This document shows positions 1 to 64,000 of a DNA stretch of 64,000 nucleotides, piece after piece. The stretch covers positions 1,302,001 to 1,366,000 of the forward strand of contig NZ_OZ156465.1 in assembly GCF_964212655.1 (NCBI RefSeq), given 5' to 3'. The notes beneath the pieces are model-generated. The model saw only the letters and a list, made by a program, of their open reading frames with translations. It searched no databases and was not told where the DNA came from. Position 1 is the first letter of the stretch. Every line of letters starts with the position of its first letter. The stretch is from Candidatus Thiodiazotropha sp. LNASS1. GTDB lineage: Bacteria > Pseudomonadota > Gammaproteobacteria > Chromatiales > Chromatiaceae. A program made the translations under genes and the position numbers.

Positions 1-1032
1 CTGAAGCGATACGCCATGGATGCGGTTGATCACGAACGAGTCAAACAGATCGTCGCGGAGCAGAAGGCCGACTACCTGAGTGGCAAACAGATTGCAATTA
101 TCGGTGCCGGGCCTGCCGGTCTCACAGCCGCATTCGATCTGGTGCGAAAGGGCCATCAGGTAACCGTATTCGAGGCCAGGGATGCAGCGGGTGGCATGCC
201 CAGATACGGCATTCCTTCCTATCGTCTGCCCTACGATATGCTCGACCGGGACATCGATGTCATCACATCGATGGGTGTAAAAATCAAGACCAACACCAGG
301 ATTGGCGTGGATATCAGCATGCAGCAGCTGCAAGCCGATTACGATGCGGTCGTCCTGGCGATCGGCCTGCACCTGGGGCGCTCAACCCGGATACCTGGAG
401 CGGATCATAAACAGGTCGCAAAGGCAGTGGATCTGTTGCGCATGATTACCAACGATGAAAAATTCAAACTGCCGAAAAAGGCCGTGGTGATCGGTGGCGG
501 TAATGTGGCCATGGACATTGCCCGCAGCATCGCCCGCATGCAGCGGCGTGCACATGGGCAGGTGACAGTGACGGTAACCGCCCTGGAAGACAAGGCGCAC
601 TTCCTGGCCGACCCTGTGGAGGTTAAAGAGTGTCTCGAGGAGGGGATCGAAATTTTCGATGCGCGGGGCCCGCAGGCCTGCATTGTCGAAAGGGGCCGTC
701 TGAAGGGTCTGAAGACCTGGAAGGTTCGCTCGATTTTCGATGACCAGGGTCGCTTTTCACCCGCCTATGACGAATCTGACGAGCAGATCCACGAAGGCGA
801 CATGGTGATCGAGGCCATTGGCCAGATGTCGGATGTCTCCTTGCTCGGAGAAGCCCTCAGTGAAGAACTGGAGTGGCACCGGGGACGTCTCAAAGTGGAT
901 GAAAACGGCCGCACATCGGTCGATTGGCTCTGGGCCGCCGGCGACTGCGTCAATGGGCCGGACGTGGTGCATGCGGTTGCCGACGGCCACCGGGTGGCGG
1001 CGAGTATCGAAGCATGGCTTGATAATAAATAG
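1..1032 (+). CDS. FAD/NAD(P)-binding oxidoreductase, GltD-like (5' partial)
   Basis: The reading frame is open from base 1, so the N-terminus probably lies outside the window; an ATG at 16 is in frame but need not be the start. About 27 residues after that Met lies a Rossmann dinucleotide fold (IIGAGPAGL, FAD), and near the middle a second one (VIGGGNVAMD, NAD(P)H). The order matches the small-subunit glutamate synthase (GltD) family, in which these domains pass electrons from NAD(P)H to a partner. The C-terminal AAGDCVNGPDVVHAVADG is the usual second FAD contact. The Fe-S cysteines normally found upstream are not visible because the sequence is cut. The partner subunit and substrate cannot be named. 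A dispersed inverted repeat follows the stop codon. Confidence 0.85.
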   Translation: MKRYAMDAVDHERVKQIVAEQKADYLSGKQIAIIGAGPAGLTAAFDLVRKGHQVTVFEARDAAGGMPRYGIPSYRLPYDMLDRDIDVITSMGVKIKTNTRIGVDISMQQLQADYDAVVLAIGLHLGRSTRIPGADHKQVAKAVDLLRMITNDEKFKLPKKAVVIGGGNVAMDIARSIARMQRRAHGQVTVTVTALEDKAHFLADPVEVKECLEEGIEIFDARGPQACIVERGRLKGLKTWKVRSIFDDQGRFSPAYDESDEQIHEGDMVIEAIGQMSDVSLLGEALSEELEWHRGRLKVDENGRTSVDWLWAAGDCVNGPDVVHAVADGHRVAASIEAWLDNK

Positions 1033-1157
1033 TTTTGAGTTGCGAGTTTTTAGTTAACACATGCGCTTAGTACACGCGTTTGTTCTAACAAGAAGAAATC
1101 GTGAGCGAAGCGAACTCATCCAACTCAAAACTTAAATCTTAAAACTCAAAACTCATA
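1033..1157. repeat. Dispersed AAAACTC inverted repeat, copy A
   Basis: Starts with TTTTGAGTT/TTTTTAGTT words, carries GTGAGCGAAGCGAAC at 1101-1115, and ends with the complementary words AACTCAAAACTT and AAAACTCAAAACTC. The same arms and core occur at 14757-14849, 15524-15643 and 16930-17129. It fills the space between the oxidoreductase and the ferritin-like gene. Confidence 0.7.
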
Positions 1158-1171
1158 CACCGGGGTTGGTT

Positions 1172-1675
1172 ATGAAAGAAGGACAGAGTAGCGGTTACCA
1201 AAAGCTTAAGTCGAAAAAAAGCCTGGGAGAAATTCTCGAGGTTGCGATCGAGTTCGAACGGACGGCAAGGGACTTCTATACAGCCTTGATCCCCAAGGTC
1301 AGCAAGCAGATCCGCTACCTGGTGGAGGAACTCGCCGACGAGGAACAGCGCCATTTCGATCTCTTCAACGAGCTCAGGTCACGGCCCGATATCGAGCATC
1401 ATATTCAGATGATGGTAGAGGCACCGGCCAGTGACAAACGCTTTTCGGATTGTATCCACCTCCCGGAGCTGGGGGATAAGCCTGACGACCAGACCGTGCT
1501 GCAATATGCCCTGGGCCGCGAGCACGCGGCCATGGAGCAGTACCATGCACTGGCAGAAAGCACAGAAGCTGGACCGGTCAAGGATCTGTTTATGTTCCTC
1601 GCCAACGAGGAGACCCTGCATAAGAACCAGTTGGAAAAACTCTATTACGAGACGATCCACAGTGGTGGGGTTTAA
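1172..1675 (+). CDS. Ferritin-like (rubrerythrin-type) protein
   Basis: A 167-residue, mostly helical protein with two helix pairs carrying the diiron-type spacing: E...FERTARDFY early, EEQRHFDLF about 30 residues later, then GREHAAMEQYHAL and ANEETLHKNQLEKLYY in the second half. This is the four-helix ferritin-like/rubrerythrin fold, expected to bind two iron atoms and act in peroxide or iron handling in the cytosol. No rubredoxin Cys4 domain is present. ATG 1172 is chosen over an in-frame TTG at 1166; GGGG lies just upstream. It follows the oxidoreductase after the repeat, so shared transcription is possible but unproven. Confidence 0.8.
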   Translation: MKEGQSSGYQKLKSKKSLGEILEVAIEFERTARDFYTALIPKVSKQIRYLVEELADEEQRHFDLFNELRSRPDIEHHIQMMVEAPASDKRFSDCIHLPELGDKPDDQTVLQYALGREHAAMEQYHALAESTEAGPVKDLFMFLANEETLHKNQLEKLYYETIHSGGV

Positions 1676-1853
1676 TAGCCCAGAAAGAATATGAGAATTA
1701 GCTTATTTGCTACAAACCCATATTGGATTTAGTCTAATATTATTGTAGTAAATGGAACACTACACCTCTTGGTTGGCAAGCTAAGAAGGACTCTGTTGAC
1801 AGTTTGCATAGTGCGTTCATGGCAGAAGCCTATGCTTTAGTGCAGAGGACAAC

Positions 1854-3284
1854 GTGAAAAAACGACTCATAAGGCAGGCTGTTCAGCCTGTCTCGACTCT
1901 CCTTGAGCTTTTAACAACACTTTCAGGTTTACTACTTTTATTCCTTTTATATGCGTCACTCAACCCGGTTTTGGCTAACGACGTCAAGTCATACACACTT
2001 GATGAGGCGGTTGCCACGGCGTTGGAAAAGAATCGACTGAAGGTCATTTCACAAAAATCGGTGGCGATTGCGGAAGCCCAGTACAAACAGGCCCGCTCCA
2101 CCTATTGGCCGACACTCAGCCTGAACGCCAATTTCATTCGCCGGGATGAGACCGCTATATTCGAGTTCCCGGCCCAGCGATTCGATGTGGCCCCTGGCAT
2201 GCTGCCACCGGTGGAAGTACCTGCGCTGGATGTGGATCTGTTGGGCAGGGACACCTCCCACTACTCACTCGAAATGACTTACCCGCTGTATACCGGGGGT
2301 AAGCGTTCCAGTCTGATCGAACAGGCGCGACTCGGTGTCGATATTGCCACCAAGGAGGTCCATCGAACCAACCTGCAGATCGTGCAGGATGTGAAGCGCT
2401 ATTACTATGCCGCACTCTATACCCGGCAGCTTGCAGCCCTGGCCGAAGATATCACCATCTCCTTCGAGGTGTTGAGAGATATCACCCAGGCCTTCTACGA
2501 CGGCGGTTCAGAATCGGTCAACAAACTCGACCTGCTGCAAAGCAAGCTTGCGCATACCCTGGCTGAGGCGACCTATGAAGAACTCGCAGCAAAACACCAG
2601 GCTGCTCTGGCCGCACTGTCCTTTACCATGGGGCTCGAATGGCAGGAACAGATTCAGCTCGGCACACAGGAGTATCCGGACGCTGCGAACAGTCTTGAGC
2701 TTGACCGGCTGATCGGTCAGGCAGAGAAATTCAATCCCCAGATTGAACAGCTGGCGCTGGCCGTGGAGGCCTATGAGGCCAAAGTGGACGAAGCCAGGAG
2801 TGACCACTACCCTACCATCGGCCTGATGGCCTCCGTGGATGAGTTCAATAATGATCTGGATGGTGGCCTAAGTGTTGAAGAAAACGAACACTCCTGGCAG
2901 TTGGCCATCGGTATGGAGCTGAAGCTGTTTGACGGCGGCCTGATCAAACATCGTGTTGCGGCAGCCAAAGCGGAAAAGGCGCAAAAAGAGCAGCAGAGGC
3001 TACTGCTCAGTGAAAGCACCGCGACACAGATCAAGCACCTTTTCATCAAGACCGGAGCTGCCCGCAAGCAGGTCGACATCACCCAACAGGCAGTCGAGAC
3101 CTCGCAACAAAACCTTGACCTGAGCAATCGCGCCTACCAGACCGGTGCGGTAAAAACCGAAAAGATAATCGAGGCAAATCTGCTGGATGCCATGGTACGC
3201 GCCAACCTTGCCCGCGCCTCTCATGATCAGGCGCTCCATCTGGCTGAAATTGCCTACCTCTTGGGGAGCGAGGTTATCGAGTAA
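1854..3284 (+). CDS. TolC-family outer membrane efflux protein
   Basis: A 476-residue protein starting at GTG, with AGAGGAC upstream. A long hydrophobic segment (about residues 17-41, ending PVLA) acts as signal peptide. The mature part shows the duplicated TolC helical-barrel pattern: YTLDEAVATALEKN near the start, ARSTYWPTLSLNANF, YPLYTGGKRSSLIEQA, and in the second half ARSDHYPTIGLMASVDEF and LKLFDGGLIKHRVAAAKAE. TolC proteins trimerise into an outer membrane exit duct for efflux pumps or type I secretion. No inner membrane pump or adaptor gene adjoins it. Instead, binding-protein genes begin 19 bases downstream, which suggests one transcript. Confidence 0.9.
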   Translation: MKKRLIRQAVQPVSTLLELLTTLSGLLLLFLLYASLNPVLANDVKSYTLDEAVATALEKNRLKVISQKSVAIAEAQYKQARSTYWPTLSLNANFIRRDETAIFEFPAQRFDVAPGMLPPVEVPALDVDLLGRDTSHYSLEMTYPLYTGGKRSSLIEQARLGVDIATKEVHRTNLQIVQDVKRYYYAALYTRQLAALAEDITISFEVLRDITQAFYDGGSESVNKLDLLQSKLAHTLAEATYEELAAKHQAALAALSFTMGLEWQEQIQLGTQEYPDAANSLELDRLIGQAEKFNPQIEQLALAVEAYEAKVDEARSDHYPTIGLMASVDEFNNDLDGGLSVEENEHSWQLAIGMELKLFDGGLIKHRVAAAKAEKAQKEQQRLLLSESTATQIKHLFIKTGAARKQVDITQQAVETSQQNLDLSNRAYQTGAVKTEKIIEANLLDAMVRANLARASHDQALHLAEIAYLLGSEVIE

Positions 3285-3302
3285 ATCAATAGCCTCTGTA
3301 TC

Positions 3303-4205
3303 GTGAACATACATCCCATCAATCACCATGGATTGAACTGGATCATTGGACTGATTTTATTGGCATCGCTCTCTGCCGTTGCCGACAATCATAATATCAT
3401 GCGTGTCGGCGGTAGCGCCGAGTCGATCTATGATTCCCGGATCACAGACGTGGAGATCCTCTTCACCGTACTCTTCAATGAGATGTTCAAGGATCAGAAT
3501 GAAATGTTCAAGATCAAGATCTACGACACCGATCAGGCACTAACCAGGGAACTTGCCGCCGGCAATCTCGATGCAGTATTCATGGATACTGTGCTCTATC
3601 TCGACAATTTTGAATACCTTCATCCTGAGATCGCATTTGCCGTTCAGCACGGTCAATCCATTAAACCGAAATATATTCTGCTTGTAAGGCGTGACAGCAA
3701 AATTGACTCATTGCATGAGTTGCAAAATAAAAAAATCATCATTCCCTCGGGACATGCTGTGGGCAAGCGCTTTCTGGACGTCGAGCTGATGCACGCGGGA
3801 CTACCTGTTTCGAATGAGCATTTTTCCGAAATACGGCAGACCAAGGAGTCGAATACAGCTATCATCAAACTCTTTTTCAACCAGGTAGATGCGGCTCTGG
3901 TCACCGACTTTTCCTACGAAGTCGCCAGTGAGCTGAATCTACAAATTCCCCAAAGTTTGGAAATAATCGAAACATCACCGCCAATGATTCACATGGTTAT
4001 TTCTGTACGAAAGGATTTCCCCAGGCATCGTGTCGACAAAATATTCCCCTATCTTGAAAATCTCGAAGAGATACCCCGCCTGCAACATTTGAGAAAGAGT
4101 TTCCGGTTTCAGGGACTGCACAGGATCAGTACGGACGAGGTATACGATGTGCGCCAGTTAAGTGAAAAGTATGTCCGCCTGAGAAGCGAGAGAGAACTCC
4201 CATGA
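3303..4205 (+). CDS. PhnD-like periplasmic binding protein 1
   Basis: A 300-residue protein (GTG start) with a signal peptide (LNWIIGLILLASLSAVA). The body is a type 2 periplasmic binding fold of the phosphate/phosphonate (PhnD) kind: LFNEMFK, AAGNLDAVFMDTVLYLDNF, KKIIIPSGHAVGKRFLDVEL and VDAALVTDFSYEVASELN. In transport systems such proteins deliver ligand to an ABC permease, but no permease or ATPase gene is nearby. Its stop overlaps the start of the GGDEF-EAL gene (ATGA at 4202-4205), so the two are almost certainly translationally coupled, suggesting that it senses a ligand for that enzyme. The ligand is unknown. Confidence 0.85.
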   Translation: MNIHPINHHGLNWIIGLILLASLSAVADNHNIMRVGGSAESIYDSRITDVEILFTVLFNEMFKDQNEMFKIKIYDTDQALTRELAAGNLDAVFMDTVLYLDNFEYLHPEIAFAVQHGQSIKPKYILLVRRDSKIDSLHELQNKKIIIPSGHAVGKRFLDVELMHAGLPVSNEHFSEIRQTKESNTAIIKLFFNQVDAALVTDFSYEVASELNLQIPQSLEIIETSPPMIHMVISVRKDFPRHRVDKIFPYLENLEEIPRLQHLRKSFRFQGLHRISTDEVYDVRQLSEKYVRLRSERELP

Positions 4206-6631
4206 AGCAAACCACAATATTCAAACACCTCTTCAAGAGAGTTGCGTTGATTTTGTTGAGTGTCAATTTGCTTTTCTCCATCCTTCTATTGCCAATATAC
4301 AAAGACAAGCTGGTGCGGATGATCGCCATCCAGGGAGACACATTCGCCAACTCGACGATAGCCGCATGCAGTGAAGCGCTATATACGGAAGACTTCAGCT
4401 TTATCATCTCTTATGTCAACAAGGTACTGCAACAAACACCGGAAATATCTTTTGTGACATTCACCTCGGTCAAAGGTCGGATGATCAAACTCACAAATGA
4501 CGGCTGGAATGTTGAAAGCCTGGAAAAGAGCCTGGATTTTTCACAATTCAAGAATTCATCGCCCTATAAGATAGAACATGTGAAGAGTGGTAATAATGCT
4601 TTTGTCTTTACCAAACCGATCAATATCAGCGGCCTCGAATGGGGAATCTTCTCACTTGGTTTGGCTGATACGGAATACGAGGCCTTGTTATTCAGCTATT
4701 TCCGGAATGTCCTGATATTCAGTTTTTTGCTTGTCTTCATATCCCTTTTACTGTTGCATGGCAGCTCTCTGAAGCTAGGGCAACAACTGGCCAATCTGCG
4801 TCATACCGCCAACAGACTGGCACATGGGGAACTCACTGCTCGCGCGCCCACCAATGCGATCGGTGAAGTCAGCGTACTTGCCAATACGCTTAACGGCATG
4901 GCGCAAAGTCTGGACCGTAATACCAGGGATTTACGCCGCCTCGCACGCCTTGTTGAAGACACCAATGATGCCATTGCCATATTCGATAATGAAGACAAGA
5001 TAATCTTCGTCAATGCCGCATTGAAAAATATCATCAACCAGAATGATGACTACTTCAATGGCATGTCACTCTTCACTTTCCTCAATCATTTGAAAGTAGG
5101 CCGAAACAAGCAACTTGAAATCGCAAATGAATTCTCCAGTGTAGACCAACATGACTGGTCGACCGATATCACTATCAGAACACTCAAACACAATCTGACC
5201 CACATGACTATGCGCATCGAGCGCTTTGATATCGATGAAATCGATAGCGGAGGCTACTTTGTCATTCTCTCCGACATAACCCGGCGTAAACAACTTGAAC
5301 ACGAACTGGAAGTCCTTGCCTATATCGACAAATTGACTAAACTGCCCAACCGCCGCTACTTCATGGATCGTCTCACCGAGGCAGTTGAAGAATCCGAAGC
5401 CTTCGATAGCGGCCTGGCCGTCTTTTTTCTCGACCTGGACAACTTCAAGATCATCAACGATTCTCTCGGCCATGAGGTTGGCGACGTTGTATTGAGCGAC
5501 GCCGGTTGGCGCATCCAGGAGGCTCTTCGCAGTGATGATATCGTATGCCGCCTGGGCGGTGACGAATTCACCGCCATTATAAAGGGTGTGAATAATAGAA
5601 AATCCATCAGCCAGGTTGCTGCCGCCATCTTGAAGCGCTTTCAAATACCGTTCTATTGCAATGATCGTGAATTACGCGTCAGCGCCAGTATTGGCGTAGT
5701 GATTTATCCGGATGACGGGCTCAACACAAAAGAGTTGATCAAGAATGCCGACACAGCCATGTATGCGGCTAAAAGAAGCGGTAAGAATGCATACCGGTTC
5801 TTTTCCGAGGAGATGCATCATGACATTCGTGACTTTCTCGACATAGAAGGAGCGCTGAGACAAGCTATTACTTCAACTGGGCTCTATCTGGTCTACCAAC
5901 CTTTCATCAATTCCGATGACGGTGAGATCCATCACTGCGAAGCTCTGCTACGCTGGAAACAACCTGAACGCGGTTTGATACCACCGGGAAAATTCATCCC
6001 GATTGCCGAACAGTCGGGCTTGATCGGCGAAATCGGCCAATGGGTTTTCGCTAAAGTCTGCCAACAAATCAAGGCATGGGATTTTGACATAAATGTTTCT
6101 GTCAATGTATCTGGCAGTGAGTTGCTGGACAATCACTTTGCGGAGCGTTTGCATAACACGCTCATCGAGTATGACATCTCTCCTCACCATATTCAGCTTG
6201 AGTTCACGGAACATGTCCTGGTCAGTAAGGAGGGCAAGAATCTTCCTGTACTGAATCAATTGAAAAGAATGGGTTTCAATCTGGCGGTTGACGATTTCGG
6301 TACCGGATTCTCATCACTCAGTTATCTTACCGAACTGCCCATCGATGTCATAAAAATCGACAAATCATTTATCAGCAGAATACCCCACGATCGCAAAACT
6401 GTCGCGGTATCGAAATCCATCATCTCTCTGGCGCACAATCTGGAGATTCTGACCATAGGTGAAGGTGTTGAAAACCAGGCCCAGGTGGAATGGCTGAGAG
6501 CTCATGATTGCAAGTTGATTCAGGGTTACTATTTCTACAAACCGATGAGCGCCAGTGAACTTGAGGCACTGATCTGTAAAACCAATGTCACATTGTTCGA
6601 TCCTCAACGAAAAAAACGGAAGACCACATGA
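4202..6631 (+). CDS. Membrane GGDEF-EAL protein with HAMP and PAS
   Basis: An 809-residue enzyme of c-di-GMP turnover. TM1 is at about 12-32, a periplasmic domain at about 33-163, TM2 at about 167-187, a HAMP-like region at 190-245, PAS at about 245-360, GGDEF at about 370-535 and EAL at about 545-795. The cyclase site is intact (GGDEF at 452-456) with an RxxD product-inhibition site (RSDD, 443-446). The EAL site looks intact: EAL at 580-582, NVS, EFTE, DDFGTGFSS at 697-705, KIDK. Both synthesis and hydrolysis are therefore possible and the net activity cannot be read. The periplasmic domain is a candidate docking surface for the coupled PhnD-like proteins. The closest precedent is NspS-MbaA of Vibrio cholerae. 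Confidence 0.93.
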   Translation: MKQTTIFKHLFKRVALILLSVNLLFSILLLPIYKDKLVRMIAIQGDTFANSTIAACSEALYTEDFSFIISYVNKVLQQTPEISFVTFTSVKGRMIKLTNDGWNVESLEKSLDFSQFKNSSPYKIEHVKSGNNAFVFTKPINISGLEWGIFSLGLADTEYEALLFSYFRNVLIFSFLLVFISLLLLHGSSLKLGQQLANLRHTANRLAHGELTARAPTNAIGEVSVLANTLNGMAQSLDRNTRDLRRLARLVEDTNDAIAIFDNEDKIIFVNAALKNIINQNDDYFNGMSLFTFLNHLKVGRNKQLEIANEFSSVDQHDWSTDITIRTLKHNLTHMTMRIERFDIDEIDSGGYFVILSDITRRKQLEHELEVLAYIDKLTKLPNRRYFMDRLTEAVEESEAFDSGLAVFFLDLDNFKIINDSLGHEVGDVVLSDAGWRIQEALRSDDIVCRLGGDEFTAIIKGVNNRKSISQVAAAILKRFQIPFYCNDRELRVSASIGVVIYPDDGLNTKELIKNADTAMYAAKRSGKNAYRFFSEEMHHDIRDFLDIEGALRQAITSTGLYLVYQPFINSDDGEIHHCEALLRWKQPERGLIPPGKFIPIAEQSGLIGEIGQWVFAKVCQQIKAWDFDINVSVNVSGSELLDNHFAERLHNTLIEYDISPHHIQLEFTEHVLVSKEGKNLPVLNQLKRMGFNLAVDDFGTGFSSLSYLTELPIDVIKIDKSFISRIPHDRKTVAVSKSIISLAHNLEILTIGEGVENQAQVEWLRAHDCKLIQGYYFYKPMSASELEALICKTNVTLFDPQRKKRKTT

Positions 6632-6700
6632 TCAACTAATTCAGTTCCAAGCCAACATAAACAATCAACTGAAAATTAATAAACTGCATTTCAGCTGACC

Positions 6701-7621
6701 ATGAAATACCGAGTAGCCTATTCCTACCTACTGAGTTGTTGTTTACTATTGACAACGATACTGACTCATTCTGCCCCTCTCCCCGATCGCTATACCGACA
6801 ATCCCAGTATCGGCTATTTCGGCCGCATGTCTAAAATCCTGTTTGACGCCAACGTAACGGACACTACGATTGCCACTGATATGATCATCAGAAAGGTCTT
6901 CGGTATGATGGATATGAAATCCGCGATCAAGATTTACGAGGATAGAAATGCACTGATTCATGATTTGTCGGAAAACCGTGTTGACGCCGTCTTCACCAAC
7001 ACTATCGACCACTTTGCATTGGATCATCTGATCAACTCAGACTATATTTATACACTCATCTATGGATCGAGCGCCCATCAAAAAGCATATCTGCTGACCC
7101 GTAAAAACGACCGTATCAATAATCTCGAGGATCTGCGCAGAAAGAAAATTTCCATACCGAATGGCCATGATCTCGGCAGGCTTTTTCTGGATGTCGAGTT
7201 GAGGAAACAGGGACTCCCAGGTCTTGACAATTATTTTTCCAGCATCAAACAGACTATAGATACCAATACAGCAGTGGTCGATCTCTTTTTTGGGAAATCC
7301 GACTGTGCACTGGTCTCGGACGTCGCCTTTGAACTGGCAGCTGAACTGAACAAACAGATACCTCAGGATCTGGAAGTACTCATCGCGTCTGACTACATGA
7401 TTCCACAGATTATTGCCATTAATAAAAATGTCCCTCATTCCATATTCAAAAAAGTTGACGAATTTCTCGTCAAGGCTCATGAAAATCCGCGCATCAAGCA
7501 TCTACTCTCCCTGTTTCGCGCCAAGAAATTCGTCAAACTTGAACAGAACCAGTTAATCGAAAGCCGTAGTTTATTGGATGAACATGAGGCGCTTTTGAAG
7601 CAAGCTGGGTCCATTAAATAG
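6701..7621 (+). CDS. PhnD-like periplasmic binding protein 2
   Basis: A 306-residue paralogue of the 3303-4205 product: a signal peptide (LLSCCLLLTTILTHSAP), then GYFGRMSKILFDANV, LSENRVDAVFTNTIDHF, KKISIPNGHDLGRLFLDVEL and SDCALVSDVAFELAAELN. The phrase GRLFLDVEL followed by KQGLP is shared by all three copies, pointing to local duplication. It starts 70 bases after the GGDEF-EAL stop. The 3' end overlaps the next gene by one base (TAGTG). Sequence has drifted between paralogues in the loops facing the cleft, so ligands may differ. Expected in the periplasm; no transporter partner is seen. Confidence 0.85.
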   Translation: MKYRVAYSYLLSCCLLLTTILTHSAPLPDRYTDNPSIGYFGRMSKILFDANVTDTTIATDMIIRKVFGMMDMKSAIKIYEDRNALIHDLSENRVDAVFTNTIDHFALDHLINSDYIYTLIYGSSAHQKAYLLTRKNDRINNLEDLRRKKISIPNGHDLGRLFLDVELRKQGLPGLDNYFSSIKQTIDTNTAVVDLFFGKSDCALVSDVAFELAAELNKQIPQDLEVLIASDYMIPQIIAINKNVPHSIFKKVDEFLVKAHENPRIKHLLSLFRAKKFVKLEQNQLIESRSLLDEHEALLKQAGSIK

Positions 7622-8553
7622 TGATCACATCGTCAGTGCATCCTCCGATCATCAAGATATTACAACAAGGTTTCGTAATTGGTTTAAACCTGGCACTGCT
7701 CTTCGGTCATGAGAGCTGTCTCGCCGATCCATACAATCGGGATACCGCCTATATCGGCATCATGTCCCGCTTGATGTTTTCGACCGACCTTAACGATACC
7801 CGAATTGCAACCGAGTTGGTTTTCACCGAGTTCATGAAAAACATAGGTAAAAAGGGCGAGTTTTTCGACTTCGATTCACCTAATGATGTGATTAAAGCGA
7901 TGCAACAGCATAGACTCGACGCAGTCCTGACCGACACTCTGGACTACCTGAAAATCGACCACATGGTCAACCAAAACCACCGCTACTCAGTAGTTTTTGG
8001 CCCAAGTAAATTGCAGAAAATAATTCTTCTGACCCGGCGATCAGACAAGATCAACAGCCTGGAGCAACTGAGACAAAAGCGCTTGACCCACCCTTCCGGC
8101 ATTAACCTCGGACTACTGTTTCTCGATGTGGCACTGATGAAAGAAAGGCTTCCCATCGCCAAGCGGTTTTTCTCGACATCCACACCGGTCGGCGATGTCA
8201 ACACTGCAATCATTGACCTGTTTTTCAACAAAGCCGATGCTGCCCTGGTCACTGATTTTTCCTTTGATACTGCGAGTGAATTAAATACGCAGATTGCCAA
8301 TCATCTGGAGGTCCTGGTCGCCTCGGAACCTATCGTGCCAATGGTCATCGGCATCAATAAATTCGTTCCCTCGGAATTTACCGAAAAAGTCGATGAGATG
8401 GCCGCCCGGTTACACGAGCTACCTAAAACTCTCCATCTGCTATCCCTGTTCAAAGGGAAAGGTATCGTCAAGATATCCAATCAGGATTTACTCTCGGCCC
8501 GCGTGCTCAAAAAGGAGTATGAGAAACTGATAAACTCCGATCGAGTTGAGTGA
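7621..8553 (+). CDS. PhnD-like periplasmic binding protein 3
   Basis: A 310-residue third paralogue with GTG start overlapping the previous stop. An N-terminal hydrophobic stretch (VIGLNLALLFGHESCLA) looks like a signal peptide. Conserved blocks: YIGIMSRLMFSTDLNDTRIA, QHRLDAVLTDTLDYL, GINLGLLFLDVALMKERLP, and KADAALVTDFSFDTASELN. It is closest to copy 2 (both have GIMSRLMF/GRMSKILF after the signal peptide, where copy 1 differs). As in the other copies, the family fold is clear and the ligand is not. It ends the plus-strand run; the downstream gene is convergent and its terminator lies at 8562-8594. Confidence 0.85.
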   Translation: MITSSVHPPIIKILQQGFVIGLNLALLFGHESCLADPYNRDTAYIGIMSRLMFSTDLNDTRIATELVFTEFMKNIGKKGEFFDFDSPNDVIKAMQQHRLDAVLTDTLDYLKIDHMVNQNHRYSVVFGPSKLQKIILLTRRSDKINSLEQLRQKRLTHPSGINLGLLFLDVALMKERLPIAKRFFSTSTPVGDVNTAIIDLFFNKADAALVTDFSFDTASELNTQIANHLEVLVASEPIVPMVIGINKFVPSEFTEKVDEMAARLHELPKTLHLLSLFKGKGIVKISNQDLLSARVLKKEYEKLINSDRVE

Positions 8554-8561
8554 TTGAGGGC

Positions 8562-8594
8562 AAAAAAAACCCGCGTGTGGGGAGGACACGCGGG
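8562..8594 (-). terminator. Rho-independent terminator of the PKD cytochrome gene
   Basis: A perfect 9-bp stem (8570-8578 with 8586-8594, CCCGCGTGT/ACACGCGGG) with a 7-base loop is followed on the minus strand by eight T residues (8569-8562). The T run is only on the minus-strand side, so it terminates the cytochrome transcript rather than the binding-protein run. Confidence 0.9.
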
Positions 8595-8612
8595 TAAGGG
8601 TAAACCAACTTT

Positions 8613-11507
8613 TCAATCGTGGTTTATTTCATTCTCGTGACACTCGACACAACCGACCATATAGCCCTTGGGAAATTCAGCATTATCGCCATCCGGGCAG
8701 AAGCTGGTGCGATCATCACACTCCAGGATGCGGTCTGTGGCCATACGGGAGAGCACGGTGCCCAATCCGTCGGTACCGTGGCATGCCTTGCACTGATCTG
8801 ATTGACGTTCCACCAGGCTGGCATGACCACCATCGGCGAATCTTGTAGCACCCACCGGATGCATACCATGAGGACCTCCCAGAGTGTTCCCCAGATCACC
8901 CTCGTGACAGGTGCTGCACTCGACGATAGTACCCTTGTGGCCCTGTAACTGGTTGGCGGCAACATTATCATTTGCCAGCTCATTCTTGTTCGGCCAGATA
9001 CCGTGGGTCGAACCATGGCAGGCCTCGCAGAAAACCCCCTCATGCCCAACGCTCACACGATAAAGCATGGGGTTGCCGATACGTGGATCATCCGAACCGC
9101 TGACCGCCGGATTGTCGGCCTCAATGACATTCTCCGCAAAGCGCTTGTTGGCCGGCACAATAGGTGTCGCCTTGACGTCCCCGGTGCGGTATGCCTGGAA
9201 CAGGCGGATATGGTCAGGATTACCATCGGTATCCGCCGGATTAACCACGGTTCCCTCCGTCCCCGCCAGGTTATTCATCGCATCACCGGTGTGGCATGAA
9301 CCGCAGCCCGGCTCGTTGGCCCAGGGTACGCGAGGCGTTTCCGGATTGGTATAGTAATCACCACCCAAAACGAATGCCCCAGGATTTGACGGTGACACAT
9401 CATCGGTGAAGTCACTGCCCACCTGCATCATGTCGCCGTGACAATCCTGACACAGCATTCCGCCATTGGCCATGGCACCCCGCAAACAGTCGGTACGGCG
9501 GCCCGGATGACACTGATAACAGGTCTCTTCAAGCACCTGCCTGCGCTCGTCATTATTGCTGACGATACCGAACTCGTCCTTGTCAGCCGCCGGCATGGTC
9601 GGGAAGAGCAGCTCTCCGCTGTTATCCCGCAGGCTGCCATGGTGGCTGTGCATGACATTCGACATACTCTTCACATTGATCTGATTGCGACCATTGGCAA
9701 AACCGCCATAGGGATCGAACTCCGGCCCCAACGGCCCCAGCTGTGCCAGATCCAGCGCCGGCGTATAGTGACACTGCTGGCAGACGACAGGCGCGTTCTC
9801 TTCTAGGGTGCCGTATCCTTCCGGATACATGTCCTGGTGTTTCATATCATGCAGGCGTACCAGGTTGATATCCGCCGCATACTCCTTGCTCACCTCTATA
9901 GGCACCTCACCATAGAGAGGATCGTCATTGAAGGCGGATGCGACCGTGTCGAGCTGACCGGTAGCCGCACCATTTCCGCCATCATCAGGATGGCCATGAC
10001 AGGCGCCGCAGTTGGCCTCTCCGGATATCGGCACTACCGCGTCTACCGTAGCAACAGTGCTACCCCCGATCTTTGCCTGTACCCGATAGAGCGGCCAGGG
10101 ATTCTCACGCCCGTAATCGTCGAATGCCGTGACCGGTATGCCCGGCGCCTCGAACCAGTTGACACCTTCCACCACATAGCCGAACTGGAAGTTGCGATTG
10201 ACCTCTGCGCCACCGGTGGTGGTCAGGATATCGATGAAGAAAGGTTGATCGACGACGTAGGCTTCGAAGCGCTCCTCGGCATTCTCGGTGTACGGCCCGT
10301 GACGGCCAGGCATCGACTGCTGATCAGCGGTCAGCGCATGGTCACCCAGGTAGAGTTGCTCCACATTCGGCATCGGCAGACCCAGATCGAGAATACCGTC
10401 CACCGGGCTGGCAGGATAAAACGCCGGTAGGATGCCCGGCGGATAGAAGGGATCATAGGCCGTGCGTGCCACATCCCAGAAGTTGGTCTTGAAGACCACG
10501 CCATTGACCATGCTGGAGTATACCGGACCTGACCCGGCGGAATTGACGCCGGTGAGGATCGGATCAGCTGGATTGGAGGCGGCAGAATAGTAGACCTCGA
10601 CACCGTCATCCCGGCCCAGGATATTCGGTTCCGGACCGCGCTCGATGACCGTTGCATGCAGCACATTGAAGGGCGGCAGGATACTTGAAACGCGGGTATC
10701 GAAATCTCCGCAGTGCATACCCAGGTCATTCACAGCAAAGACCTTGTAGCCGTTACTGTTGATGATGGGCCGCTCGGGCACCGGTTCAGAGGGCGTACCG
10801 TTCTGACTGGTGGAGTTGATGGAGACATCCGATACCACCGGTGGCTCGCCTTCATCGCTAACGGTCGCTGTCGTCCCGTCACTGCCGGTTGCGCCATCCG
10901 CATCGGTTACGGTCAGACTGACATTATAATTACCGGCGTTGCCGTATGCGTGTACAGGATCAGCTTCGGTACTGCTGTTTCCGTCACCAAAATCCCATAG
11001 ATATGAGAGTGTATCGTTTTCCGGATCGCTCGATCCGGTGCTGGAGAATGCGATCTCCACATTGGTGTTGCCTGTGTAGGGGCCATTGGCATTCGCTGTC
11101 GGTGCTTTGTTGTCCGTGCCTCCGCCTGTACCGTCATCACAGTTGTCAGGTGCCTTGCGCACTCTTTTTTCATCCGTCTTTCCATCTGCCATGCGCATGG
11201 CAGTCACCTTACAGGGGACGTCTGCACTGTCAGAAATGGTTATCTTGAGCACCCAGTCATCATCTTTGGAAACAACCGAGCCCAGAACCTCCCCGGTTGC
11301 GCTATTCGTCAGCGTGACTTCCCGCTTCTTACCGCCGTTGCCTTTTACCAGCAAGCGGTCTTTTTCCGCCTCCCATTTCGCCTTTTCAATATCAAAACCG
11401 GATGATTTTTCACCCGCTAAAAGATTGCCGGAATAAACGACACTCATCGCAACATACAACAGCATCAATAAACTGATACCGGATCGCAATATACTTGTGG
11501 CTGGCAT
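8613..11507 (-). CDS. Secreted multihaem c-type cytochrome (9 CxxCH) with PKD domain
   Basis: A 964-residue exported protein. A signal peptide (about residues 8-32) is followed by a basic region, a PKD domain (ANANGPYTG ... YLWDFGDG ... AYGNAGNYNVSLTVTDADG), a module starting NDLGMHCGDFDTR and ILPPFNVLHA, and nine CxxCH haem sites (CGACH, CQQCH, CYQCH, CQDCH, CGSCH, CEACH, CSTCH, CKACH, CVECH). Such proteins carry electrons in the periplasm or at the cell surface, and PKD domains are typical of extracellular proteins. ATG 11507 is preferred over 11516 because GGGGAGA sits about 9 bases before it. It lies 115 bases downstream of a two-component pair on the same strand. It shares the GMHC/LPP(F/Y)N module with the 21484-24915 protein. 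Confidence 0.9.
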   Translation of the reverse strand: MPATSILRSGISLLMLLYVAMSVVYSGNLLAGEKSSGFDIEKAKWEAEKDRLLVKGNGGKKREVTLTNSATGEVLGSVVSKDDDWVLKITISDSADVPCKVTAMRMADGKTDEKRVRKAPDNCDDGTGGGTDNKAPTANANGPYTGNTNVEIAFSSTGSSDPENDTLSYLWDFGDGNSSTEADPVHAYGNAGNYNVSLTVTDADGATGSDGTTATVSDEGEPPVVSDVSINSTSQNGTPSEPVPERPIINSNGYKVFAVNDLGMHCGDFDTRVSSILPPFNVLHATVIERGPEPNILGRDDGVEVYYSAASNPADPILTGVNSAGSGPVYSSMVNGVVFKTNFWDVARTAYDPFYPPGILPAFYPASPVDGILDLGLPMPNVEQLYLGDHALTADQQSMPGRHGPYTENAEERFEAYVVDQPFFIDILTTTGGAEVNRNFQFGYVVEGVNWFEAPGIPVTAFDDYGRENPWPLYRVQAKIGGSTVATVDAVVPISGEANCGACHGHPDDGGNGAATGQLDTVASAFNDDPLYGEVPIEVSKEYAADINLVRLHDMKHQDMYPEGYGTLEENAPVVCQQCHYTPALDLAQLGPLGPEFDPYGGFANGRNQINVKSMSNVMHSHHGSLRDNSGELLFPTMPAADKDEFGIVSNNDERRQVLEETCYQCHPGRRTDCLRGAMANGGMLCQDCHGDMMQVGSDFTDDVSPSNPGAFVLGGDYYTNPETPRVPWANEPGCGSCHTGDAMNNLAGTEGTVVNPADTDGNPDHIRLFQAYRTGDVKATPIVPANKRFAENVIEADNPAVSGSDDPRIGNPMLYRVSVGHEGVFCEACHGSTHGIWPNKNELANDNVAANQLQGHKGTIVECSTCHEGDLGNTLGGPHGMHPVGATRFADGGHASLVERQSDQCKACHGTDGLGTVLSRMATDRILECDDRTSFCPDGDNAEFPKGYMVGCVECHENEINHD

Positions 11508-11621
11508 TGTATACATTCTCCCCAGGCATATATTTAAGGCTGGATAACCGGACTGCGAAAATTGTTTTAAGGTCGTTTCGTTAGGCAGTCCTATAGCTAT
11601 CAGCTAACCTAGCAGGGGATC

Positions 11622-11638
11622 ATTAAGGTTTTCTTAAG
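11622..11638 (-). promoter_or_regulatory. Possible PmrA/QseB-type regulator box
   Basis: On the minus strand the sequence reads CTTAAG-AAAAC-CTTAAT, two half-sites with 11-base period, the known PmrA/BasR box layout. It lies about 115 bases upstream of the cytochrome start and directly after the adjoining OmpR-type two-component genes. It overlaps the last codons of the kinase gene, so chance is not excluded. Confidence 0.35.
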
Positions 11639-12975
11639 CCTGGGAAGAACAGTTTCACAATAAGCCCTTCCCCCTGAACAGGATCGCTCAAAATGATTTT
11701 TCCTTGATGGAGTTCACAGATTTCCTTCACTATGGAGAGGCCCAATCCAGCACCTGTATCTGTCCCTCCAGGCAGGCGATTGAGTCGTTCAAAAACCCAT
11801 TTTTTCTTGTCATCCGGTATACCCGGTCCCTCATCCTCAACGGTGAGTTCCACACCACCATCGGCATGGGTGATTGTGATCGTGACATGACGCTTGTTGG
11901 GGGTAAATTTTATGGCGTTGTTGACCAGGTTGCCGAGTAACAGTCCGATCAATTCCCGGTTACCCACCATGGTGACGGGTTCATCACACTCCAGCGCCAT
12001 ATCGATCTCTTTACTCAAGGCCTGTGGTGAGATGTCCGCCAATACCTCCTGCGCCAGCAAATCGAGATCCAGTTCAGTAAAGTTACGACGGATCTTTCCC
12101 GGTTCAATAGAAGACAGCACCAGCAATTGATTAATCACATGATTGAGACGACTCAGGCCTTTTTTAATCTGCTCAAACCCACTTTTTCCATGTGCTTCCT
12201 TATCACCGTCTTTGCTTGACTGAAGTTGGACGAGCATACCGGCTATCGGTGTCCGTAACTCATGCGCCACATCAGCGGTAAACCGGCTGTTTCGGTCGAT
12301 GGCCAGCTTCAATCTCACCAACAGTCCATTCAACGCATCCACCATTCCAGCTATTTCCTTGGGTACATGTGTCGGATGAACGGGACTGAGATGATCGTAG
12401 TCACGTTCTTTGATCAGGTGCGTTACCTCTCTCAGCGGTCGCAGGCCCTGATGCACAATCAACCAGAGGATTCCCGACAGCGGCAGGGCAATCAACAAGG
12501 GTTTTATGACATCTACGACAAAATCACGAACCAACGTCTGACTTGTCATATGACTGCGCGCAACCTGCACACGGAAGTCGTGATTCTTCAGATTCATGGT
12601 ATAGACACGCCATCCCTTACCATCAATTTCGCTGTCTGTATAACCATCGACAGTGGAGCCGGAAAGCGGGAAAGCGGGTGCTTCCGGACCCCTTATCATC
12701 AACCTGTTTTCATGGGACCAGACCTGAAACAGCAACGGAAACCGATACCCCGACTCACTTAAATCGGTCTGATACTCATCCAGATCAAACTCTTCCGATT
12801 CGTGCTCCGTTGCAACCGCAAGGAGTTGAGCAACCAAGGCCAACTCGGCATTGTAGACCCGATTGATCTCACTACCGGCCTTCCACCAGGTGAAATAGAG
12901 TATCGTGCCCCATAACAGAAACGTCGATACCAATAGCATCAGTAACAGGCGCAGGCTTATGGATCGCACAACCAT
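11623..12975 (-). CDS. Sensor histidine kinase (QseC/PmrB-like)
   Basis: A 450-residue inner membrane kinase: TM1 at about 7-27, a periplasmic sensor of about 120 residues, TM2 at about 157-175, a HAMP-like linker, a HisKA domain with FTADVAHELRTPIAGML (phospho-accepting His), and HATPase_c with NLVNNAIKFTP, DEGPGIPDD and GLGLSIVKEI. It autophosphorylates and passes phosphate to its partner, most likely the OmpR-type regulator encoded 214 bases upstream on the same strand. The nine-haem cytochrome gene follows 115 bases downstream, so that cytochrome is the obvious candidate target. The signal is not identifiable. Confidence 0.9.
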   Translation of the reverse strand: MVVRSISLRLLLMLLVSTFLLWGTILYFTWWKAGSEINRVYNAELALVAQLLAVATEHESEEFDLDEYQTDLSESGYRFPLLFQVWSHENRLMIRGPEAPAFPLSGSTVDGYTDSEIDGKGWRVYTMNLKNHDFRVQVARSHMTSQTLVRDFVVDVIKPLLIALPLSGILWLIVHQGLRPLREVTHLIKERDYDHLSPVHPTHVPKEIAGMVDALNGLLVRLKLAIDRNSRFTADVAHELRTPIAGMLVQLQSSKDGDKEAHGKSGFEQIKKGLSRLNHVINQLLVLSSIEPGKIRRNFTELDLDLLAQEVLADISPQALSKEIDMALECDEPVTMVGNRELIGLLLGNLVNNAIKFTPNKRHVTITITHADGGVELTVEDEGPGIPDDKKKWVFERLNRLPGGTDTGAGLGLSIVKEICELHQGKIILSDPVQGEGLIVKLFFPGLRKP

Positions 12976-13189
12976 CTATAACTCCAGATTATCCGCCACA
13001 TACCATGTAGCAGAGGTCAAGCTCGAAGAATGAAAATTCGATATGATGCCGGTCCTTGCAGGCATGCCCGGTACGACGTGTCATGGAAATACCGGGAATG
13101 GCCGTCAGAGACCTACCGTTACGCGGGATATATGTACAGACATAAAACGGTTCATGAAGCTGCCATGAGTCCAGGTCCGGTAACAGGCC

Positions 13190-13882
13190 CTAACGTCTTG
13201 CCACTCCACCTGCGGGCTTCTCTATCACGTAGCCCACTCCCCTGACAGTGCGTATCGGATGCTCTCCCAACTTCTTACGCAGATGATGGATATGGACTTC
13301 GATGGCGTTACTCTCAACATCGTCATCCAGGCAGTATATTTTCTCACTGAGTTTTCTGCGTGACATAACGCGGCCCATGTTCTCCATCAGGCTCTGGAGA
13401 ATATCAAACTCCTTTACCGACAGTGACACTTCGCTGTTCTGTATGGTTACCGTATGGGCAGATGGATCCAGAATAAGATCACCATGTCGCAAAATCTCTT
13501 CTTCCTGACCACTGTGGCGACGGTGGAGCGCGCGAATACGCGCACATAGCTCTTCGATATCGAATGGCTTGACCACATAGTCATCCGCACCGCCATCCAG
13601 CGCCTGTACGCGATCGACAACCTCGGAGCGTGCCGTCAATACAAGAACGGGTATCTGATTTCCATCCGAGCGAAGACGGGCCAAGACCTCCAATCCGGAG
13701 AGCCAGGGTATGTTTAAATCGAGCAACAACACATCATACCGGGTAGTCTTCAAAGACTGCATGGCTGAGAGACCATCGCGTACCCAGTCGATCGACAATC
13801 CACGCCGCGTCAACACGGTCTGGATGCCATCGCCCAACATTTCATCGTCTTCGACAAGCAGCAGATTTATCGCACTTGACAT
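13190..13882 (-). CDS. OmpR-family response regulator
   Basis: A 230-residue regulator with an N-terminal receiver (EDD at 11-13, phospho-accepting D55 in LLLDLNIP, Thr of LTAR, Lys of VVKPF) and a C-terminal winged helix (SLSVKEFDILQSLMENMGRVMSRRKL ... NAIEVHIHHLRKKLG, TVRGVGYVI). An upstream in-frame ATG at 13936 would add 18 residues outside the receiver fold; ATG 13882 has GTGGGGGA just before it and is preferred. It pairs with the kinase at 11623-12975. The 214-base gap between the two genes is unusually long for such a pair and holds nothing I recognise. Confidence 0.9.
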   Translation of the reverse strand: MSSAINLLLVEDDEMLGDGIQTVLTRRGLSIDWVRDGLSAMQSLKTTRYDVLLLDLNIPWLSGLEVLARLRSDGNQIPVLVLTARSEVVDRVQALDGGADDYVVKPFDIEELCARIRALHRRHSGQEEEILRHGDLILDPSAHTVTIQNSEVSLSVKEFDILQSLMENMGRVMSRRKLSEKIYCLDDDVESNAIEVHIHHLRKKLGEHPIRTVRGVGYVIEKPAGGVARR

Positions 13883-14330
13883 AAATCCCCCACGCAACAA
13901 TTTTTTACTCTGGCCAATCAGGTGGATGCGGGACAATCCCGCCCTGCCACAGCAGGTTATTCTCCTGTTCGTGCTGCTCCCTTCCTTACTGACTTAAGCC
14001 CGCATACCGTAAAGATTAGTATTAATTTCTAATTTATCAGTCCAGCAGGTTCCTTAATTGGGAATTATATACCAATTTCGCACAATATCAGAAGCTAATA
14101 TTTGCGATTTATGACGGATTTCGCGAATTCTATTCCCTACGCTTCGCTCAAAGCCATGGCTCCCAGCATGCCGTATAATGTTTGTTATTGATTTGAAAGC
14201 ACTTTTTTATTACGAGCCCGGTCACTGACTCAGTCCGCATCAGGCCTCCTCGCATGAACACGATTCTGCTCTGTAACATTTCGAATCCGTATCTATACCT
14301 GAGCCGCCAATAGTTGGCAGACACAGGCAT
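13883..14330. other. Intergenic region upstream of the response regulator
   Basis: No convincing gene. The part nearest the regulator (about 14005-14080) is AT-rich and is the likely promoter region. The motif TACGCTTCGCTCA at about 14138-14150 resembles the core of the dispersed repeat family but lacks its arms. Short open frames here have poor starts and no family resemblance. Confidence 0.5.
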
Positions 14331-14684
14331 TCAGACGAGAAGAAAGAAGGCTACAGCGGCGGCGGTCACCAGACTGATGGTGGTGGGAAGGGTCACCAGC
14401 ATGTCGCCGGAGCCCAGCATCAGATAGGCGGTTTCCACCACCAGAATGGCCATGGCTACGCCCAATGCCCGTGGTGTTTGCATCCATCGGGTAACACCGG
14501 CCAATGAGATAATGGCCAATCCCAGCAGGGCCCCTCCCATCATACCGGCAAACGCATGATTGACCGGCTCAACACTGAAATAGCCGGCGATCAGATGAGG
14601 ATCGACAATCAGGATCGTTCCCCACACACTCAACATCACGATAGCGAGAATCAGCGCAAGACGCTGCAGGGTCCGGTTAGGCAT
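14331..14684 (-). CDS. Small integral membrane protein, function unknown
   Basis: A 117-residue protein with about four hydrophobic segments: LALILAIVMLSVWGTILIV, GMMGGALLGLAIISLAGV, ALGVAMAILVVETAYLML and TISLVTAAAVAFFLLV. There is no signal peptide cleavage motif or recognisable catalytic residue. ATG 14684 is chosen over 14714 because GGGGAT lies 4-9 bases upstream. It is divergent from lexA, with a repeat copy in the shared intergenic space. I do not recognise the family. The layout (short loops, a C-terminus ending in the last helix) fits a four-helix inner membrane protein. Confidence 0.65.
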   Translation of the reverse strand: MPNRTLQRLALILAIVMLSVWGTILIVDPHLIAGYFSVEPVNHAFAGMMGGALLGLAIISLAGVTRWMQTPRALGVAMAILVVETAYLMLGSGDMLVTLPTTISLVTAAAVAFFLLV

Positions 14685-14756
14685 GATTATCCCCAAATAT
14701 CTTTTATTTATCATGAGAATATAGAGAATTTCTCCATCAATTACAAAGAACTTCGT

Positions 14757-14849
14757 TTAATTTTGAATTGTGGTGTTCGCTCCGCTCACAACTGATTTAT
14801 AAAGGGGGTGTGCGGGTAGCGAACACCACAATTCACAATTCAAAATTAA
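14757..14849. repeat. Dispersed inverted repeat, copy B
   Basis: Left arm TTAATTTTGAATTGTGGTG then TTCGCTCCGCTCAC; right arm GGGTAGCGAACACCACAATT then CACAATTCAAAATTAA. The arms are reverse complements with few mismatches around a short AT-rich centre. The TTCGCT..CTCAC core is shared with copies A, C and D, while the outer words are ATTTTGAATT rather than TTTTGAGTT. Confidence 0.7.
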
Positions 14850-14863
14850 CCCCCCTATCTAGA

Positions 14864-14914
14864 GTTCTCCTAATGTTCTATACTCCAAAGCATCGAATGG
14901 AACATTTGGAGAAC
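14864..14914. promoter_or_regulatory. Paired LexA operator candidates
   Basis: GTTCTCCTAATGTTCT at 14864-14879 and, in inverted orientation, GGAACATTTGGAGAAC at 14899-14914 (reverse complement GTTCTCCAAATGTTCC). The two 16-mers agree at 14 positions, lie 19 bases apart, and the second ends four bases before the lexA ATG. This layout fits autorepression by LexA. The sequence is not the CTG-N10-CAG box of enteric bacteria. Confidence 0.6.
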
Positions 14915-14918
14915 GAAC

Positions 14919-15518
14919 ATGCTGACCCCTACCCAGGACCGGGCCCTGACCTTTATCCGCCGCTACCTGAAAAGACGGGGATACGCCCCTTCGCTGATTG
15001 AGATTGCCGAAGGCATCGGCATCAGTTCCAAAGGCACTGCCCATCGCCATGTGCAGGCCCTGGCCGAGGCGGGCGCTATACGCCTGATAGCCGGACGTAA
15101 GCGTGGCATCGAACTGGTGGAAACGGCACAGGCGTCAAAACTGAGCCTGCCCCTGTTGGGCGCCATTGCCGCAGGTCAGCCCATTGAGGCTATCCCTGGC
15201 CAGGACCGCCTCGATCTGGCCGACTACCTGCTCGGCGACAACCGCTATGCCCTGCAGGTCAAAGGAGACTCCATGATCGGTATCGGCATTCTCGATGGAG
15301 ACCTGGTGATCATCGAGCGCTGTGATACCGCCGAGGATAACACCATCGTGGTGGCATTGATCGATGACCAGGAGGCCACCCTCAAACGCCTCAGGCGTCT
15401 CAAGAGCGGCCGCATCAAACTGATTGCCGAAAACCCCGATATACCCCCCATGATCTATGCGGCAAAGCGGGTACGCATTCAGGGGGTATTGGTGTGTCAG
15501 CTAAGGCGATACCAATGA
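14919..15518 (+). CDS. lexA: LexA-type SOS repressor
   Basis: A 199-residue protein of normal LexA length. Residues 1-65 form the winged helix DNA-binding domain (LTPTQDRALTFIRRY, SLIEIAEGIGISSKGTAHRH). The S24 peptidase part has the Ala85-Gly86 self-cleavage bond (GAIAAGQP), Ser118 in VKGDSMIGIGI and Lys156 in EATLKRL, close to E. coli Ser119/Lys156. The recognition helix region (ISSKGTAHRHVQAL) differs from E. coli, matching the non-enteric operator candidates upstream. It heads a plus-strand set with a Y-family polymerase and a SRAP-like gene. This could be the housekeeping LexA or a second copy controlling this cassette; which one cannot be decided here. Confidence 0.93.
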   Translation: MLTPTQDRALTFIRRYLKRRGYAPSLIEIAEGIGISSKGTAHRHVQALAEAGAIRLIAGRKRGIELVETAQASKLSLPLLGAIAAGQPIEAIPGQDRLDLADYLLGDNRYALQVKGDSMIGIGILDGDLVIIERCDTAEDNTIVVALIDDQEATLKRLRRLKSGRIKLIAENPDIPPMIYAAKRVRIQGVLVCQLRRYQ

Positions 15519-15523
15519 ATGGA

Positions 15524-15643
15524 AAGTTTTGAATTTTTAGTTATGAGTTTTGAGTTGATGAGTGTGCTACGCACACGTTTTTTATCTGGTGTGAGCGAAG
15601 CGAACACCGAAACTAAAAACTCAAAACTCACAACTTAAAACTC
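15524..15643. repeat. Dispersed inverted repeat, copy C
   Basis: Left arm words TTTTGAATTTTTAGTT and ATGAGTTTTGAGTT, a small internal palindrome (GTGTGCTACGCACAC), the core GTGAGCGAAGCGAACACC at 15591-15608, and right arm words ACTAAAAACTCAAAACTC and AACTTAAAACTC. It occupies almost the whole gap between lexA and the polymerase gene. Confidence 0.75.
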
Positions 15644-15653
15644 TTGAGCAGTC

Positions 15654-16943
15654 ATGTTTTACGACAACACCCAGCCCCACGCCTACTGGTCCCGTGCCAT
15701 GATCCTGGTGGATATGAACGCCTTTTTCTGCAGCGTGGAACAGGTCGACCACCCGGAGCTACAGGGACGTCCTATCGGTATTACCAACGGCTCCCAGGGG
15801 ACCTGCATCATTACCAGCTCCTATGAGGCACGCGCCTATGGCGTGCATACCGGCATGCGGCTGAAAGAAGCCCAACGGATCTGCCCCGGTTTTCTACAAG
15901 TACCGGCCCGCCCGGAGCGCTACGCCCAGGTCTCCTCCCGTATCATGGAGGCGCTCTCAGGTATCACCCCGGACATGGAGATCTTCTCCGTCGATGAAGC
16001 CTTCCTCGACATCACCCATTGCCAACGCCTTCTCGGTACCCCGCACCAGATCGCAAAGCGGGCCAAACAGACAGTGCTGGAGGCCTCCGGGGGGGTGCTC
16101 TGCTCGGTGGGCGTCAGTGGCGACAAGACCACCGCCAAGTATGCCGCCAAACTCGACAAACCCAACGGCATGACCCTTATCCCTCCTGGTGTGGCGCAGC
16201 AGACCCTGACCAGGGTGCCGGTCACTGAATTGTGCGGTATTGCCAAGGGCATCGGCCGCTACCTGGCGGAACGGGGTGTCTATACCTGTGGCGACATGCG
16301 CCGCCTGCCTATCGGCGAGATCGGGCGCCGCTTCGGCAACCCGGGACGGCGTATCTGGCTGATGACCCAGGGACTCGATCCCGAGCCGGTGCATACCGAT
16401 GTCGATGCGCCGAAGTCGATCGGCCATGGCAAGGTCATGCCCCCCAACACCCGTCGGCGCGAGGTGGTCGAAACTTTCCTGTTGCATATGGCGGAGAAGG
16501 TGGCCACCCGACTGCGCCTGCACCACTTCCGCGCCAGCCTGTTTTACATCGGGGTGCGTATCGACGAGGGCTATCTCAGCCGCAAATACCGCTGTGATCC
16601 ACCCACCGACCACAGCCCGGAGATCGTTGCCATGTGCCAGGACTTCCTCGATAACCACTGGGCCGGCCAGGGCTGCCACCAGGTACAGATCACCGCCCTC
16701 GATCCCAAGTACGCCGACTACCAGCTCGACTTTCTGCAGCCGGACCACCAACGTCAGGATCGTCTCAACCAGGCCATGGACCATATCAACCAGCGCTACG
16801 GTGAATTCACCCTGGCCCCCGTTCGCCTGCTCAGCCGATCGAAAATGCCCAATGTCATCGCCCCGGCCTGGAAGCCGTTTGGGCACAGGGAAACAATTCT
16901 GCAGCACCCTGGCAAAACGATGGTTGATAGTTATGAGTTATGA
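15654..16943 (+). CDS. Y-family (DinB/UmuC-like) translesion DNA polymerase
   Basis: A 429-residue polymerase. The palm motifs are present: VDMNAFFCSVEQ with metal ligand Asp20, and FSVDEAFLDI with Asp114 and Glu115. They are followed by the VGVSGDKTTAKYAAKLDKP block, a helix-hairpin-helix-like thumb (ELCGIAKGIGRYLAERGV) and a little-finger domain (SIGHGKVMPPNTRRREVVETFLLHM). Such enzymes copy past DNA lesions with low fidelity as part of the SOS response. No classical QLxLF beta-clamp peptide is obvious at the end. The last six codons (VDSYEL) and the stop lie in or at the edge of repeat copy D, so the repeat may have changed the C-terminus. An earlier short form starting at Met16 is also possible. 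Confidence 0.9.
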   Translation: MFYDNTQPHAYWSRAMILVDMNAFFCSVEQVDHPELQGRPIGITNGSQGTCIITSSYEARAYGVHTGMRLKEAQRICPGFLQVPARPERYAQVSSRIMEALSGITPDMEIFSVDEAFLDITHCQRLLGTPHQIAKRAKQTVLEASGGVLCSVGVSGDKTTAKYAAKLDKPNGMTLIPPGVAQQTLTRVPVTELCGIAKGIGRYLAERGVYTCGDMRRLPIGEIGRRFGNPGRRIWLMTQGLDPEPVHTDVDAPKSIGHGKVMPPNTRRREVVETFLLHMAEKVATRLRLHHFRASLFYIGVRIDEGYLSRKYRCDPPTDHSPEIVAMCQDFLDNHWAGQGCHQVQITALDPKYADYQLDFLQPDHQRQDRLNQAMDHINQRYGEFTLAPVRLLSRSKMPNVIAPAWKPFGHRETILQHPGKTMVDSYEL

Positions 16944-17129
16944 GTTTTTAGTTTTTAGTTTCGGTGTTCGCTACACTCACAACTTTTTGACCCCATCTCC
17001 CTGGAGGGGAGGGAAAGCACCGTTCTGCGATTGCGTAAAGCATGACGTTTCCCACAAGGAAAGGGTTTGGGGGAAGGAAAGAAAAACCGTGAGCGTAGCG
17101 AACACCAAAACTCAAAACTAAAAACTCAA
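16930..17129. repeat. Dispersed inverted repeat, copy D (expanded)
   Basis: Left arm AGTTATGAGTTATGAGTTTT then GGTGTTCGCTACACTCAC (16963-16980); right arm GTGAGCGTAGCGAACACC (17089-17106) then AAAACTCAAAACTAAAAACTC. About 110 bases lie between the cores, longer than in copies A-C, and include purine-rich GGAGGGGAGGGAAAG and GGTTTGGGGGAAGGAAAG. The polymerase stop codon is inside the left arm. Confidence 0.75.
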
Positions 17130-17159
17130 CCCCTCCCAATATGTATCGCGGCCTGATTT

Positions 17160-17576
17160 ATGTGCACCGCCGTCTACTACACCCTCAACGGCCAGGAGGT
17201 ACGCACCAAGTTCCCCAATGCCAGGGCCTGCCTGCCGGTGAAGAACAGGCACGGCGGTGCCGACCTGCTACCCTGGGGACGGCGCACCCACCAGCTCGGC
17301 AAACTGCCATTGGGGGGCTGGGCCAGGCTCGATGCCATCTATAGCGGGCATTGGGACCGCTGGCGGCCGATTCCGGTAAAACTGCTCGTCAGCCAGTTCA
17401 TGGAGGTGGACATGGAGGGCTCCAGCCACTGGTTCGACGTCACCCCGGGCAAATGGATCCAGGGACTGGTGGCCCACTGGGAACACGAAAGGCGTGTCTA
17501 TGTGGTCACCATCACCCCGGAGATGGAAGACGCCGCCTATGAACGTTGGCCGCGCATACTCAGCCACAGTCGCTGA
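17160..17576 (+). CDS. Divergent SRAP-like (YedK/HMCES-type) protein
   Basis: A 138-residue protein beginning Met-Cys. I read it as a shortened relative of SOS-response-associated peptidases, which crosslink abasic sites through Cys2. The order of blocks fits: MCTAVYY (MCGRY), LLPWGRR at 37-42 (WGLIP), WARLDAI at 54-60 (NARAE), FMEVD at 80-84 (FYEW), QGLVAHWE at 101-108 (AGLWE), TIT at 117-119, ERWPRIL at 128-134 (HDRMPVIL). Cys2 and Glu82 are kept; the catalytic-site Asn and His are replaced by Trp54 and probably Tyr127. The position after lexA and a Y-family polymerase supports a DNA-damage role. The family assignment is by eye and could be wrong. Confidence 0.6.
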   Translation: MCTAVYYTLNGQEVRTKFPNARACLPVKNRHGGADLLPWGRRTHQLGKLPLGGWARLDAIYSGHWDRWRPIPVKLLVSQFMEVDMEGSSHWFDVTPGKWIQGLVAHWEHERRVYVVTITPEMEDAAYERWPRILSHSR

Positions 17577-17591
17577 TCAAGGTAAAGTACA

Positions 17592-17610
17592 AGCCGCTAA
17601 TGAACGCCCA
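17592..17610 (+). repeat. Solo half-copy of the AGCCGCGAATGAACGCC repeat
   Basis: AGCCGCTAATGAACGCCCAT closely matches the right arm (read on the minus strand) of the inverted repeat at 39631-39790, AGCCGCGAATGAACGCCAAT, with two differences over 20 bases. Only one arm is seen here. Confidence 0.5.
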
Positions 17611-17659
17611 TCGTTATGCCAACGGAGCCTGCGTGAGACGCCTCCCTTAAGCGGACTCG

Positions 17660-17740
17660 ACTAAGCAACACCGTATTGCACGGGTACAGATCATCTGTGT
17701 TAGCCGCATGGCGTGCATTCCGTAAACCATACTGCTTAGT
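17660..17740 (+). ncRNA. Candidate structured RNA or leader upstream of the toroid-GGDEF gene
   Basis: An 8-bp closing helix (ACTAAGCA 17660-17667 with TGCTTAGT 17733-17740) encloses two clear hairpins: CCGT-ATTGCA-style (17671-17674 with 17680-17683) and ACAGA-TCA-TCTGT (17686-17698), plus a weak third near 17706-17716. It lies 147 bases before the ATG of a diguanylate cyclase. I looked for known c-di-GMP riboswitch signatures and did not find them. The direction is assumed from the downstream gene. The rest of 17577-17886 holds no gene I can support. Confidence 0.35.
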
Positions 17741-17886
17741 AACCGGTGCAAGCCAGCTCAGGCCTCTGAAAGATCCAACCCGGTCGATCGGGGATTAGAG
17801 ATTTTACTTTCCTTTACAATAAACCGACTCATATTACACCGAATATCCCTATAATTTTACTGGGATTTCCTGCTGTTTGGATTGAT

Positions 17887-19725
17887 ATGAAAATAAATAA
17901 GGTTCTGATGTTGCTTGCAGGGATTCTGGTTGTTATGGCGATTTCCTTTCAATGGAAAATCAGCAGCGATACTGTGTACGCTTCTGAACTGGAAGCGCAG
18001 TATCAGCAAGCGATGGATGATTACAGTGAAAATAATATCTACTATTCACCCCAGGCCACTACTCAATGGATCGTCCAACGGCAAAATCCGGCAGGTTACT
18101 TTGTCACCAATCCGGATATGCTGTTCGAACCCTCCCAGCTCAATAACAGCACACTGCGAGGTACACGCTATGCTATCAGCACCCTGGGAGATCTGGACGG
18201 GCTGTACAGCATAAATCGACTTGCTGTCATTGATTTTATCCTGGGTCTGTATGAAACGGAGATCAAACAGACTAGGGCGGAAACCTATACCCGATACCAA
18301 CGCGGTACCCGCTATGATGGATTTAAAACCCTGCCTGGCCAGGACGTCGGGGTGAGGCCAACCATGGATGCCCTCATGATACTTAATAGACTCGACCTTC
18401 TGGACGATCCGAGACTGAATCTGGATGGCATCTGGAACTTTATCGTTGCCCATCAAAATCAGGACGGAGGATTCTGGGATGAGCATTATCCAATGCTCCT
18501 AAAAAACTCCAGTATGAAATGCACCTCATTTGCAGCACGGGCTCTCGCTATACTGAGTCAACATACCGGTCGACCGATACCGGAGAAACTGAGTAAGGGT
18601 ATCATTCAGTTTGTCCAGAATAATTACGATATTGTTACCGGCGGCTACAGCAGTCAACCGGGAGAAAATTCTGACGATAGCTACAATGCGTTTCGCGCAT
18701 TCAAATCCATCTGGGATACCACCAATGGCAGTAATGAAATCAAACGTCAGGCAGTTAGCGATACCATCGACTTGAATACGCTTATTGACTATTTCAATAA
18801 TAATCACTATCTAGTCGAATTGGGGGGCTATTCCCGCCATAGTAAGCTTGAAAAGAAAAAAGCCTCCATTAAAGCTACCCACCTGACCGTGTGGCTTTTG
18901 CATGACATGCAACTTCTTGATCACGTCGACATACATAGAATAAGCAAGTATGTCATGTCGATGAAAACCCCGAATGGTCAATATGGTGGAGACATTTATA
19001 CGACTTATTCAGCAATTGGCCTGCTACAGAAAATGGGTATCCCCTCGGCACCCAATCCTGAACCGGAAAAACCGGAAAAGCCGGCGATAATTCCTAGTAT
19101 TGTACCTACAACATTCTTCATAACAGCACTGATAACTTTACACCTCGGTTATCAAGCTAAAAAATTTGAGTTTAAAACCATCAACAAAGCCCTCATCATT
19201 CAGGCGAGCACGGATGCTCTTACCGGCATCTTTAATCGGCAGAGTTTCGAGCAAAAACTGAAGCATGAGATTGAAAAATCCTTAAGGTACAAAAGACCCC
19301 TGACGACAATCATGTTTGATATCGACAACTTCAAACGGATCAATGACAAGCACGGTCACATTGCTGGAGACACTGTACTCAAAGAAATTTCTGTACTGAT
19401 AAAAGATGCCCTCAGGGATTCAGATATTTTTGCACGCTGGGGTGGTGAGGAATTCATTATACTTTCTACTGAAACAGATATTGAAGGCGGGCGACAACTT
19501 GCAAAAAAAATGCTCGATCTGATAAATAAAAAAGAATTCACCGTGGTGCAGAAAATCTCTGCAAGCTTTGGTGTTACTGAATTCGGTGCTGAAGATAGTA
19601 TGGAAAGCCTGGTGAAGCGGGTCGATAACGCCATGCTGGAAGCCAAGCAACAGGGCAAAAACAGAATCATCAGCGTGGATGCAAAACATTACTGTCGGCC
19701 AGCCTGTCTGACCAGCGGATCATGA
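17887..19725 (+). CDS. Toroid-sensor diguanylate cyclase (prenyltransferase/squalene-oxidase-like repeats + GGDEF)
   Basis: A 612-residue membrane protein. Residues 6-21 form an N-terminal hydrophobic segment. Residues 50-385 show spaced helical repeats with the G-rich turns of the squalene cyclase/protein prenyltransferase alpha-alpha toroid: QNPAGYF (66-72), NQDGGFW (191-197), VTGGYS (250-255), ELGGYS (311-316), PNGQYGG (362-368). A Pro/Glu linker (PEPEKPEKP) leads to a TM at about 403-421 and a GGDEF domain with FDIDNFK, RWGGEEF (GGEEF 519-523) and an RxxD inhibition site (RDSD 510-513). An active cyclase with a periplasmic toroid is therefore predicted. No cyclase DxDD motif is present, so the toroid looks like a binding domain. 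A candidate structured RNA lies upstream. Confidence 0.85.
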   Translation: MKINKVLMLLAGILVVMAISFQWKISSDTVYASELEAQYQQAMDDYSENNIYYSPQATTQWIVQRQNPAGYFVTNPDMLFEPSQLNNSTLRGTRYAISTLGDLDGLYSINRLAVIDFILGLYETEIKQTRAETYTRYQRGTRYDGFKTLPGQDVGVRPTMDALMILNRLDLLDDPRLNLDGIWNFIVAHQNQDGGFWDEHYPMLLKNSSMKCTSFAARALAILSQHTGRPIPEKLSKGIIQFVQNNYDIVTGGYSSQPGENSDDSYNAFRAFKSIWDTTNGSNEIKRQAVSDTIDLNTLIDYFNNNHYLVELGGYSRHSKLEKKKASIKATHLTVWLLHDMQLLDHVDIHRISKYVMSMKTPNGQYGGDIYTTYSAIGLLQKMGIPSAPNPEPEKPEKPAIIPSIVPTTFFITALITLHLGYQAKKFEFKTINKALIIQASTDALTGIFNRQSFEQKLKHEIEKSLRYKRPLTTIMFDIDNFKRINDKHGHIAGDTVLKEISVLIKDALRDSDIFARWGGEEFIILSTETDIEGGRQLAKKMLDLINKKEFTVVQKISASFGVTEFGAEDSMESLVKRVDNAMLEAKQQGKNRIISVDAKHYCRPACLTSGS

Positions 19726-19837
19726 TTCCCTACGTCGCTGGAACCTCGCCACTCGATCGACGACATTCCCAAGCCATTGAAGCTGTAGAAAAACCCATAA
19801 TTTTACGTAATAAATGGTAAATTGATGGAAGCAGTCA

Positions 19838-21277
19838 CTATTCCACAAGCGCCTTCATCTCATCCAGGATGAGTTTGGCTCGCTCAGGGTGTTGTTCCAT
19901 CTCCCTGCTCTTGGCGGCGATCCACTGCGCCTCTTCCTGCAGCAACCGGTTCAGGTTCTCTTCATAGACGACTACCGGATAGTCTCGCTTACGCAGTTCC
20001 ACCACATAGTCGTTGAGACGCTCTTTCAGCAGCAGCCGACGGGTCTGTTGCCGGGTATCCGGATCATTGATATCGGTATATTTCGAAGCCCTTTGATCAG
20101 TCACCCGAACAATATGCCAGCCGGCGGGGGTCTCTACGGGGCCTCCCAACTCGCCGATTTCAAGGGCGAAGGCCAACTCATCCAGAGCGGGAAAACCGCT
20201 GCCCTCCTCGACCCAGCCGAAGTCACCCAGGGTCTGCTTTGCCCTTGGATCGATGGAGTGGTTGAGCGCCGCCTGGTAGATGGTCATTTCACCCTTCCCC
20301 AGTTTTTCCATAATATCCAGCGCCGCCTTCTCATCTTTCAACACCACCATCTGCAGTTTGCGGTACTCATTGAAGGTAATGCGCCCCTGATGTTCCGTAA
20401 AATAATCCCGTACCTCCTGCTCCGTCGGCTGCATAGCTTGCGTCAGCGCACTACGATGCCGATTGACCAGGCGTGTCATGCTGAATTCGGCCAGGGCGGC
20501 CTGAAAACCCGGATCCTGATCCAGCCCCGCCTCTCGCCCCTTTTTCGCCAATAGATAGTTGTCAATCAGTCCATTCAGGGTTTTCAGGCGTCTGTTGATA
20601 TCGATCGAGTTGTTCAAGGTAGTGAGATATTTCTTACTCTCGCCCCATGTCATTACGTTACCGTCATACTCGGCGATCACCTGCTCATCGCTACGTATAC
20701 CGTCATCTTCAATCTCAAGATGCTTGGTGTGAATCATTACCTTAGTCCCGGCATGCAGATGTTTGCGCAATCCCTGTTTGCGTGCCAGATATTTTGCTTT
20801 TTTGACCTTTGCCTCGACCAGGGGACGCATCTTGTCATCCAGCTCGGTATCCTTGGCAAAGTGTTTCTTCACATAGTCGGCAATATCTGCTTCGCTGACA
20901 GCGGTATCCGCTTTCAGGTAGTGTCTGCGATAGAGTCCTGCAAGCATGCCATCGGCATACTCCTGCAACTCCCGTTTGAAATTCGGGTCCTCCAGCTTTC
21001 CCTTGCCGACGGCATCCAGATAGAGCAGGTTGACGCTGATCGCCCTGTCCAGCAGTGTCAGGACCACAGTACGTCGTTCGGGTGTACCCAGTGCCGGCGT
21101 TGACAGGCCCACTACGGCTGTACTGTTCAGTTGTGTGTTCAGTTGGGGGAAGGTGATGATTCGATCGTCAACCCGGGCCAGGATATTGCTATCGGATAGT
21201 ACAGGCTTTGCTGTAGGTTCTCCCCATGCGGAAGCGGCCAGGAAACAACCGGCCGCCAGTGTTACAAGATTTTTCAT
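19838..21277 (-). CDS. Periplasmic parvulin-type peptidyl-prolyl isomerase (SurA/PpiC-like)
   Basis: A 479-residue exported foldase. A signal peptide (LVTLAAGCFLAASAWG) is followed by SurA-N-like helices (ILARVDDRIITFPQLNTQL) and a second similar element (QVIAEYDGNVMTWGESKKYL), then one parvulin domain near residue 320-410 (LGDFGWVEEGSGFPALDELAFALEIGELGGPVETPAGWHIVRV). The final 70 residues are helical. GGAGGC precedes the start. It follows the nine-haem cytochrome gene by 206 bases on the same strand, so it may help fold or export that large secreted cytochrome. This association is inferred from position only. Confidence 0.88.
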   Translation of the reverse strand: MKNLVTLAAGCFLAASAWGEPTAKPVLSDSNILARVDDRIITFPQLNTQLNSTAVVGLSTPALGTPERRTVVLTLLDRAISVNLLYLDAVGKGKLEDPNFKRELQEYADGMLAGLYRRHYLKADTAVSEADIADYVKKHFAKDTELDDKMRPLVEAKVKKAKYLARKQGLRKHLHAGTKVMIHTKHLEIEDDGIRSDEQVIAEYDGNVMTWGESKKYLTTLNNSIDINRRLKTLNGLIDNYLLAKKGREAGLDQDPGFQAALAEFSMTRLVNRHRSALTQAMQPTEQEVRDYFTEHQGRITFNEYRKLQMVVLKDEKAALDIMEKLGKGEMTIYQAALNHSIDPRAKQTLGDFGWVEEGSGFPALDELAFALEIGELGGPVETPAGWHIVRVTDQRASKYTDINDPDTRQQTRRLLLKERLNDYVVELRKRDYPVVVYEENLNRLLQEEAQWIAAKSREMEQHPERAKLILDEMKALVE

Positions 21278-21405
21278 TTTTGCCTCCGACTGCCCTGCCC
21301 AACCAGGTACCCGGCCGCATCAGTGGCGGAACAGGTCTGCGGTATATAATCGATGGTTAAACAGTTGAGCGATTCAACTTACCCTTAAATGGCTGTGAAC
21401 TGAGC

Positions 21406-21434
21406 GGGAGGGGAAACAGGCTGTTTCCCCTCCC
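21406..21434. other. Long hairpin between cytochrome and foldase genes
   Basis: GGGAGGGGAAACA pairs with TGTTTCCCCTCCC (13 bp, G-C rich end, short loop). Neither side has the T run of a terminator. It may be a processing or attenuation element within the minus-strand transcript from the cytochrome into the isomerase gene. Confidence 0.5.
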
Positions 21435-21483
21435 TAATGCAGCCAGTCTATCGGCCTATTTGACAGACTGGGTTGTACTGCCG

Positions 21484-24400
21484 TTACCAGCCACAGGTTG
21501 AGCCGGTGCGATCCAGGGATACATCTTCCCATACGCTTTCCGACACCCGGCCTTCCGCGAGATGGAGTTTCCACTCCCGACCGTCTTCGCCGTTACAGGC
21601 CACTTCCTGCCATTCATCATCATGGCAACCCTGACAGACGGTAGTGCGCGGATCAGTGGAGCCAAATACAGAGCCTGAGATCAGTATCTCCACCTGGTCC
21701 ATGGTCTTTCGCGATACCCGCCCCTTCATGGCATGCTCCAGCCACTCATCTTCCGATACACTGACTTCATCGTTCTCGTTTTCATGACAGCTGATACAGA
21801 AGTCGTCTCGAGGATCGTGATTATCGGTAAAAGTATGGGCCCAACTCACTGCCGCGTCGAAATCACCGGCGATCGGCGTACCGTCGAAGCGCAGACCTTC
21901 ACCCTCGTCACAGTTGTCTCCATCCTCGCCCGGCGCACAGACCCGTGTGGGTATCTGGGCATCAGGATTGTCGGCCAGGGTCTCGTACATATGGCATGAA
22001 CCGCACTTCAGCGGACCATGGCTGTCGTCGCTGTTGAGATAGGCCGCCTGGGCATAGGTTGTGGCATCAACACCATCCACACCGGGACCCTGCTCCAAAT
22101 GAGGCGCCACCGGATAGAGGCCGTGGATCGACTCATGACAACCCTGACAGGTGATGTCCCGGTGACCGCGCGAGTAACGCATCAACCCCGCCTTGCGTGG
22201 ATAGTTGAAGGGCGGATGGTCATTACCCGGCTGATGGCCGCTCGGCTCCACATAGGGTGCGGTGTGGCAGTCGGCGCAATGAGGTTCGCCGGCAGCGAGC
22301 CAGTGGTCGCGTCCGTCGGTTGCCGCCGAGAAGGGTACCGCGGCCGCCATCGATCCACTCAGGGTCTGCTGGGCTGCAGCCACGCAATCGTCGGTGGTGC
22401 AGAAATCGAGGATACTGACACTGAAATCGCCGTCGCCATCGAAGCTGCCGCAGATCTGGAAGTCCGCCTCGCCGTTGCCATCACAGTCGGGGCCTGGTGC
22501 TGCGGCACCGGTGGTACATGCGGTGACGTCTCCCGCCACCTCGATGGTGGCCAGCTTGGCGTCGAGCGCCGGGTCGGTACTACCGCCCAAATAGGCGCAG
22601 AGCCCGGGATCGCGGCGCCAGATGGCCATGGTCTCTTCCGAGGTGCGAATCGCACCATCGGCCGGGAAGACATTGGGATCTCTCGGATCGAGCCAGTCCA
22701 AAGCCTGTTGCGTATCGACGCCCACTGCGGCGGCAATGTCATCCAATGAAGCCAGCGCGCGGATATTGCTCGCGCCTGGGCCGGGTATGCCATCGATCAG
22801 GCTCTCCATGTTCTCGCGTTTCCAGATCTCCTGGCTCAACTGATTGTGACAGTTGGTACACCAGATACCCCGGTCGTCGCGATCGCTGCCCGCAAGGCCT
22901 GCCTGATTGCGTGAAACATTGTCGCGCAACCATTCGCCGATGGCTGTCAGGTGCTCAGGCGTACCTGCACCATCGATATCCTTGAACGGATTGGAGTGAA
23001 CATCACGGCCGACGAAACAACCGCCGGCGCCTAAACGGTTATCCGTATCGGCATAGAAGTTGTCCCCCGTCTCGGTGATGGGATAGCCCGCCATGTCGCC
23101 ATTGGAACGATGGGCTGGATGACATCCCTGGCAACCGCCGAAACGGCCGAGACTGTCGCTGAATGCGATCGGACCGCCCTCGCCGACACCGCGATGGGTC
23201 TGATGAATCGCCTCGGACATGGGCAGAATAACTTTATTGTTGCCCTCATCATCGATAAAGGAGGCCGACTTGACCTGGGCGATGACATTATCCGCATGGC
23301 AACGTTGACACAGCACGGTGGTATTGCCGATTCGGGTGCTTTGCGCGAACACGGGCCGGTTGTTTTGCGCCGACAGATCGGCAGCCAATGCATCGCACTC
23401 TGCCGGAGTGCCGCAGGCCGGATAGTTGACCAGGAAATCCGTGCCATGGCTCATGTCATGCAGGCCGAGAATACTGATGGCCGCACTCTTGAGTCGCGGA
23501 TACCAGTCCGAGTCGCCAGGACCTATACCATAATAGCTCATCCAGAAATTGTACTCCTGCTGAACCTTGGCCCAGATTTCATCCCCGCTCTTATGGGGAG
23601 AATTGGTGGTATCCACCTCTGAATGGCAGCGCTCGCAGTTGGGGATATCGATGGGGGCGGTACCGAAGCCCTCCACCGGCACACCATTCTGCATCACAGG
23701 TTCACCCATGCCGCCCGGCTGAGCGGGATCGTAATGGCGCAGCTTGGCCCTCATCGCGACAAAGGGGCGTACAGAGTCCTCGAACATCGCGCCCGGATCG
23801 GCAAAGAAGTTGATGGAATCCTCGAACGGAGTCAACGGGAGCCCCAAGGCCTCCCAGATCCTGGGTGAGGTCAGGGTGATCGGCAGGTTCTCCAATACCT
23901 TCATCTGAGTGTAGACAACAGTGCCATGCTCACCCGAGAAAGTCAGTACATTGCCATTGGATGCGCCACCACAATCATTCGGTACGGCAGGATTGCTTGG
24001 TACACCATCGGGATGAGAAACAGGCCCCATGGGATGGAGGCCGGCGCCGCAATCAGCGGGATACTCGATATGGCCGGTTACGCCGAGTCGAATCTTATCG
24101 CTCTCCGCGGTTGAATTGTTGGGATTGGCCCCCTCCAGGTCGGCATAGATATAGAGATGATTCCAGACTGCATTCCAGTAGTTGTCGGTCGGATCATCGA
24201 AATCGCCATCACCCACCATAGCGCCGCTGACACCGTTCCAGGTCGGATTGCCATTACCGGAGGTCTTGAGCGAACCGTCCGGATTGACCACTGCCGAATC
24301 GGCAAGGGTATTCCACATCAGCAGTGAATTGCCCTCTGTCGCACTGATCAGCGTTGAGGTCTGAGGCACAACCTGCGGGCGGGTTTCACGGGGCTGAGCA

Positions 24401-24915
24401 TCATGCCAATATTCAAGCACATACTTTTGGAAATCCCCATTCGCATCGAGATCGGGATCACGCAAAACAGTCTGGCGTCCCAAAGCATCCAGGCCTACCG
24501 AGGGATCTCCCTCCAGAAGGCGCGCGAAGGCCGTCTGCCCTTCGTCACTCTGCTGCGTCTTCACAACCTGGGCAAGGATAGAGTTGTAAGGAGGCAATAC
24601 ACAACAGTAGGCGAACTCAAACCCGGTACAGTGCATACCGAGTTCGTAGTTCATCATGATATTGAAACTGTTCTTTGGGCGCAGTGCCAAGCCGTTATCG
24701 CCGTCACCCTCACCTTCGGAATGTCTCTCTTCCTCTTCCTCGTCCTTCCTGCGCTCATCCTCTTCGCTACTGTATTTGTCTTCCTCGTGATTTTCCTCTT
24801 CTTCATCACTGCTCGCCCAGCCATTGTCCATGGTGAAAATCAGCATAAAGATAAACGAAATCGCGAGTGTTACGAAGCGATGGGATTTATTACGTCGTGA
24901 TTGATTGAACTTCAT
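21484..24915 (-). CDS. Large secreted multihaem c-type cytochrome (9 CxxCH)
   Basis: A 1143-residue exported protein. A signal peptide (residues about 12-35) is followed by a very acidic, Glu/Asp-rich stretch (about 36-75), then NYELGMHCTGFEFAYCCVLPPYNS, the same module seen in the PKD cytochrome. Nine CxxCH haem sites follow: CERCH, CQRCH, CQGCH, CTNCH, CADCH, CQGCH, CGSCH, CISCH, CQGCH. Between sites four and five an Asp/Gly-rich part (CDGNGEADFQICGSFDGDGDFSV) looks like a calcium-binding or dockerin-like loop. GGAGGGG lies before the start. A role in periplasmic or extracellular electron transfer is expected; donor and acceptor are unknown. It sits between a TlpA-like thioredoxin and a parvulin foldase on one strand. 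Confidence 0.9.
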   Translation of the reverse strand: MKFNQSRRNKSHRFVTLAISFIFMLIFTMDNGWASSDEEEENHEEDKYSSEEDERRKDEEEEERHSEGEGDGDNGLALRPKNSFNIMMNYELGMHCTGFEFAYCCVLPPYNSILAQVVKTQQSDEGQTAFARLLEGDPSVGLDALGRQTVLRDPDLDANGDFQKYVLEYWHDAQPRETRPQVVPQTSTLISATEGNSLLMWNTLADSAVVNPDGSLKTSGNGNPTWNGVSGAMVGDGDFDDPTDNYWNAVWNHLYIYADLEGANPNNSTAESDKIRLGVTGHIEYPADCGAGLHPMGPVSHPDGVPSNPAVPNDCGGASNGNVLTFSGEHGTVVYTQMKVLENLPITLTSPRIWEALGLPLTPFEDSINFFADPGAMFEDSVRPFVAMRAKLRHYDPAQPGGMGEPVMQNGVPVEGFGTAPIDIPNCERCHSEVDTTNSPHKSGDEIWAKVQQEYNFWMSYYGIGPGDSDWYPRLKSAAISILGLHDMSHGTDFLVNYPACGTPAECDALAADLSAQNNRPVFAQSTRIGNTTVLCQRCHADNVIAQVKSASFIDDEGNNKVILPMSEAIHQTHRGVGEGGPIAFSDSLGRFGGCQGCHPAHRSNGDMAGYPITETGDNFYADTDNRLGAGGCFVGRDVHSNPFKDIDGAGTPEHLTAIGEWLRDNVSRNQAGLAGSDRDDRGIWCTNCHNQLSQEIWKRENMESLIDGIPGPGASNIRALASLDDIAAAVGVDTQQALDWLDPRDPNVFPADGAIRTSEETMAIWRRDPGLCAYLGGSTDPALDAKLATIEVAGDVTACTTGAAAPGPDCDGNGEADFQICGSFDGDGDFSVSILDFCTTDDCVAAAQQTLSGSMAAAVPFSAATDGRDHWLAAGEPHCADCHTAPYVEPSGHQPGNDHPPFNYPRKAGLMRYSRGHRDITCQGCHESIHGLYPVAPHLEQGPGVDGVDATTYAQAAYLNSDDSHGPLKCGSCHMYETLADNPDAQIPTRVCAPGEDGDNCDEGEGLRFDGTPIAGDFDAAVSWAHTFTDNHDPRDDFCISCHENENDEVSVSEDEWLEHAMKGRVSRKTMDQVEILISGSVFGSTDPRTTVCQGCHDDEWQEVACNGEDGREWKLHLAEGRVSESVWEDVSLDRTGSTCGW

Positions 24916-25295
24916 AATCGAACCCCTCCATGAAGCTGTACGATTTTTATGTGGGACGAGTACTCCGGCGGCGTTATACGTCCACGATTAGCTCACATTG
25001 AATGTGATGATCCTCCTGTCCAATAGCTACCAAATAAATGAGCAACCAACAATAACCACTTGTATTAATTTGTTTTTTTATCCAGCACTCATTACTAATA
25101 CATTGGCCGTTTTGGGCAGGTTGTCCCAAAATTAGCAAAACAAGATTAAAAGAAACTTAAAAAGTTGAGGATTTGGGAAAAGAAATACTAGGCTGGGTTT
25201 AAAGATGTGACCCAGTTCATGCTCTAAAATCTGACAGGACGGCGCTTACGCTTCGCTCAGTTGACAGTCCCCGATGCATATTCACCGCAGGCACC
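24916..25295. other. Intergenic region upstream of the large cytochrome
   Basis: No gene. It holds the strong ribosome binding site of the cytochrome, AT-rich stretches at about 25030-25090 and 25140-25190, and the dyad at 25110-25131. The segment CTTACGCTTCGCTCAG at about 25246-25261 resembles the dispersed-repeat core without its arms. Confidence 0.5.
25110..25131. promoter_or_regulatory. Dyad TTTTGGG-N8-CCCAAAA upstream of the cytochrome
   Basis: Perfect 7-base inverted half-sites, TTTTGGG (25110-25116) and CCCAAAA (25125-25131), about 195 bases before the cytochrome start. It could be an operator. It does not match the FNR/Anr consensus. Confidence 0.3.
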
Positions 25296-25826
25296 CTACT
25301 TCTGCATGACCTGGTGAACAATCGAAGTGGCTTCGTCACTATCCCACTCGATAGGACCAATCGCCTTATAACGCAAGCGCCCCTGTCCATCAACGAGAAA
25401 ACTGCTCGGGAAGACCTTGACCTCCCAGGCGTTGGCTGCGACCCGGCTTGGATCAAGTAGAACGGGAAACGTAAGTTTCAGGCGTGCCGCCATTTTACTT
25501 ACACGACGTTCGCTCTCCTCGACATTGATGGCCAGAATGACAAAATCGGACTGGTTCATCGCCTCTTTCAACCTGATCAGGGACGGCATCTCCTCAATAC
25601 AGGGAGGGCACCAGGTTGTCCAGAAGTTGAGTAAAACCGTTTTGCCCTTGAGATCGCTGATTTTGACTTGATTGCCTTTTAAGTCTTGAAGCACCAGGGA
25701 GGGGGCAGGATGATTCGGCAATACAACCTCAAGCCAGCCACCATGCGTCAGGCCGCTTACTGAAAATGAAAACAGGATCAGCGCCTGTATGAGATTGATC
25801 AAATATGATCTTTTGAGCAGATTCAT
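25296..25826 (-). CDS. TlpA/ResA-like periplasmic thioredoxin
   Basis: A 176-residue protein with an uncleaved or cleavable N-terminal hydrophobic segment (about residues 8-26) and a thioredoxin fold: LQDLKGNQVKISDLKGKTVLLNFW, active site WCPPC with the usual EEMPSL after it, VILAINVEE and a cis-Pro region KVFPSSFLVDGQG. The TlpA/ResA group reduces disulfides outside the cytoplasm, often to keep apocytochrome c haem-binding cysteines reduced. The next gene downstream on the same strand encodes a nine-haem cytochrome, which fits that role. The intervening 380 bases argue for separate promoters. Confidence 0.88.
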   Translation of the reverse strand: MNLLKRSYLINLIQALILFSFSVSGLTHGGWLEVVLPNHPAPSLVLQDLKGNQVKISDLKGKTVLLNFWTTWCPPCIEEMPSLIRLKEAMNQSDFVILAINVEESERRVSKMAARLKLTFPVLLDPSRVAANAWEVKVFPSSFLVDGQGRLRYKAIGPIEWDSDEATSIVHQVMQK

Positions 25827-26204
25827 GGTGTTTTTTTCTTAAGTCAGTATCAATTGATCGCCCGCCTGATGCAGAGTATTACGGAATAGCATTCCTGCCG
25901 TTAACTTTAAATAATACATAAAAACTGGTCTCTAGCTTAATGATAAAAAAGTAGATTTTTAAACTTCACTCTATATCCGCATGAGAGTTTGGATGGGTCA
26001 AAATGTAACTAAAGTTTTACAAATCGAAGACGATATGTCTTGCAACCATGGAGTATATGGTTACGGCAAAGCAAAACAATAAGCTTATTTGCCGTAATGA
26101 ATCGTCCACAGGCGGCTTGTGGGCAAGGTTATACGGCGTATACGAATTATAAAATACCAGCGCCAGGAATTGGGATATGGATCATCCATATCAGGGAAAC
26201 GATC
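25827..26204. other. Divergent intergenic region (TlpA / chemoreceptor)
   Basis: Contains the sigma-28-type promoter described at 26010-26036 and an AT-rich stretch at about 25905-25970. After the predicted transcription start there is a roughly 160-base untranslated leader. No other gene is supported. Confidence 0.5.
26010..26036 (+). promoter_or_regulatory. Sigma-28 (FliA)-type promoter of the chemoreceptor
   Basis: TAAAGTTT (26010-26017), 11-base spacer, GACGATAT (26029-26036). The known FliA consensus is TAAAGTTT-N11-GCCGATAA: the -35 is exact, the spacer is exact and the -10 matches six of eight. It places the chemoreceptor in the flagellar regulon and argues for translation from 26205 rather than from the ATG at 26040, which is almost at the expected start of transcription. 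Confidence 0.75.
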
Positions 26205-28586
26205 ATGTCAGTTCTTCATAATATTTCGATTCGCACAAAGCAGTGGTTCGGTTTCGGGCTCATTCTCTGTGTGCTTGCAACCTCATCCATTATCACACTC
26301 ATCAGTCTGGGTAATGTTGAACAAAGCGTGAACCAGGTGGTGCGCGAGAGTCAGCCACGTTTAATCCTGACGAAAGACCTCGCAAAAAGCCTGAAACAAT
26401 CTACAGAATCCTTGGCTTTTTATCTTCTTACGAAGGATGAGTCCCAGCTACAGGACTTCTCAAGTCAAAGGGACCAAACGAAATATATACTTCAATCATT
26501 GATAACCAAGAGCATAGAGGCGGAGGATACCACTTCATCCCAACTACTCAAGCAGCTGGACGATAAACTGAAGCAGTATGAACAAACAGCTGCGGCGTTA
26601 CTCAATCAGACAGCCACGCATGAAGGTAACTTTCCAGGTATTGCCTATGCCAACACGCACATTAATCCTATCAGCCGGGAACAGATGCAACTGACATCCC
26701 AAATGATTCTTTCCGAAATGGAAGAATACGCGGACGAAGAACGGAAACAGATCCTGCATCATCTTACCGAGCTGCGGTATGCCTGGAGCAATATCATGAA
26801 CGGCATCCGCGGCTATCTCGCTTTTCGCAGTGATTCGAATATTAATGACTTGAACCTTTACCTGGACAGGACAAAAAAACTGGTCCGGCTAATCAGTGCA
26901 AAGAGTGATCAACTGACATTGGATCAAGCTGATTCCATTGAGCAATTTATGGATAACATGGTCCGTTTCGATGAACACTACAAGAGGCTTCTTGAGATAC
27001 ACGGGAGTAATCAATGGCGCAGTGATGCATGGCTCGTACGTAGCCAGATCACACCACTATTGATGACAACGGATCAACATCTCGAGCAGTTGGTTGCTCA
27101 TCATGAGTCGACTATCTCACACACCAGCCAACGCCTGATCAAGGATGCCAGTTCAACCACAACACTTGTAATCAGTCTGTTGCTGTTTGGACTTGTGATC
27201 GGATTATCGATAAGTTGGCTGACCACGCGTCTTATCTACAATCCGATCCTGGACGCGGTCAAGACCATGCAAGACATCGCCAATGGCGATGGTGATCTGA
27301 TGAAGCGATTGGAAAAGAAAGGTAATGATGAACTTGGACTGCTTGCTGAAAGCTTTAACCAGTTTGTTGACAAAATCCGCAAACTGATACAACAGACCGC
27401 GCAATCCACTGAGTCGGTAATCAATGCTGTTGCGCAAACATCAGACAATACCAGTCAGATCAGTCGTCGCATCCAACAGCAGGAAAATGAAACTGACCAG
27501 GTCGCTACGGCTATGACCCAAATGACTGCCTGCGTAGCCAACATAGCACAAAATGCAACTACCGCCGAAGAAGCCACCAAGGCAGCCACTGCTGAAGCAC
27601 ATACAGGCTGCAAAGTAATCAAGCAGACAGCAGATGCCGTGCAGGCGTTGGCGGATGAAGTGGAACTTGCAGAAAATTCGATTCTGGGTGTGGAGCAGGA
27701 GAGCGCTCGTATCGGATCGGTCCTGGATGTCATAAAAAGCATTGCCGAGCAGACCAACCTACTCGCCCTTAACGCCGCCATCGAAGCTGCAAGAGCGGGA
27801 GAGCAAGGGCGTGGTTTTGCTGTTGTAGCCGACGAAGTGCGTGGGCTTGCCAATCGCACGCATCAATCGACAGGCGAGATCGAGTCAATGATACAAGCGC
27901 TGCAGAGTGGCACACAGCGGGCAGTATCCGTGATGGCATCCGGCAGGGAGAAAGTGGACAGCAGAGTTCTGCAGGCAACAGAGGCACTTCATTCGCTGAG
28001 CGAGATAAATAAGGCTATCGAGACAATCAACGACATGAACACCCAGATCGCCACCGCGGCAGAGGAGCAGTGCTCGGTGGTGGAAGAGATCAACAAGAAC
28101 ATAATCAATATCAGCGAAAACGGCAAGCAGACCTCGCAACGGGCAAAAGATACCTCTGATACTGCCAATGACCTGGGGACATTAGCCTCCGATCTGCAAA
28201 GGATTGTCCAGCAGTTTAAATTTTCCGGCGATAGAGGGTTTGATTTCAGCTCTGCAAAATCGGCCCACCTGGCATGGAAAACAAGAGTACGTTCCTTTCT
28301 CGATGGCAAGCAATCCCTTTCCCATGAAGAAGCAGTCTCGCACCATGATTGCGCCCTCGGAAAATGGTACTACTCAGAAGCGCTTAATCGATATGGCGAT
28401 GTTGCTGAAATACATGCGATAGAACAACCCCATCAGCAGTTACATTCACTGATAAGAGAAATTATCAAGCATATGGAAAGTGGGGATACTGACAGAGCGG
28501 AGGATCTTTATAGTGAAATCGAGCCTCTGTCAGGCGAAATCATTGGCCTATTGAATAGGGTCGAACGGAAAATAGCGGCCGGTTGA
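26205..28586 (+). CDS. Methyl-accepting chemotaxis protein with C-terminal CZB domain
   Basis: A 793-residue receptor: TM1 at about 11-35, a helical-bundle periplasmic sensor (about 40-320), TM2 at about 330-350, HAMP ([26 protein letters not shown]) and a long signalling coiled coil with the hairpin tip [32 protein letters not shown]. Residues 688-793 form a chemoreceptor zinc-binding domain: His688 in HLAWK, Cys716 in CALGKW, His743 and His747 in HQQLH. CZB domains bind zinc and, in some receptors, sense hypochlorous acid through the zinc-bound Cys. The start at 26205 is chosen from the promoter position and the TM location. Confidence 0.92.
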
Positions 28587-28617
28587 CGGGGACCGTTCAA
28601 GGCATAGTGTTTCCCTG

Positions 28618-28836
28618 TCACTTCTTGCTGCTGCGACCACGCTTCTGCCACAGCAGTACACCGAGTGTGGTCGCGCCCAACGCAATACCGGCAGACAATA
28701 TCATACGCGCCAACCACTCGGGCCAGGCGGGTTGCGGTGTCAGAAGTGCCGCGCTGCCGACGACTATCAACCAGAATGAGATTTTTCCAAGGAGTGCGGA
28801 TTTCAAACTATTATCACCCTGACAGACGACAACCAT
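28618..28836 (-). CDS. Small two-helix membrane protein, unknown
   Basis: A 72-residue frame with two hydrophobic segments (ISFWLIVVGSAALL and MILSAGIALGATTLGVLLW) and a basic tail (QKRGRSSKK), the pattern of a small inner membrane protein with positive-inside C-terminus. It lies between convergent and divergent neighbours. No family is recognised and the start is uncertain. Confidence 0.5.
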   Translation of the reverse strand: MVVVCQGDNSLKSALLGKISFWLIVVGSAALLTPQPAWPEWLARMILSAGIALGATTLGVLLWQKRGRSSKK

Positions 28837-28953
28837 AGCGTGGCCAAGCCTGATGGATCATGAAATGCCAATAATATATATCGGCAAATGTATTACCTGA
28901 ATCGGATATACTCTTATATCACAACCGATATAGCTGCGAAACAAATCCTGAAC

Positions 28954-29580
28954 ATGGCTCACCTCTACTACATCCATGATCCAATGTGCAGTTGGTGCTG
29001 GGGATTTCGCCCGGTACTCGAGGTACTTATGTCACGGCTCCCCGACAACATCACAAGCAGCCGCCTGTTAGGCGGGCTGGCGGCGGATTCATCGCAACCG
29101 ATGCCGGATGATCTGCGGATAAGGTTGCAGAGCACATGGCGGAAGATTGGGAAGCGTATACCGTCGACCCGCTTCAATTTTGATTTTTGGGTTCGGAATA
29201 CGCCCAGAAGGTCCACCTACCCTGCCTGCCGCGCGGTCATCGCCGCCAGGTCGATTGATCCAGAAATGGAAGATAGCATGATAGTGGCTATTCAGCAGGC
29301 CTACTACCTGCAGGCAAGAAATCCTTCGGATGACACTACTCTCATCGAACTTGCGATGGAGATAGGTCTGAACGAACAGCAATTCTCCAAACTGTTGAAC
29401 CATTCCTCCACACAGCAAAAGCTCGACTCTGAGATTGCACAGTCACTCCTTTTGGGTGTGCGCAGCTTCCCCTCGCTTGTGCTTCAGCATGAAGAGAGCT
29501 ACTGGCCGGTGGCCATTGATTATTTGAATGCGGAGCCGATGCTGGAACTCATTCACAATCTCATTGATACTGATTTTTAA
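28954..29580 (+). CDS. DsbA-family thiol oxidoreductase (cytosolic, FrnE-like)
   Basis: A 208-residue protein starting MAHLYYIHDPMCSWCWGF. The CSWC active site directly after the first strand, then FRPVLEVL, a helical insert (LRIRLQSTWRKIGKRIP), NTPRRSTYPACRAVIAA and a cis-Pro element VRSFPSLVL, are the DsbA-like fold without signal peptide. An in-frame ATG at 28888 would add 22 residues ahead of the fold; 28954 is preferred. Relatives act as disulfide oxidoreductases or isomerases, some linked to oxidative stress. The partner and substrate are not shown. Confidence 0.85.
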   Translation: MAHLYYIHDPMCSWCWGFRPVLEVLMSRLPDNITSSRLLGGLAADSSQPMPDDLRIRLQSTWRKIGKRIPSTRFNFDFWVRNTPRRSTYPACRAVIAARSIDPEMEDSMIVAIQQAYYLQARNPSDDTTLIELAMEIGLNEQQFSKLLNHSSTQQKLDSEIAQSLLLGVRSFPSLVLQHEESYWPVAIDYLNAEPMLELIHNLIDTDF

Positions 29581-29626
29581 CCCGGGGGATTGACTTGAAA
29601 ACTCTCACGGGTAACACTCAGCCATC

Positions 29627-30217
29627 ATGCTGACTAAAGATAATCTAGATAAACTCCGCAAAGATATCGTGTTCACAGAAGAGCTGTCCGGTGAGCGTCT
29701 GCAATTTCATTCCACCTGGGGCATCTTTTCACCACGCGAGATCGACGAAGGGACCAGGCTTCTGGTGGATCGTTTACGGATCGCTCCCACAGACGACTGC
29801 CTAGACCTGGGCTGTGGCTACGGTCCAATAGGCCTCTATATGGCCCGACGGGCTCCGCAGGGACAAACCCTGATGGTCGACAAGGATTTCATGGCGGTCA
29901 ACTACAGCAATGACAATGCCGAACGTAACCGATTGACAAACGCCAAAGCCATCCTCAGCAACGCTTTTGATCACATAGATTCTAGCTTGCGCTTCAATGT
30001 CATCGCATCCAATATCCCTGCCAAAGTGGGCAAAGAGATGCTCAGTCTGATTTTGCATGATGCCAGGCAACGTCTCAAACCGGGCGGCAGACTCTATGTC
30101 GTAACCATCAATGGCCTAAGACAGTACATGAAACGCAATCTCAACGAGATTTTCGGTAACTATGAAAAGCTTAAACAAGGTAAAAGTTATACCGTAGCGT
30201 TGGCGGTCAACAAGTGA
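29627..30217 (+). CDS. Class I SAM-dependent methyltransferase (RsmC-type fold)
   Basis: A 196-residue protein with the SAM-binding motif LDLGCGYGPIGLYMARRAPQ, the acidic strand LMVDKDFMAVNYSNDNAERN, and motif IV as SNIPAKVGKEM in place of the NPPF of nucleic-acid N-methyltransferases. The N-terminus (FHSTWGIFSPREIDEGTRLLVDRL) matches small RsmC/YbiN-like proteins. It lies 46 bases after the DsbA-like gene, so they may share a transcript. Substrate, probably RNA, is not determined. The altered motif IV is a reason for caution. Confidence 0.82.
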   Translation: MLTKDNLDKLRKDIVFTEELSGERLQFHSTWGIFSPREIDEGTRLLVDRLRIAPTDDCLDLGCGYGPIGLYMARRAPQGQTLMVDKDFMAVNYSNDNAERNRLTNAKAILSNAFDHIDSSLRFNVIASNIPAKVGKEMLSLILHDARQRLKPGGRLYVVTINGLRQYMKRNLNEIFGNYEKLKQGKSYTVALAVNK

Positions 30218-30279
30218 TCCCTGTGATATTGAAACTGCCACACAGGCATCGTTAGTCAATAGTCTGCAAATGCAACACT

Positions 30280-31074
30280 CTATTCACTGGAAAGACGCTT
30301 CAATACATGAGATACCGCAACCAAACCAAAGCTGGCAGTGACGGTCACTACAGAACCATATCCACCACAGTTCAATGAACCTTCCATGTTCGTCGGCCTT
30401 TTCAGGCAAACTGCCCCATTGTCATCAGGATAGCGCTGCTGCTCTGTTGAGTAGACACAGGGTACATCGAATCGACGTTTGACATTGGTTGGAAAACCGT
30501 ACTGCCTGCGAAGCAATTTGCGGCACTTGGAAAGCAGTGGGTCCTGTTCACTGCGGCTCAGGTCAGCCAGTTTGATCTTTGTAGGATCGCTTTGCCCCCC
30601 TGCACCACCTACCGTAATGATGGCGATCCTGTCTCTGCGGCAGCAGGTTATCAAAGCAGCCTTGATGCGATAGCTGTCGATGCAATCGATCACGTAATCA
30701 AACCCACCGGCAGTAAATGTTTGCAGTGACTCCAACTCGATAAATTGCTCCACAGCATTAACCCGACAGCTGGAGTTGATGGCCAAGACCCGCTCTGCGA
30801 GTGCCGATACCTTGGCTTTACCGAAATCACCCTCAACCGCATGCAGTTGGCGGTTAACATTCGATTCAGCTATATGATCCATATCATAGAGAGTAATCGC
30901 ACCTATGCCACTGCGCGCAAGGGCTTCCACAACCCATGAGCCGACCCCACCCACGCCAACCACGGCGACATGAGAATGAGAAAAACGCTCCAATGCCCGA
31001 CTGCCATAGAGACGCGCTATACCGCCAAATCGCCTTTCATTGTACAAATTAGACAATTCCTTGGATGTTTGCAC
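30280..31074 (-). CDS. tcdA: tRNA threonylcarbamoyladenosine dehydratase
   Basis: A 264-residue E1-like enzyme (GTG start). The nucleotide-binding loop GVGGVGSWVVEALARSGIGAITLYDMD, NRQLHA, DYVIDCIDSYRIKAALI and GGAGGQSDPTKIKLADLSRSEQDPLL match TcdA/CsdL (YgdL). It adenylates the t6A side chain at position 37 of ANN-decoding tRNAs and closes it to the cyclic ct6A form. The C-terminus (GYGSVVTVTASFGLVAVSHVLKRL) has the hydrophobic segment typical of the family. It is convergent with the methyltransferase gene. Confidence 0.93.
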   Translation of the reverse strand: MQTSKELSNLYNERRFGGIARLYGSRALERFSHSHVAVVGVGGVGSWVVEALARSGIGAITLYDMDHIAESNVNRQLHAVEGDFGKAKVSALAERVLAINSSCRVNAVEQFIELESLQTFTAGGFDYVIDCIDSYRIKAALITCCRRDRIAIITVGGAGGQSDPTKIKLADLSRSEQDPLLSKCRKLLRRQYGFPTNVKRRFDVPCVYSTEQQRYPDDNGAVCLKRPTNMEGSLNCGGYGSVVTVTASFGLVAVSHVLKRLSSE

Positions 31075-31124
31075 CAGAAATGTATTTCATTAAAAATAAA
31101 AAAACACTAATTATATATAATTGA

Positions 31125-34061
31125 TTATGAAATAGCTGCTTGATCTTTGTTTAGTTCCTTCATGAGTTCTGCGAAATGGGCACTTAACGCCTCCAACTCG
31201 TTAATTCTTTTCTGTGCATACTCTGTGTTCCCCATATTATTAATGCTGATTATTTTATATCCGAGTGCATGTATCTGCTCATGCAGCCTGTTGAGTTCAG
31301 TGTATTGTGGCAAACTGCCATACTGAATAAAACCAATACCATTGAACCAATAACTGAAGTTGCAGTGTTTGCTATCCAACTGGCTATGGTTTATTGCCTC
31401 ATCACGATTCACATACCCAATCAGGTTGTCCACCCATCGTTGATGACTGGTTAGCGCCACTTCAATATCGACATGATGACTCTGAGTCACTCTGTTTTTA
31501 AGGCTCCGCCACAGTTGATTGCCTTGCCATTGCTTCAACCATGCTGGGATCTCATTTGCCGGCATCGGTCTGGCAATGCCATAACCCTGACCTAATCGAC
31601 AACCCAATTGGAGTAGTGCAACGGCATGTTCCATGGATTCCACACCTTCCGCAATGACCGGATGCTGAAAAGCATGCGCAAGGCGAACCACGCTATCAAC
31701 GATGGTTAGATCCTGAGGATCATCCAGCATGTCCCGCACAAAATTCTGATCTATTTTGAGTATATCGACAGGAAGACGATGAAAATAGGCGAGGGAAGAG
31801 TAACCCGTACCGAAATCATCCAAAGAGATCTTAACCCCCAACTCACGGCACTCCGACAGGGTGTGATAGATAACATTCGTATCATCTATAGAGGCGGTTT
31901 CGAGAATTTCCAGTTCAAGCATATCGGGAGTTACATCAGCATACTTTGCAAACCGCTCCCGAATATACTCGGTGAAACCGGGATACTGCAGATGGTGTGG
32001 ACTTATATTTATACTGACCGGCAGCTGAAGCCCCATTTTTCGCCATTGACTCATCTGTTGCAATGCATGATCGAAAACCCATTGACCCAGCTCGATCTCC
32101 AAGTCTGTTTTAGTAATAATTGATAAAAAATCACCTGGCGGGGTAATGCCCGCTTCCGGATGCAGCCACCGGATCAAGGCCTCGACGCCTATAACGTCAC
32201 AACTGTACATATCAACCTTTGGTTGAAAGTAAAGCGTGAATTCCTGCTTCGACAATGCGTTCCTGAGCAGCTTGATATTTTTACGATTGGCCTTTATCTT
32301 CTTGTCATGCAGTGGATCAAACAGATGGTAGCAGTTCTTGCCCGCCTCCTTTGCCCAATACATCGCCTGATCAGCGTGCCGTAGCAGGATGTCCGCGTCC
32401 ACATCGTCCTCCGGGTATACGGTCAGGCCAATACTTGCACTGACTTCCAGAGCTGTATCATCCAAGTGTATGGGTTCTGCTATAACCTCCAATACCCTAT
32501 CCAAAACCAAAATGCACTCATCCATACTCGTCAGATTAGTCAGTATCAATACGAACTCGTCTCCACCGATGCGCGATACCGTGTCCTCCTCACGCAATAC
32601 ACCTTCTAACCGACTTGCTATTTCAATCAATATCTTATCGCCTGAGTCATGGCCAAACCGGTCATTAATCGGCTTGAAACCATCGAGGTCCAGATAACAA
32701 ACCCCCACACTGGTTGCGTTTCGTTTACTGTATGCAATCGCCTGGCGTAGCCTGTCGGTTTTCAGACGCCGATTGGGTAAGCCGGTCAATGGATCGTAAT
32801 GTGCGATATGTTCAAGTTCCGCTTCAGCCTTTTTTCTGTCAGTTATATCGTGAATGATCGAATAGAGCACCTGCTTGCCATCCGAGATGAAGGGACCAGA
32901 GTGTACCTCGACATCCCTGACCTCCCCTGACGCCAGGGCGTGACGAAAAATGAAGTGGTTGCGTTCTTCTTTTCTAGCCCTGCTCATCTCCTGAGCAACT
33001 TCCTCTTCGCTGAGCGTATTGATGTCATTGATACTCATTTTCAGGAGCTGTTCAATGGTATAGCCGTAATACTCAGCTGCGGCCCTGTTCGCTGTGAGAA
33101 TAGAGCCTGAGTCGGGGTCGATCGTAAGCATCACCGCCTTGTTAGCCTCGAATAACATTCTGGAGCGTTCTTCACTCATACGCAGCGCTTCAGACAAACC
33201 TTTCTCCCGTTCAAGCGCCTCCAGCAGATCATGATTACTTGCCTGCAGCGTCTGATTTGCCGTCTCAAGCTGTCGTGTACGCGCTTCTACTTTCTCTTCC
33301 AACTCAATACCTGAACGCCTGAGGGCATCGATCTGTCCTTTGATTGTACTTCCCATTTCCTGCAATGCACGGGAGAGAGTACCGATCTCATCTTCACTAT
33401 GTATCTTAACCGGTTGTTCGAATCTGCCATTTGTTATGGATGCCGCATACTCGGACAGCTGCTTAACAGGCTCTACAAACTGTTTACGCATAAAGAAATT
33501 GAGAAGTATTGCGATAGCGATGAATGTAAGCAAAAAATTGAAAACAACCTGCCTGACTGCCTGCATGACCTTGTCGTCGATGACTTTGGTAGAAAAACCG
33601 AGCCGGATAACGCCTACTGTTTGAGCTTCGTCAATGATGGGTATGGAAACATCATAATAGCTCTTGCCATCGGACCGTTCGTGGATCTGCCACAAAGGCT
33701 GGTCGGCAGACAAGGTATTGACTGTCACAGTATCGTTATATTTCTGCCCGATCTGTGCATTATCACTGTGAAAAAGCACCAGGCCCGATTGGTCAGTAAC
33801 GCTTGCATACTCAATGTGTGGATTTTTATCGACTACTTCCTTAAGCTTTCCATCCATCCCGGAGAGTGACTCGAGCGGCAATCCCAAAGCCAGCAGTTCA
33901 TCAAGTACACTTTCAATGCTATGACCAATACCAAAACTACCCGTCAACAGAGCATCGGTATAATTTGTGCGAAAACTGTTTATATTCACTACAGAGCTGA
34001 GCAGTAACGAGAGCACGAGGGTACCGATAGTCACCAGCAGTATCTTCTGGTTAAGTCTCAT
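31125..34061 (-). CDS. Cache-HAMP-PAS-GGDEF-EAL protein with CZB-like C-terminus
   Basis: A 978-residue membrane protein: TM1 at 8-26, periplasmic Cache-like sensor at 30-160, TM2 at about 172-190, HAMP at 192-245, coiled coil to about 295, PAS to about 410, GGDEF motif at 499-503 with RxxD (REED 490-493), EAL at 627-629 with DDFGTGYSS at 748-756. Both catalytic domains look intact. Residues 870-978 carry a pattern I read as a divergent CZB domain: His873 (HQRW), Cys900 (CNFSYWF), His927 and His931 (HEQIH), the same order and spacing as in the chemoreceptor at 26205. It is encoded 35 bases after the PF04392-like binding protein on the same strand. Confidence 0.9.
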   Translation of the reverse strand: MRLNQKILLVTIGTLVLSLLLSSVVNINSFRTNYTDALLTGSFGIGHSIESVLDELLALGLPLESLSGMDGKLKEVVDKNPHIEYASVTDQSGLVLFHSDNAQIGQKYNDTVTVNTLSADQPLWQIHERSDGKSYYDVSIPIIDEAQTVGVIRLGFSTKVIDDKVMQAVRQVVFNFLLTFIAIAILLNFFMRKQFVEPVKQLSEYAASITNGRFEQPVKIHSEDEIGTLSRALQEMGSTIKGQIDALRRSGIELEEKVEARTRQLETANQTLQASNHDLLEALEREKGLSEALRMSEERSRMLFEANKAVMLTIDPDSGSILTANRAAAEYYGYTIEQLLKMSINDINTLSEEEVAQEMSRARKEERNHFIFRHALASGEVRDVEVHSGPFISDGKQVLYSIIHDITDRKKAEAELEHIAHYDPLTGLPNRRLKTDRLRQAIAYSKRNATSVGVCYLDLDGFKPINDRFGHDSGDKILIEIASRLEGVLREEDTVSRIGGDEFVLILTNLTSMDECILVLDRVLEVIAEPIHLDDTALEVSASIGLTVYPEDDVDADILLRHADQAMYWAKEAGKNCYHLFDPLHDKKIKANRKNIKLLRNALSKQEFTLYFQPKVDMYSCDVIGVEALIRWLHPEAGITPPGDFLSIITKTDLEIELGQWVFDHALQQMSQWRKMGLQLPVSINISPHHLQYPGFTEYIRERFAKYADVTPDMLELEILETASIDDTNVIYHTLSECRELGVKISLDDFGTGYSSLAYFHRLPVDILKIDQNFVRDMLDDPQDLTIVDSVVRLAHAFQHPVIAEGVESMEHAVALLQLGCRLGQGYGIARPMPANEIPAWLKQWQGNQLWRSLKNRVTQSHHVDIEVALTSHQRWVDNLIGYVNRDEAINHSQLDSKHCNFSYWFNGIGFIQYGSLPQYTELNRLHEQIHALGYKIISINNMGNTEYAQKRINELEALSAHFAELMKELNKDQAAIS

Positions 34062-34096
34062 TAACTACTGCCTCGGCAATGTGTTAAGCAGGATAT

Positions 34097-35137
34097 TCAT
34101 TTACGAATATTTTCTCCCGCCAATTGCAACAGGCCTACCGGTACAGCGATACCAAACTGTCTTGCCTTGCGCAGATCGACCGCATAACCATATCGTGCCG
34201 GCCATTGGGGAAAAATCCGCTTGATTGGCTTGCCTTCGAAAAGATCACGGATCATAACAGCTGCTTGTTGTCCCATACTGCGATGAGAGGGAAATACAAC
34301 CGCCATTGCTCCCCACTCCTGCATAACATCGTTCTTGACGAGACCGATCAGCGGCTTACTTGAATATGCATGGACCATTTCTGCAAACTGGCGTCGGGCA
34401 CCCAGCTGATCATTGGGTTTTATGAACAGATCCACTTGAGAATCGAGCTCCTTGATGAGAGGCAGCGCCATCTCTGCCATACGCCTGTCACCCTCCTCCC
34501 CCTTTACCAAAGGCACTCTGCGGAAAATCACTTCCAGATCCTTAAACTGGGGATCATCTTCCAGCATTGCTTTAATCCAGGCATTATAACTGTGGGACTG
34601 TGGCATATCGGCATAGATCAACCCGATGCGTTTCGCTTGGGGCATCAATTCCCGGATAAAGCGGAATCTTGATTTTACAGGTACAGGATAGCTGACACCG
34701 GTAAAATTACTCTTCGGTGGAATATCGAAACCATCTATCACACCTATACCCACCGGGTCGGTTGGAGAAGCGAATACAACCGATTGAGTTCCGCCGTACA
34801 GCACCTGCTTGGCGGCTACGGTTGCTGTGGTGCCGCCCATGTAATAAACATCATAGTCTTTGGCAGCTTCCGTTTTCAGGATCGCCGCACCCCTGTTGAT
34901 GTCATTGCCCGCTGTATGAAAATAGAGCTGAAGGTTTTCTCCCTCTACATAGCCGTATTGCTCGAGGGATTCCAACATTGCGAGGCGGACATCCATATAG
35001 GGGCTGCCTTGCTGGGAATCAAGAATGAACAGGCGATAGAGCCTACCGGTTTGTGGAGCGGATAACAGTTCGCCAGCTCCAACCAGCAGCAGCAAAACAA
35101 GGCAGTAACGGGACAGAGTTGCTACTGATGATAACAA
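34097..35137 (-). CDS. ABC-type periplasmic binding protein (PF04392-like)
   Basis: A 346-residue exported protein: a signal peptide (ATLSRYCLVLLLLVGAGELLSA), then YRLFILDSQQGSPYMDVRLAMLESLEQYGYVEGENLQLYF, YYMGGTTATVAAKQVLY, VVFASPTDPVGIGVIDGF, FTGVSYPVPVKSRFRF and AKRIGLIYADMPQSHSYNAW, the two-lobed fold of the ABC_sub_bind (PF04392) group. TTG 35137 is chosen because GGAGG lies six bases before it; an ATG at 35185 adds residues that do not fit a signal peptide. No permease or ATPase is adjacent. The next gene is the Cache-GGDEF-EAL protein, so this looks like a sensory partner rather than a transport component. Confidence 0.83.
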   Translation of the reverse strand: MLSSVATLSRYCLVLLLLVGAGELLSAPQTGRLYRLFILDSQQGSPYMDVRLAMLESLEQYGYVEGENLQLYFHTAGNDINRGAAILKTEAAKDYDVYYMGGTTATVAAKQVLYGGTQSVVFASPTDPVGIGVIDGFDIPPKSNFTGVSYPVPVKSRFRFIRELMPQAKRIGLIYADMPQSHSYNAWIKAMLEDDPQFKDLEVIFRRVPLVKGEEGDRRMAEMALPLIKELDSQVDLFIKPNDQLGARRQFAEMVHAYSSKPLIGLVKNDVMQEWGAMAVVFPSHRSMGQQAAVMIRDLFEGKPIKRIFPQWPARYGYAVDLRKARQFGIAVPVGLLQLAGENIRK

Positions 35138-35591
35138 GTACACCTCCGGATGAACGCAGTCAAATAGAACCGGTGCTTCCTGCATCGATCAGGCAAATAT
35201 CAAACAGGCCTTACCAAGATACCTGGGCTAGACACAGATGCCTCTACGGAAATCGCAACCCATTTCTGAGGCAACTGTATTGTAATGCCTAATAAGTATA
35301 TTGTCGGCAAAATAGCGCCACTCTGAAATAGCCATGATCCAATAAGTGGCAGAAGCACTATACAATCCAAATATTAAACATTAATAAATCAATGTATCTT
35401 ATTGTTTATTAAGATAAATAATAACAATCATTGGACTCGCTTTGAAGCATGGGCTTTTTCACAGCCCAGCTGCGGTTACATCTTGTTACAAGTGGATACA
35501 CCCGTGAGAGGATCTTCTTTACCCGGCGGTGCACACTCGATCTCAAGGACAACCCGTCCGACAACACTATCGTTCATACAAGGAGATCATC
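35138..35591. other. Divergent intergenic region (binding protein / Spy-like)
   Basis: AT-rich, with no gene supported. It must hold promoters for both directions. The dyad at 35395-35416 is the clearest element. A segment at 35425-35520 is less AT-rich and may be the 5' leader of the Spy-like gene. Confidence 0.5.
35395..35416. promoter_or_regulatory. Dyad TATCTTA-N8-TAAGATA
   Basis: Perfect 7-base inverted half-sites at 35395-35401 and 35410-35416 in the divergent intergenic region, about 175 bases before the Spy-like ATG. A possible operator; it does not resemble the GTAAA-N5-GTAAA CpxR box. Confidence 0.35.
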
Positions 35592-36071
35592 ATGGGAAAG
35601 ACTCTAATTATCACACTTGTCGTATTGGTTGCGCTGCTGATCAGCGGTGTGGCAATTGCACGTTATAAAGGTTATTGCGCCGGACCTGAAGGGCGTATCG
35701 GTTGGATGACGGACCGTATCGGCAGGCAACTCGATCTCGACGACTCTCAGCAGCAATATCTTGCTCAACTCAAAGATCAGATAGTAGTCAGCGCAAATGA
35801 ATTGAGGAGGGATAGATCGACCTATGTGGATCAAGCCATCGACCTGCTTGAAAGCTCAGAATTTGATCGCGAAAAGGCCCGCACTCTGCTGATGCAAAAA
35901 CAGGCTCAACTGGCCAGTCTCAGTTCCGACGTCATAGATGCCTTCGCCGATTTCAGTAATAATCTCAATCAAAGCCAACGGGATAAACTACAATCGATGA
36001 TCATGCATCACCGTGAACGTCGTCATTGCAAGTTCGCCTGCGGCGATAGTAAGCAATTGACACAGGAGTGA
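35592..36071 (+). CDS. Spy/CpxP-like periplasmic protein
   Basis: A 159-residue protein with an N-terminal hydrophobic segment (LIITLVVLVALLISGVAIA) and an all-helical body: LDLDDSQQQYLAQLKDQI is the first LTxxQ-like element, and FSNNLNQSQRDKLQSMIMHH the second. This is the Spy/CpxP fold, a periplasmic chaperone or stress-sensor adaptor. The start has AAGGAGATCATC ahead of it; an upstream ATG at 35529 lacks one. It lies 125 bases before a CpxR/CpxA-like pair on the same strand, the expected context for an accessory protein that damps the kinase. His/Cys residues at the C-terminus (HHRERRHCKFAC) may bind metal. Confidence 0.85.
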   Translation: MGKTLIITLVVLVALLISGVAIARYKGYCAGPEGRIGWMTDRIGRQLDLDDSQQQYLAQLKDQIVVSANELRRDRSTYVDQAIDLLESSEFDREKARTLLMQKQAQLASLSSDVIDAFADFSNNLNQSQRDKLQSMIMHHRERRHCKFACGDSKQLTQE

Positions 36072-36196
36072 ATAGCCATGCCCCCTCCTCTCACAGGGGG
36101 GGAGGCAGACTGAATCTTGATTGATCATCACACATAGCAGAATCCTGAAATCAATCTCAAATTTTTTAAACAATCAACCGAGTACTGGAATTAGTG

Positions 36197-36871
36197 ATGC
36201 CCCGCATCTTGCTGATCGATGATGACCAGGCACTGGCCACACCGCTGAAAGAGTACTTCTCCCTGTATGACTTGGAGCTGGAAGCGGTTACGCTCCCATC
36301 CGAAGGCTTGAAACGCATTGAGCATTCAAATCCGGATCTGGTGATTCTCGACATCATGTTGCCGGAGATGGATGGTTTTGAAGTATGCCGCACCATCCGC
36401 AGACAGAGCAGCCTGCCCATTCTTATGCTTACCGCGCGGGGAGAAGTGATGGATCGGGTTGTCGGTCTGGAACTGGGGGCGGATGATTACCTGGCTAAAC
36501 CGTTCGAACCCAGAGAGTTGGTTGCCAGAATACAGAACATCCTTAAACGCAGCCGGTCACAACCGAATGAGGAGCAAGAGATCGTGCTTGGCGCACTAAA
36601 ACTCGATTTGGTGCGACAGGATGCCTTTATCGAGGAGCGAAGCCTGAATCTCACAACCCTCGAATATCGATTGCTGGCCTTGCTGGCGCAACATCCGGGC
36701 CGGGTATACAGCCGTGACGAAATACTGACTGCCGTAAAAGGGATAGAGGCCGATCTCTATACCCGTTCCGTTGATATCCTGGTAAGCCGTCTGCGGCAAA
36801 AACTAAAACCGCTTGACTATATCAAGACAGTATGGGGAACCGGATACCGCCTGGTGGGCCCTGAAACATGA
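36197..36871 (+). CDS. CpxR-like OmpR-family response regulator
   Basis: A 224-residue regulator: receiver with DDD at 8-10, phospho-accepting Asp52 in LVILDIMLPEMDG, LTARGE and LAKPFEPRELVARI, then a winged helix (LNLTTLEYRLLALLAQHPGRVYSRDEIL ... RSVDILVSRLRQKL, KTVWGTGYRLV). ATG 36197 is preferred to GTG 36194. Its end overlaps the kinase start (ATGA at 36868-36871), giving translational coupling. Together with the Spy-like gene the set looks like a Cpx-type envelope-stress circuit. True orthology to CpxR is not shown. Confidence 0.92.
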   Translation: MPRILLIDDDQALATPLKEYFSLYDLELEAVTLPSEGLKRIEHSNPDLVILDIMLPEMDGFEVCRTIRRQSSLPILMLTARGEVMDRVVGLELGADDYLAKPFEPRELVARIQNILKRSRSQPNEEQEIVLGALKLDLVRQDAFIEERSLNLTTLEYRLLALLAQHPGRVYSRDEILTAVKGIEADLYTRSVDILVSRLRQKLKPLDYIKTVWGTGYRLVGPET

Positions 36872-38199
36872 ACAGACGACATAGTCTCAGCGGCCGCCTG
36901 ATCTTACTGTTTATCTGTGTCAGTATCCTGGTCGCGCTGACGGTGCGAACAGGATTCCGATACGGCATCCAGGGAGAGTTTCGTTCCCTGGCAGAACCCC
37001 ATCTGTCGGAATATATCGAACACCTGGTAAAAGAGATCGGTTCCCCACCCGATCCCATAGCCGCGGAAAAACTGGCGGAACGCCTGCAAATCGATATTCA
37101 GATCCAGGCCAAGGGTCAGACCTGGTCCAACAACGGTGGCATCGTCAATACAGAGAGATTGGTGTTTCATTCCCACTCTCTCAGCACCGGCCGATTGGTC
37201 GAAATCAACCATGACGAGCATCGATTTATGCTGCGTCTGCAGGATAACGACAGTACCATTCTGCTGATGACCCGGAAGCGTCTGGATAATGGCTCCTTGG
37301 CACTGGTGATCGGAGTGACAATTATTACCGTATTGCTCCTCATTGCCCTCACCTACCATCTGGTAAAGCGTCTGTTTCAACCATTACAGGACATAGGCCG
37401 GAGTGTAGCCAGATTCGGCTCCGGTGAACTCGACCACCGTATCGCCATAAAACGCCGGGATGAGCTGGGAGATCTGGCCAACAGCATCAATACCATGGCG
37501 GACGATATCGAGGCGATGATGGAGGCAAAGCGTCAACTGCTATTGGCCATCAGCCATGAACTTCGCTCCCCGCTGACCCGTGCACGCCTGAATGCTGAAT
37601 TGATACAGGCCGGTGAACCCCGCGACAGGATTATTGCAGATCTGCAGCTGCTGGAGCAGGAACTCGCTGAATTGTTGGAGACTGAACGCCTCGGCAGCAG
37701 GCATGCCAAACTCGATCTACAGCCGGTCAATCCCGGACAGATCATCGATTCCGTCATTCAGCAGTACTTCTCCACCGCAACCATTCGCTGTAAACATGAA
37801 AACGACAGTGTATCGATTCAATTGGACCCGGTACGTATTCGTCTGCTGATAAAAAATCTGCTGGAGAATGCGCTGAGACATACACCTGAATCCGGTGAAC
37901 CGGTGCGGATCGACAGCCGGATTAGCGACCGGATTTGGCGAGTCAGTGTTAAGGACCAGGGTGAAGGTATCCCGAAGGAACACCTGCCACATCTCACAGA
38001 GCCCTTTTACCGGGTCGATAAGGCACGCCAAAGAGAGACCGGTGGGTATGGCCTGGGCCTCTATCTCTGTCGTGTCATCGCCGAGGCGCATCGAGGAGGC
38101 TTGCATATTGAGAGCGAACCGAACATGGGAACCCGGGTTCTCATCACCCTGCCTTTAGACGAGGCAATTACCGGATCACCATCAAAGCCCGGGGTATAA
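36868..38199 (+). CDS. CpxA-like sensor histidine kinase
   Basis: A 443-residue inner membrane kinase: TM1 at about 9-27, a periplasmic domain of about 110 residues, TM2 at about 145-168, HAMP (LQDIGRSVARFGSGELDHRI), HisKA with LLLAISHELRSPLTRARL, and HATPase_c with NLLENALRHTP, KDQGEGIPKEHLP and GGYGLGLYLCRVIAEAH. The kinase starts inside the regulator stop codon. The sensor is shorter than in E. coli CpxA. The likely input is envelope stress through the Spy-like protein upstream, by analogy only. Confidence 0.92.
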   Translation: MNRRHSLSGRLILLFICVSILVALTVRTGFRYGIQGEFRSLAEPHLSEYIEHLVKEIGSPPDPIAAEKLAERLQIDIQIQAKGQTWSNNGGIVNTERLVFHSHSLSTGRLVEINHDEHRFMLRLQDNDSTILLMTRKRLDNGSLALVIGVTIITVLLLIALTYHLVKRLFQPLQDIGRSVARFGSGELDHRIAIKRRDELGDLANSINTMADDIEAMMEAKRQLLLAISHELRSPLTRARLNAELIQAGEPRDRIIADLQLLEQELAELLETERLGSRHAKLDLQPVNPGQIIDSVIQQYFSTATIRCKHENDSVSIQLDPVRIRLLIKNLLENALRHTPESGEPVRIDSRISDRIWRVSVKDQGEGIPKEHLPHLTEPFYRVDKARQRETGGYGLGLYLCRVIAEAHRGGLHIESEPNMGTRVLITLPLDEAITGSPSKPGV

Positions 38200-38220
38200 G
38201 ATACAAGACAGCTATAAGTA

Positions 38221-39582
38221 TCAACCCGGCAGTGAGATGCCTGTTACCTTCTTATACAGTGAAACCGCATAGGAATCAGTCATTCCGGAGACAAAATCGG
38301 TCAAACGCAACAAACGTGTGTAGTGATCCTTGGCCGGTTGACCATGGGGCCCGACGAACTGTTCCGGAATCAGTCGAATCATCATCTGGCTGCGCGGGCT
38401 GGCGCGCTCACCTTGGGCCGCCACATCATCAATGATAGGGATAAAACGCTCCAGCAGTTCACTGATTACCTGAAAACCGGCAGTCTCTATCTCGATCACT
38501 TCCGGAGCGATATAAATCTTTTCATGCGCAACCTCTATCAGACGGTCCATCTCGGCACGGTGTGGAATCTGGCTCATTAACGGCAGATCGAACTGGCCCG
38601 CCAGCATCGCCTCTTCATGATCGAGAAAGCAGTGCAGAATCTCACTGATCGCCTGGCTGATCACCTTGGCCCGTAAAAACTCGATCTTCTCTTTATCCCC
38701 CGTTATGCGGTTCAGGCGTTTATGTCGTGACGACGAATCAGGCAATACAGCACTGAACAGCTCCATCGCCTCGTGATAACTGAGATGTCCCAGGCGATAG
38801 CCATCTTCGATATCGATGACCCGATAACAGATATCGTCGGCCGCCTCCACCAGAAACGCCAGTGGATGTCGATGCCAGATAGCCAACACCGGATCCCGGC
38901 GCAACAACCCCACTGTCTCGGAGACCTCGCTGAAGAGGTCCTGGTCCTCCGCTGTGAAACCCGGTTTTTTCGCACCGACACCCTGGAAACGCCCGTTTCC
39001 GATACACGATTCGCGGGGATACTTGGTAAATGCCGCAAGTGTGGCGCAAGTCAGTTGCAGTCCTCCGTGATTATCCCTGTTCTGCAGCCGGGTCAAGACA
39101 CGAAAGCCTTGCGAGTTACCCTCAAAATTGAGGAAGTCCTCGCGCTGGCTGCCCTGTAATACGGCAACACGCTGTTTACCGTATTCACCATTCTCCGCCC
39201 AGTGCCGGATTGCATCTTCACCGGAATGGCCGAACGGAGGATTACCGATATCATGGGCCAGACATGCAGCTGCACAGATATCGCCAAAATCCGAGGCCTC
39301 ATTCTCTTTGAGCTTGTGGCGGGCGATGATCTGTTCCCCGACCAGGGTACCCAGTGACCGGCCAACACTGGAAGACTCGAGACTGTGGGTCAAACGGGTA
39401 CGGACATAGTCGACTTTCGAGAGGGGAAAGATCTGCGTCTTATCCTGCATCCGCCTGAATGCCGAGGAAAAGACGATCCTGTCCAGATCACGCTGAAAAT
39501 CAGTACGCGTGGAGCTGGCAGTCGAGTGATCGCTCGAACCCAGGCGTTTGTGAGAAAGTAATTGAGTCCAGTTCATCGACAT
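38221..39582 (-). CDS. dgt: Deoxyguanosinetriphosphate triphosphohydrolase
   Basis: A 453-residue HD-domain enzyme splitting dGTP into deoxyguanosine and triphosphate. Family blocks: DLDRIVFSSAFRRMQDKTQIFP, RTRLTHSLESSSVGRSLG, the HD motif AACLAHDIGNPPFGHSGEDAI, and later AADDICYRVIDIEDGYRLG. Length and order fit the long Dgt form rather than the short HD nucleotidases. The enzyme controls dNTP pools and can limit foreign DNA replication. It converges with the CpxA-like gene, 21 bases apart, with no clear terminator between. Confidence 0.93.
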   Translation of the reverse strand: MSMNWTQLLSHKRLGSSDHSTASSTRTDFQRDLDRIVFSSAFRRMQDKTQIFPLSKVDYVRTRLTHSLESSSVGRSLGTLVGEQIIARHKLKENEASDFGDICAAACLAHDIGNPPFGHSGEDAIRHWAENGEYGKQRVAVLQGSQREDFLNFEGNSQGFRVLTRLQNRDNHGGLQLTCATLAAFTKYPRESCIGNGRFQGVGAKKPGFTAEDQDLFSEVSETVGLLRRDPVLAIWHRHPLAFLVEAADDICYRVIDIEDGYRLGHLSYHEAMELFSAVLPDSSSRHKRLNRITGDKEKIEFLRAKVISQAISEILHCFLDHEEAMLAGQFDLPLMSQIPHRAEMDRLIEVAHEKIYIAPEVIEIETAGFQVISELLERFIPIIDDVAAQGERASPRSQMMIRLIPEQFVGPHGQPAKDHYTRLLRLTDFVSGMTDSYAVSLYKKVTGISLPG

Positions 39583-39630
39583 GCGGCCATTCTAACCTAG
39601 TGTCCGTTGGGATACAGCCTTAAAGCAGCA

Positions 39631-39790
39631 AGCCGCGAATGAACACCAATCACCGCAAACGAACGCAAATGGATATCACTCCGGTTGAATCGTAAACATC
39701 TCATTCCTGCATGGGAATGCAGGCGATTACCTCTCAATCACTCATACTATTTCGTGCTAATTGTGCGGTGATTGGCGTTCATTCGCGGCT
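39631..39790. repeat. 27-bp-arm inverted repeat (MITE/REP-like)
   Basis: Left arm 39631-39657 begins AGCCGCGAATGAACACC; the right arm 39764-39790 is its reverse complement with one mismatch over 27 bases. The 106-base spacer has no gene. A solo relative occurs at 17592. It could form a cruciform or mark a non-autonomous element. Confidence 0.75.
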
Positions 39791-39831
39791 AACTCATACA
39801 AAGGCCTGGAACGCGAGTGTAGTGTCCTATA

Positions 39832-40770
39832 CTAGGGCCGGGTCGGGTCACTCACCAGGGTGTCATCGATACGCTCACGAAAACCTATTGCCAGGAGGCC
39901 TGCCGCGGCGATCAGCAACGCCCCTGCAATGAACTGCCCGGTCAAGGTCTCCTGCCAGAAGAGATACCCATATCCGGCACCGAATAATACGGATGTGTAG
40001 GTCATGGGGCTTACCGTGGCCGCGGATGCGATGGCATAACCGCGAGTCAGCATCAACTGACCCAGGGTGCCCAATAGACCGATCAAGGCCAACCAGCCCC
40101 ATTCGGCCGCGGTCGGCTGCCGCCAGCCCCAGAACATGGGGATCGATGAAATCAGGCTGCTTAGCAGCGCAAAATAGAATACCACTCGTACTGAGGGTTC
40201 ACTGCGTCCAAGACGCCTGAGCGTCACTTTGGCCAGGGATGCAAAACCGCCTCCCAGCAAACCGATCAGTGCTATACGGTTGAACTCCCCTTCCGGATTA
40301 AGCACCAGAATCACGCCGATAAAACCGATGCCGATGGCCAGCAGTATCCTTTGACGCAGAGGTTCGCTGAGCCAGAACCAGGCGATAAGCGGCATAAAGA
40401 GCGGCGATGTCATCTTCAATAACATACCGTCCGCCAGCGGCAGGTTGGCCAAGGCATAGAAAAAACAGTACATCGCTGAAACACCGGCGACCGATCGCAA
40501 CAGATGCAGGTGGATGATCTCGGTGCGTAAACTGACCCAGCCGTTACTCCAGACCAATGGCATCAACAAGGCCAGCCCGAACAGATTGCGCATAAAGACC
40601 GCCATATCACTGGGCAATGTTTGTGTCACATATTTTACAGACGCCCCCATCGAGGCGAACATTAATTCAGACAACAGTATGAACAGTGCTCCCAACAGGA
40701 GATTTTGCCTATACAGCACTGCCTTGATCCCCGCTGTTAACGACTCTGCTCTGCATACAAGCCAATCCAA
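39832..40770 (-). CDS. EamA/DMT-family membrane transporter
   Basis: A 312-residue protein with ten hydrophobic segments and the internal duplication of the EamA family: LGALFILLSELMFASMGASVKY in the first half and IALIGLLGGGFASLAKVTLRRL in the second. The motif MTYTSVLFGAGYGYLFWQE near the end is typical of the RhaT/YdcZ-like drug/metabolite transporters. The substrate is not predictable. The first 24 residues before TM1 look unusual, and the listed start is a TTG, so the true start may be internal. Confidence 0.88.
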   Translation of the reverse strand: MDWLVCRAESLTAGIKAVLYRQNLLLGALFILLSELMFASMGASVKYVTQTLPSDMAVFMRNLFGLALLMPLVWSNGWVSLRTEIIHLHLLRSVAGVSAMYCFFYALANLPLADGMLLKMTSPLFMPLIAWFWLSEPLRQRILLAIGIGFIGVILVLNPEGEFNRIALIGLLGGGFASLAKVTLRRLGRSEPSVRVVFYFALLSSLISSIPMFWGWRQPTAAEWGWLALIGLLGTLGQLMLTRGYAIASAATVSPMTYTSVLFGAGYGYLFWQETLTGQFIAGALLIAAAGLLAIGFRERIDDTLVSDPTRP

Positions 40771-40967
40771 CCCATATCAACCATTGAGACACCTGAATCT
40801 TCGTATTGCCGATGCATCCCCCCTATTGTTATCTGCCCGGGATTCAGTAGTACAGGAGGATCTTGCCGGTTACCGGCAATAAATGTTGACATATCAAAAT
40901 ATCGCAATCGCCGATCACTCTATGGCAGAATTGAACAATCTAACAGATTATGCGGAGAATTGTTCAC

Positions 40968-41615
40968 ATGCTCTCAATACGCCTTTACACTTTATTAGGC
41001 CTGGTAACGCTTATTTCCGGTTGCTCGAGCGTCTACTACGACACCATGGAAAAGGTCGGCATTCACAAACGCGACATCATGGTCGACCGGGTGGAATCCG
41101 CACGTGACGCCCAGGCTGAGGCACAGGAGCAGTTTCAATCGGCACTGGATCAATTCGCTTCTGTCATCAATCTTGAGGAGAGTGATCTGAAGCGTGCCTA
41201 CGATAGCCTCAATCATGAATTTGAAGCCAGTGAAGCGGCGGCGGCAGAGGTTACGGAACGCATCAGCAAGGTGGAATCGGTGGCCGAAGACCTGTTTGAA
41301 GAGTGGCAGGAAGAGTTGGACCTGTATGAGAACAAGAGTCTGAAAGCCACCAGCGCCAGGAAACTCAAACAGACCAAACAGCGCTATCAGACCATGCTCA
41401 GCTCAATGAAGAAGGCAGAACGGAGTATGCAGCCCGTAATCAATACTTTCCGTGATAATGTGCTGTTTCTGAAGCATAACCTCAATGCCCAGGCAATCGG
41501 ATCCCTGCGCGGTGAATTCGGTAATCTCAAGGCCGATATCAATAACCTGATCAACCGAATGAACCAGTCGATCAAACAATCAGATGAATTTATTCGTGGT
41601 ATGCAGAGCTCCTAG
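40968..41615 (+). CDS. DUF2959 lipoprotein
   Basis: A 215-residue protein with a lipobox (LVTLISGC) and then SSVYYDTMEKVGIHKRDIMVDRV, the DUF2959 signature. The rest is charged helix with strong heptad character (about residues 40-205), predicted coiled coil. Start 40968 has CGGAG about 11 bases ahead; the in-frame ATG at 40950 has no such site and would disturb the signal peptide. A Pit-type phosphate transporter gene follows 38 bases downstream, so they are probably co-transcribed. The function of DUF2959 is unknown. Confidence 0.87.
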   Translation: MLSIRLYTLLGLVTLISGCSSVYYDTMEKVGIHKRDIMVDRVESARDAQAEAQEQFQSALDQFASVINLEESDLKRAYDSLNHEFEASEAAAAEVTERISKVESVAEDLFEEWQEELDLYENKSLKATSARKLKQTKQRYQTMLSSMKKAERSMQPVINTFRDNVLFLKHNLNAQAIGSLRGEFGNLKADINNLINRMNQSIKQSDEFIRGMQSS

Positions 41616-41653
41616 CGTTTGGAGAACCGCATAGACTTCAGACAAATCAACGC

Positions 41654-43177
41654 ATGTCGTCAAAGGTACACAACGCTGCTGTCTACAGAGCGAATCACGC
41701 GCTCGCATTACTCTTTCTGATCGCCATCGGCGTCAGTTATTATTTCATTTACAGCACCATCGACAACAGCTTGATAATGATACTGGCCGCCATTCTCGGC
41801 GGTTATCTGGCCCTGAATATCGGCGCCAACGATGCAGGCAACAATATCGGGCCCTTGGTGGGTTCCGCAGTCATCGGCATGACCGGAGCGATGTTGTTCG
41901 CCGCACTGTTTGAAGCTGCCGGCGCATTTCTTTCAGGCGGCGAGGTGATCAGCACCATAAAGCAAGGCATAATAGATCCTAATCAACTGAGTGATGCGGA
42001 AACGATAACACGTGTTATGTTTTCCGCCATGATAGCCACAGTTGTTTGGCTTAATTTAGCCACGTTCACAGGCACGCCTGTTTCCACAACACATACCATC
42101 GTGGGTGGTGTCCTGGGAGCGGGAATAACCGTTGGCGGAGTTTCCGCCGTCAATTGGCACACCTTGGCCTCTATTACCGTCAGCTGGTTTTTATCACCGA
42201 TACTGGGTGGAATCATCGCCGCACTCCTGTTGTACCTGATCAAGCGTACGATCACCTATCAGGAAAAGATGTCACGGGCCGCCGGAAAAGTGTTGCCGCT
42301 GCTGGTCGGTTTCATGGCCTGGAGTTTCACCACTTACCTGATGGTCAAAGGCGTCAAAGCGAGTTGGCGGGTCGATTTTTTTACGGCGCTGATATGTGGT
42401 TTTGCCATAGGCCTGGGTGTCTACATGGTGATAAAACCCCATATCGTGCAGCGTACCGACATACTTCCCAATACCAAATCCGCCGTCAACCGACTGTTCA
42501 ATATCCCGCTATTGTTCGGTGCCGGTCTTCTGAGTTTCGCCCACGGATCAAATGATGTTGCAAACGCCATTGGTCCCGTTATTGCGATCAAAGAGGCGCT
42601 GATAGACAGCCAGACCGCACTGCCTGACCTCTCACTGTGGGAATTGTCGATCGGGGCGGTTGGCATACCCCTGGGATTGATTTTGTATGGAAGGCGCCTT
42701 ATCGAGACGATTGGCAGCGAAATTACTGAACTCGATCAAGTGAGGGCATTCTGCATTGTCACTTCTGTCACTATTACAGTGTTGTTTGCAAGCCAGTTCG
42801 GCCTTCCCGTGAGCAGTACACATACCGCTGTCGGTGCAGTCTTCGGTATCGGCTTTTTACGCGAAATATTAAAGACAAATTATGCCATTCTCCTGGAAAC
42901 CCTCAGGCAGCAGCACCAAAGCCGGGATAAAGCTCAGATTGAGGCCTTTATCCAACGATTCGATCGGGCAAGTTTCAGTGAAAAAGGTCGTCTTTTGGCG
43001 GAATTGGATTCAGACAAACAGTTAAAACTCAGTAAAAAGAAACGCTCCTCACTACAAAAACTCTACCGCTATGAAATCGTCAAACGTTCCACCTTCATAC
43101 GCATCATTTTGGCGTGGATTATCACCCTCCCGATAGCAGGCCTCTTCGCCTCTTTGATCTATTTGCTGATCGATTGA
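41654..43177 (+). CDS. Inorganic phosphate transporter, Pit family
   Basis: A 507-residue membrane protein with the two PiT signature halves: NIGANDAGNNIGPLVGSAVIG in the N-terminal half and FAHGSNDVANAIGPVIAI in the C-terminal half, and VSTTHTIVGGVLGAG / VSSTHTAVGAVFGIG as the matching repeat. It takes up phosphate with H+ or Na+, or metal-phosphate complexes. A cytosolic, charged stretch near residues 415-480 (IEAFIQRFDRASFSEKGRLL) is longer than in short PiT proteins and precedes the final helix. The upstream DUF2959 lipoprotein may be its partner. Confidence 0.92.
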   Translation: MSSKVHNAAVYRANHALALLFLIAIGVSYYFIYSTIDNSLIMILAAILGGYLALNIGANDAGNNIGPLVGSAVIGMTGAMLFAALFEAAGAFLSGGEVISTIKQGIIDPNQLSDAETITRVMFSAMIATVVWLNLATFTGTPVSTTHTIVGGVLGAGITVGGVSAVNWHTLASITVSWFLSPILGGIIAALLLYLIKRTITYQEKMSRAAGKVLPLLVGFMAWSFTTYLMVKGVKASWRVDFFTALICGFAIGLGVYMVIKPHIVQRTDILPNTKSAVNRLFNIPLLFGAGLLSFAHGSNDVANAIGPVIAIKEALIDSQTALPDLSLWELSIGAVGIPLGLILYGRRLIETIGSEITELDQVRAFCIVTSVTITVLFASQFGLPVSSTHTAVGAVFGIGFLREILKTNYAILLETLRQQHQSRDKAQIEAFIQRFDRASFSEKGRLLAELDSDKQLKLSKKKRSSLQKLYRYEIVKRSTFIRIILAWIITLPIAGLFASLIYLLID

Positions 43178-43364
43178 TCAGTTACCGCCTCAACCCCCCT
43201 ATTTATCTCCAGTAATTTACTTGGTTATTATCGGGCAACAAGGGTCCCGTTTCGATACTATGATGTGATCAAAAATCCCATAAAACTCATTGATTTGTAA
43301 AAAAGTGGCAGACATAGTAAAAAGCGCGATATCCAGGCGGAACTAACCAAAGCCAAAAGGAATT

Positions 43365-43607
43365 ATGTCTCCAACCAGCCGTCATTGCGCAAATTCAGTT
43401 TTATTGCGATCATGGCTCTATGATCGGCAAAGCAATACGCGCACAGCCTATCCTCAGAACCCGATAATCAAGGCTTGGCTCACAGGAAACTCATCCAGAG
43501 TCGCTCCGCAACTCTTCCATTTGGAACAGGGCAAAACTCATGTTTTGCCGGATGCAGTAAAACGTGAACTACGTCACATTCCCCTTCCTCACCTCATGGA
43601 TGGATAA
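43365..43607 (+). CDS. Hypothetical protein, 80 residues
   Basis: The frame has a plausible ribosome site (AAAAGGAATT before ATG). The product is basic and polar (RSWLYDRQSNTRTAYPQNP, LPDAVKRELRHIPLPHL), with no hydrophobic segment and no family I recognise. It lies 28 bases ahead of a GGDEF-EAL gene and could be a small upstream partner, or not a gene. The rest of 43178-43634 shows nothing. Confidence 0.4.
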   Translation: MSPTSRHCANSVLLRSWLYDRQSNTRTAYPQNPIIKAWLTGNSSRVAPQLFHLEQGKTHVLPDAVKRELRHIPLPHLMDG

Positions 43608-43634
43608 GTTGTATCAGCCTGGTTGTTTCCTAAT

Positions 43635-45875
43635 ATGAAAAGAGGTCAGCACCTGAGAGTTCATCTTGATATGCTGGCCCGCAGCCATCTGCTTGCAGTC
43701 ATATTCATAGCCTTGGCAATCCTCTTAAATCTTTTGATCACAGCCTATTGGCAATTCAGTCTGGAGCCCAGATTAACTGCACAAACCAATACACTTGCAC
43801 AAGCCCAGGCTGGAATCCTGGCTAGATTTTTGAGCAACAAAACACCATCCGACTCGCAGGAATTGGAGCAGGCAATGGATACAATACTCCAACTGCAAGA
43901 CCCTGCAACGCAAAAGCCGATAGTGCAACGCATAGAGGTCAGCACCAGACTTGTAACTGCTGCCAAGGAATTCGATACGCTGGAACTGGCTCGAGGTTTG
44001 TCTAACTGCGAGAACTGTCTTGTTTCAGAAGTCGCACTGTTGAATGAACAGACAGGTAAACCGGTTGGCAGCGCCCGAATCCATGTCAATCGGAACTTTC
44101 TTACCGCATTGAAGGATGATTTCCGGGAAAAGCTCTGGTGGTCCGGTGTTATCGTAACTTTGATTGTGCTATCTGCTTGGTTATTGATCGAAAATTTCCT
44201 ACGAAAATTACGTAAGAATGAGTCGAATCTGCAATCAATCATCGATGGCGTCGCAGACCCCCTGTATGTCTATACCACAGACAGAAAAATGGTTTTACAC
44301 AACCAGGCTGCACATAAACTTGCTTTATCCAATCATGGCATGGATGAGGCGGAGTTTCAGAAATATATTCTTCCCCCGATATCATTGATACGTGATGTGA
44401 TTACCAACAACAGACCGGTAAAAAGCATCCACAAAATACCGCAGGGTAGGAATAAACTGTTGCGCATGGAACTTCAGGCAAGCCCGTTATCAGATGGCAG
44501 CAATAACAACACGGGGATTATCATCACCTACAGGGACCTCACTGATCATCTGGTGTTGTTGGATGAATTGCAAAGTAATAAACATCAACTGCAACAACTT
44601 GCCGAAAAAGACACTCTGACGCAATTACCCAACAGGTTCATGTTCAATCGGCTGTTGGATCAGGCGGTCTCCCGAGCCGCCAGAACCCACTCCATGCTCG
44701 CCCTGCTGTTTCTTGACCTGGATCGTTTTAAAGAAGTGAATGACAGTCTGGGTCATGATGCAGGCGATACACTCCTCGAGATCGTTGCACAACGTTTGCT
44801 GAAGGCTGTCCGTAAGGGGGATGTGGTTTCCCGCATCAGTGGAGACGAATTTGTGATCCTGCTGGCGGATATCAAGCGTCCGGACGATGCCACATTAGTG
44901 GCTGATCATATCGTTGAATCCGTACGCCAGAGGGTAATCATTCAGGGTAACCGCCTCCACCCTTCCGTCAGCATCGGTATCAGCCTTTTTCCCAATGATG
45001 GCCGGACCGGCAAACTATTGTTGCAGAGCGCCGATACTGCCATGTACCGCGCGAAACGGGAATCACAGAACAGTTATCAACTATACGATCCCAGCATGAC
45101 ACTGATGATACAAGAACGGTTGAATACGATTACAGCACTACAAAGCGCGGTCAATGATGATGATTTCGTCTTGCTGTATCAACCGCAGTATGAGCTGCAC
45201 ACAAAAAAACTGATCGGTGTGGAAGCCTTGCTGCGCTGGAACAAAGAGGGCCGGGAACTGGTATCGCCCACCCATTTTTTGGAATTGGCTGAGGATGTGG
45301 GACTGGTATTCCCAATCGGACAGTGGGTATTGCGGAATGTCTGCAGACAAATACAGTCCTGGCGCAGCATGGATCTGATACCGCCGCCGATGGCGGTGAA
45401 CATTTCCGCCAGTGAATTACTGCACAAGGATTTCGTCGACTCGATTCAGAAGATGCTCAATGAGACAAATTGCAAGGGAGAGTGGTTGACAATCGAAATT
45501 ACAGAAAGCTCCTACTCCGGTCAAATCGAACTTGCCGCCGAAATCCTGCAGCAACTGAAGGAACTTGGAATTGCCATCGCGATCGATGATTTCGGTATCG
45601 AACACTCTTCCCTGGCACGTTTGAAGCAGTTGCCGATAGACAGATTGAAGTTAGACAAGATTTTTTTGCAGAACCTTACCACTGACTCGGCAAATCAGGC
45701 GATCATTCAAACCGTCCAGGATCTCGGGCATCGCTTGGGAATCGAAGTGCTTGCGGAAGGTGTCGAAACTCCCGAACAGGAAACCTATTTGATTCTATCA
45801 GATTATCGTATGGCTCAGGGTTTTCGCTATGGAAGACCGATGTCTGCGGATAACTGTGCAAAGCGGTTCCACTGA
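43635..45875 (+). CDS. Membrane PAS-GGDEF-EAL protein with SGDEF variant
   Basis: A 746-residue protein from ATG 43635: TM1 at about 22-40, a periplasmic region with a CENC pair (about 125-128), TM2 at about 168-186, PAS at about 190-305, GGDEF domain with SGDEF at 402-406 and RxxD (RKGD 393-396), and EAL at 530-532. The first Gly of GGDEF is Ser; some SGDEF proteins are active, so activity is uncertain. EAL metal ligands appear kept (NIS, EITES, IDDFG, KLDK, AEGVE), but loop 6 reads DDFGIEHSSL rather than DFGTGYSSL, which may weaken dimer-coupled activity. No binding protein gene adjoins it. Confidence 0.9.
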   Translation: MKRGQHLRVHLDMLARSHLLAVIFIALAILLNLLITAYWQFSLEPRLTAQTNTLAQAQAGILARFLSNKTPSDSQELEQAMDTILQLQDPATQKPIVQRIEVSTRLVTAAKEFDTLELARGLSNCENCLVSEVALLNEQTGKPVGSARIHVNRNFLTALKDDFREKLWWSGVIVTLIVLSAWLLIENFLRKLRKNESNLQSIIDGVADPLYVYTTDRKMVLHNQAAHKLALSNHGMDEAEFQKYILPPISLIRDVITNNRPVKSIHKIPQGRNKLLRMELQASPLSDGSNNNTGIIITYRDLTDHLVLLDELQSNKHQLQQLAEKDTLTQLPNRFMFNRLLDQAVSRAARTHSMLALLFLDLDRFKEVNDSLGHDAGDTLLEIVAQRLLKAVRKGDVVSRISGDEFVILLADIKRPDDATLVADHIVESVRQRVIIQGNRLHPSVSIGISLFPNDGRTGKLLLQSADTAMYRAKRESQNSYQLYDPSMTLMIQERLNTITALQSAVNDDDFVLLYQPQYELHTKKLIGVEALLRWNKEGRELVSPTHFLELAEDVGLVFPIGQWVLRNVCRQIQSWRSMDLIPPPMAVNISASELLHKDFVDSIQKMLNETNCKGEWLTIEITESSYSGQIELAAEILQQLKELGIAIAIDDFGIEHSSLARLKQLPIDRLKLDKIFLQNLTTDSANQAIIQTVQDLGHRLGIEVLAEGVETPEQETYLILSDYRMAQGFRYGRPMSADNCAKRFH

Positions 45876-45935
45876 AAGGGAATCGATATCGGATAATTTA
45901 TATGAGGCAATGGTTATAGCCGTTTTTCAACGACT

Positions 45936-46460
45936 TTAACTCTGACCCACGGCACGCTCCGAAACGGAAAGTGTTTCAGGCGGTGGCATGCGCTTGACGA
46001 TGCCGTCAGGCACCTCTCCTCTCCCTGCCTGATAGATGGAGCCCGACTCCAGCACAAAGCAGATCATGACTGTGATCAGTGTCGGCACAACAGCGACACG
46101 CGTAATGGCGACCATCATGATATCGCCTTTCGAGCTGCCGCTGGTGGCAAGCATTGCCATTCCCAGTATGACGGCGCTGATGGTATATCCGATTATCAGG
46201 ATACGGGTACGATTGGCGGAGAGTCGCCAATGGGCGGCGGCGAACCAGTCTCCAGGTGCTGTTTCCACGCTTGCACGATACCAGATAAAGCCGATGACGG
46301 AGAATGAAAGCAGCAACGGTATCAGAAATCCCAAGAAACCGATATCGAGCACGATTGCCGCGGGTGCCGCAATCAGATGACAACCCACCAGGTTCACCAT
46401 GGACAGCTCATGAGGCGTCTTGGCCCGCTTGCGAACCGACTCTTCGACATCGAAAATCAT
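45936..46460 (-). CDS. Four-helix membrane protein, unknown
   Basis: A 174-residue protein from ATG 46460 (GGGAGA upstream). Hydrophobic segments: LVGCHLIAAPAAIVLDIGFLG, FLIPLLLSFSVIGFIWY, ILIIGYTISAVILGMAMLA, and VAVVPTLITVMICFVLESG. A charged N-terminus (DVEESVRKRAKTP) and a loop with WFAAAHWRLSANRTR are in the cytoplasm by the positive-inside rule. I do not recognise a family. It is divergent from the phosphatase gene. Confidence 0.7.
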   Translation of the reverse strand: MIFDVEESVRKRAKTPHELSMVNLVGCHLIAAPAAIVLDIGFLGFLIPLLLSFSVIGFIWYRASVETAPGDWFAAAHWRLSANRTRILIIGYTISAVILGMAMLATSGSSKGDIMMVAITRVAVVPTLITVMICFVLESGSIYQAGRGEVPDGIVKRMPPPETLSVSERAVGQS

Positions 46461-46568
46461 TGTATGCTCTCTCCCGCACATCCGATCATCTTGTGATCGA
46501 CTATGACACGATTATCCAACCTTGGCGTTGATATTACGCAAACCGGATATTGAAGGTAAACTAAAGCC

Positions 46569-47375
46569 ATGACCATTGACATCGAGATATTAGGTGAATT
46601 GCTTGTTGAAAGCGCTCAATCGGAACTGATACCTCGATTCAATCGCTGCGAAGGCCGGATCAAGACAGACGGGAGCCTTGTAACCCAGGCGGATCTGGCA
46701 ATGCAGCAGCGTATAATGACCCAGTTGAAACATCTCTACCCTGATATTCCGCTGTTGGGCGAGGAGATGCCGGCTGACCTGCAGGCAGCCGTATTAAGTG
46801 ACGAAAACAGGGGTTTTTGGTGTCTTGACCCACTGGATGGCACTGCAAATTATCTATCCGGTATGCCCTGCTTTGCCGTATCTCTGGCCTATCTGGTCAA
46901 TGGAGAAGTACAAATCGGAATCATCTACGACCCACTGAGGGATGAGCTTTTTCATGCCACAAAGGGTTCTGGAGCCTGGCTGAATCAGGACAGGCTGACA
47001 ATCAACTGTGCGTTGGATCAATTGCAAGAGTGTGTGGCAATGATCGATTTCAAGCGACTCGCACCTGCACTTGCCAGTCAATTGGCAACCGATCCTCCCT
47101 ACCGCTCCCAACGCAGTATAGGCAGTGTGGCCCTCGACTGGTGCTGGCTTGCGGCGGGACGTCTGCAACTCTATCTGCATGGCGGTGCCAGAATTTGGGA
47201 CTATGCTGCTGGCACGCTTATCTTTCGCGAAGCCGGCGGCCACTTCTGGCTGGGCGAATCAACAGCCATGGCGCAGAGTCAGGTAAATCCCGAAATACAG
47301 CCGCAGATGGCGGTCGGTGCGGCCAACCAACAACTGTTTGAAGCCTGGCGCGCCTGGTTGCAAGGTTTTAGTTGA
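46569..47375 (+). CDS. Inositol-monophosphatase-family phosphatase
   Basis: A 268-residue Mg-dependent phosphatase. Family motifs: LVTQADLAMQQRIM, LGEEMP (metal ligand Glu), DPLDGTANYLSGMPCFAVSLAY (the DPLDGT metal site) and WDYAAGTLIFREAGGHF (final metal-binding Asp in WDYAAG). Members act on inositol phosphate, 3'-phosphoadenosine 5'-phosphate or fructose bisphosphate; this one cannot be placed, though it is shorter in the middle than CysQ. tRNA-Asp follows 41 bases downstream. Confidence 0.9.
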   Translation: MTIDIEILGELLVESAQSELIPRFNRCEGRIKTDGSLVTQADLAMQQRIMTQLKHLYPDIPLLGEEMPADLQAAVLSDENRGFWCLDPLDGTANYLSGMPCFAVSLAYLVNGEVQIGIIYDPLRDELFHATKGSGAWLNQDRLTINCALDQLQECVAMIDFKRLAPALASQLATDPPYRSQRSIGSVALDWCWLAAGRLQLYLHGGARIWDYAAGTLIFREAGGHFWLGESTAMAQSQVNPEIQPQMAVGAANQQLFEAWRAWLQGFS

Positions 47376-47416
47376 CCTGAGCACGAAATACCTTAAACTA
47401 TCGCGCTCTCGACTCT

Positions 47417-47493
47417 GGAGCGGTAGTTCAGTTGGTTAGAATACCGGCCTGTCACGCCGGGGGTCGCGGGTTCGAGTCCCGTCCGCTCCGCCA
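47417..47493 (+). tRNA. tRNA-Asp (GTC)
   Basis: A complete cloverleaf with encoded CCA: acceptor GGAGCGG/CCGCTCC, D-loop AGTTCAGTTGGTTAGA, anticodon stem CCGGC-CTGTCAC-GCCGG with GTC anticodon, variable loop GGGTC, T loop TTCGAGTC, discriminator G then CCA. No integrase or duplicated 3' end was seen nearby. Confidence 0.97.
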
Positions 47494-47939
47494 TTTTTCA
47501 ACACAAGACTCAATCGGTCCGATCGGTTGCAGACCCCAAAGACCCGCATACCTTACCCAGAGGGATCGTCTGAAAAACACTGAATTATCCCCGCTCTAGG
47601 GCCTGTGTAAAAAAATAGATTACATTTCAGGAAGATTATTCGCCTCACTGGACAGGCTTACTCCCTTATCAATACCGGGCAGGCGGAGTGTGTCTTCAAC
47701 AGCCGGATAGCCCCAGCAGATTAATCTGTCTATCAGCCAGCGAAACAAACAGTGTCATATTTTTTGTGGCCTTCGCAGAACCACTCTCTACTCGCCATGG
47801 AGTCAGATAAAACAGAAAAATTTGAAGCACTACTCAAATTCCCTGGTCACAACCTCCTATTCTTGGCGCTAACGAACAATCAAGTACACGATTCCCGGTT
47901 GCCATTGCAACCGCTGCATATTCTACCAAGCAGAGAGAA
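47494..47939. other. Intergenic region after tRNA-Asp
   Basis: No gene supported. It starts with a T run after the tRNA, carries a partial copy of a dispersed repeat at 47596-47610, and has a weak 73-residue frame from 47752 that overlaps the next gene and lacks any recognisable feature. Confidence 0.5.
47596..47610 (+). repeat. Partial copy of the CTAGGGCCTGTTAACACTA repeat
   Basis: CTAGGGCCTGTGTAA matches the first eleven bases of the element at 54442-54460 and then diverges into an A run. Confidence 0.4.
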
Positions 47940-50768
47940 ATGGAAGTGTCGAAATCTGTCAAACTGTTACTGACTATTCTGTTAATCCTCATTCTGACAG
48001 GATGTCTAGATAAAAATAGCGCACCGGTGGCAGCTGACGACAGCACCATCCTCAATCAGGGCAGAAGCACAACTATCGATGTATTGCAGAACGACCGGGA
48101 CAAGGATCATGATCCACTTGTCGTAGTCGCCGGCAAACCACCTTCTCATGGTACTTTAATCATCCAAGATGGCGGTCTGATCGTTTACCAGCATGACGGC
48201 TCAACAGCCGGATCAGACAGTTTCACCTATCTTACCTATGATGGCGCTGCCTATTCCGCACCTGCCCAGGTACAGGTAACGATTTTAGTTCCTCCCTATT
48301 CCACCGATGACAATACAACAGCCCCAACTACCAACCAACCACCGGTTGCGGTCGATGATCAGGCCGCGGTGCCAACAGGCGGTGCTGTTTCCCTCGATCT
48401 GCTGGTCAACGATTCTGACGCAGAGAATGACCCACTCAGCATCGAAACCCTGGGTACTCCCGGGAACGGTGAAGTGGCATTGGAACCTGATGGCACTGTC
48501 ACCTATCGGCACGACGGTTCGAATACAACCGCTGACAGTTTCAGCTATATCATCAGTGACGGGGATGCCCTTTCCGCCAGCGCAGATGTCTCTATCACCA
48601 TCACACACGTAAACCAACCGCCCGGTTTCACCCGCCAAGGTAACGATATCCATCTGCCCATCGACACACGCTACGAGTTATCCGTTGAAGCTGTGGATCC
48701 TGACGGCGATGAGTTGAGCTATTCGGTCTCCCATCTTCCTCATTGGTTACATTTCTCAACCGATACACATATCTTGTCCGGGCAGCCCTCTTGGGCCGAC
48801 CTGGGAAATTCATACCCTGTAACGATCACTGTCAATGACGATGAAGTGAGTATTGAAAACCGATTCGTCATCACTGTCGTGGAAAGGTGGCCTGTCACAG
48901 ACAGCATGGCCCATCGCCTATTGGTACAAGCCACTTTCGGCCCGACACTGAATGAAATCGAAAGCGTCAAGCAGCTGGGAGTGGCGGGTTGGATTGATCA
49001 TCAGCTCTCCATGCGATCGGCATATACCAATTCTGGCGATGGCTGGCTGAGCCATCTGCAACGTACCCGCGAAATCGCACTACAGGCGGAACCCACCAAC
49101 AATTGGCTCGCCACCGGTATTTTCAATGAATCGACCGGCGACCGATCAGCCTTGGATTATCAAATGGCCGCATGGTGGGAGAATACCCTGGGTTCACCTT
49201 CGATCCCGGGTAACGAGACCGGCTCAGATCAACTGCGTCAACGCGTTGCTTATGCACTGAGTCAGTTGCTGGTTACCTCCGACAGTGTACCGGTCCTGAA
49301 ATCCCGCGGTGAAGCCTTGGCCGCCTACTATGATCTGTTGGCGGAGCATGCATTCGGTAACTACAGGACATTGCTGGGAGAAATTGCCCGAAGTCCGGCC
49401 ATGGGTGTCTACCTATCGCACCAGGGTAACAGCAAGAGCAACCCCGCGACAGGTTCGCGACCCGATGAAAACTTCGCCCGTGAAGTCATCCAGTTATTCT
49501 CTATCGGACTTTATGAATTGAACCTGGACGGCAGTCCCAATCGGGACGGTGACAGTAGCAGTTATCCGGATCCCGGTCACAACCTGGCAGCCACATACAC
49601 CCAATACGATATTGAAGAATTAGCCAAGGTAATGACAGGCTGGGATCTGGCAAGTAACAGCAGGTTTGGCAGAGTGAGCAGTAGAGATGGCGACTACACG
49701 CACCAGATGGTGTTTCATGCCGAGCAACATGAAAACGAGTCAGCCACTGGCGGAGACGGCTATGTCACTGTACTGGGACAGACATTCTCCCTCAATTCGG
49801 GGAATGATCAGAGTGGACTCGATAGTGCTTTGGATGTTCTGTTCAGCCACCCGAATGTTGCCCCCTATGTCAGCAGACACCTCATCCAGCGGCTTGTCAC
49901 ATCCAATCCATCCCCAGCCTACCTGGCCCGAGTGGCACAGGTTTTCGAGAATAACGGTAATGGCGTAAAAGGTGACCTTAAGGCGGTAGTGCGCGCCATC
50001 CTTCTAGACCCTGAAGCACGGGATGATCGTTACTTGATCGATCCATCCTTTGGCAAGGCAAAGGAGCCCCTGCTGGCGATAACCCAACTGCTTCGAGCTG
50101 TCCATACCTCGCCGTTAAACGGGTGGAGCAGCCAAAGCGGCGTGACAATGAACGGTGTCTATTGGTTCAGGGCACCCCAGACTATATTAGGACAAGGGCC
50201 ACTGCGTTCCCCATCCGTGTTCAACTTTTACAGCCCCGGCCACATCCCGAGAGACAACCGCTTTATTGTGCATAATCTGGTGGCGCCGGAGCTGCAGATA
50301 CAGACAGATCAAATGCTGATCGAATACAACAACCTGGTTTTCAGTCTGCTCAACAGTTTCGAAAAAAATCATATCATCCACTTTACGGGTGAAACCCTGG
50401 CGGCATTCGGCGCTTCATTCAACAGCCATTCAGAAAAGATATTATTAACCAGTTTCGATACCGAAATATCTCTCTTTGAACAAGCTCTCGAGGGGGACAA
50501 TGACAGGGACTTTGCATCGATCAATGACACATCTACGGATATAGAGGGTGACACACCCAAGGCGAATGCCATTGACGCCCTGCTCGACCACCTCGATCTA
50601 TTGTTGCTGGGTGGACAAATGTCCCCTGAGTTCAGATCCGCACTCAAGCATTATCTCGTGGCAAGTGCTGGCACCAACCACAGTAGACCATTCATGGAGG
50701 CGCGCTCTGTGATTCGTGATGCAATCACAATGATAGCCACCTCCAGCAGCTACATGATTCAAAAATAA
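47940..50768 (+). CDS. DUF1800 lipoprotein with tandem Ig/cadherin-like repeats
   Basis: A 942-residue exported lipoprotein (lipobox LILTGC at about 17-22). Two tandem bacterial Ig-like repeats of about 95 residues follow (PVAADDSTILNQGRSTTIDVLQND and PVAVDDQAAVPTGGAVSLDLLVND, each ending in DSFxY), then a cadherin-like third (DPDGDELSYSVSHLPHWLHF), and from about residue 320 the DUF1800 domain (AHRLLVQATFGPTLNEIESV, NFAREVIQLFSIGLYELN, VPYVSRHLIQRLV-like, RSPSVFNFYSPGHIP). DUF1800 genes are regularly followed by DUF1501 genes, as here 28 bases downstream. The biochemical role of the pair is unknown; cell-surface location is likely. Confidence 0.9.
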   Translation: MEVSKSVKLLLTILLILILTGCLDKNSAPVAADDSTILNQGRSTTIDVLQNDRDKDHDPLVVVAGKPPSHGTLIIQDGGLIVYQHDGSTAGSDSFTYLTYDGAAYSAPAQVQVTILVPPYSTDDNTTAPTTNQPPVAVDDQAAVPTGGAVSLDLLVNDSDAENDPLSIETLGTPGNGEVALEPDGTVTYRHDGSNTTADSFSYIISDGDALSASADVSITITHVNQPPGFTRQGNDIHLPIDTRYELSVEAVDPDGDELSYSVSHLPHWLHFSTDTHILSGQPSWADLGNSYPVTITVNDDEVSIENRFVITVVERWPVTDSMAHRLLVQATFGPTLNEIESVKQLGVAGWIDHQLSMRSAYTNSGDGWLSHLQRTREIALQAEPTNNWLATGIFNESTGDRSALDYQMAAWWENTLGSPSIPGNETGSDQLRQRVAYALSQLLVTSDSVPVLKSRGEALAAYYDLLAEHAFGNYRTLLGEIARSPAMGVYLSHQGNSKSNPATGSRPDENFAREVIQLFSIGLYELNLDGSPNRDGDSSSYPDPGHNLAATYTQYDIEELAKVMTGWDLASNSRFGRVSSRDGDYTHQMVFHAEQHENESATGGDGYVTVLGQTFSLNSGNDQSGLDSALDVLFSHPNVAPYVSRHLIQRLVTSNPSPAYLARVAQVFENNGNGVKGDLKAVVRAILLDPEARDDRYLIDPSFGKAKEPLLAITQLLRAVHTSPLNGWSSQSGVTMNGVYWFRAPQTILGQGPLRSPSVFNFYSPGHIPRDNRFIVHNLVAPELQIQTDQMLIEYNNLVFSLLNSFEKNHIIHFTGETLAAFGASFNSHSEKILLTSFDTEISLFEQALEGDNDRDFASINDTSTDIEGDTPKANAIDALLDHLDLLLLGGQMSPEFRSALKHYLVASAGTNHSRPFMEARSVIRDAITMIATSSSYMIQK

Positions 50769-50796
50769 CCCGGTAATCCAAGGAAGCGATCAGGCT

Positions 50797-52440
50797 ATGG
50801 TGATGCATCGAAGGGATTTTCTAAAACAAGCAACGGTTATGGGAGGTCTCGGTCTGTTAGCTCCCCTCGGCCAACTGTCATATACCAGCCCATGCCTGGC
50901 CGCTGCACCGGACTTTTCAGACTACAAGGCACTGGTCTGCATCTTTCTCTATGGCGGTAATGACACATTCAATATGTTGATTCCCTATGGCGGCGCGCCG
51001 GGAAAAGGCTATATGGAATATGCCTCCGCTCGAAGAGATCTGGCAGTCGCTGACAGAGACCTTGACCTCAGCTCAGTGACCACCGGCAACACAGATCTGA
51101 ACCGGGGCAATCTAGGATCGGACAGTGCCAATCCCTACAATGTGAACCAAACTCAAAGCTCTGCTTATACACGAGGCCTCTATCCACTGACCGGTAAGGG
51201 CATCGATCTCGCTGTGAGTGGTGTAATGCCGGAACTGGCCCAATTGATTGTCGATAATCGGGTCAGTATCGTGGCAAATACCGGCACCCTGGTCGAACCC
51301 GTGAGCCGTGCAGATATTATCGCGGGTGGCGCTGAACTGCCAAAATTCCTTTTTGCACACGACCACCAGCAAAGAGAGCTGCAAACCGGGCGGGCCGATG
51401 ATCTTGGACATATTGGCTGGGCAGGGCGAATCGCGGATGCCTGGAATGACATCAACGCCGGAAATCCGGTGGGTCTCAACCTGTCCTATTTCAACAATGA
51501 TCGCATGATGGTCGGTCGAAACAGCTCCCCCCTGGTATTGAAGGCCAACAACCCACCCAACATTGGCCACCTGAGAACAGGAGTCAATCGTTACCGGGAT
51601 GATCGTCGTGCACTTTTCAAGGCGCTTGCCGGTGTGCAAGGCAACACCAGCCGACTCGATTTCAACACTGCGAATACGGCGAGTACGGGGGACTATTTCA
51701 AAAGCCTCTACAATCGCCTGTTATTGAAATCACTCTCTACATTTGACTTTTTAAGCAGCAGTTGGCAGGCGATTCACATGGACTTTGCAACCCCCGATTC
51801 TTATGGCCGGGAGCTGTTTTCCATTCCCACCAATCAACAACTGGGCTTTACCAAAAATATCAGCGGAGAACTGATCAGGCAGCTTGCCTCAGTGACAAAG
51901 ATGATCCATATGGGTGCCTCGGGCATCCTGGGACCAGGATACAACAGGCAGATTTTCCTTGTCCGATTGGGTGGATTTGACACACATGCCGGCCAGGCAG
52001 AACACCACCCCCTGCTTTTGCGGGAGCTGAGCCTTGCCCTGTGGAAATTTCAGATGGCGATGGAGGAGCTTGGTTATTCACAGCAGGTCACTACATTCAC
52101 GATGTCCGATTTCGGCCGGACCCTGACAAATAACGGCGATGGCACCGATCATGCCTGGGCATCGAACCAGCTGGTAATGGGCGGTCTTGGTGATCATTCG
52201 CCAGGCAGTCTGGATGGTGGAAAGCTGTTCGGCACCCCTCCTGACCTGCGACTCGGCGGTAGCGATGATTACGGTGAAAAGGGGCGCTACATTCCCACTA
52301 CCGCTCAGGATCAGGTGAATGCCGCCATTGCCCAATGGTTCGGTGTGGATGATTTCCTGATGCGGTCACTGTTCCCCAATCTGGTGAATTTCCAGACTGG
52401 GACCGATTACGAATCAGCCTATACCGGGCTTTTTGTCTAG
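50797..52440 (+). CDS. DUF1501 protein with Tat signal
   Basis: A 547-residue protein with a twin-arginine signal (HRRDFLKQATVMGGLGLL), so it is probably exported folded. Family blocks: YKALVCIFLYGGNDTFNMLIPY, GIDLAVSGVMPELAQLI, LFAHDHQQRELQTG, VRLGGFDTHAGQAEHHPLLL, and FTMSDFGRTLTNNGDGTDHAWASNQLVMGG, where His, Asp and Asn-Gly-Asp resemble alkaline-phosphatase-like metal sites. AAGGAAG lies ten bases before ATG 50797; ATG 50803 is the alternative. Its partner is the DUF1800 lipoprotein upstream. Confidence 0.92.
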   Translation: MVMHRRDFLKQATVMGGLGLLAPLGQLSYTSPCLAAAPDFSDYKALVCIFLYGGNDTFNMLIPYGGAPGKGYMEYASARRDLAVADRDLDLSSVTTGNTDLNRGNLGSDSANPYNVNQTQSSAYTRGLYPLTGKGIDLAVSGVMPELAQLIVDNRVSIVANTGTLVEPVSRADIIAGGAELPKFLFAHDHQQRELQTGRADDLGHIGWAGRIADAWNDINAGNPVGLNLSYFNNDRMMVGRNSSPLVLKANNPPNIGHLRTGVNRYRDDRRALFKALAGVQGNTSRLDFNTANTASTGDYFKSLYNRLLLKSLSTFDFLSSSWQAIHMDFATPDSYGRELFSIPTNQQLGFTKNISGELIRQLASVTKMIHMGASGILGPGYNRQIFLVRLGGFDTHAGQAEHHPLLLRELSLALWKFQMAMEELGYSQQVTTFTMSDFGRTLTNNGDGTDHAWASNQLVMGGLGDHSPGSLDGGKLFGTPPDLRLGGSDDYGEKGRYIPTTAQDQVNAAIAQWFGVDDFLMRSLFPNLVNFQTGTDYESAYTGLFV

Positions 52441-52446
52441 GTCCGG

Positions 52447-53520
52447 TTAACCCTGTGTCAAACCGAGCGGATCATTGGGATCCACGCCTTCCATAAAGGG
52501 GATATTGCGGTCACGGTGGGTAATTTGATAGACCAAACCTATCCAGTTTCCGATAACCGCTTCAGCCGTATCATGCCAGGTATTATCCAGCGTATCGGTG
52601 ACCAACGCCTCCGGAAAGGCCGGCATGGGTTGCTGTTTCGACATGGCCTGTTCGAGATGTTCACGATACTCGTTGAAAATCGCCTGATTACGCAGGGTGA
52701 AATAGTTGTCCGGAAAGGGTGGATAATCTTCGCGCATGCGGTTGAAATAGAGGGTAACCTCTCTTTTGTACTCCTTGAGAAGACTGATGGTGTCATATTC
52801 AGGATGCCCCTGAAAGTAGACAACCCTCAGGCCATCCTGACTGACAGCCAGATGGACCCCCCCCTCTTCACTCTCCACCAGGACCTTGAGTCCAGCCCGT
52901 TGGAATTGCTCCCGGGTAATCTGGTTGAAACGGGAGTGCGGCACATCGAAGCGGGTATTGACATCATTCACCAGAGGATGTTTCGGATCCATGACCCGGT
53001 GGCTGTAGACACCCCATAGCTTATCCCCCATATGGGTACGTTTCTGACCATGATGTGATTGAACAACAGCATGGGTCGCCAGACAGGAGCAGAGTACGGA
53101 GGTTACATTGTCATAGGCCCAGTCGACCACTTCGGTCAAGGGCTGCCAGAATGCCTCCTGGGCCAGATCCGGGTGTGTGACATTGGCGCCGGTGATGATC
53201 AGCGCATCCAGGCCATCCTGTTTGATCTGGCCGAAGGTCTCGTAGTAGGCCTCGATATGAGTCCTGGCCTTTTCACTACGCGGTAATTCATCAAGGGTGA
53301 ATGGGTGGACGAAGAACTGCGCGATGGGATTGGCCTCTCCCACCAAGCGGAAAAATTGTCGTTCAGTCGCCTCAATCGCGCTGTCGGGCATCATATTCAA
53401 CAGCCCGATATGCAGCTCGCGTATATGTTGATGTGTCGCCCTGTCCGGTGAGAGGACGTTCTGCCCCTCCTGTCGCAGGCGATTGAAGGTAGGCAGTTCA
53501 GTGTGTGCAACCAACGGCAT
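52447..53520 (-). CDS. metA: Homoserine O-succinyltransferase (MetA type)
   Basis: A 357-residue enzyme of methionine synthesis, moving an acyl group from CoA to the hydroxyl of homoserine. It has the MetA signature blocks: LLNMMPDSAIEATERQFFRL, DGLDALIITGANVTH, the catalytic Cys in VLCSCLATHAVVQ, KLWGVYSHRV, HSRFNQITREQF and the His/Glu pair in FQGHPEYD. Succinyl versus acetyl donor cannot be fixed from the sequence by eye. The P-loop ATPase gene lies 13 bases upstream on the same strand, so the two are an operon. Confidence 0.93.
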   Translation of the reverse strand: MPLVAHTELPTFNRLRQEGQNVLSPDRATHQHIRELHIGLLNMMPDSAIEATERQFFRLVGEANPIAQFFVHPFTLDELPRSEKARTHIEAYYETFGQIKQDGLDALIITGANVTHPDLAQEAFWQPLTEVVDWAYDNVTSVLCSCLATHAVVQSHHGQKRTHMGDKLWGVYSHRVMDPKHPLVNDVNTRFDVPHSRFNQITREQFQRAGLKVLVESEEGGVHLAVSQDGLRVVYFQGHPEYDTISLLKEYKREVTLYFNRMREDYPPFPDNYFTLRNQAIFNEYREHLEQAMSKQQPMPAFPEALVTDTLDNTWHDTAEAVIGNWIGLVYQITHRDRNIPFMEGVDPNDPLGLTQG

Positions 53521-53533
53521 GACGATCCCCCAT

Positions 53534-54421
53534 TCAAAGCGCTACGGACTGAGTACTGGATTCCCTGTCGATGACCTCTTCCAGCAGCTGCAGAAAATCG
53601 GATTCACTGTTGACCATGGATAGCTCCTGAGTCGTCACTGTATAGCCGTAATCACGGGCGATTGCCTGATAACGCGGTATCCGGGCGCGAAACAGGCGCG
53701 GAAAAACCCAGCGCGTGAAATCAAACGGATCGATTAGCGAAACATATTCCAACTCATTGATTTGCATATATTCGGCCAGGTGGTCGTCAAGAAACGCCTC
53801 ACGATAATAGAGTGGTTTTGGATGTGACACGGAGCGTGCGATCAGTGCCGTTTCATCCTCCTCGGAAGCCTTGATGTAGAGAATCAGCGAGTACTCGGCG
53901 AGAAACTCCAGCAGACCAGGTTCATCCAGTTCGCACAGGCTGCCACCCACATCATTGATGAAATGTGAATAGCCGTAGATCATGCGCGATTTACGTATGA
54001 AGCTTGGCACATCGTACATGGCGGCGATCTCGGCCTGGCGATGCAGACTCTGACGCCGCTTGAATTCGGTCAGCGGCATCCCTCCCAACTCCGGATTGCC
54101 CAGCATTCCGAGAAAGGTGGAGACCGGTTTAAGGTTATGGAAGGTGATATTGTTGCGGATGAATATAGAATCCGAGCGCAACAGATCACGCAGCAAAGGC
54201 ACACTCATGGCCTGATCTTTGATGCTGTCGAGAATGGGTTCGTCCAGATAGCGGGTACCGATGCGGTAGTCTCCCGAATAGTGAAACCACTCCTTCCGTC
54301 TCAGTAGATTCGACAGGCGGGTCTTACCCACACCGGACATACCCAGCAGGGTCACACATTTCCGATCCCAGGCACGAAATTGTTCAACACTCAATCTCAC
54401 GATATCTACGCTCCAATTCAC
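53534..54421 (-). CDS. P-loop ATPase linked to metA, function unknown
   Basis: A 295-residue protein with a Walker A motif (LLGMSGVGKTRLS, residues 25-37), then WFHYSGDYRIGTRYLDEPI and a stretch (SLCELDEPGLLEFLAEYSLILYIKASEEDE) where DEPGL may be Walker B. C-terminal blocks PLYYREAFLDDHLAEYM and FDFTRWVFPRLFRARIPRYQAIA are distinctive and typical of a family conserved beside metA in gammaproteobacteria as far as I recall. The phosphotransferase-like start (GDYRIGTRYL) suggests a kinase-like role, unproven. It is the first gene of the metA operon. Confidence 0.75.
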   Translation of the reverse strand: MNWSVDIVRLSVEQFRAWDRKCVTLLGMSGVGKTRLSNLLRRKEWFHYSGDYRIGTRYLDEPILDSIKDQAMSVPLLRDLLRSDSIFIRNNITFHNLKPVSTFLGMLGNPELGGMPLTEFKRRQSLHRQAEIAAMYDVPSFIRKSRMIYGYSHFINDVGGSLCELDEPGLLEFLAEYSLILYIKASEEDETALIARSVSHPKPLYYREAFLDDHLAEYMQINELEYVSLIDPFDFTRWVFPRLFRARIPRYQAIARDYGYTVTTQELSMVNSESDFLQLLEEVIDRESSTQSVAL

Positions 54422-54441
54422 TGAGAGGCCAATTCTACGGG

Positions 54442-54460
54442 CTAGGGCCTGTTAACACTA
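54442..54460 (+). repeat. CTAGGGCCTGTTAACACTA repeat, copy 1
   Basis: A 19-base element that recurs at 61606-61623 (two mismatches) and, inverted, at 62821-62839 (two mismatches). It resembles the outer end of some insertion sequences, but no transposase is nearby. Confidence 0.55.
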
Positions 54461-54566
54461 ATCCAATCAGCCCTGCTGGGCTATTTTTTCGTCCGGCAAG
54501 GCAGAATGAACGAATGATAACGCCGCTGGGCGGAAAAATAGCCCCAGCCCTTTGGGTTGGGCAACA

Positions 54567-54617
54567 AAGGAAGTGCCCTTGGGGTGCGCCCAGAAGGAAG
54601 TGCCCTTGGGGTACGCC
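54567..54617. repeat. 27-bp tandem duplication
   Basis: Two copies of AAGGAAGTGCCCTTGGGGTG-type sequence at 54567-54590 and 54594-54617, differing at one base in 24, with 27-base period. They lie in the 289-base gap before the double-receiver gene, in a GC-rich patch unlike the flanks. Confidence 0.75.
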
Positions 54618-54710
54618 TGAAATAGCTCCAGCTACAATCGGACCGGCTTGCTTGCTATGATGACTTTGACACAACAATAAAGGCATCAGCCAGTATTTGA
54701 TTACAAGCAG

Positions 54711-55502
54711 ATGAATATCAAAGACCTCTCAGTCATCCTGGTGGAACCCTCGCAGACCCAGCGAAAACTCATCGCCAAGCAACTCGCAGCACTGGGAATC
54801 AGCCATATCGAATTATTCAGCAACGGTAGCGACACGCTGCAGGCCCTGCCTACAAGTAAACCGGACGTAGTTATCAGCAGCCTCTATTTGCCGGACATGA
54901 CCGGGACCGACCTTGTATTTGAGATGCGTGACGATGAGGAACTCATGCAAACCGCATTTATGTTGATCTCCAGTGAAACCAGCCTTTCCTACCTGGATCC
55001 GATCCGCCAGGCCGGCGCCGTGGCAATACTGCCAAAGCCCTTCACCCACGACGACCTCTATCTGGCCATGCAGGCCACCCTGGACTATGTAGAGACGCCC
55101 GATCTGGAACTGCACGACATCGACACCGAAAACCTACGAATTCTGATAGTCGATGACAGCGGTATGTCCCGCAAACATATACGCCGCATTCTGGAGGCTA
55201 TGGAGATTGAGAGCATTACCGAGGCAGGCAATGGCGCCGAAGCCGCCAGCCTGATCGACCAACATTATTACGACCTGGTCATTTCGGATTACAACATGCC
55301 TGAAATGAATGGTCAGGAATTGGTCGATCATATCCGTGATCAAAGCGGGCAACCCGGCCTCCCTATCCTCATGGTAACCAGTGAGTCCAATGAAAACCGA
55401 CTGGCGGCAGTACAGAAATCCGGTGTTTCAGCAATTTGTGACAAACCCTTCACAACAGAGTCCATACAGAGTCTGCTACAGCAGATTCTGTTGGATCTAT
55501 AA
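54711..55502 (+). CDS. Double receiver protein with a pseudo-receiver N-terminal domain
   Basis: A 263-residue protein made of two receiver domains (about 5-125 and 142-262) and nothing else. The second has all key residues (VDDS, phospho-accepting Asp193 in ISDYNMPEMNG, VTSES, DKPF). In the first, the acidic pair is replaced by EP (VEPSQ) and the phospho-accepting Asp by Ser57 (VISSLYLPDMTG), while Lys of PKPF is kept, so it cannot be phosphorylated in the normal way. Such stand-alone receivers act as phosphate relays or docking proteins. It lies 400 bases upstream of the RpfG-like gene on the same strand. Confidence 0.9.
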   Translation: MNIKDLSVILVEPSQTQRKLIAKQLAALGISHIELFSNGSDTLQALPTSKPDVVISSLYLPDMTGTDLVFEMRDDEELMQTAFMLISSETSLSYLDPIRQAGAVAILPKPFTHDDLYLAMQATLDYVETPDLELHDIDTENLRILIVDDSGMSRKHIRRILEAMEIESITEAGNGAEAASLIDQHYYDLVISDYNMPEMNGQELVDHIRDQSGQPGLPILMVTSESNENRLAAVQKSGVSAICDKPFTTESIQSLLQQILLDL

Positions 55503-55905
55503 ACTTAAACACTCGCATTAAGAGATAAATTCATTTAACATTTCAGGAAGTTAATTCACCCCACACATAGATATACCATAATGAATATCGTATGCAGCCA
55601 TCCCACAACCTTAGATCAGCTGCCATAGAGCATATACAGCGGCATGGAAAGCGTGCCGAAACCGAAGTGGATACCTGATACTGTCCAATTGGCAATAGGG
55701 GTTGGCATGTCGACAAATCAAGGAAGAGTCAAGCATTGAACATCGATGCCGTTAATGAGCTAGGAAAGTGACCATCAGAAATACCCAACATTAGGTGTGG
55801 CGGCCGGGAATCGCGCCGAATCCGCCTGCAACCTCTACCGATGGTCACAGATGTGGTGTCGATGATCCTGGGACCAAAGCGAAAATCGGGCGAAACCTTG
55901 TCATT
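55503..55905 (+). other. Intergenic region before the RpfG-like gene
   Basis: No gene supported. It carries the nested-stem element at 55769-55848. A frame open from 55795 continues into the receiver domain but its first 37 residues have no family likeness and cross that structure, so it is read as untranslated leader. Confidence 0.5.
55769..55848 (+). promoter_or_regulatory. Candidate structured 5' leader of the RpfG-like gene
   Basis: A perfect 9-bp outer stem (GTGACCATC 55769-55777, GATGGTCAC 55840-55848) encloses a GC-rich inner stem (GGCGG 55799-55803, CCGCC 55822-55826). It ends 57 bases before the start codon. It may be an RNA element or an operator. Confidence 0.35.
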
Positions 55906-56964
55906 ATGTCAAACGTACTTATCATTGATGATCAATCAATAACCAGAATGATTTTACAGGAATTGGTTGGTTCCATAGATAAGGATATCACTTCAACCTG
56001 CTTTGCCGACCCCACCCAGGCGCTCGAATGGGCAAAATCCCATGAAATCGATCTGGTTATCACGGATTACAAAATGCCGCAGATGGATGGCATTGAATTT
56101 ATCAAGTGGATCAGGCGAATACCTCGCTGCAATGATGTTCCGGTGATGATCGTCACCTGTGTGGAGGATCAATCGATTCGCTATCTTGCACTGGAATCCG
56201 GTGCCAACGACTTTATCACCAAACCCATTGATCATACGGAGTGCCGCGCCCGTTGCCATAATATGCTCACCATGAGTCTGCAGCGAAAACTGATAAAGGA
56301 CCGGGCGTTGTTGTTGGAGCGGGAGATCCGTAAAACCACTCAGGAGCTGCATGACCGGGAGCAGGAGACCTTGATGAGGCTGGCGAAGGCCGGGGAGTAC
56401 CGGGATGAAGACACCGGGAACCATATCCTGCGCATATCCCGCTACTCAAAGCTGATTGCCCATCGCCTTGGTCTATCTCACGAACGATGTGATTTGATCG
56501 CCCAGTCCGCACCCATGCATGATATAGGCAAAATCGGCATACCTGACGCCATTCTTCTGAAACCAGGGCGATTAACCCTGGAAGAGTACAAAATCATGCA
56601 ACGCCACACGCTTGTAGGCTATGAGATTCTTAAAGACAGCCTCTCAAAATATATTCAGATTGGAGCAGTTATTGCGCTCAATCACCACGAAAAATTCAAT
56701 GGTGAGGGCTACCCACACGGCCTGAAGGGCGATAGCATTCCTCTGGAAGCTCGTATCGTGGCCATCGCCGATGTGTTTGACGCCCTGGTAACCGACAGGC
56801 CATACAAAAAGAGCTGGCCTATGGAGAAGGCGATTGAGTATATTAATGAGGAGCGAGGCAAACACTTCGATCCGGACTGTGCCGAAGCCTTTCTCAGTGA
56901 ACTACAGGAGGTAGAATTGATTCACCATGCATTAAAAGCCGCCCCCAGAAGGACCGATGCGTGA
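55906..56964 (+). CDS. RpfG-like response regulator with HD-GYP phosphodiesterase
   Basis: A 352-residue protein: receiver at about 3-125 (IIDDQS, phospho-accepting Asp in VITDYKMPQMDG, TKPID), a short coiled coil, then HD-GYP at about 160-345 with HDIGKIGIPDAILLKPG, MQRHTLVGYEIL, NHHEKFNGEGYPHGL and DVFDALVTDRPYKK. This is the RpfG domain order; HD-GYP enzymes hydrolyse c-di-GMP. ATG 55906 begins the receiver fold. The stop overlaps the next gene's GTG (56961), a tight coupling. An RpfC-like kinase is encoded beyond, on the opposite strand. Confidence 0.93.
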   Translation: MSNVLIIDDQSITRMILQELVGSIDKDITSTCFADPTQALEWAKSHEIDLVITDYKMPQMDGIEFIKWIRRIPRCNDVPVMIVTCVEDQSIRYLALESGANDFITKPIDHTECRARCHNMLTMSLQRKLIKDRALLLEREIRKTTQELHDREQETLMRLAKAGEYRDEDTGNHILRISRYSKLIAHRLGLSHERCDLIAQSAPMHDIGKIGIPDAILLKPGRLTLEEYKIMQRHTLVGYEILKDSLSKYIQIGAVIALNHHEKFNGEGYPHGLKGDSIPLEARIVAIADVFDALVTDRPYKKSWPMEKAIEYINEERGKHFDPDCAEAFLSELQEVELIHHALKAAPRRTDA

Positions 56965-58871
56965 GCATACCTGCGGAGAACCGCCTGCCATCCCCGGCTG
57001 ATCCATCCATCACGGGACGCCGATACCACGGTACGGCTTTTATCATTAGCAGCATTGTGGTCTGCTATATGGTGAGTCAGTTTCTCTGGCTGGAACCGTC
57101 TGCAGACCAACTGGCAACCGTCACCCTGGCTGCTTATTACGCCATGATACGGATGATCCAGCTCATCACAATTCGTAAACCGTATCATCTCCCGCTGCAT
57201 TTACATGGTCCGCTGGTCGTTTTCGATCAAATATACCTGGGTGTTATGACACTGTCCGGACTACCCGTCTACTTGACATTGCCACTGAGTGGACTATTGC
57301 TCTTTATGACGAGATCACTGGGTGTGAGTTATGTATTAATCGCCATACCCGTAACTTTTGCCATTGTGCTCTATTCACTGATCGGCTTTTCTGGTTTTCA
57401 GCTGAATGCGCCGACTGCCATCATCATATCACTGGCGATGGTTTTCACTGCCAGCCTCAATATACTGCTGCCACTATTCATCGCGGCAATACGCAAATCC
57501 AGCCCATCGGAAAAACGCAATTCACAGGAGAACGAATCTCAGGAATCTGAGCAAGCACCACAACAGAATACACGTTTTTTCTCTCCTATCATGGAGAAAT
57601 CAGGGCCGCGTATCCTGATAATATCAAATAACGATAATCGGCTGACATCAATAACCGACCACTTCAACGACTGGGGCTATGACTACACAATCAGCAGGAA
57701 TTGTGTTCAGGCGTTCAGGCACATGCTGTCACGTTATCAGCTCAATAAATTCGTTTCCTACACAACTGTGATAGTTGATCAGCAGGGGCTGGATCTCGAC
57801 CCGATATCACTGGCGCAACTGATACAAAATGAACCCAGGCTGGCAGGTACAAGACTGATCTGCTACAAGGCTCCCTCTGTTCTTCATCAGCAATCACATC
57901 AGTTATACCAAGCGGGCTATGCCGCACTCCTCGAAAGCCCCCTGAATAAAGCCCGACTGTTCAGTGCGCTTCACGGGGAGCAACAGCAATACCTGGATTC
58001 CACCAACATTATCTGCCTCTCAGAACACAGAGCACACAAAAAGAGCAAACAAAAACAGGGAATTATCCTGCTTGCAGATTCCGCGTCTTCTGAAAGAACC
58101 ACTCTCAGTAAAGCACTTATTCAGGCAGGCTATAAAGTGCATATGGTGGATGATGGCGATCAGGCACTTGATGCGCTTGAAGAAGAATCCGTTGACCTTG
58201 CGATTGTCAATATCAACCTCTCAATTATGAGCGGCACCCAAGTACTCAAACTCCATCGCTTTACCACACCCTATAAACAGTGGGTGCCATTTGTATTTTT
58301 GAGTAATGAAAACAATGCGGATACGTTACGGCTCTGCCGTTCAATCGGAGTACAGGCCTGCTTCTTCAAACCTGTGGTTGCGACCGATTTGCTGGAGATG
58401 ATTTCTACATTGCTCACCCAGCATCAATCAATAGATACCGACCTCAACCACTACCACATATTACCTGAAGAGAACAATCTAACGCATTTTCAAAACGCCA
58501 GCCTGCTGGATCATATGACACTTTTACGTCTGGAACGGCTGGATAGCGGCATCACATTCATTAATGACTTGATCAAAATTTTTGAGGCGGAAGGGTCAGT
58601 AATACTACGCACCATGCGGCAAGCTGTGGATAGGAAACAATTTGGGCTATTTCTCGATCAAGCGCAAATACTACTGGACAGTGCCGGCCAACTTGGCGCA
58701 TTTGCCCTGTATGAGCTGAACCGTAATGCGACCAGGTTACGAGCATATGAATTCGAATATAGAGGTTATGAAGTATTGGAAGAAATAGAAAAGACCTTCA
58801 ACCTCACCTTACAAGCCTACTCCCATTATCTCTCTCAGCGTGCCGCAGCGCTGAAAAAGGACCGAATTTAG
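56961..58871 (+). CDS. RpfH-like membrane protein with pseudo-receivers and degenerate Hpt
   Basis: A 636-residue protein that resembles a hybrid kinase without its kinase. About five membrane helices at 24-176 resemble the sensor part of RpfC/RpfH proteins. A receiver-like domain at about 215-330 has Asp273 but NN in place of the acidic pair. A second at about 366-490 has Asn417 (IVNINLS) where the phospho-accepting Asp belongs. The last domain (515-630) aligns with the Hpt of the convergent kinase, but the His is Gln569 (DQAQ for DSAH). No HisKA or HATPase is present. It cannot perform a normal phosphorelay, and may act as ligand sensor or scaffold for the coupled RpfG-like protein. Confidence 0.85.
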   Translation: MSIPAENRLPSPADPSITGRRYHGTAFIISSIVVCYMVSQFLWLEPSADQLATVTLAAYYAMIRMIQLITIRKPYHLPLHLHGPLVVFDQIYLGVMTLSGLPVYLTLPLSGLLLFMTRSLGVSYVLIAIPVTFAIVLYSLIGFSGFQLNAPTAIIISLAMVFTASLNILLPLFIAAIRKSSPSEKRNSQENESQESEQAPQQNTRFFSPIMEKSGPRILIISNNDNRLTSITDHFNDWGYDYTISRNCVQAFRHMLSRYQLNKFVSYTTVIVDQQGLDLDPISLAQLIQNEPRLAGTRLICYKAPSVLHQQSHQLYQAGYAALLESPLNKARLFSALHGEQQQYLDSTNIICLSEHRAHKKSKQKQGIILLADSASSERTTLSKALIQAGYKVHMVDDGDQALDALEEESVDLAIVNINLSIMSGTQVLKLHRFTTPYKQWVPFVFLSNENNADTLRLCRSIGVQACFFKPVVATDLLEMISTLLTQHQSIDTDLNHYHILPEENNLTHFQNASLLDHMTLLRLERLDSGITFINDLIKIFEAEGSVILRTMRQAVDRKQFGLFLDQAQILLDSAGQLGAFALYELNRNATRLRAYEFEYRGYEVLEEIEKTFNLTLQAYSHYLSQRAAALKKDRI

Positions 58872-58898
58872 ATTTTGCAACGTCGCTGCGGTATATAG

Positions 58899-61400
58899 CT
58901 AAGGTTGCCTCTTTTGAAGATAGTGGTTCAGTGCCTGACAGGTTACGGAATAGGTCGAGGATATTTTTGCCAACATCTTTACTCCGCGGCTATGTAAATC
59001 CGACTGTTCGATACCTGACACGGCAGAGCACACCGTCTTGAGAGAGAAGGCTCCCATACCCGAGGCATTGTCTGCGATGGCATGGGCACTATCCCGATAT
59101 TGATTAAGATCCCCCTCCTCCAATGACTTTTGCATATTTATCAGCTGGGCATCACTGTCGCGTAAAAAGCTATCAGCCATACTCTGCAAAAAATTTGGGT
59201 CTTTACTCAGTTTTTCCAAATCCATCAGTGTCTTGTGATCGAGCACCTGAAGATGCCTCACCGAATTGGCCTCTCGTAGAGGCTGATCCATCAATGTACC
59301 CGGTGGAATGTCCATCATTTCTATACCCAATACACGATTCACCATTTCAAGCAGGTGAGATGAACGGACCGGTTTAGTCAAATAGGCGCTGACACCAATC
59401 TCATCACACTGTTTAACAGCTTCCGTCGTTGCATTCGCTGTAAGAATCATGAATGGCATCTGCGCTTCATCCACATGCATGGTGCGGTAGTGTTTTATGA
59501 CATCAATACCACCGACATCTGGCATTTGCAGGTCCACTATCGCCAGATCATAGGGTTTTGTATCCAATAGCGCTATCGCCTCCTCTCCATTGGAAGCCAC
59601 ATCAACGGTATGACCCTGCATTTCCAATATTTTCTTTACAACCTTCTGGTTGATCAGATTATCTTCCGCCAACAATATACAAGAGTGTGTGGATTCTCTC
59701 GGAGGTAACCCCTTAAACACCATAGACCCGGCATCTACTCCTTGTCGTGTCTTGTGAAGTACATACATGAATGCATGGTGGAGCTTTTTATGAGTGACGG
59801 GAGGTGACACGATGGCGGAACATCCATCACTATCACCTGCCTTGATATCATCCCTTACACAGACTATAGAAAGTCTGTCCAGACTTTTTTCCGCCCTGAT
59901 CGCGCTTATCAACTCATCAACAGCGAGACCTGTGTAGTTTTCGTCAATAATTGCCATATCAAACGGAGAGTCCATTTTCTCCGCATTCAATAACTCAAGA
60001 AAGCCATCGGCAACACTGGTGCACACTTTTGTTATCATCTGCCGTTCCTGCAGATAATCGAGTACATGGTTTTCATTTGACAGCAAATCAGTAAACAGAA
60101 GCACTTTGACTTCATCGAGACATATCTCATCATCTAACAGCTTCCCTGGCAGCGCGGGTAATACGAACCAGAAACGACTGCCTTCGCCAGGCCGGCTTTC
60201 AACTCCGATTTCCCCTCCCAACAGCTCAACCAACTGTTTTGTAATCGTTGTCCCAAGTCCGCTGCCGGTTTGTTGATGAATTGTTGTCTCATCACATTGA
60301 GAGAAACGGTCAAATATCCGCTGTTGCTGGGATTCCGAAATACCAATACCGGTATCGATCACCTCAAACAGCAGCCAGGAATCTTCTCCTTTAAGGTGCT
60401 CTCCCGCGGTTGGAGAGAGCCGCAGTGTTACACTCCCTTGTTCGGTAAACTTGATAGCATTATTTAGAAGATTGATCAGTATCTGTCGCACCAGTTGCGG
60501 ATCTGTCCGAACCACAGGCGTTACGGCCATATCGATCCAACTGTTCAACTTAATCGATTTTGCATCCGCGCTAGGCTGCATCATCGCCAGGACATCCTGA
60601 ATAAGTCGTAAGATGTCGTGATCTTTGAGTAACACTTCCACCTTACCTGCTTCGATTTTCGAAAAATCAAGAATATCCTCTATCAGATTCAACAATGTCT
60701 CAGCTGATGCCTGAATTGTGCGCATAATCTCCCGTTGCTCGATTCCCATTGGCGTGCTCGCCAACAAATCGGTCATCCCGACAACACCGTTCAGAGGAGT
60801 ACGAATTTCATGACTCATATTCGCCAGAAAACGGCTCTTTGCCGTGCTGGCGGCTTCAGCCCGTAACTTTTCTTTTTCCAGGCGTCTCAACAGTAGTGTT
60901 ACATACAGGGTGGTTATCAAAAGCCCGATTAACAGGCCGGTACTCATAAGCTTGTGCTGAAACCAGAATTCATTGTTCATTATCACAATGCTGAATCCGA
61001 TCAGACTAAGCCCGCTGGTCAGGACGAGTGCAGTGGTACCAAAACGAAAACCATTGCCCAAACTGATCCAGAGATAGAAGACATAGAGCATTGCCGCATA
61101 TTCTCCGCCTATCCACATTGACCAGGTGATCATCCCCACATCGAACAGCATGGTCATTTGACGGCGTAAAAGATAGCGCTTTGGATCGATGGTAATCGCA
61201 ATGAGAATACAAATTGCGACGAAGAAATATAGCGAAGCAATATAACGAAGCTGATGAAAGAGGTCATCCGGTGGCGTGAAGAGTTGCAATGCGAAGCAAT
61301 AGATTAGCATCAGTATTGCCATCACGACGCGCACAATCGACTGCTCCCACTCCCGGTCTGGGGCGGACTTCAGTCGATCAATGATTGTTTTGAGTTGCAT
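58899..61400 (-). CDS. RpfC-like hybrid histidine kinase
   Basis: An 833-residue kinase: five to seven membrane helices up to about residue 172, HisKA with ANMSHEIRTPLNGVVGM (His197), HATPase_c (NLLNNAIKFTEQG, DTGIGISESQQQRIFDRFSQ, GLGTTI), a divergent receiver at about 440-565 (AIIDENYTG), a canonical receiver at about 585-700 (LAEDNLINQ, AIVDLQMPDVGG, TKPV) and a C-terminal Hpt with DSAHAIADNASGMGA. Order and size fit RpfC, which in Xanthomonas senses diffusible signal factor fatty acids and phosphorylates RpfG. An extra degenerate receiver is added here. The gene is convergent with, not co-directional to, the RpfG-like gene. No RpfF synthase is in the window. Confidence 0.9.
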   Translation of the reverse strand: MQLKTIIDRLKSAPDREWEQSIVRVVMAILMLIYCFALQLFTPPDDLFHQLRYIASLYFFVAICILIAITIDPKRYLLRRQMTMLFDVGMITWSMWIGGEYAAMLYVFYLWISLGNGFRFGTTALVLTSGLSLIGFSIVIMNNEFWFQHKLMSTGLLIGLLITTLYVTLLLRRLEKEKLRAEAASTAKSRFLANMSHEIRTPLNGVVGMTDLLASTPMGIEQREIMRTIQASAETLLNLIEDILDFSKIEAGKVEVLLKDHDILRLIQDVLAMMQPSADAKSIKLNSWIDMAVTPVVRTDPQLVRQILINLLNNAIKFTEQGSVTLRLSPTAGEHLKGEDSWLLFEVIDTGIGISESQQQRIFDRFSQCDETTIHQQTGSGLGTTITKQLVELLGGEIGVESRPGEGSRFWFVLPALPGKLLDDEICLDEVKVLLFTDLLSNENHVLDYLQERQMITKVCTSVADGFLELLNAEKMDSPFDMAIIDENYTGLAVDELISAIRAEKSLDRLSIVCVRDDIKAGDSDGCSAIVSPPVTHKKLHHAFMYVLHKTRQGVDAGSMVFKGLPPRESTHSCILLAEDNLINQKVVKKILEMQGHTVDVASNGEEAIALLDTKPYDLAIVDLQMPDVGGIDVIKHYRTMHVDEAQMPFMILTANATTEAVKQCDEIGVSAYLTKPVRSSHLLEMVNRVLGIEMMDIPPGTLMDQPLREANSVRHLQVLDHKTLMDLEKLSKDPNFLQSMADSFLRDSDAQLINMQKSLEEGDLNQYRDSAHAIADNASGMGAFSLKTVCSAVSGIEQSDLHSRGVKMLAKISSTYSVTCQALNHYLQKRQP

Positions 61401-61605
61401 GACTATTACTGCGTCCTGCTTAATTGTTCTTCAAGCCCCGTGACAGTTATTCATCACACCCCGAGAGAGAATCACGGGCATTAACCATATTTGCATCATG
61501 GTTGATTACGTTTTCGAGCTGAGTTCCGTAGTAACCATGCGATAATCAGTTAACATTACCATATCAATCTATCGCATAGGCGACAGATTCCCCGGCTATC
61601 GGGTA

Positions 61606-61623
61606 TTAGGGTCTGTTAACACT
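61606..61623 (+). repeat. CTAGGGCCTGTTAACACTA repeat, copy 2
   Basis: TTAGGGTCTGTTAACACT, two differences from the copy at 54442. Confidence 0.5.
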
Positions 61624-62025
61624 GCAAATAGTATAGTTACTTAAGCGAGGAATAGTGTATGGGATTATAATTCAACGTTTACAGAACTAATGTTTACGAC
61701 TTGCTCGAATATAACCCAATGCTGCGGGCCTTCCATGTCTGCTTTCGGTCCCCTGCACCCGCACCCCGTTCGACGGATCTTCTTGCAACGATAGTCAAAG
61801 CATCCGGAATAAGTTCCACCTTTATCTCTTCGAATTCGAAAAGCTACTGATATTGTCTGAGGAGTGCATTATCACATCGCTTTCTGTGAACCTACTGGAA
61901 TGATGCTCAATTGTAAACCATCACCTGTACTGGTGGTTTATACAGATGAAAACTGATCTGCTTTGTTAAATAAACACCTAAGATATTTCGATATATCAAA
62001 TTATCGATCGGTGATCAGGTAGATT

Positions 62026-62053
62026 CAATTGAGCGGCTCCCATCGGAGCCGCT
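62026..62053 (-). terminator. Probable terminator of the YbaK-family gene
   Basis: A perfect 9-bp GC-rich stem (AGCGGCTCC 62032-62040, GGAGCCGCT 62045-62053) with loop CATC, ten bases after the stop codon on the minus strand. The T run is weak (AATTG), so this may be a Rho-assisted or processing site. Confidence 0.6.
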
Positions 62054-62062
62054 GATTGTGTT

Positions 62063-62533
62063 TCAGTGATGGCGACTTATATCCACCGGTTCAGCATCAC
62101 CCAGCAGGTGGGCGAACTGTTCACCTGAAACCTTGATCAAGTGTTCGTGATCACCCGACTCGAAATAGACCTCGGGTTGATTCAACAATGTTCTGTCAAC
62201 CAGAGTGATCAGCTTGTACGCAGTACCGAGGGGTGGTATGGCGCCCCGTTCGCAGTCGGGAAAGAGCTGTATCAACTCATTCTCGGTGGCAAGGCCTACC
62301 TCTCTATCGAGCAAGCGATGCAGTTTTCCCAGGTGGACATGGTAATCGCAGGGCACAACCACCATCATGTACTCATCCCCCTCCTTGACGATGACTGCCT
62401 TGGCTAGATGGTCACTCTCCACATGGGCGGCGCCGGCACTCTCCATACTGGATTGGGTATGTTTATGGGCGATCAGCTCATAGGGTATGGCTTGTCCCTC
62501 CAAATAGGATCGGACGGTATTGGAAACACTCAT
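62063..62533 (-). CDS. YbaK/EbsC-family aminoacyl-tRNA deacylase
   Basis: A 156-residue protein of the YbaK/ProX editing fold: YLEGQAIPYELIAH, HLAKAVIVKEGDEYMMVVVPCDY (conserved Lys), LHRLLDREVGLATENELIQLFPDCERGAIPPLG and VYFESGDHEHLIKVSGEQFAHLL. These free-standing proteins hydrolyse mischarged aminoacyl-tRNA; the amino acid cannot be told from sequence alone. Length and the GAIPPLG motif fit the bacterial stand-alone form. It is flanked by long gaps on both sides and looks monocistronic. Confidence 0.9.
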   Translation of the reverse strand: MSVSNTVRSYLEGQAIPYELIAHKHTQSSMESAGAAHVESDHLAKAVIVKEGDEYMMVVVPCDYHVHLGKLHRLLDREVGLATENELIQLFPDCERGAIPPLGTAYKLITLVDRTLLNQPEVYFESGDHEHLIKVSGEQFAHLLGDAEPVDISRHH

Positions 62534-62845
62534 GGCTTACCTCCAAATGGCTAGTCAGATGAAAGGCCACTTCGCATAGGGTTATTTACGGTATACCACA
62601 AAAAAATGACAGCGTTTTGAATCGATGAAGGACTCTATATCAATTTTAGCCGATCCTCAGCATTGTGTTGGGAACGAATTTGCAGGTACCGACAAATAAT
62701 ACGAGGTCATGGCGTCATCAGATCGTGCTGGATTAATTATTTCATTTGCATTGTTGGGTGACGATAAACATTGGTCACTGATTTTGTCGGCTACAGAGAA
62801 TACAAGTGAGGTAATCGGATTAGTGTTATCAGGTCCTAGGGCATT
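62534..62845. other. Intergenic region
   Basis: Contains the inverted copy of the repeat at 62821-62839 and nothing else I can support. Confidence 0.5.
62821..62839 (-). repeat. CTAGGGCCTGTTAACACTA repeat, inverted copy 3
   Basis: Read on the minus strand: CTAGGACCTGATAACACTA, two differences from the copy at 54442, in opposite orientation. Confidence 0.5.
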
Positions 62846-64000
62846 TCAAAAATCCGAAAACGTTTGTTGATGAACTTCATCAACACCTGTACTAGCGATA
62901 TATTCACTCCATTCGGCCCGGGTAAGATTTCTCCCGGCAACCTGCCTCGCCAGACTCAGGAGCTCAACATCGCTGAGTTGCGCATAACGATTGTTAATTC
63001 CTGAGCCTGCAGCAGGTTTCTCGAACATCCATAACCAAGGCGGACCATCTTCATCCAGTGTAACCAGCCAGTCTTTGTCTGGTGCGAAAATGATCTCTTC
63101 AGTCTCTATCTGCCTGCCAAAGAATGTGAAGGGCTGTTGTGCCGGATTACTCATGTCGAAATCCCATACCATCGGTTCCGCCGCCAACACCAAGAGAGCA
63201 TTTCTGTTTTTGAAAAACCCCAGTGAAGATACCCCGCGTCCCTTGACATCAAATTCACGCATCATGCGCAGCTCCCTGTTGTCGCGTTTCGATTCGGCAT
63301 AGTCGTTCAAATCCCAGATGCGCACCTTGGAATCGTATCGGCTTGCCGCGGCGATCCAGCGATCGTCACTGCTGAATGTAATATGATTCACCTCTTCCGG
63401 CAGTGTCAAATAGGCCCGATACGACTCATCTCCCAAGTGCCACAGTGTCACACCCCTGTCGTTGTCACCGCTATCGCCAACCTTCCATCCGACAACCGCA
63501 AGCCAATTCCCATGGGTACTGACATCCAGCATGGAGATGGCCCTGGACTGTAGAAAGTCTTTCTTATCGATGGCAATCCGCCATGCGTTATTGTCAAGGC
63601 GCCATAAGTCAATCTTGCTGCCGCTTACCGCCAGGCTGTTATCAGTATCGGCAGCGGCAAGCCATCGACTGTTCGCGCTGAAACGCAAAAGGCGTATACC
63701 GGCACTTCCTGCCAGCTTTTGTGACATACCGGCTCCACCTTCATCAAGGTTGCGCAGATCGATCAGATTCGGTGTGAGATCGCGATCGAGTATAGCCAAC
63801 CAGTTTCCATCGTCGGTAAACACCATATCGTCCAAATCGCCCCAGTGTTCACCAATCTTTGATAGAGGCAATTCAGTACGGATGTTTTGTGTATCCATGA
63901 GGCGGACCGTATATTTGCCTTCAACTACGATCAACCAACGCCCATCCAGCGTGAGCGCTACTGGTTGAGCATCGACCTCCACTACCTCTTTGCTCTCCAG
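62846..64000 (-). CDS. WD40-like beta-propeller protein (N-terminus outside window)
   Basis: The frame is open to the window edge; a GTG at 63982 is in frame but not convincing as the start. The visible 385 residues are blades of about 45-50 residues ending in the WD-like pattern: DGRWLIVVEGKYTVRLMD, DGNWLAILDRDLTPNLID, NSRWLAAADTDNSLAV, HGNWLAVVGW, DDRWIAAASRYDSKVRIWDL. The end (LLSLARQVAGRNLTRAEWSEYI) is common in large WD40 proteins that carry an N-terminal effector such as an NTPase, TIR or caspase domain, or a kinase. The effector domain here is out of view. Confidence 0.85.
   Translation of the reverse strand: MESKEVVEVDAQPVALTLDGRWLIVVEGKYTVRLMDTQNIRTELPLSKIGEHWGDLDDMVFTDDGNWLAILDRDLTPNLIDLRNLDEGGAGMSQKLAGSAGIRLLRFSANSRWLAAADTDNSLAVSGSKIDLWRLDNNAWRIAIDKKDFLQSRAISMLDVSTHGNWLAVVGWKVGDSGDNDRGVTLWHLGDESYRAYLTLPEEVNHITFSSDDRWIAAASRYDSKVRIWDLNDYAESKRDNRELRMMREFDVKGRGVSSLGFFKNRNALLVLAAEPMVWDFDMSNPAQQPFTFFGRQIETEEIIFAPDKDWLVTLDEDGPPWLWMFEKPAAGSGINNRYAQLSDVELLSLARQVAGRNLTRAEWSEYIASTGVDEVHQQTFSDF

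Follow-up and report, generated by a model that had tools for sequence, protein, structure and literature searches.

The gene at 17887-19725 of the window (the whole stretch of 64,000 nucleotides that was analysed) is predicted to encode a transmembrane diguanylate cyclase with an alpha-alpha toroid as its periplasmic input domain. We read the protein as a one-component membrane receptor, in which the toroid binds an anionic ligand and controls the GGDEF domain, acting as a receptor rather than as an enzyme, and put the probability of this reading at roughly 60%. The fusion recurs in ten genomes and four genera, and the toroid is conserved about as tightly as the GGDEF domain that it would control.

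Architecture of the protein

The open reading frame starts with ATG, coincides exactly with 17887-19725 on the + strand, and encodes 612 amino acids. The first-pass annotation had described a toroid, a transmembrane (TM) helix and a GGDEF domain in a single protein, and this architecture is supported at the level of sequence profiles, since PF00432 and PF00990 are both matched, with a TM helix separating the two domains. Hydropathy identifies two hydrophobic segments, at about residues 1-27 and 398-420, with a domain of 340 amino acids between them. The features are as follows.

17887-19725, + strand: whole gene, 612 aa, TM1, periplasmic alpha-alpha toroid, Pro-rich linker, TM2 and GGDEF domain (open reading frame, Pfam, hydropathy; periplasmic from the predicted topology)
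17893-17955, + strand: TM1, probably an uncleaved membrane anchor, residues about 3-23 (hydropathy, conservation)
18019-19038, + strand: toroid domain, PF00432, residues 45-384 (Pfam; putative six-hairpin helix arrangement from low-confidence models)
18091-18099, + strand: toroid turn 1, AGY, residues 69-71 (motif scan)
18316-18324, + strand: toroid turn 2, DGF, residues 144-146 (motif scan)
18466-18474, + strand: toroid turn 3, GGF, residues 194-196, inside the invariant DGGFWDEHYP (motif scan, conservation)
18640-18648, + strand: toroid turn 4, GGY, residues 252-254 (motif scan)
18823-18831, + strand: toroid turn 5, GGY, residues 313-315 (motif scan)
18985-18993, + strand: toroid turn 6, GGD, residues 367-369 (motif scan, conservation)
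19039-19092, + strand: Pro-rich linker, residues 385-402 (conservation)
19093-19149, + strand: TM2, residues about 403-421 (hydropathy)
19150-19203, + strand: juxtamembrane stretch from TM2 to GGDEF, residues 422-439 (sequence; putative role)
19204-19665, + strand: GGDEF domain, residues 440-593 (PF00990)
19414-19425, + strand: RxxD inhibition-site motif, RDSD, residues 510-513 (kept in 8/8 complete members)
19441-19455, + strand: active-site motif GGEEF, residues 519-523 (kept in 8/8 complete members)

Outside the two domains, the family alignment has an invariant Gln-Trp pair (residues 22-23) at the end of TM1, and the prolines P389, P393 and P396 of the linker are also invariant.

The toroid fold

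The prenyltransferase toroid profile PF00432 matches the window protein with an E-value of 1.5e-13 (51.3 bits, against a gathering cut-off of 26.5), and all nine members scanned are matched as well, at E-values up to 1 and with 2.2e-14 as the best. The first-pass annotation had proposed two profiles for this region. PF00432 exceeds its gathering score, whereas PF13243 is not reported for the window protein at E up to 10. The five GG-type turns that had been pointed out are present, as [GAD]G[YFW] motifs at residues 69, 144, 194, 252 and 313, and a sixth turn, in the context YGGD (residues 366-369), can be added to them. When the same 340 toroid residues were shuffled 20,000 times, the mean number of [GAD]G[YFW] turns was 0.52, and five or more occurred in about 1/10,000 shuffles.

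Two AlphaFold2 runs, with alignments of three near-identical sequences, gave models of low confidence (mean pLDDT 52.5 in the later run). The helices of the low-confidence model follow the pattern of a toroid, and toroids top its weak Foldseek matches. The first rows are terpene-handling enzymes, led by MstE and drimenyl diphosphate synthase, and none of these leading rows reaches an E-value of 0.001 or better. In a second structural search, complement proteins fill most of the first rows, and GH105 alpha-alpha barrel glycan enzymes are also present. The complement matches would suit a toroid with a protein or peptide of the periplasm as its ligand, on the pattern of complement thioester domains, that reports the envelope or redox state through this partner. 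We consider such a role unlikely, in part because the structural matches stem from a poor model; the evidence from gene neighbourhoods and residue conservation is taken up below.

The GGDEF half

The GGDEF half of the protein is matched by PF00990 over the full length of the profile (positions 1-161 of 161; E 6.6e-42, 143.4 bits against a cut-off of 23.8). Five residues separate RDSD from GGEEF, and an RxxD motif at this distance is common, albeit not universal, in diguanylate cyclases. The earlier description of an intact GGEEF with an inhibition site thus agrees with what is found in the window protein and in all eight complete members, and the profile and the intact motifs together predict that the domain is a diguanylate cyclase. 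An inactive GGDEF domain could alternatively serve as a c-di-GMP receptor, with the toroid as the output rather than the input of the protein. The RxxD motif could bind c-di-GMP, but GGEEF is intact in every complete member, which would be unusual in c-di-GMP receptors of the LapD type, and we regard this arrangement as very improbable.

The window genome has 75 GGDEF matches, and the window itself contains at least three further GGDEF places (5318-5788, 32334-32804 and 44604-45071). In the relative with 93% identity, a GGDEF-EAL-like protein, recognised by eye, is some 6-8 kb away from the toroid gene (L003, 35-3861) and is adjoined by two genes that resemble binding-protein genes, likewise by eye.

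Distribution of the toroid-GGDEF family

Strong matches to the toroid were found in ten genomes (G000, G802, G009, G912, G914, G918, G921, G188, G356 and G119), which span four genera and three families. Nine sequences were read, and the GGDEF domain is reached in eight of them; the ninth (G912) stops at a contig end after TM2. The gene of G802, which is not among these nine, is 99% identical in DNA over its whole length. The lowest identity to the window protein among the members is 43%. Two named records contain the gene: a metagenome-assembled genome of a symbiont from the clam Ctena orbiculata, whose best segment is 100% identical, and a record of Candidatus Thiodiazotropha endolucinida, with 93% identity. 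The window therefore most likely derives from a Thiodiazotropha symbiont that lives in lucinid clams. Judging by its recurrence in ten genomes, across four genera and three families, the toroid-GGDEF protein is no chance fusion. Strong toroid matches without GGDEF were not encountered in the genome surveys.

The surveys were confined to one phylum, and the counts refer to overlapping genome sets rather than to distinct genomes. They come from protein or family-alignment queries, as a whole-genome search with PF00432 missed the window genome's own gene, which makes the misses of that search uninformative. With the first 384 residues as the query, 2/93 relatives were matched, namely the window genome (4.75 Mb, one contig) and G009. 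The toroid protein query matched 5/369 genomes of a class sample strongly (E below 1e-100) and four weakly (E 0.01 to 0.1), and the family alignment matched 7/210 genomes of the order. In a phylum sample of 398 genomes, the family query found the window genome and a single weak match (E 7.8e-5), in which ankyrin-like repeats are recognisable by eye. Searches among the relatives of G119 and of G188 matched 2/76 genomes each, none beyond the known carriers, and 1/3 genomes in the order of G188. A tblastn search of a plasmid collection with the toroid gave no match at E 0.1.

Carriage is patchy within genera. In the genus of the window genome, 3/22 genomes carry the gene, and in genus g29 four genomes match and G048 does not.

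Some weaker hits were inspected by eye. L015 looks like a secreted protein that has toroid-type repeats, and the 723 residues read contain no GGDEF. L019, from G510, is an open frame of 852 amino acids, 609 of which were read; in it, repeats of toroid type seem to precede ankyrin-like ones. L014 appears to be an unrelated protein, and three loci brought in by PF00432 (L005, L006 and L008) resemble squalene-cyclase-type proteins. L016 and L017 are further weak hits (E 0.04 to 0.1).

Genomic site and neighbours

The gene occupies a site whose content varies among relatives.

17577-19837, no strand assigned: variable site between a 138-aa ORF (17160-17576) and a PpiC-type gene (19838-21277) (DNA comparison with relatives)

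In the window this site holds the toroid gene, and in G015, G019 and G020 it holds different genes in each. The gap before the PpiC-type gene thus behaves as a cargo site, by its differing contents in three relatives. At loci L026, L027 and L028 it contains other gene sets, one per relative. By eye, one set is a peptidase-like gene, another combines methyltransferase-like and acetyltransferase-like genes with a further small gene, and that of L028 is a toxin-antitoxin-like pair. Among the matches listed for 22 genomes of the genus, long DNA matches to the toroid gene occur only in G000, G802 and G009, and the flanking genes match widely. The family-alignment search bears out the absence of the gene elsewhere in the genus. 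The simplest reading of these comparisons is that a single gene was gained at the variable site, and loss of the gene in other lineages is possible.

The gene has a G+C content of 44.8%, below that of the PpiC-type gene (53.8%), of a umuC-like gene (61.1%) and of the window (50.5%). At third codon positions, however, the gene (48%) is close to a nearby chemoreceptor gene (51.9%), and for this reason base composition is weak evidence on its origin.

None of the neighbouring genes is shared by every genus that was read. By eye, the neighbours are transhydrogenase-like genes in G188, an esterase-like gene in G356, and an AAA ATPase gene with a MoaE-like gene in genus g29. Thioredoxin-like and multihaem cytochrome-like genes lie within 6 kb of the toroid gene both in the window and in G119, where the cytochrome-like one scores below curated cut-offs. 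This shared neighbourhood would fit a toroid that reports the envelope or redox state through a protein partner; the lack of a neighbour common to all the genera read speaks against such a role. In the window, the multihaem cytochrome-like protein (21484-24915, 1143 aa) matches Cytochrome_C7 with an E-value of 6.8e-9 and an MtrC/MtrF-like domain below cut-off; the thioredoxin-like gene (25296-25826) lies near it.

The 138-aa ORF upstream of the variable site follows lexA- and umuC-like genes and is matched at the DNA level in many genomes of the genus. It begins with Met-Cys, as SRAP proteins do, but no Pfam family matches it at E 0.001, and an identification as SRAP was dropped for this reason. 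It possibly represents a divergent or new SOS-linked family. The stretch 16929-17130 is repeat-like: short matches to it are numerous, on either strand, in the window genome and in the genus. It is probably a small inverted repeat of the mobile kind, and it resembles the Rfam family MIR5998 far below the gathering score (36.9 against 180 bits). Between 16800 and 20000, none of the Rfam families scored above its gathering threshold, promoter and terminator scans gave no more than shuffles do, and an alignment of upstream DNA from six members was uninformative. An operon or riboswitch link for the toroid gene was rejected, since these searches gave nothing.

Conservation and the toroid cavity

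Among the eight complete members (28 pairs), mean pairwise identity is 57.1% for the toroid and 55.9% for the GGDEF domain, and the toroid is the more similar of the two in 18/28 pairs. By this measure, the predicted input domain is conserved about as tightly as the output domain, which is notable for an input domain. Between the window protein and the relative with 93% identity, dN/dS is 0.16 for the toroid and 0.22 for GGDEF, the latter from 13 changes only.

Over nine sequences, 113/340 toroid positions are invariant. Assigned to helices by the low-confidence model (mean pLDDT 52.5), with three short helices taken as loops and two pieces merged into one first helix, 45/99 positions are invariant in the second helices of the hairpins and 11/83 in the first helices (Fisher p 2e-6). 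The loops and the remainder of the toroid are also strongly conserved (57/158). The invariant charged residues of the second helices are eight Lys/Arg and one His against two Asp/Glu; the first helices have no charged invariant residue. Over the whole toroid, the invariant charges are balanced (11 Lys/Arg and three His against 11 Asp/Glu), the acidic ones being mostly in loops, and the net charge is near neutral.

In protein prenyltransferase beta subunits, the helix that follows the GG turn bears active-site residues, and we therefore place the second-helix residues on the inner wall of the ring. With the low-confidence model and this background as its basis, the assignment puts the excess of Lys/Arg inside the toroid, where an anionic ligand would be expected, and so suggests a cationic cavity for such a ligand. 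Conservation that is concentrated on helices predicted to be internal also argues against the toroid as a binding surface for a protein or peptide partner.

An invariant polar interior could also belong to a periplasmic enzyme, whether a cyclase, a transferase or a lyase, in which turnover rather than binding would set the activity of the GGDEF domain. The number of invariant positions, which include D264, Y266, H332, K329 and DGGFWDEHYP, would fit this, as would the terpene-handling enzymes and GH105 glycan enzymes in the structural searches. The expected catalytic signatures are missing, however. The DxDD motif of class II terpene cyclases is absent from all nine toroids, no Cys is invariant over the nine sequences, and an Asp/Cys/His zinc site was not found in the registers considered. 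In the nine sequences, the would-be zinc-ligand positions are Ser, Ala or Leu (265), an invariant Tyr (266) and Thr or Ser (372), in a register that comes from a weak repeat alignment and our own reading of the motifs and is uncertain between repeats. Since DxDD and the zinc ligands are missing, we read the toroid as a receptor and consider an enzyme improbable.

Receptor model and ligand

The absence of catalytic signatures leads us to infer a sensor role for the toroid, and the protein probably does not turn over its ligand; invariant polar residues such as D264, H332 and Y266 would, however, suit an enzyme as well. In the sequence, TM1 anchors a PF00432-type toroid, which should lie in the periplasm to judge from the two membrane helices and from where the GGDEF domain sits, and the Pro-rich linker, TM2 and a short stretch join it to the intact GGDEF domain. 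The rest of the receptor model is as follows. Six hairpins would close into a ring, with the second helix of each hairpin lining the inner wall. This wall would carry the invariant residues R91, R94, R157, K211, R218, R270, K329, H332 and K382, plus the acidic D161 and D264. The cavity would accommodate an anionic ligand that is small or lipidic; a polyprenyl (di)phosphate and an acidic glycan are examples. Binding of the ligand may alter the packing of a receptor dimer, and this change could be passed on through the linker and TM2, so that the two GGDEF domains are aligned or separated. Synthesis of c-di-GMP would then track the ligand level, with the RxxD site capping the output.

An anionic lipid or polymer is a possible ligand. 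Polyprenyl (di)phosphates are candidates because they are generally present in bacteria, and an acidic glycan is a candidate because alpha-alpha barrels of glycan enzymes are among the fold matches. Hopanoids had been among the ligands suggested in the first-pass annotation, and kinship of the toroid with squalene-hopene cyclases might point to hopanoids produced by the cell itself as the signal. In two of the ten carriers, G119 and G356, a protein of the squalene-hopene cyclase type is indeed present (PF13243, with E-values of about 1e-122 or lower). In the other eight, which include the complete window genome and G912 (84% complete), no PF13243 match is over the cut-off, the best being one sub-threshold match in G802; the control search found Bacillus subtilis. 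With eight of ten carriers lacking a cyclase over cut-off, a self-made hopanoid is an unlikely common ligand, and hopanoid sensing as the function of the family appears highly improbable. Host or environmental sterols are possible ligands.

Diguanylate cyclases are abundant, and the signals of most of them are not established. If the receptor reading is true, an enzyme fold has been recruited as a receptor, and a toroid related to isoprenoid enzymes is a concrete candidate for a lipid sensor, with named residues to test. According to a 2022 census, a lipid sensor domain in c-di-GMP systems is yet to be identified (PMC8846402). It is tempting, if rather speculative, to suggest that the toroid is this missing sensor, and that its cationic cavity holds a polyprenyl (di)phosphate on the outer side of the membrane. 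A prenyl-binding enzyme fold would then have been converted to a transmembrane receptor, and the state of a lipid-carrier pool, for instance that of undecaprenyl, the carrier for envelope polymers, would set the c-di-GMP output.

Comparison with known systems

The literature searched contained no description of a toroid-GGDEF fusion, and the papers that turned up were unrelated in the parts available; in those of PMC1978522 and PMC2474590, "toroid" refers to DNA toroids and to a map topology. A paper that links Thiodiazotropha with a diguanylate cyclase or c-di-GMP was not found in the literature searched either. The main text of the census contains no word that starts with toroid, prenyl, terpen, squalene or hopanoid; its Pfam architectures are listed in supplementary tables (PMC8846402).

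For the GGDEF half, the best NCBIfam match is the family of SiaD-type diguanylate cyclases (NF038266, E 8.5e-47). The score of 159.6 bits is below the equivalog cut-off of 290, and residues 429-594 alone align.

For the toroid, two groups of enzymes invite comparison. PF00432 is shared with the beta subunits of protein prenyltransferases (RabGGTase, GGTase III and FTase), which are members of this family. The family profile matches beta chains of type-2 geranylgeranyl transferases with whole-sequence E-values of 6e-6 to 3e-5, made up of several short repeats, none of them significant singly. Prenyltransferase beta subunits have an Asp/Cys/His zinc site; in contrast, the window protein is bacterial, membrane-tethered and, by its topology, periplasmic, and the zinc ligands are not conserved. 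Class II terpene cyclases and squalene-hopene cyclases presumably belong to the same toroid superfamily. Squalene-hopene cyclase has two domains, with DxDD as the class II catalytic motif, whereas the window protein has a single toroid, no PF13243 match and no DxDD in any of the nine sequences.

Transmembrane diguanylate cyclases with periplasmic CACHE, CHASE or PBP sensors share a common one-component plan of a TM helix, an extracytoplasmic input domain, a second TM helix and a GGDEF domain with an I-site (PMC8846402). The window protein follows the plan of these known cyclases, but its input domain is a PF00432 toroid of 340 residues, and a toroid in the role of sensor is new to us.
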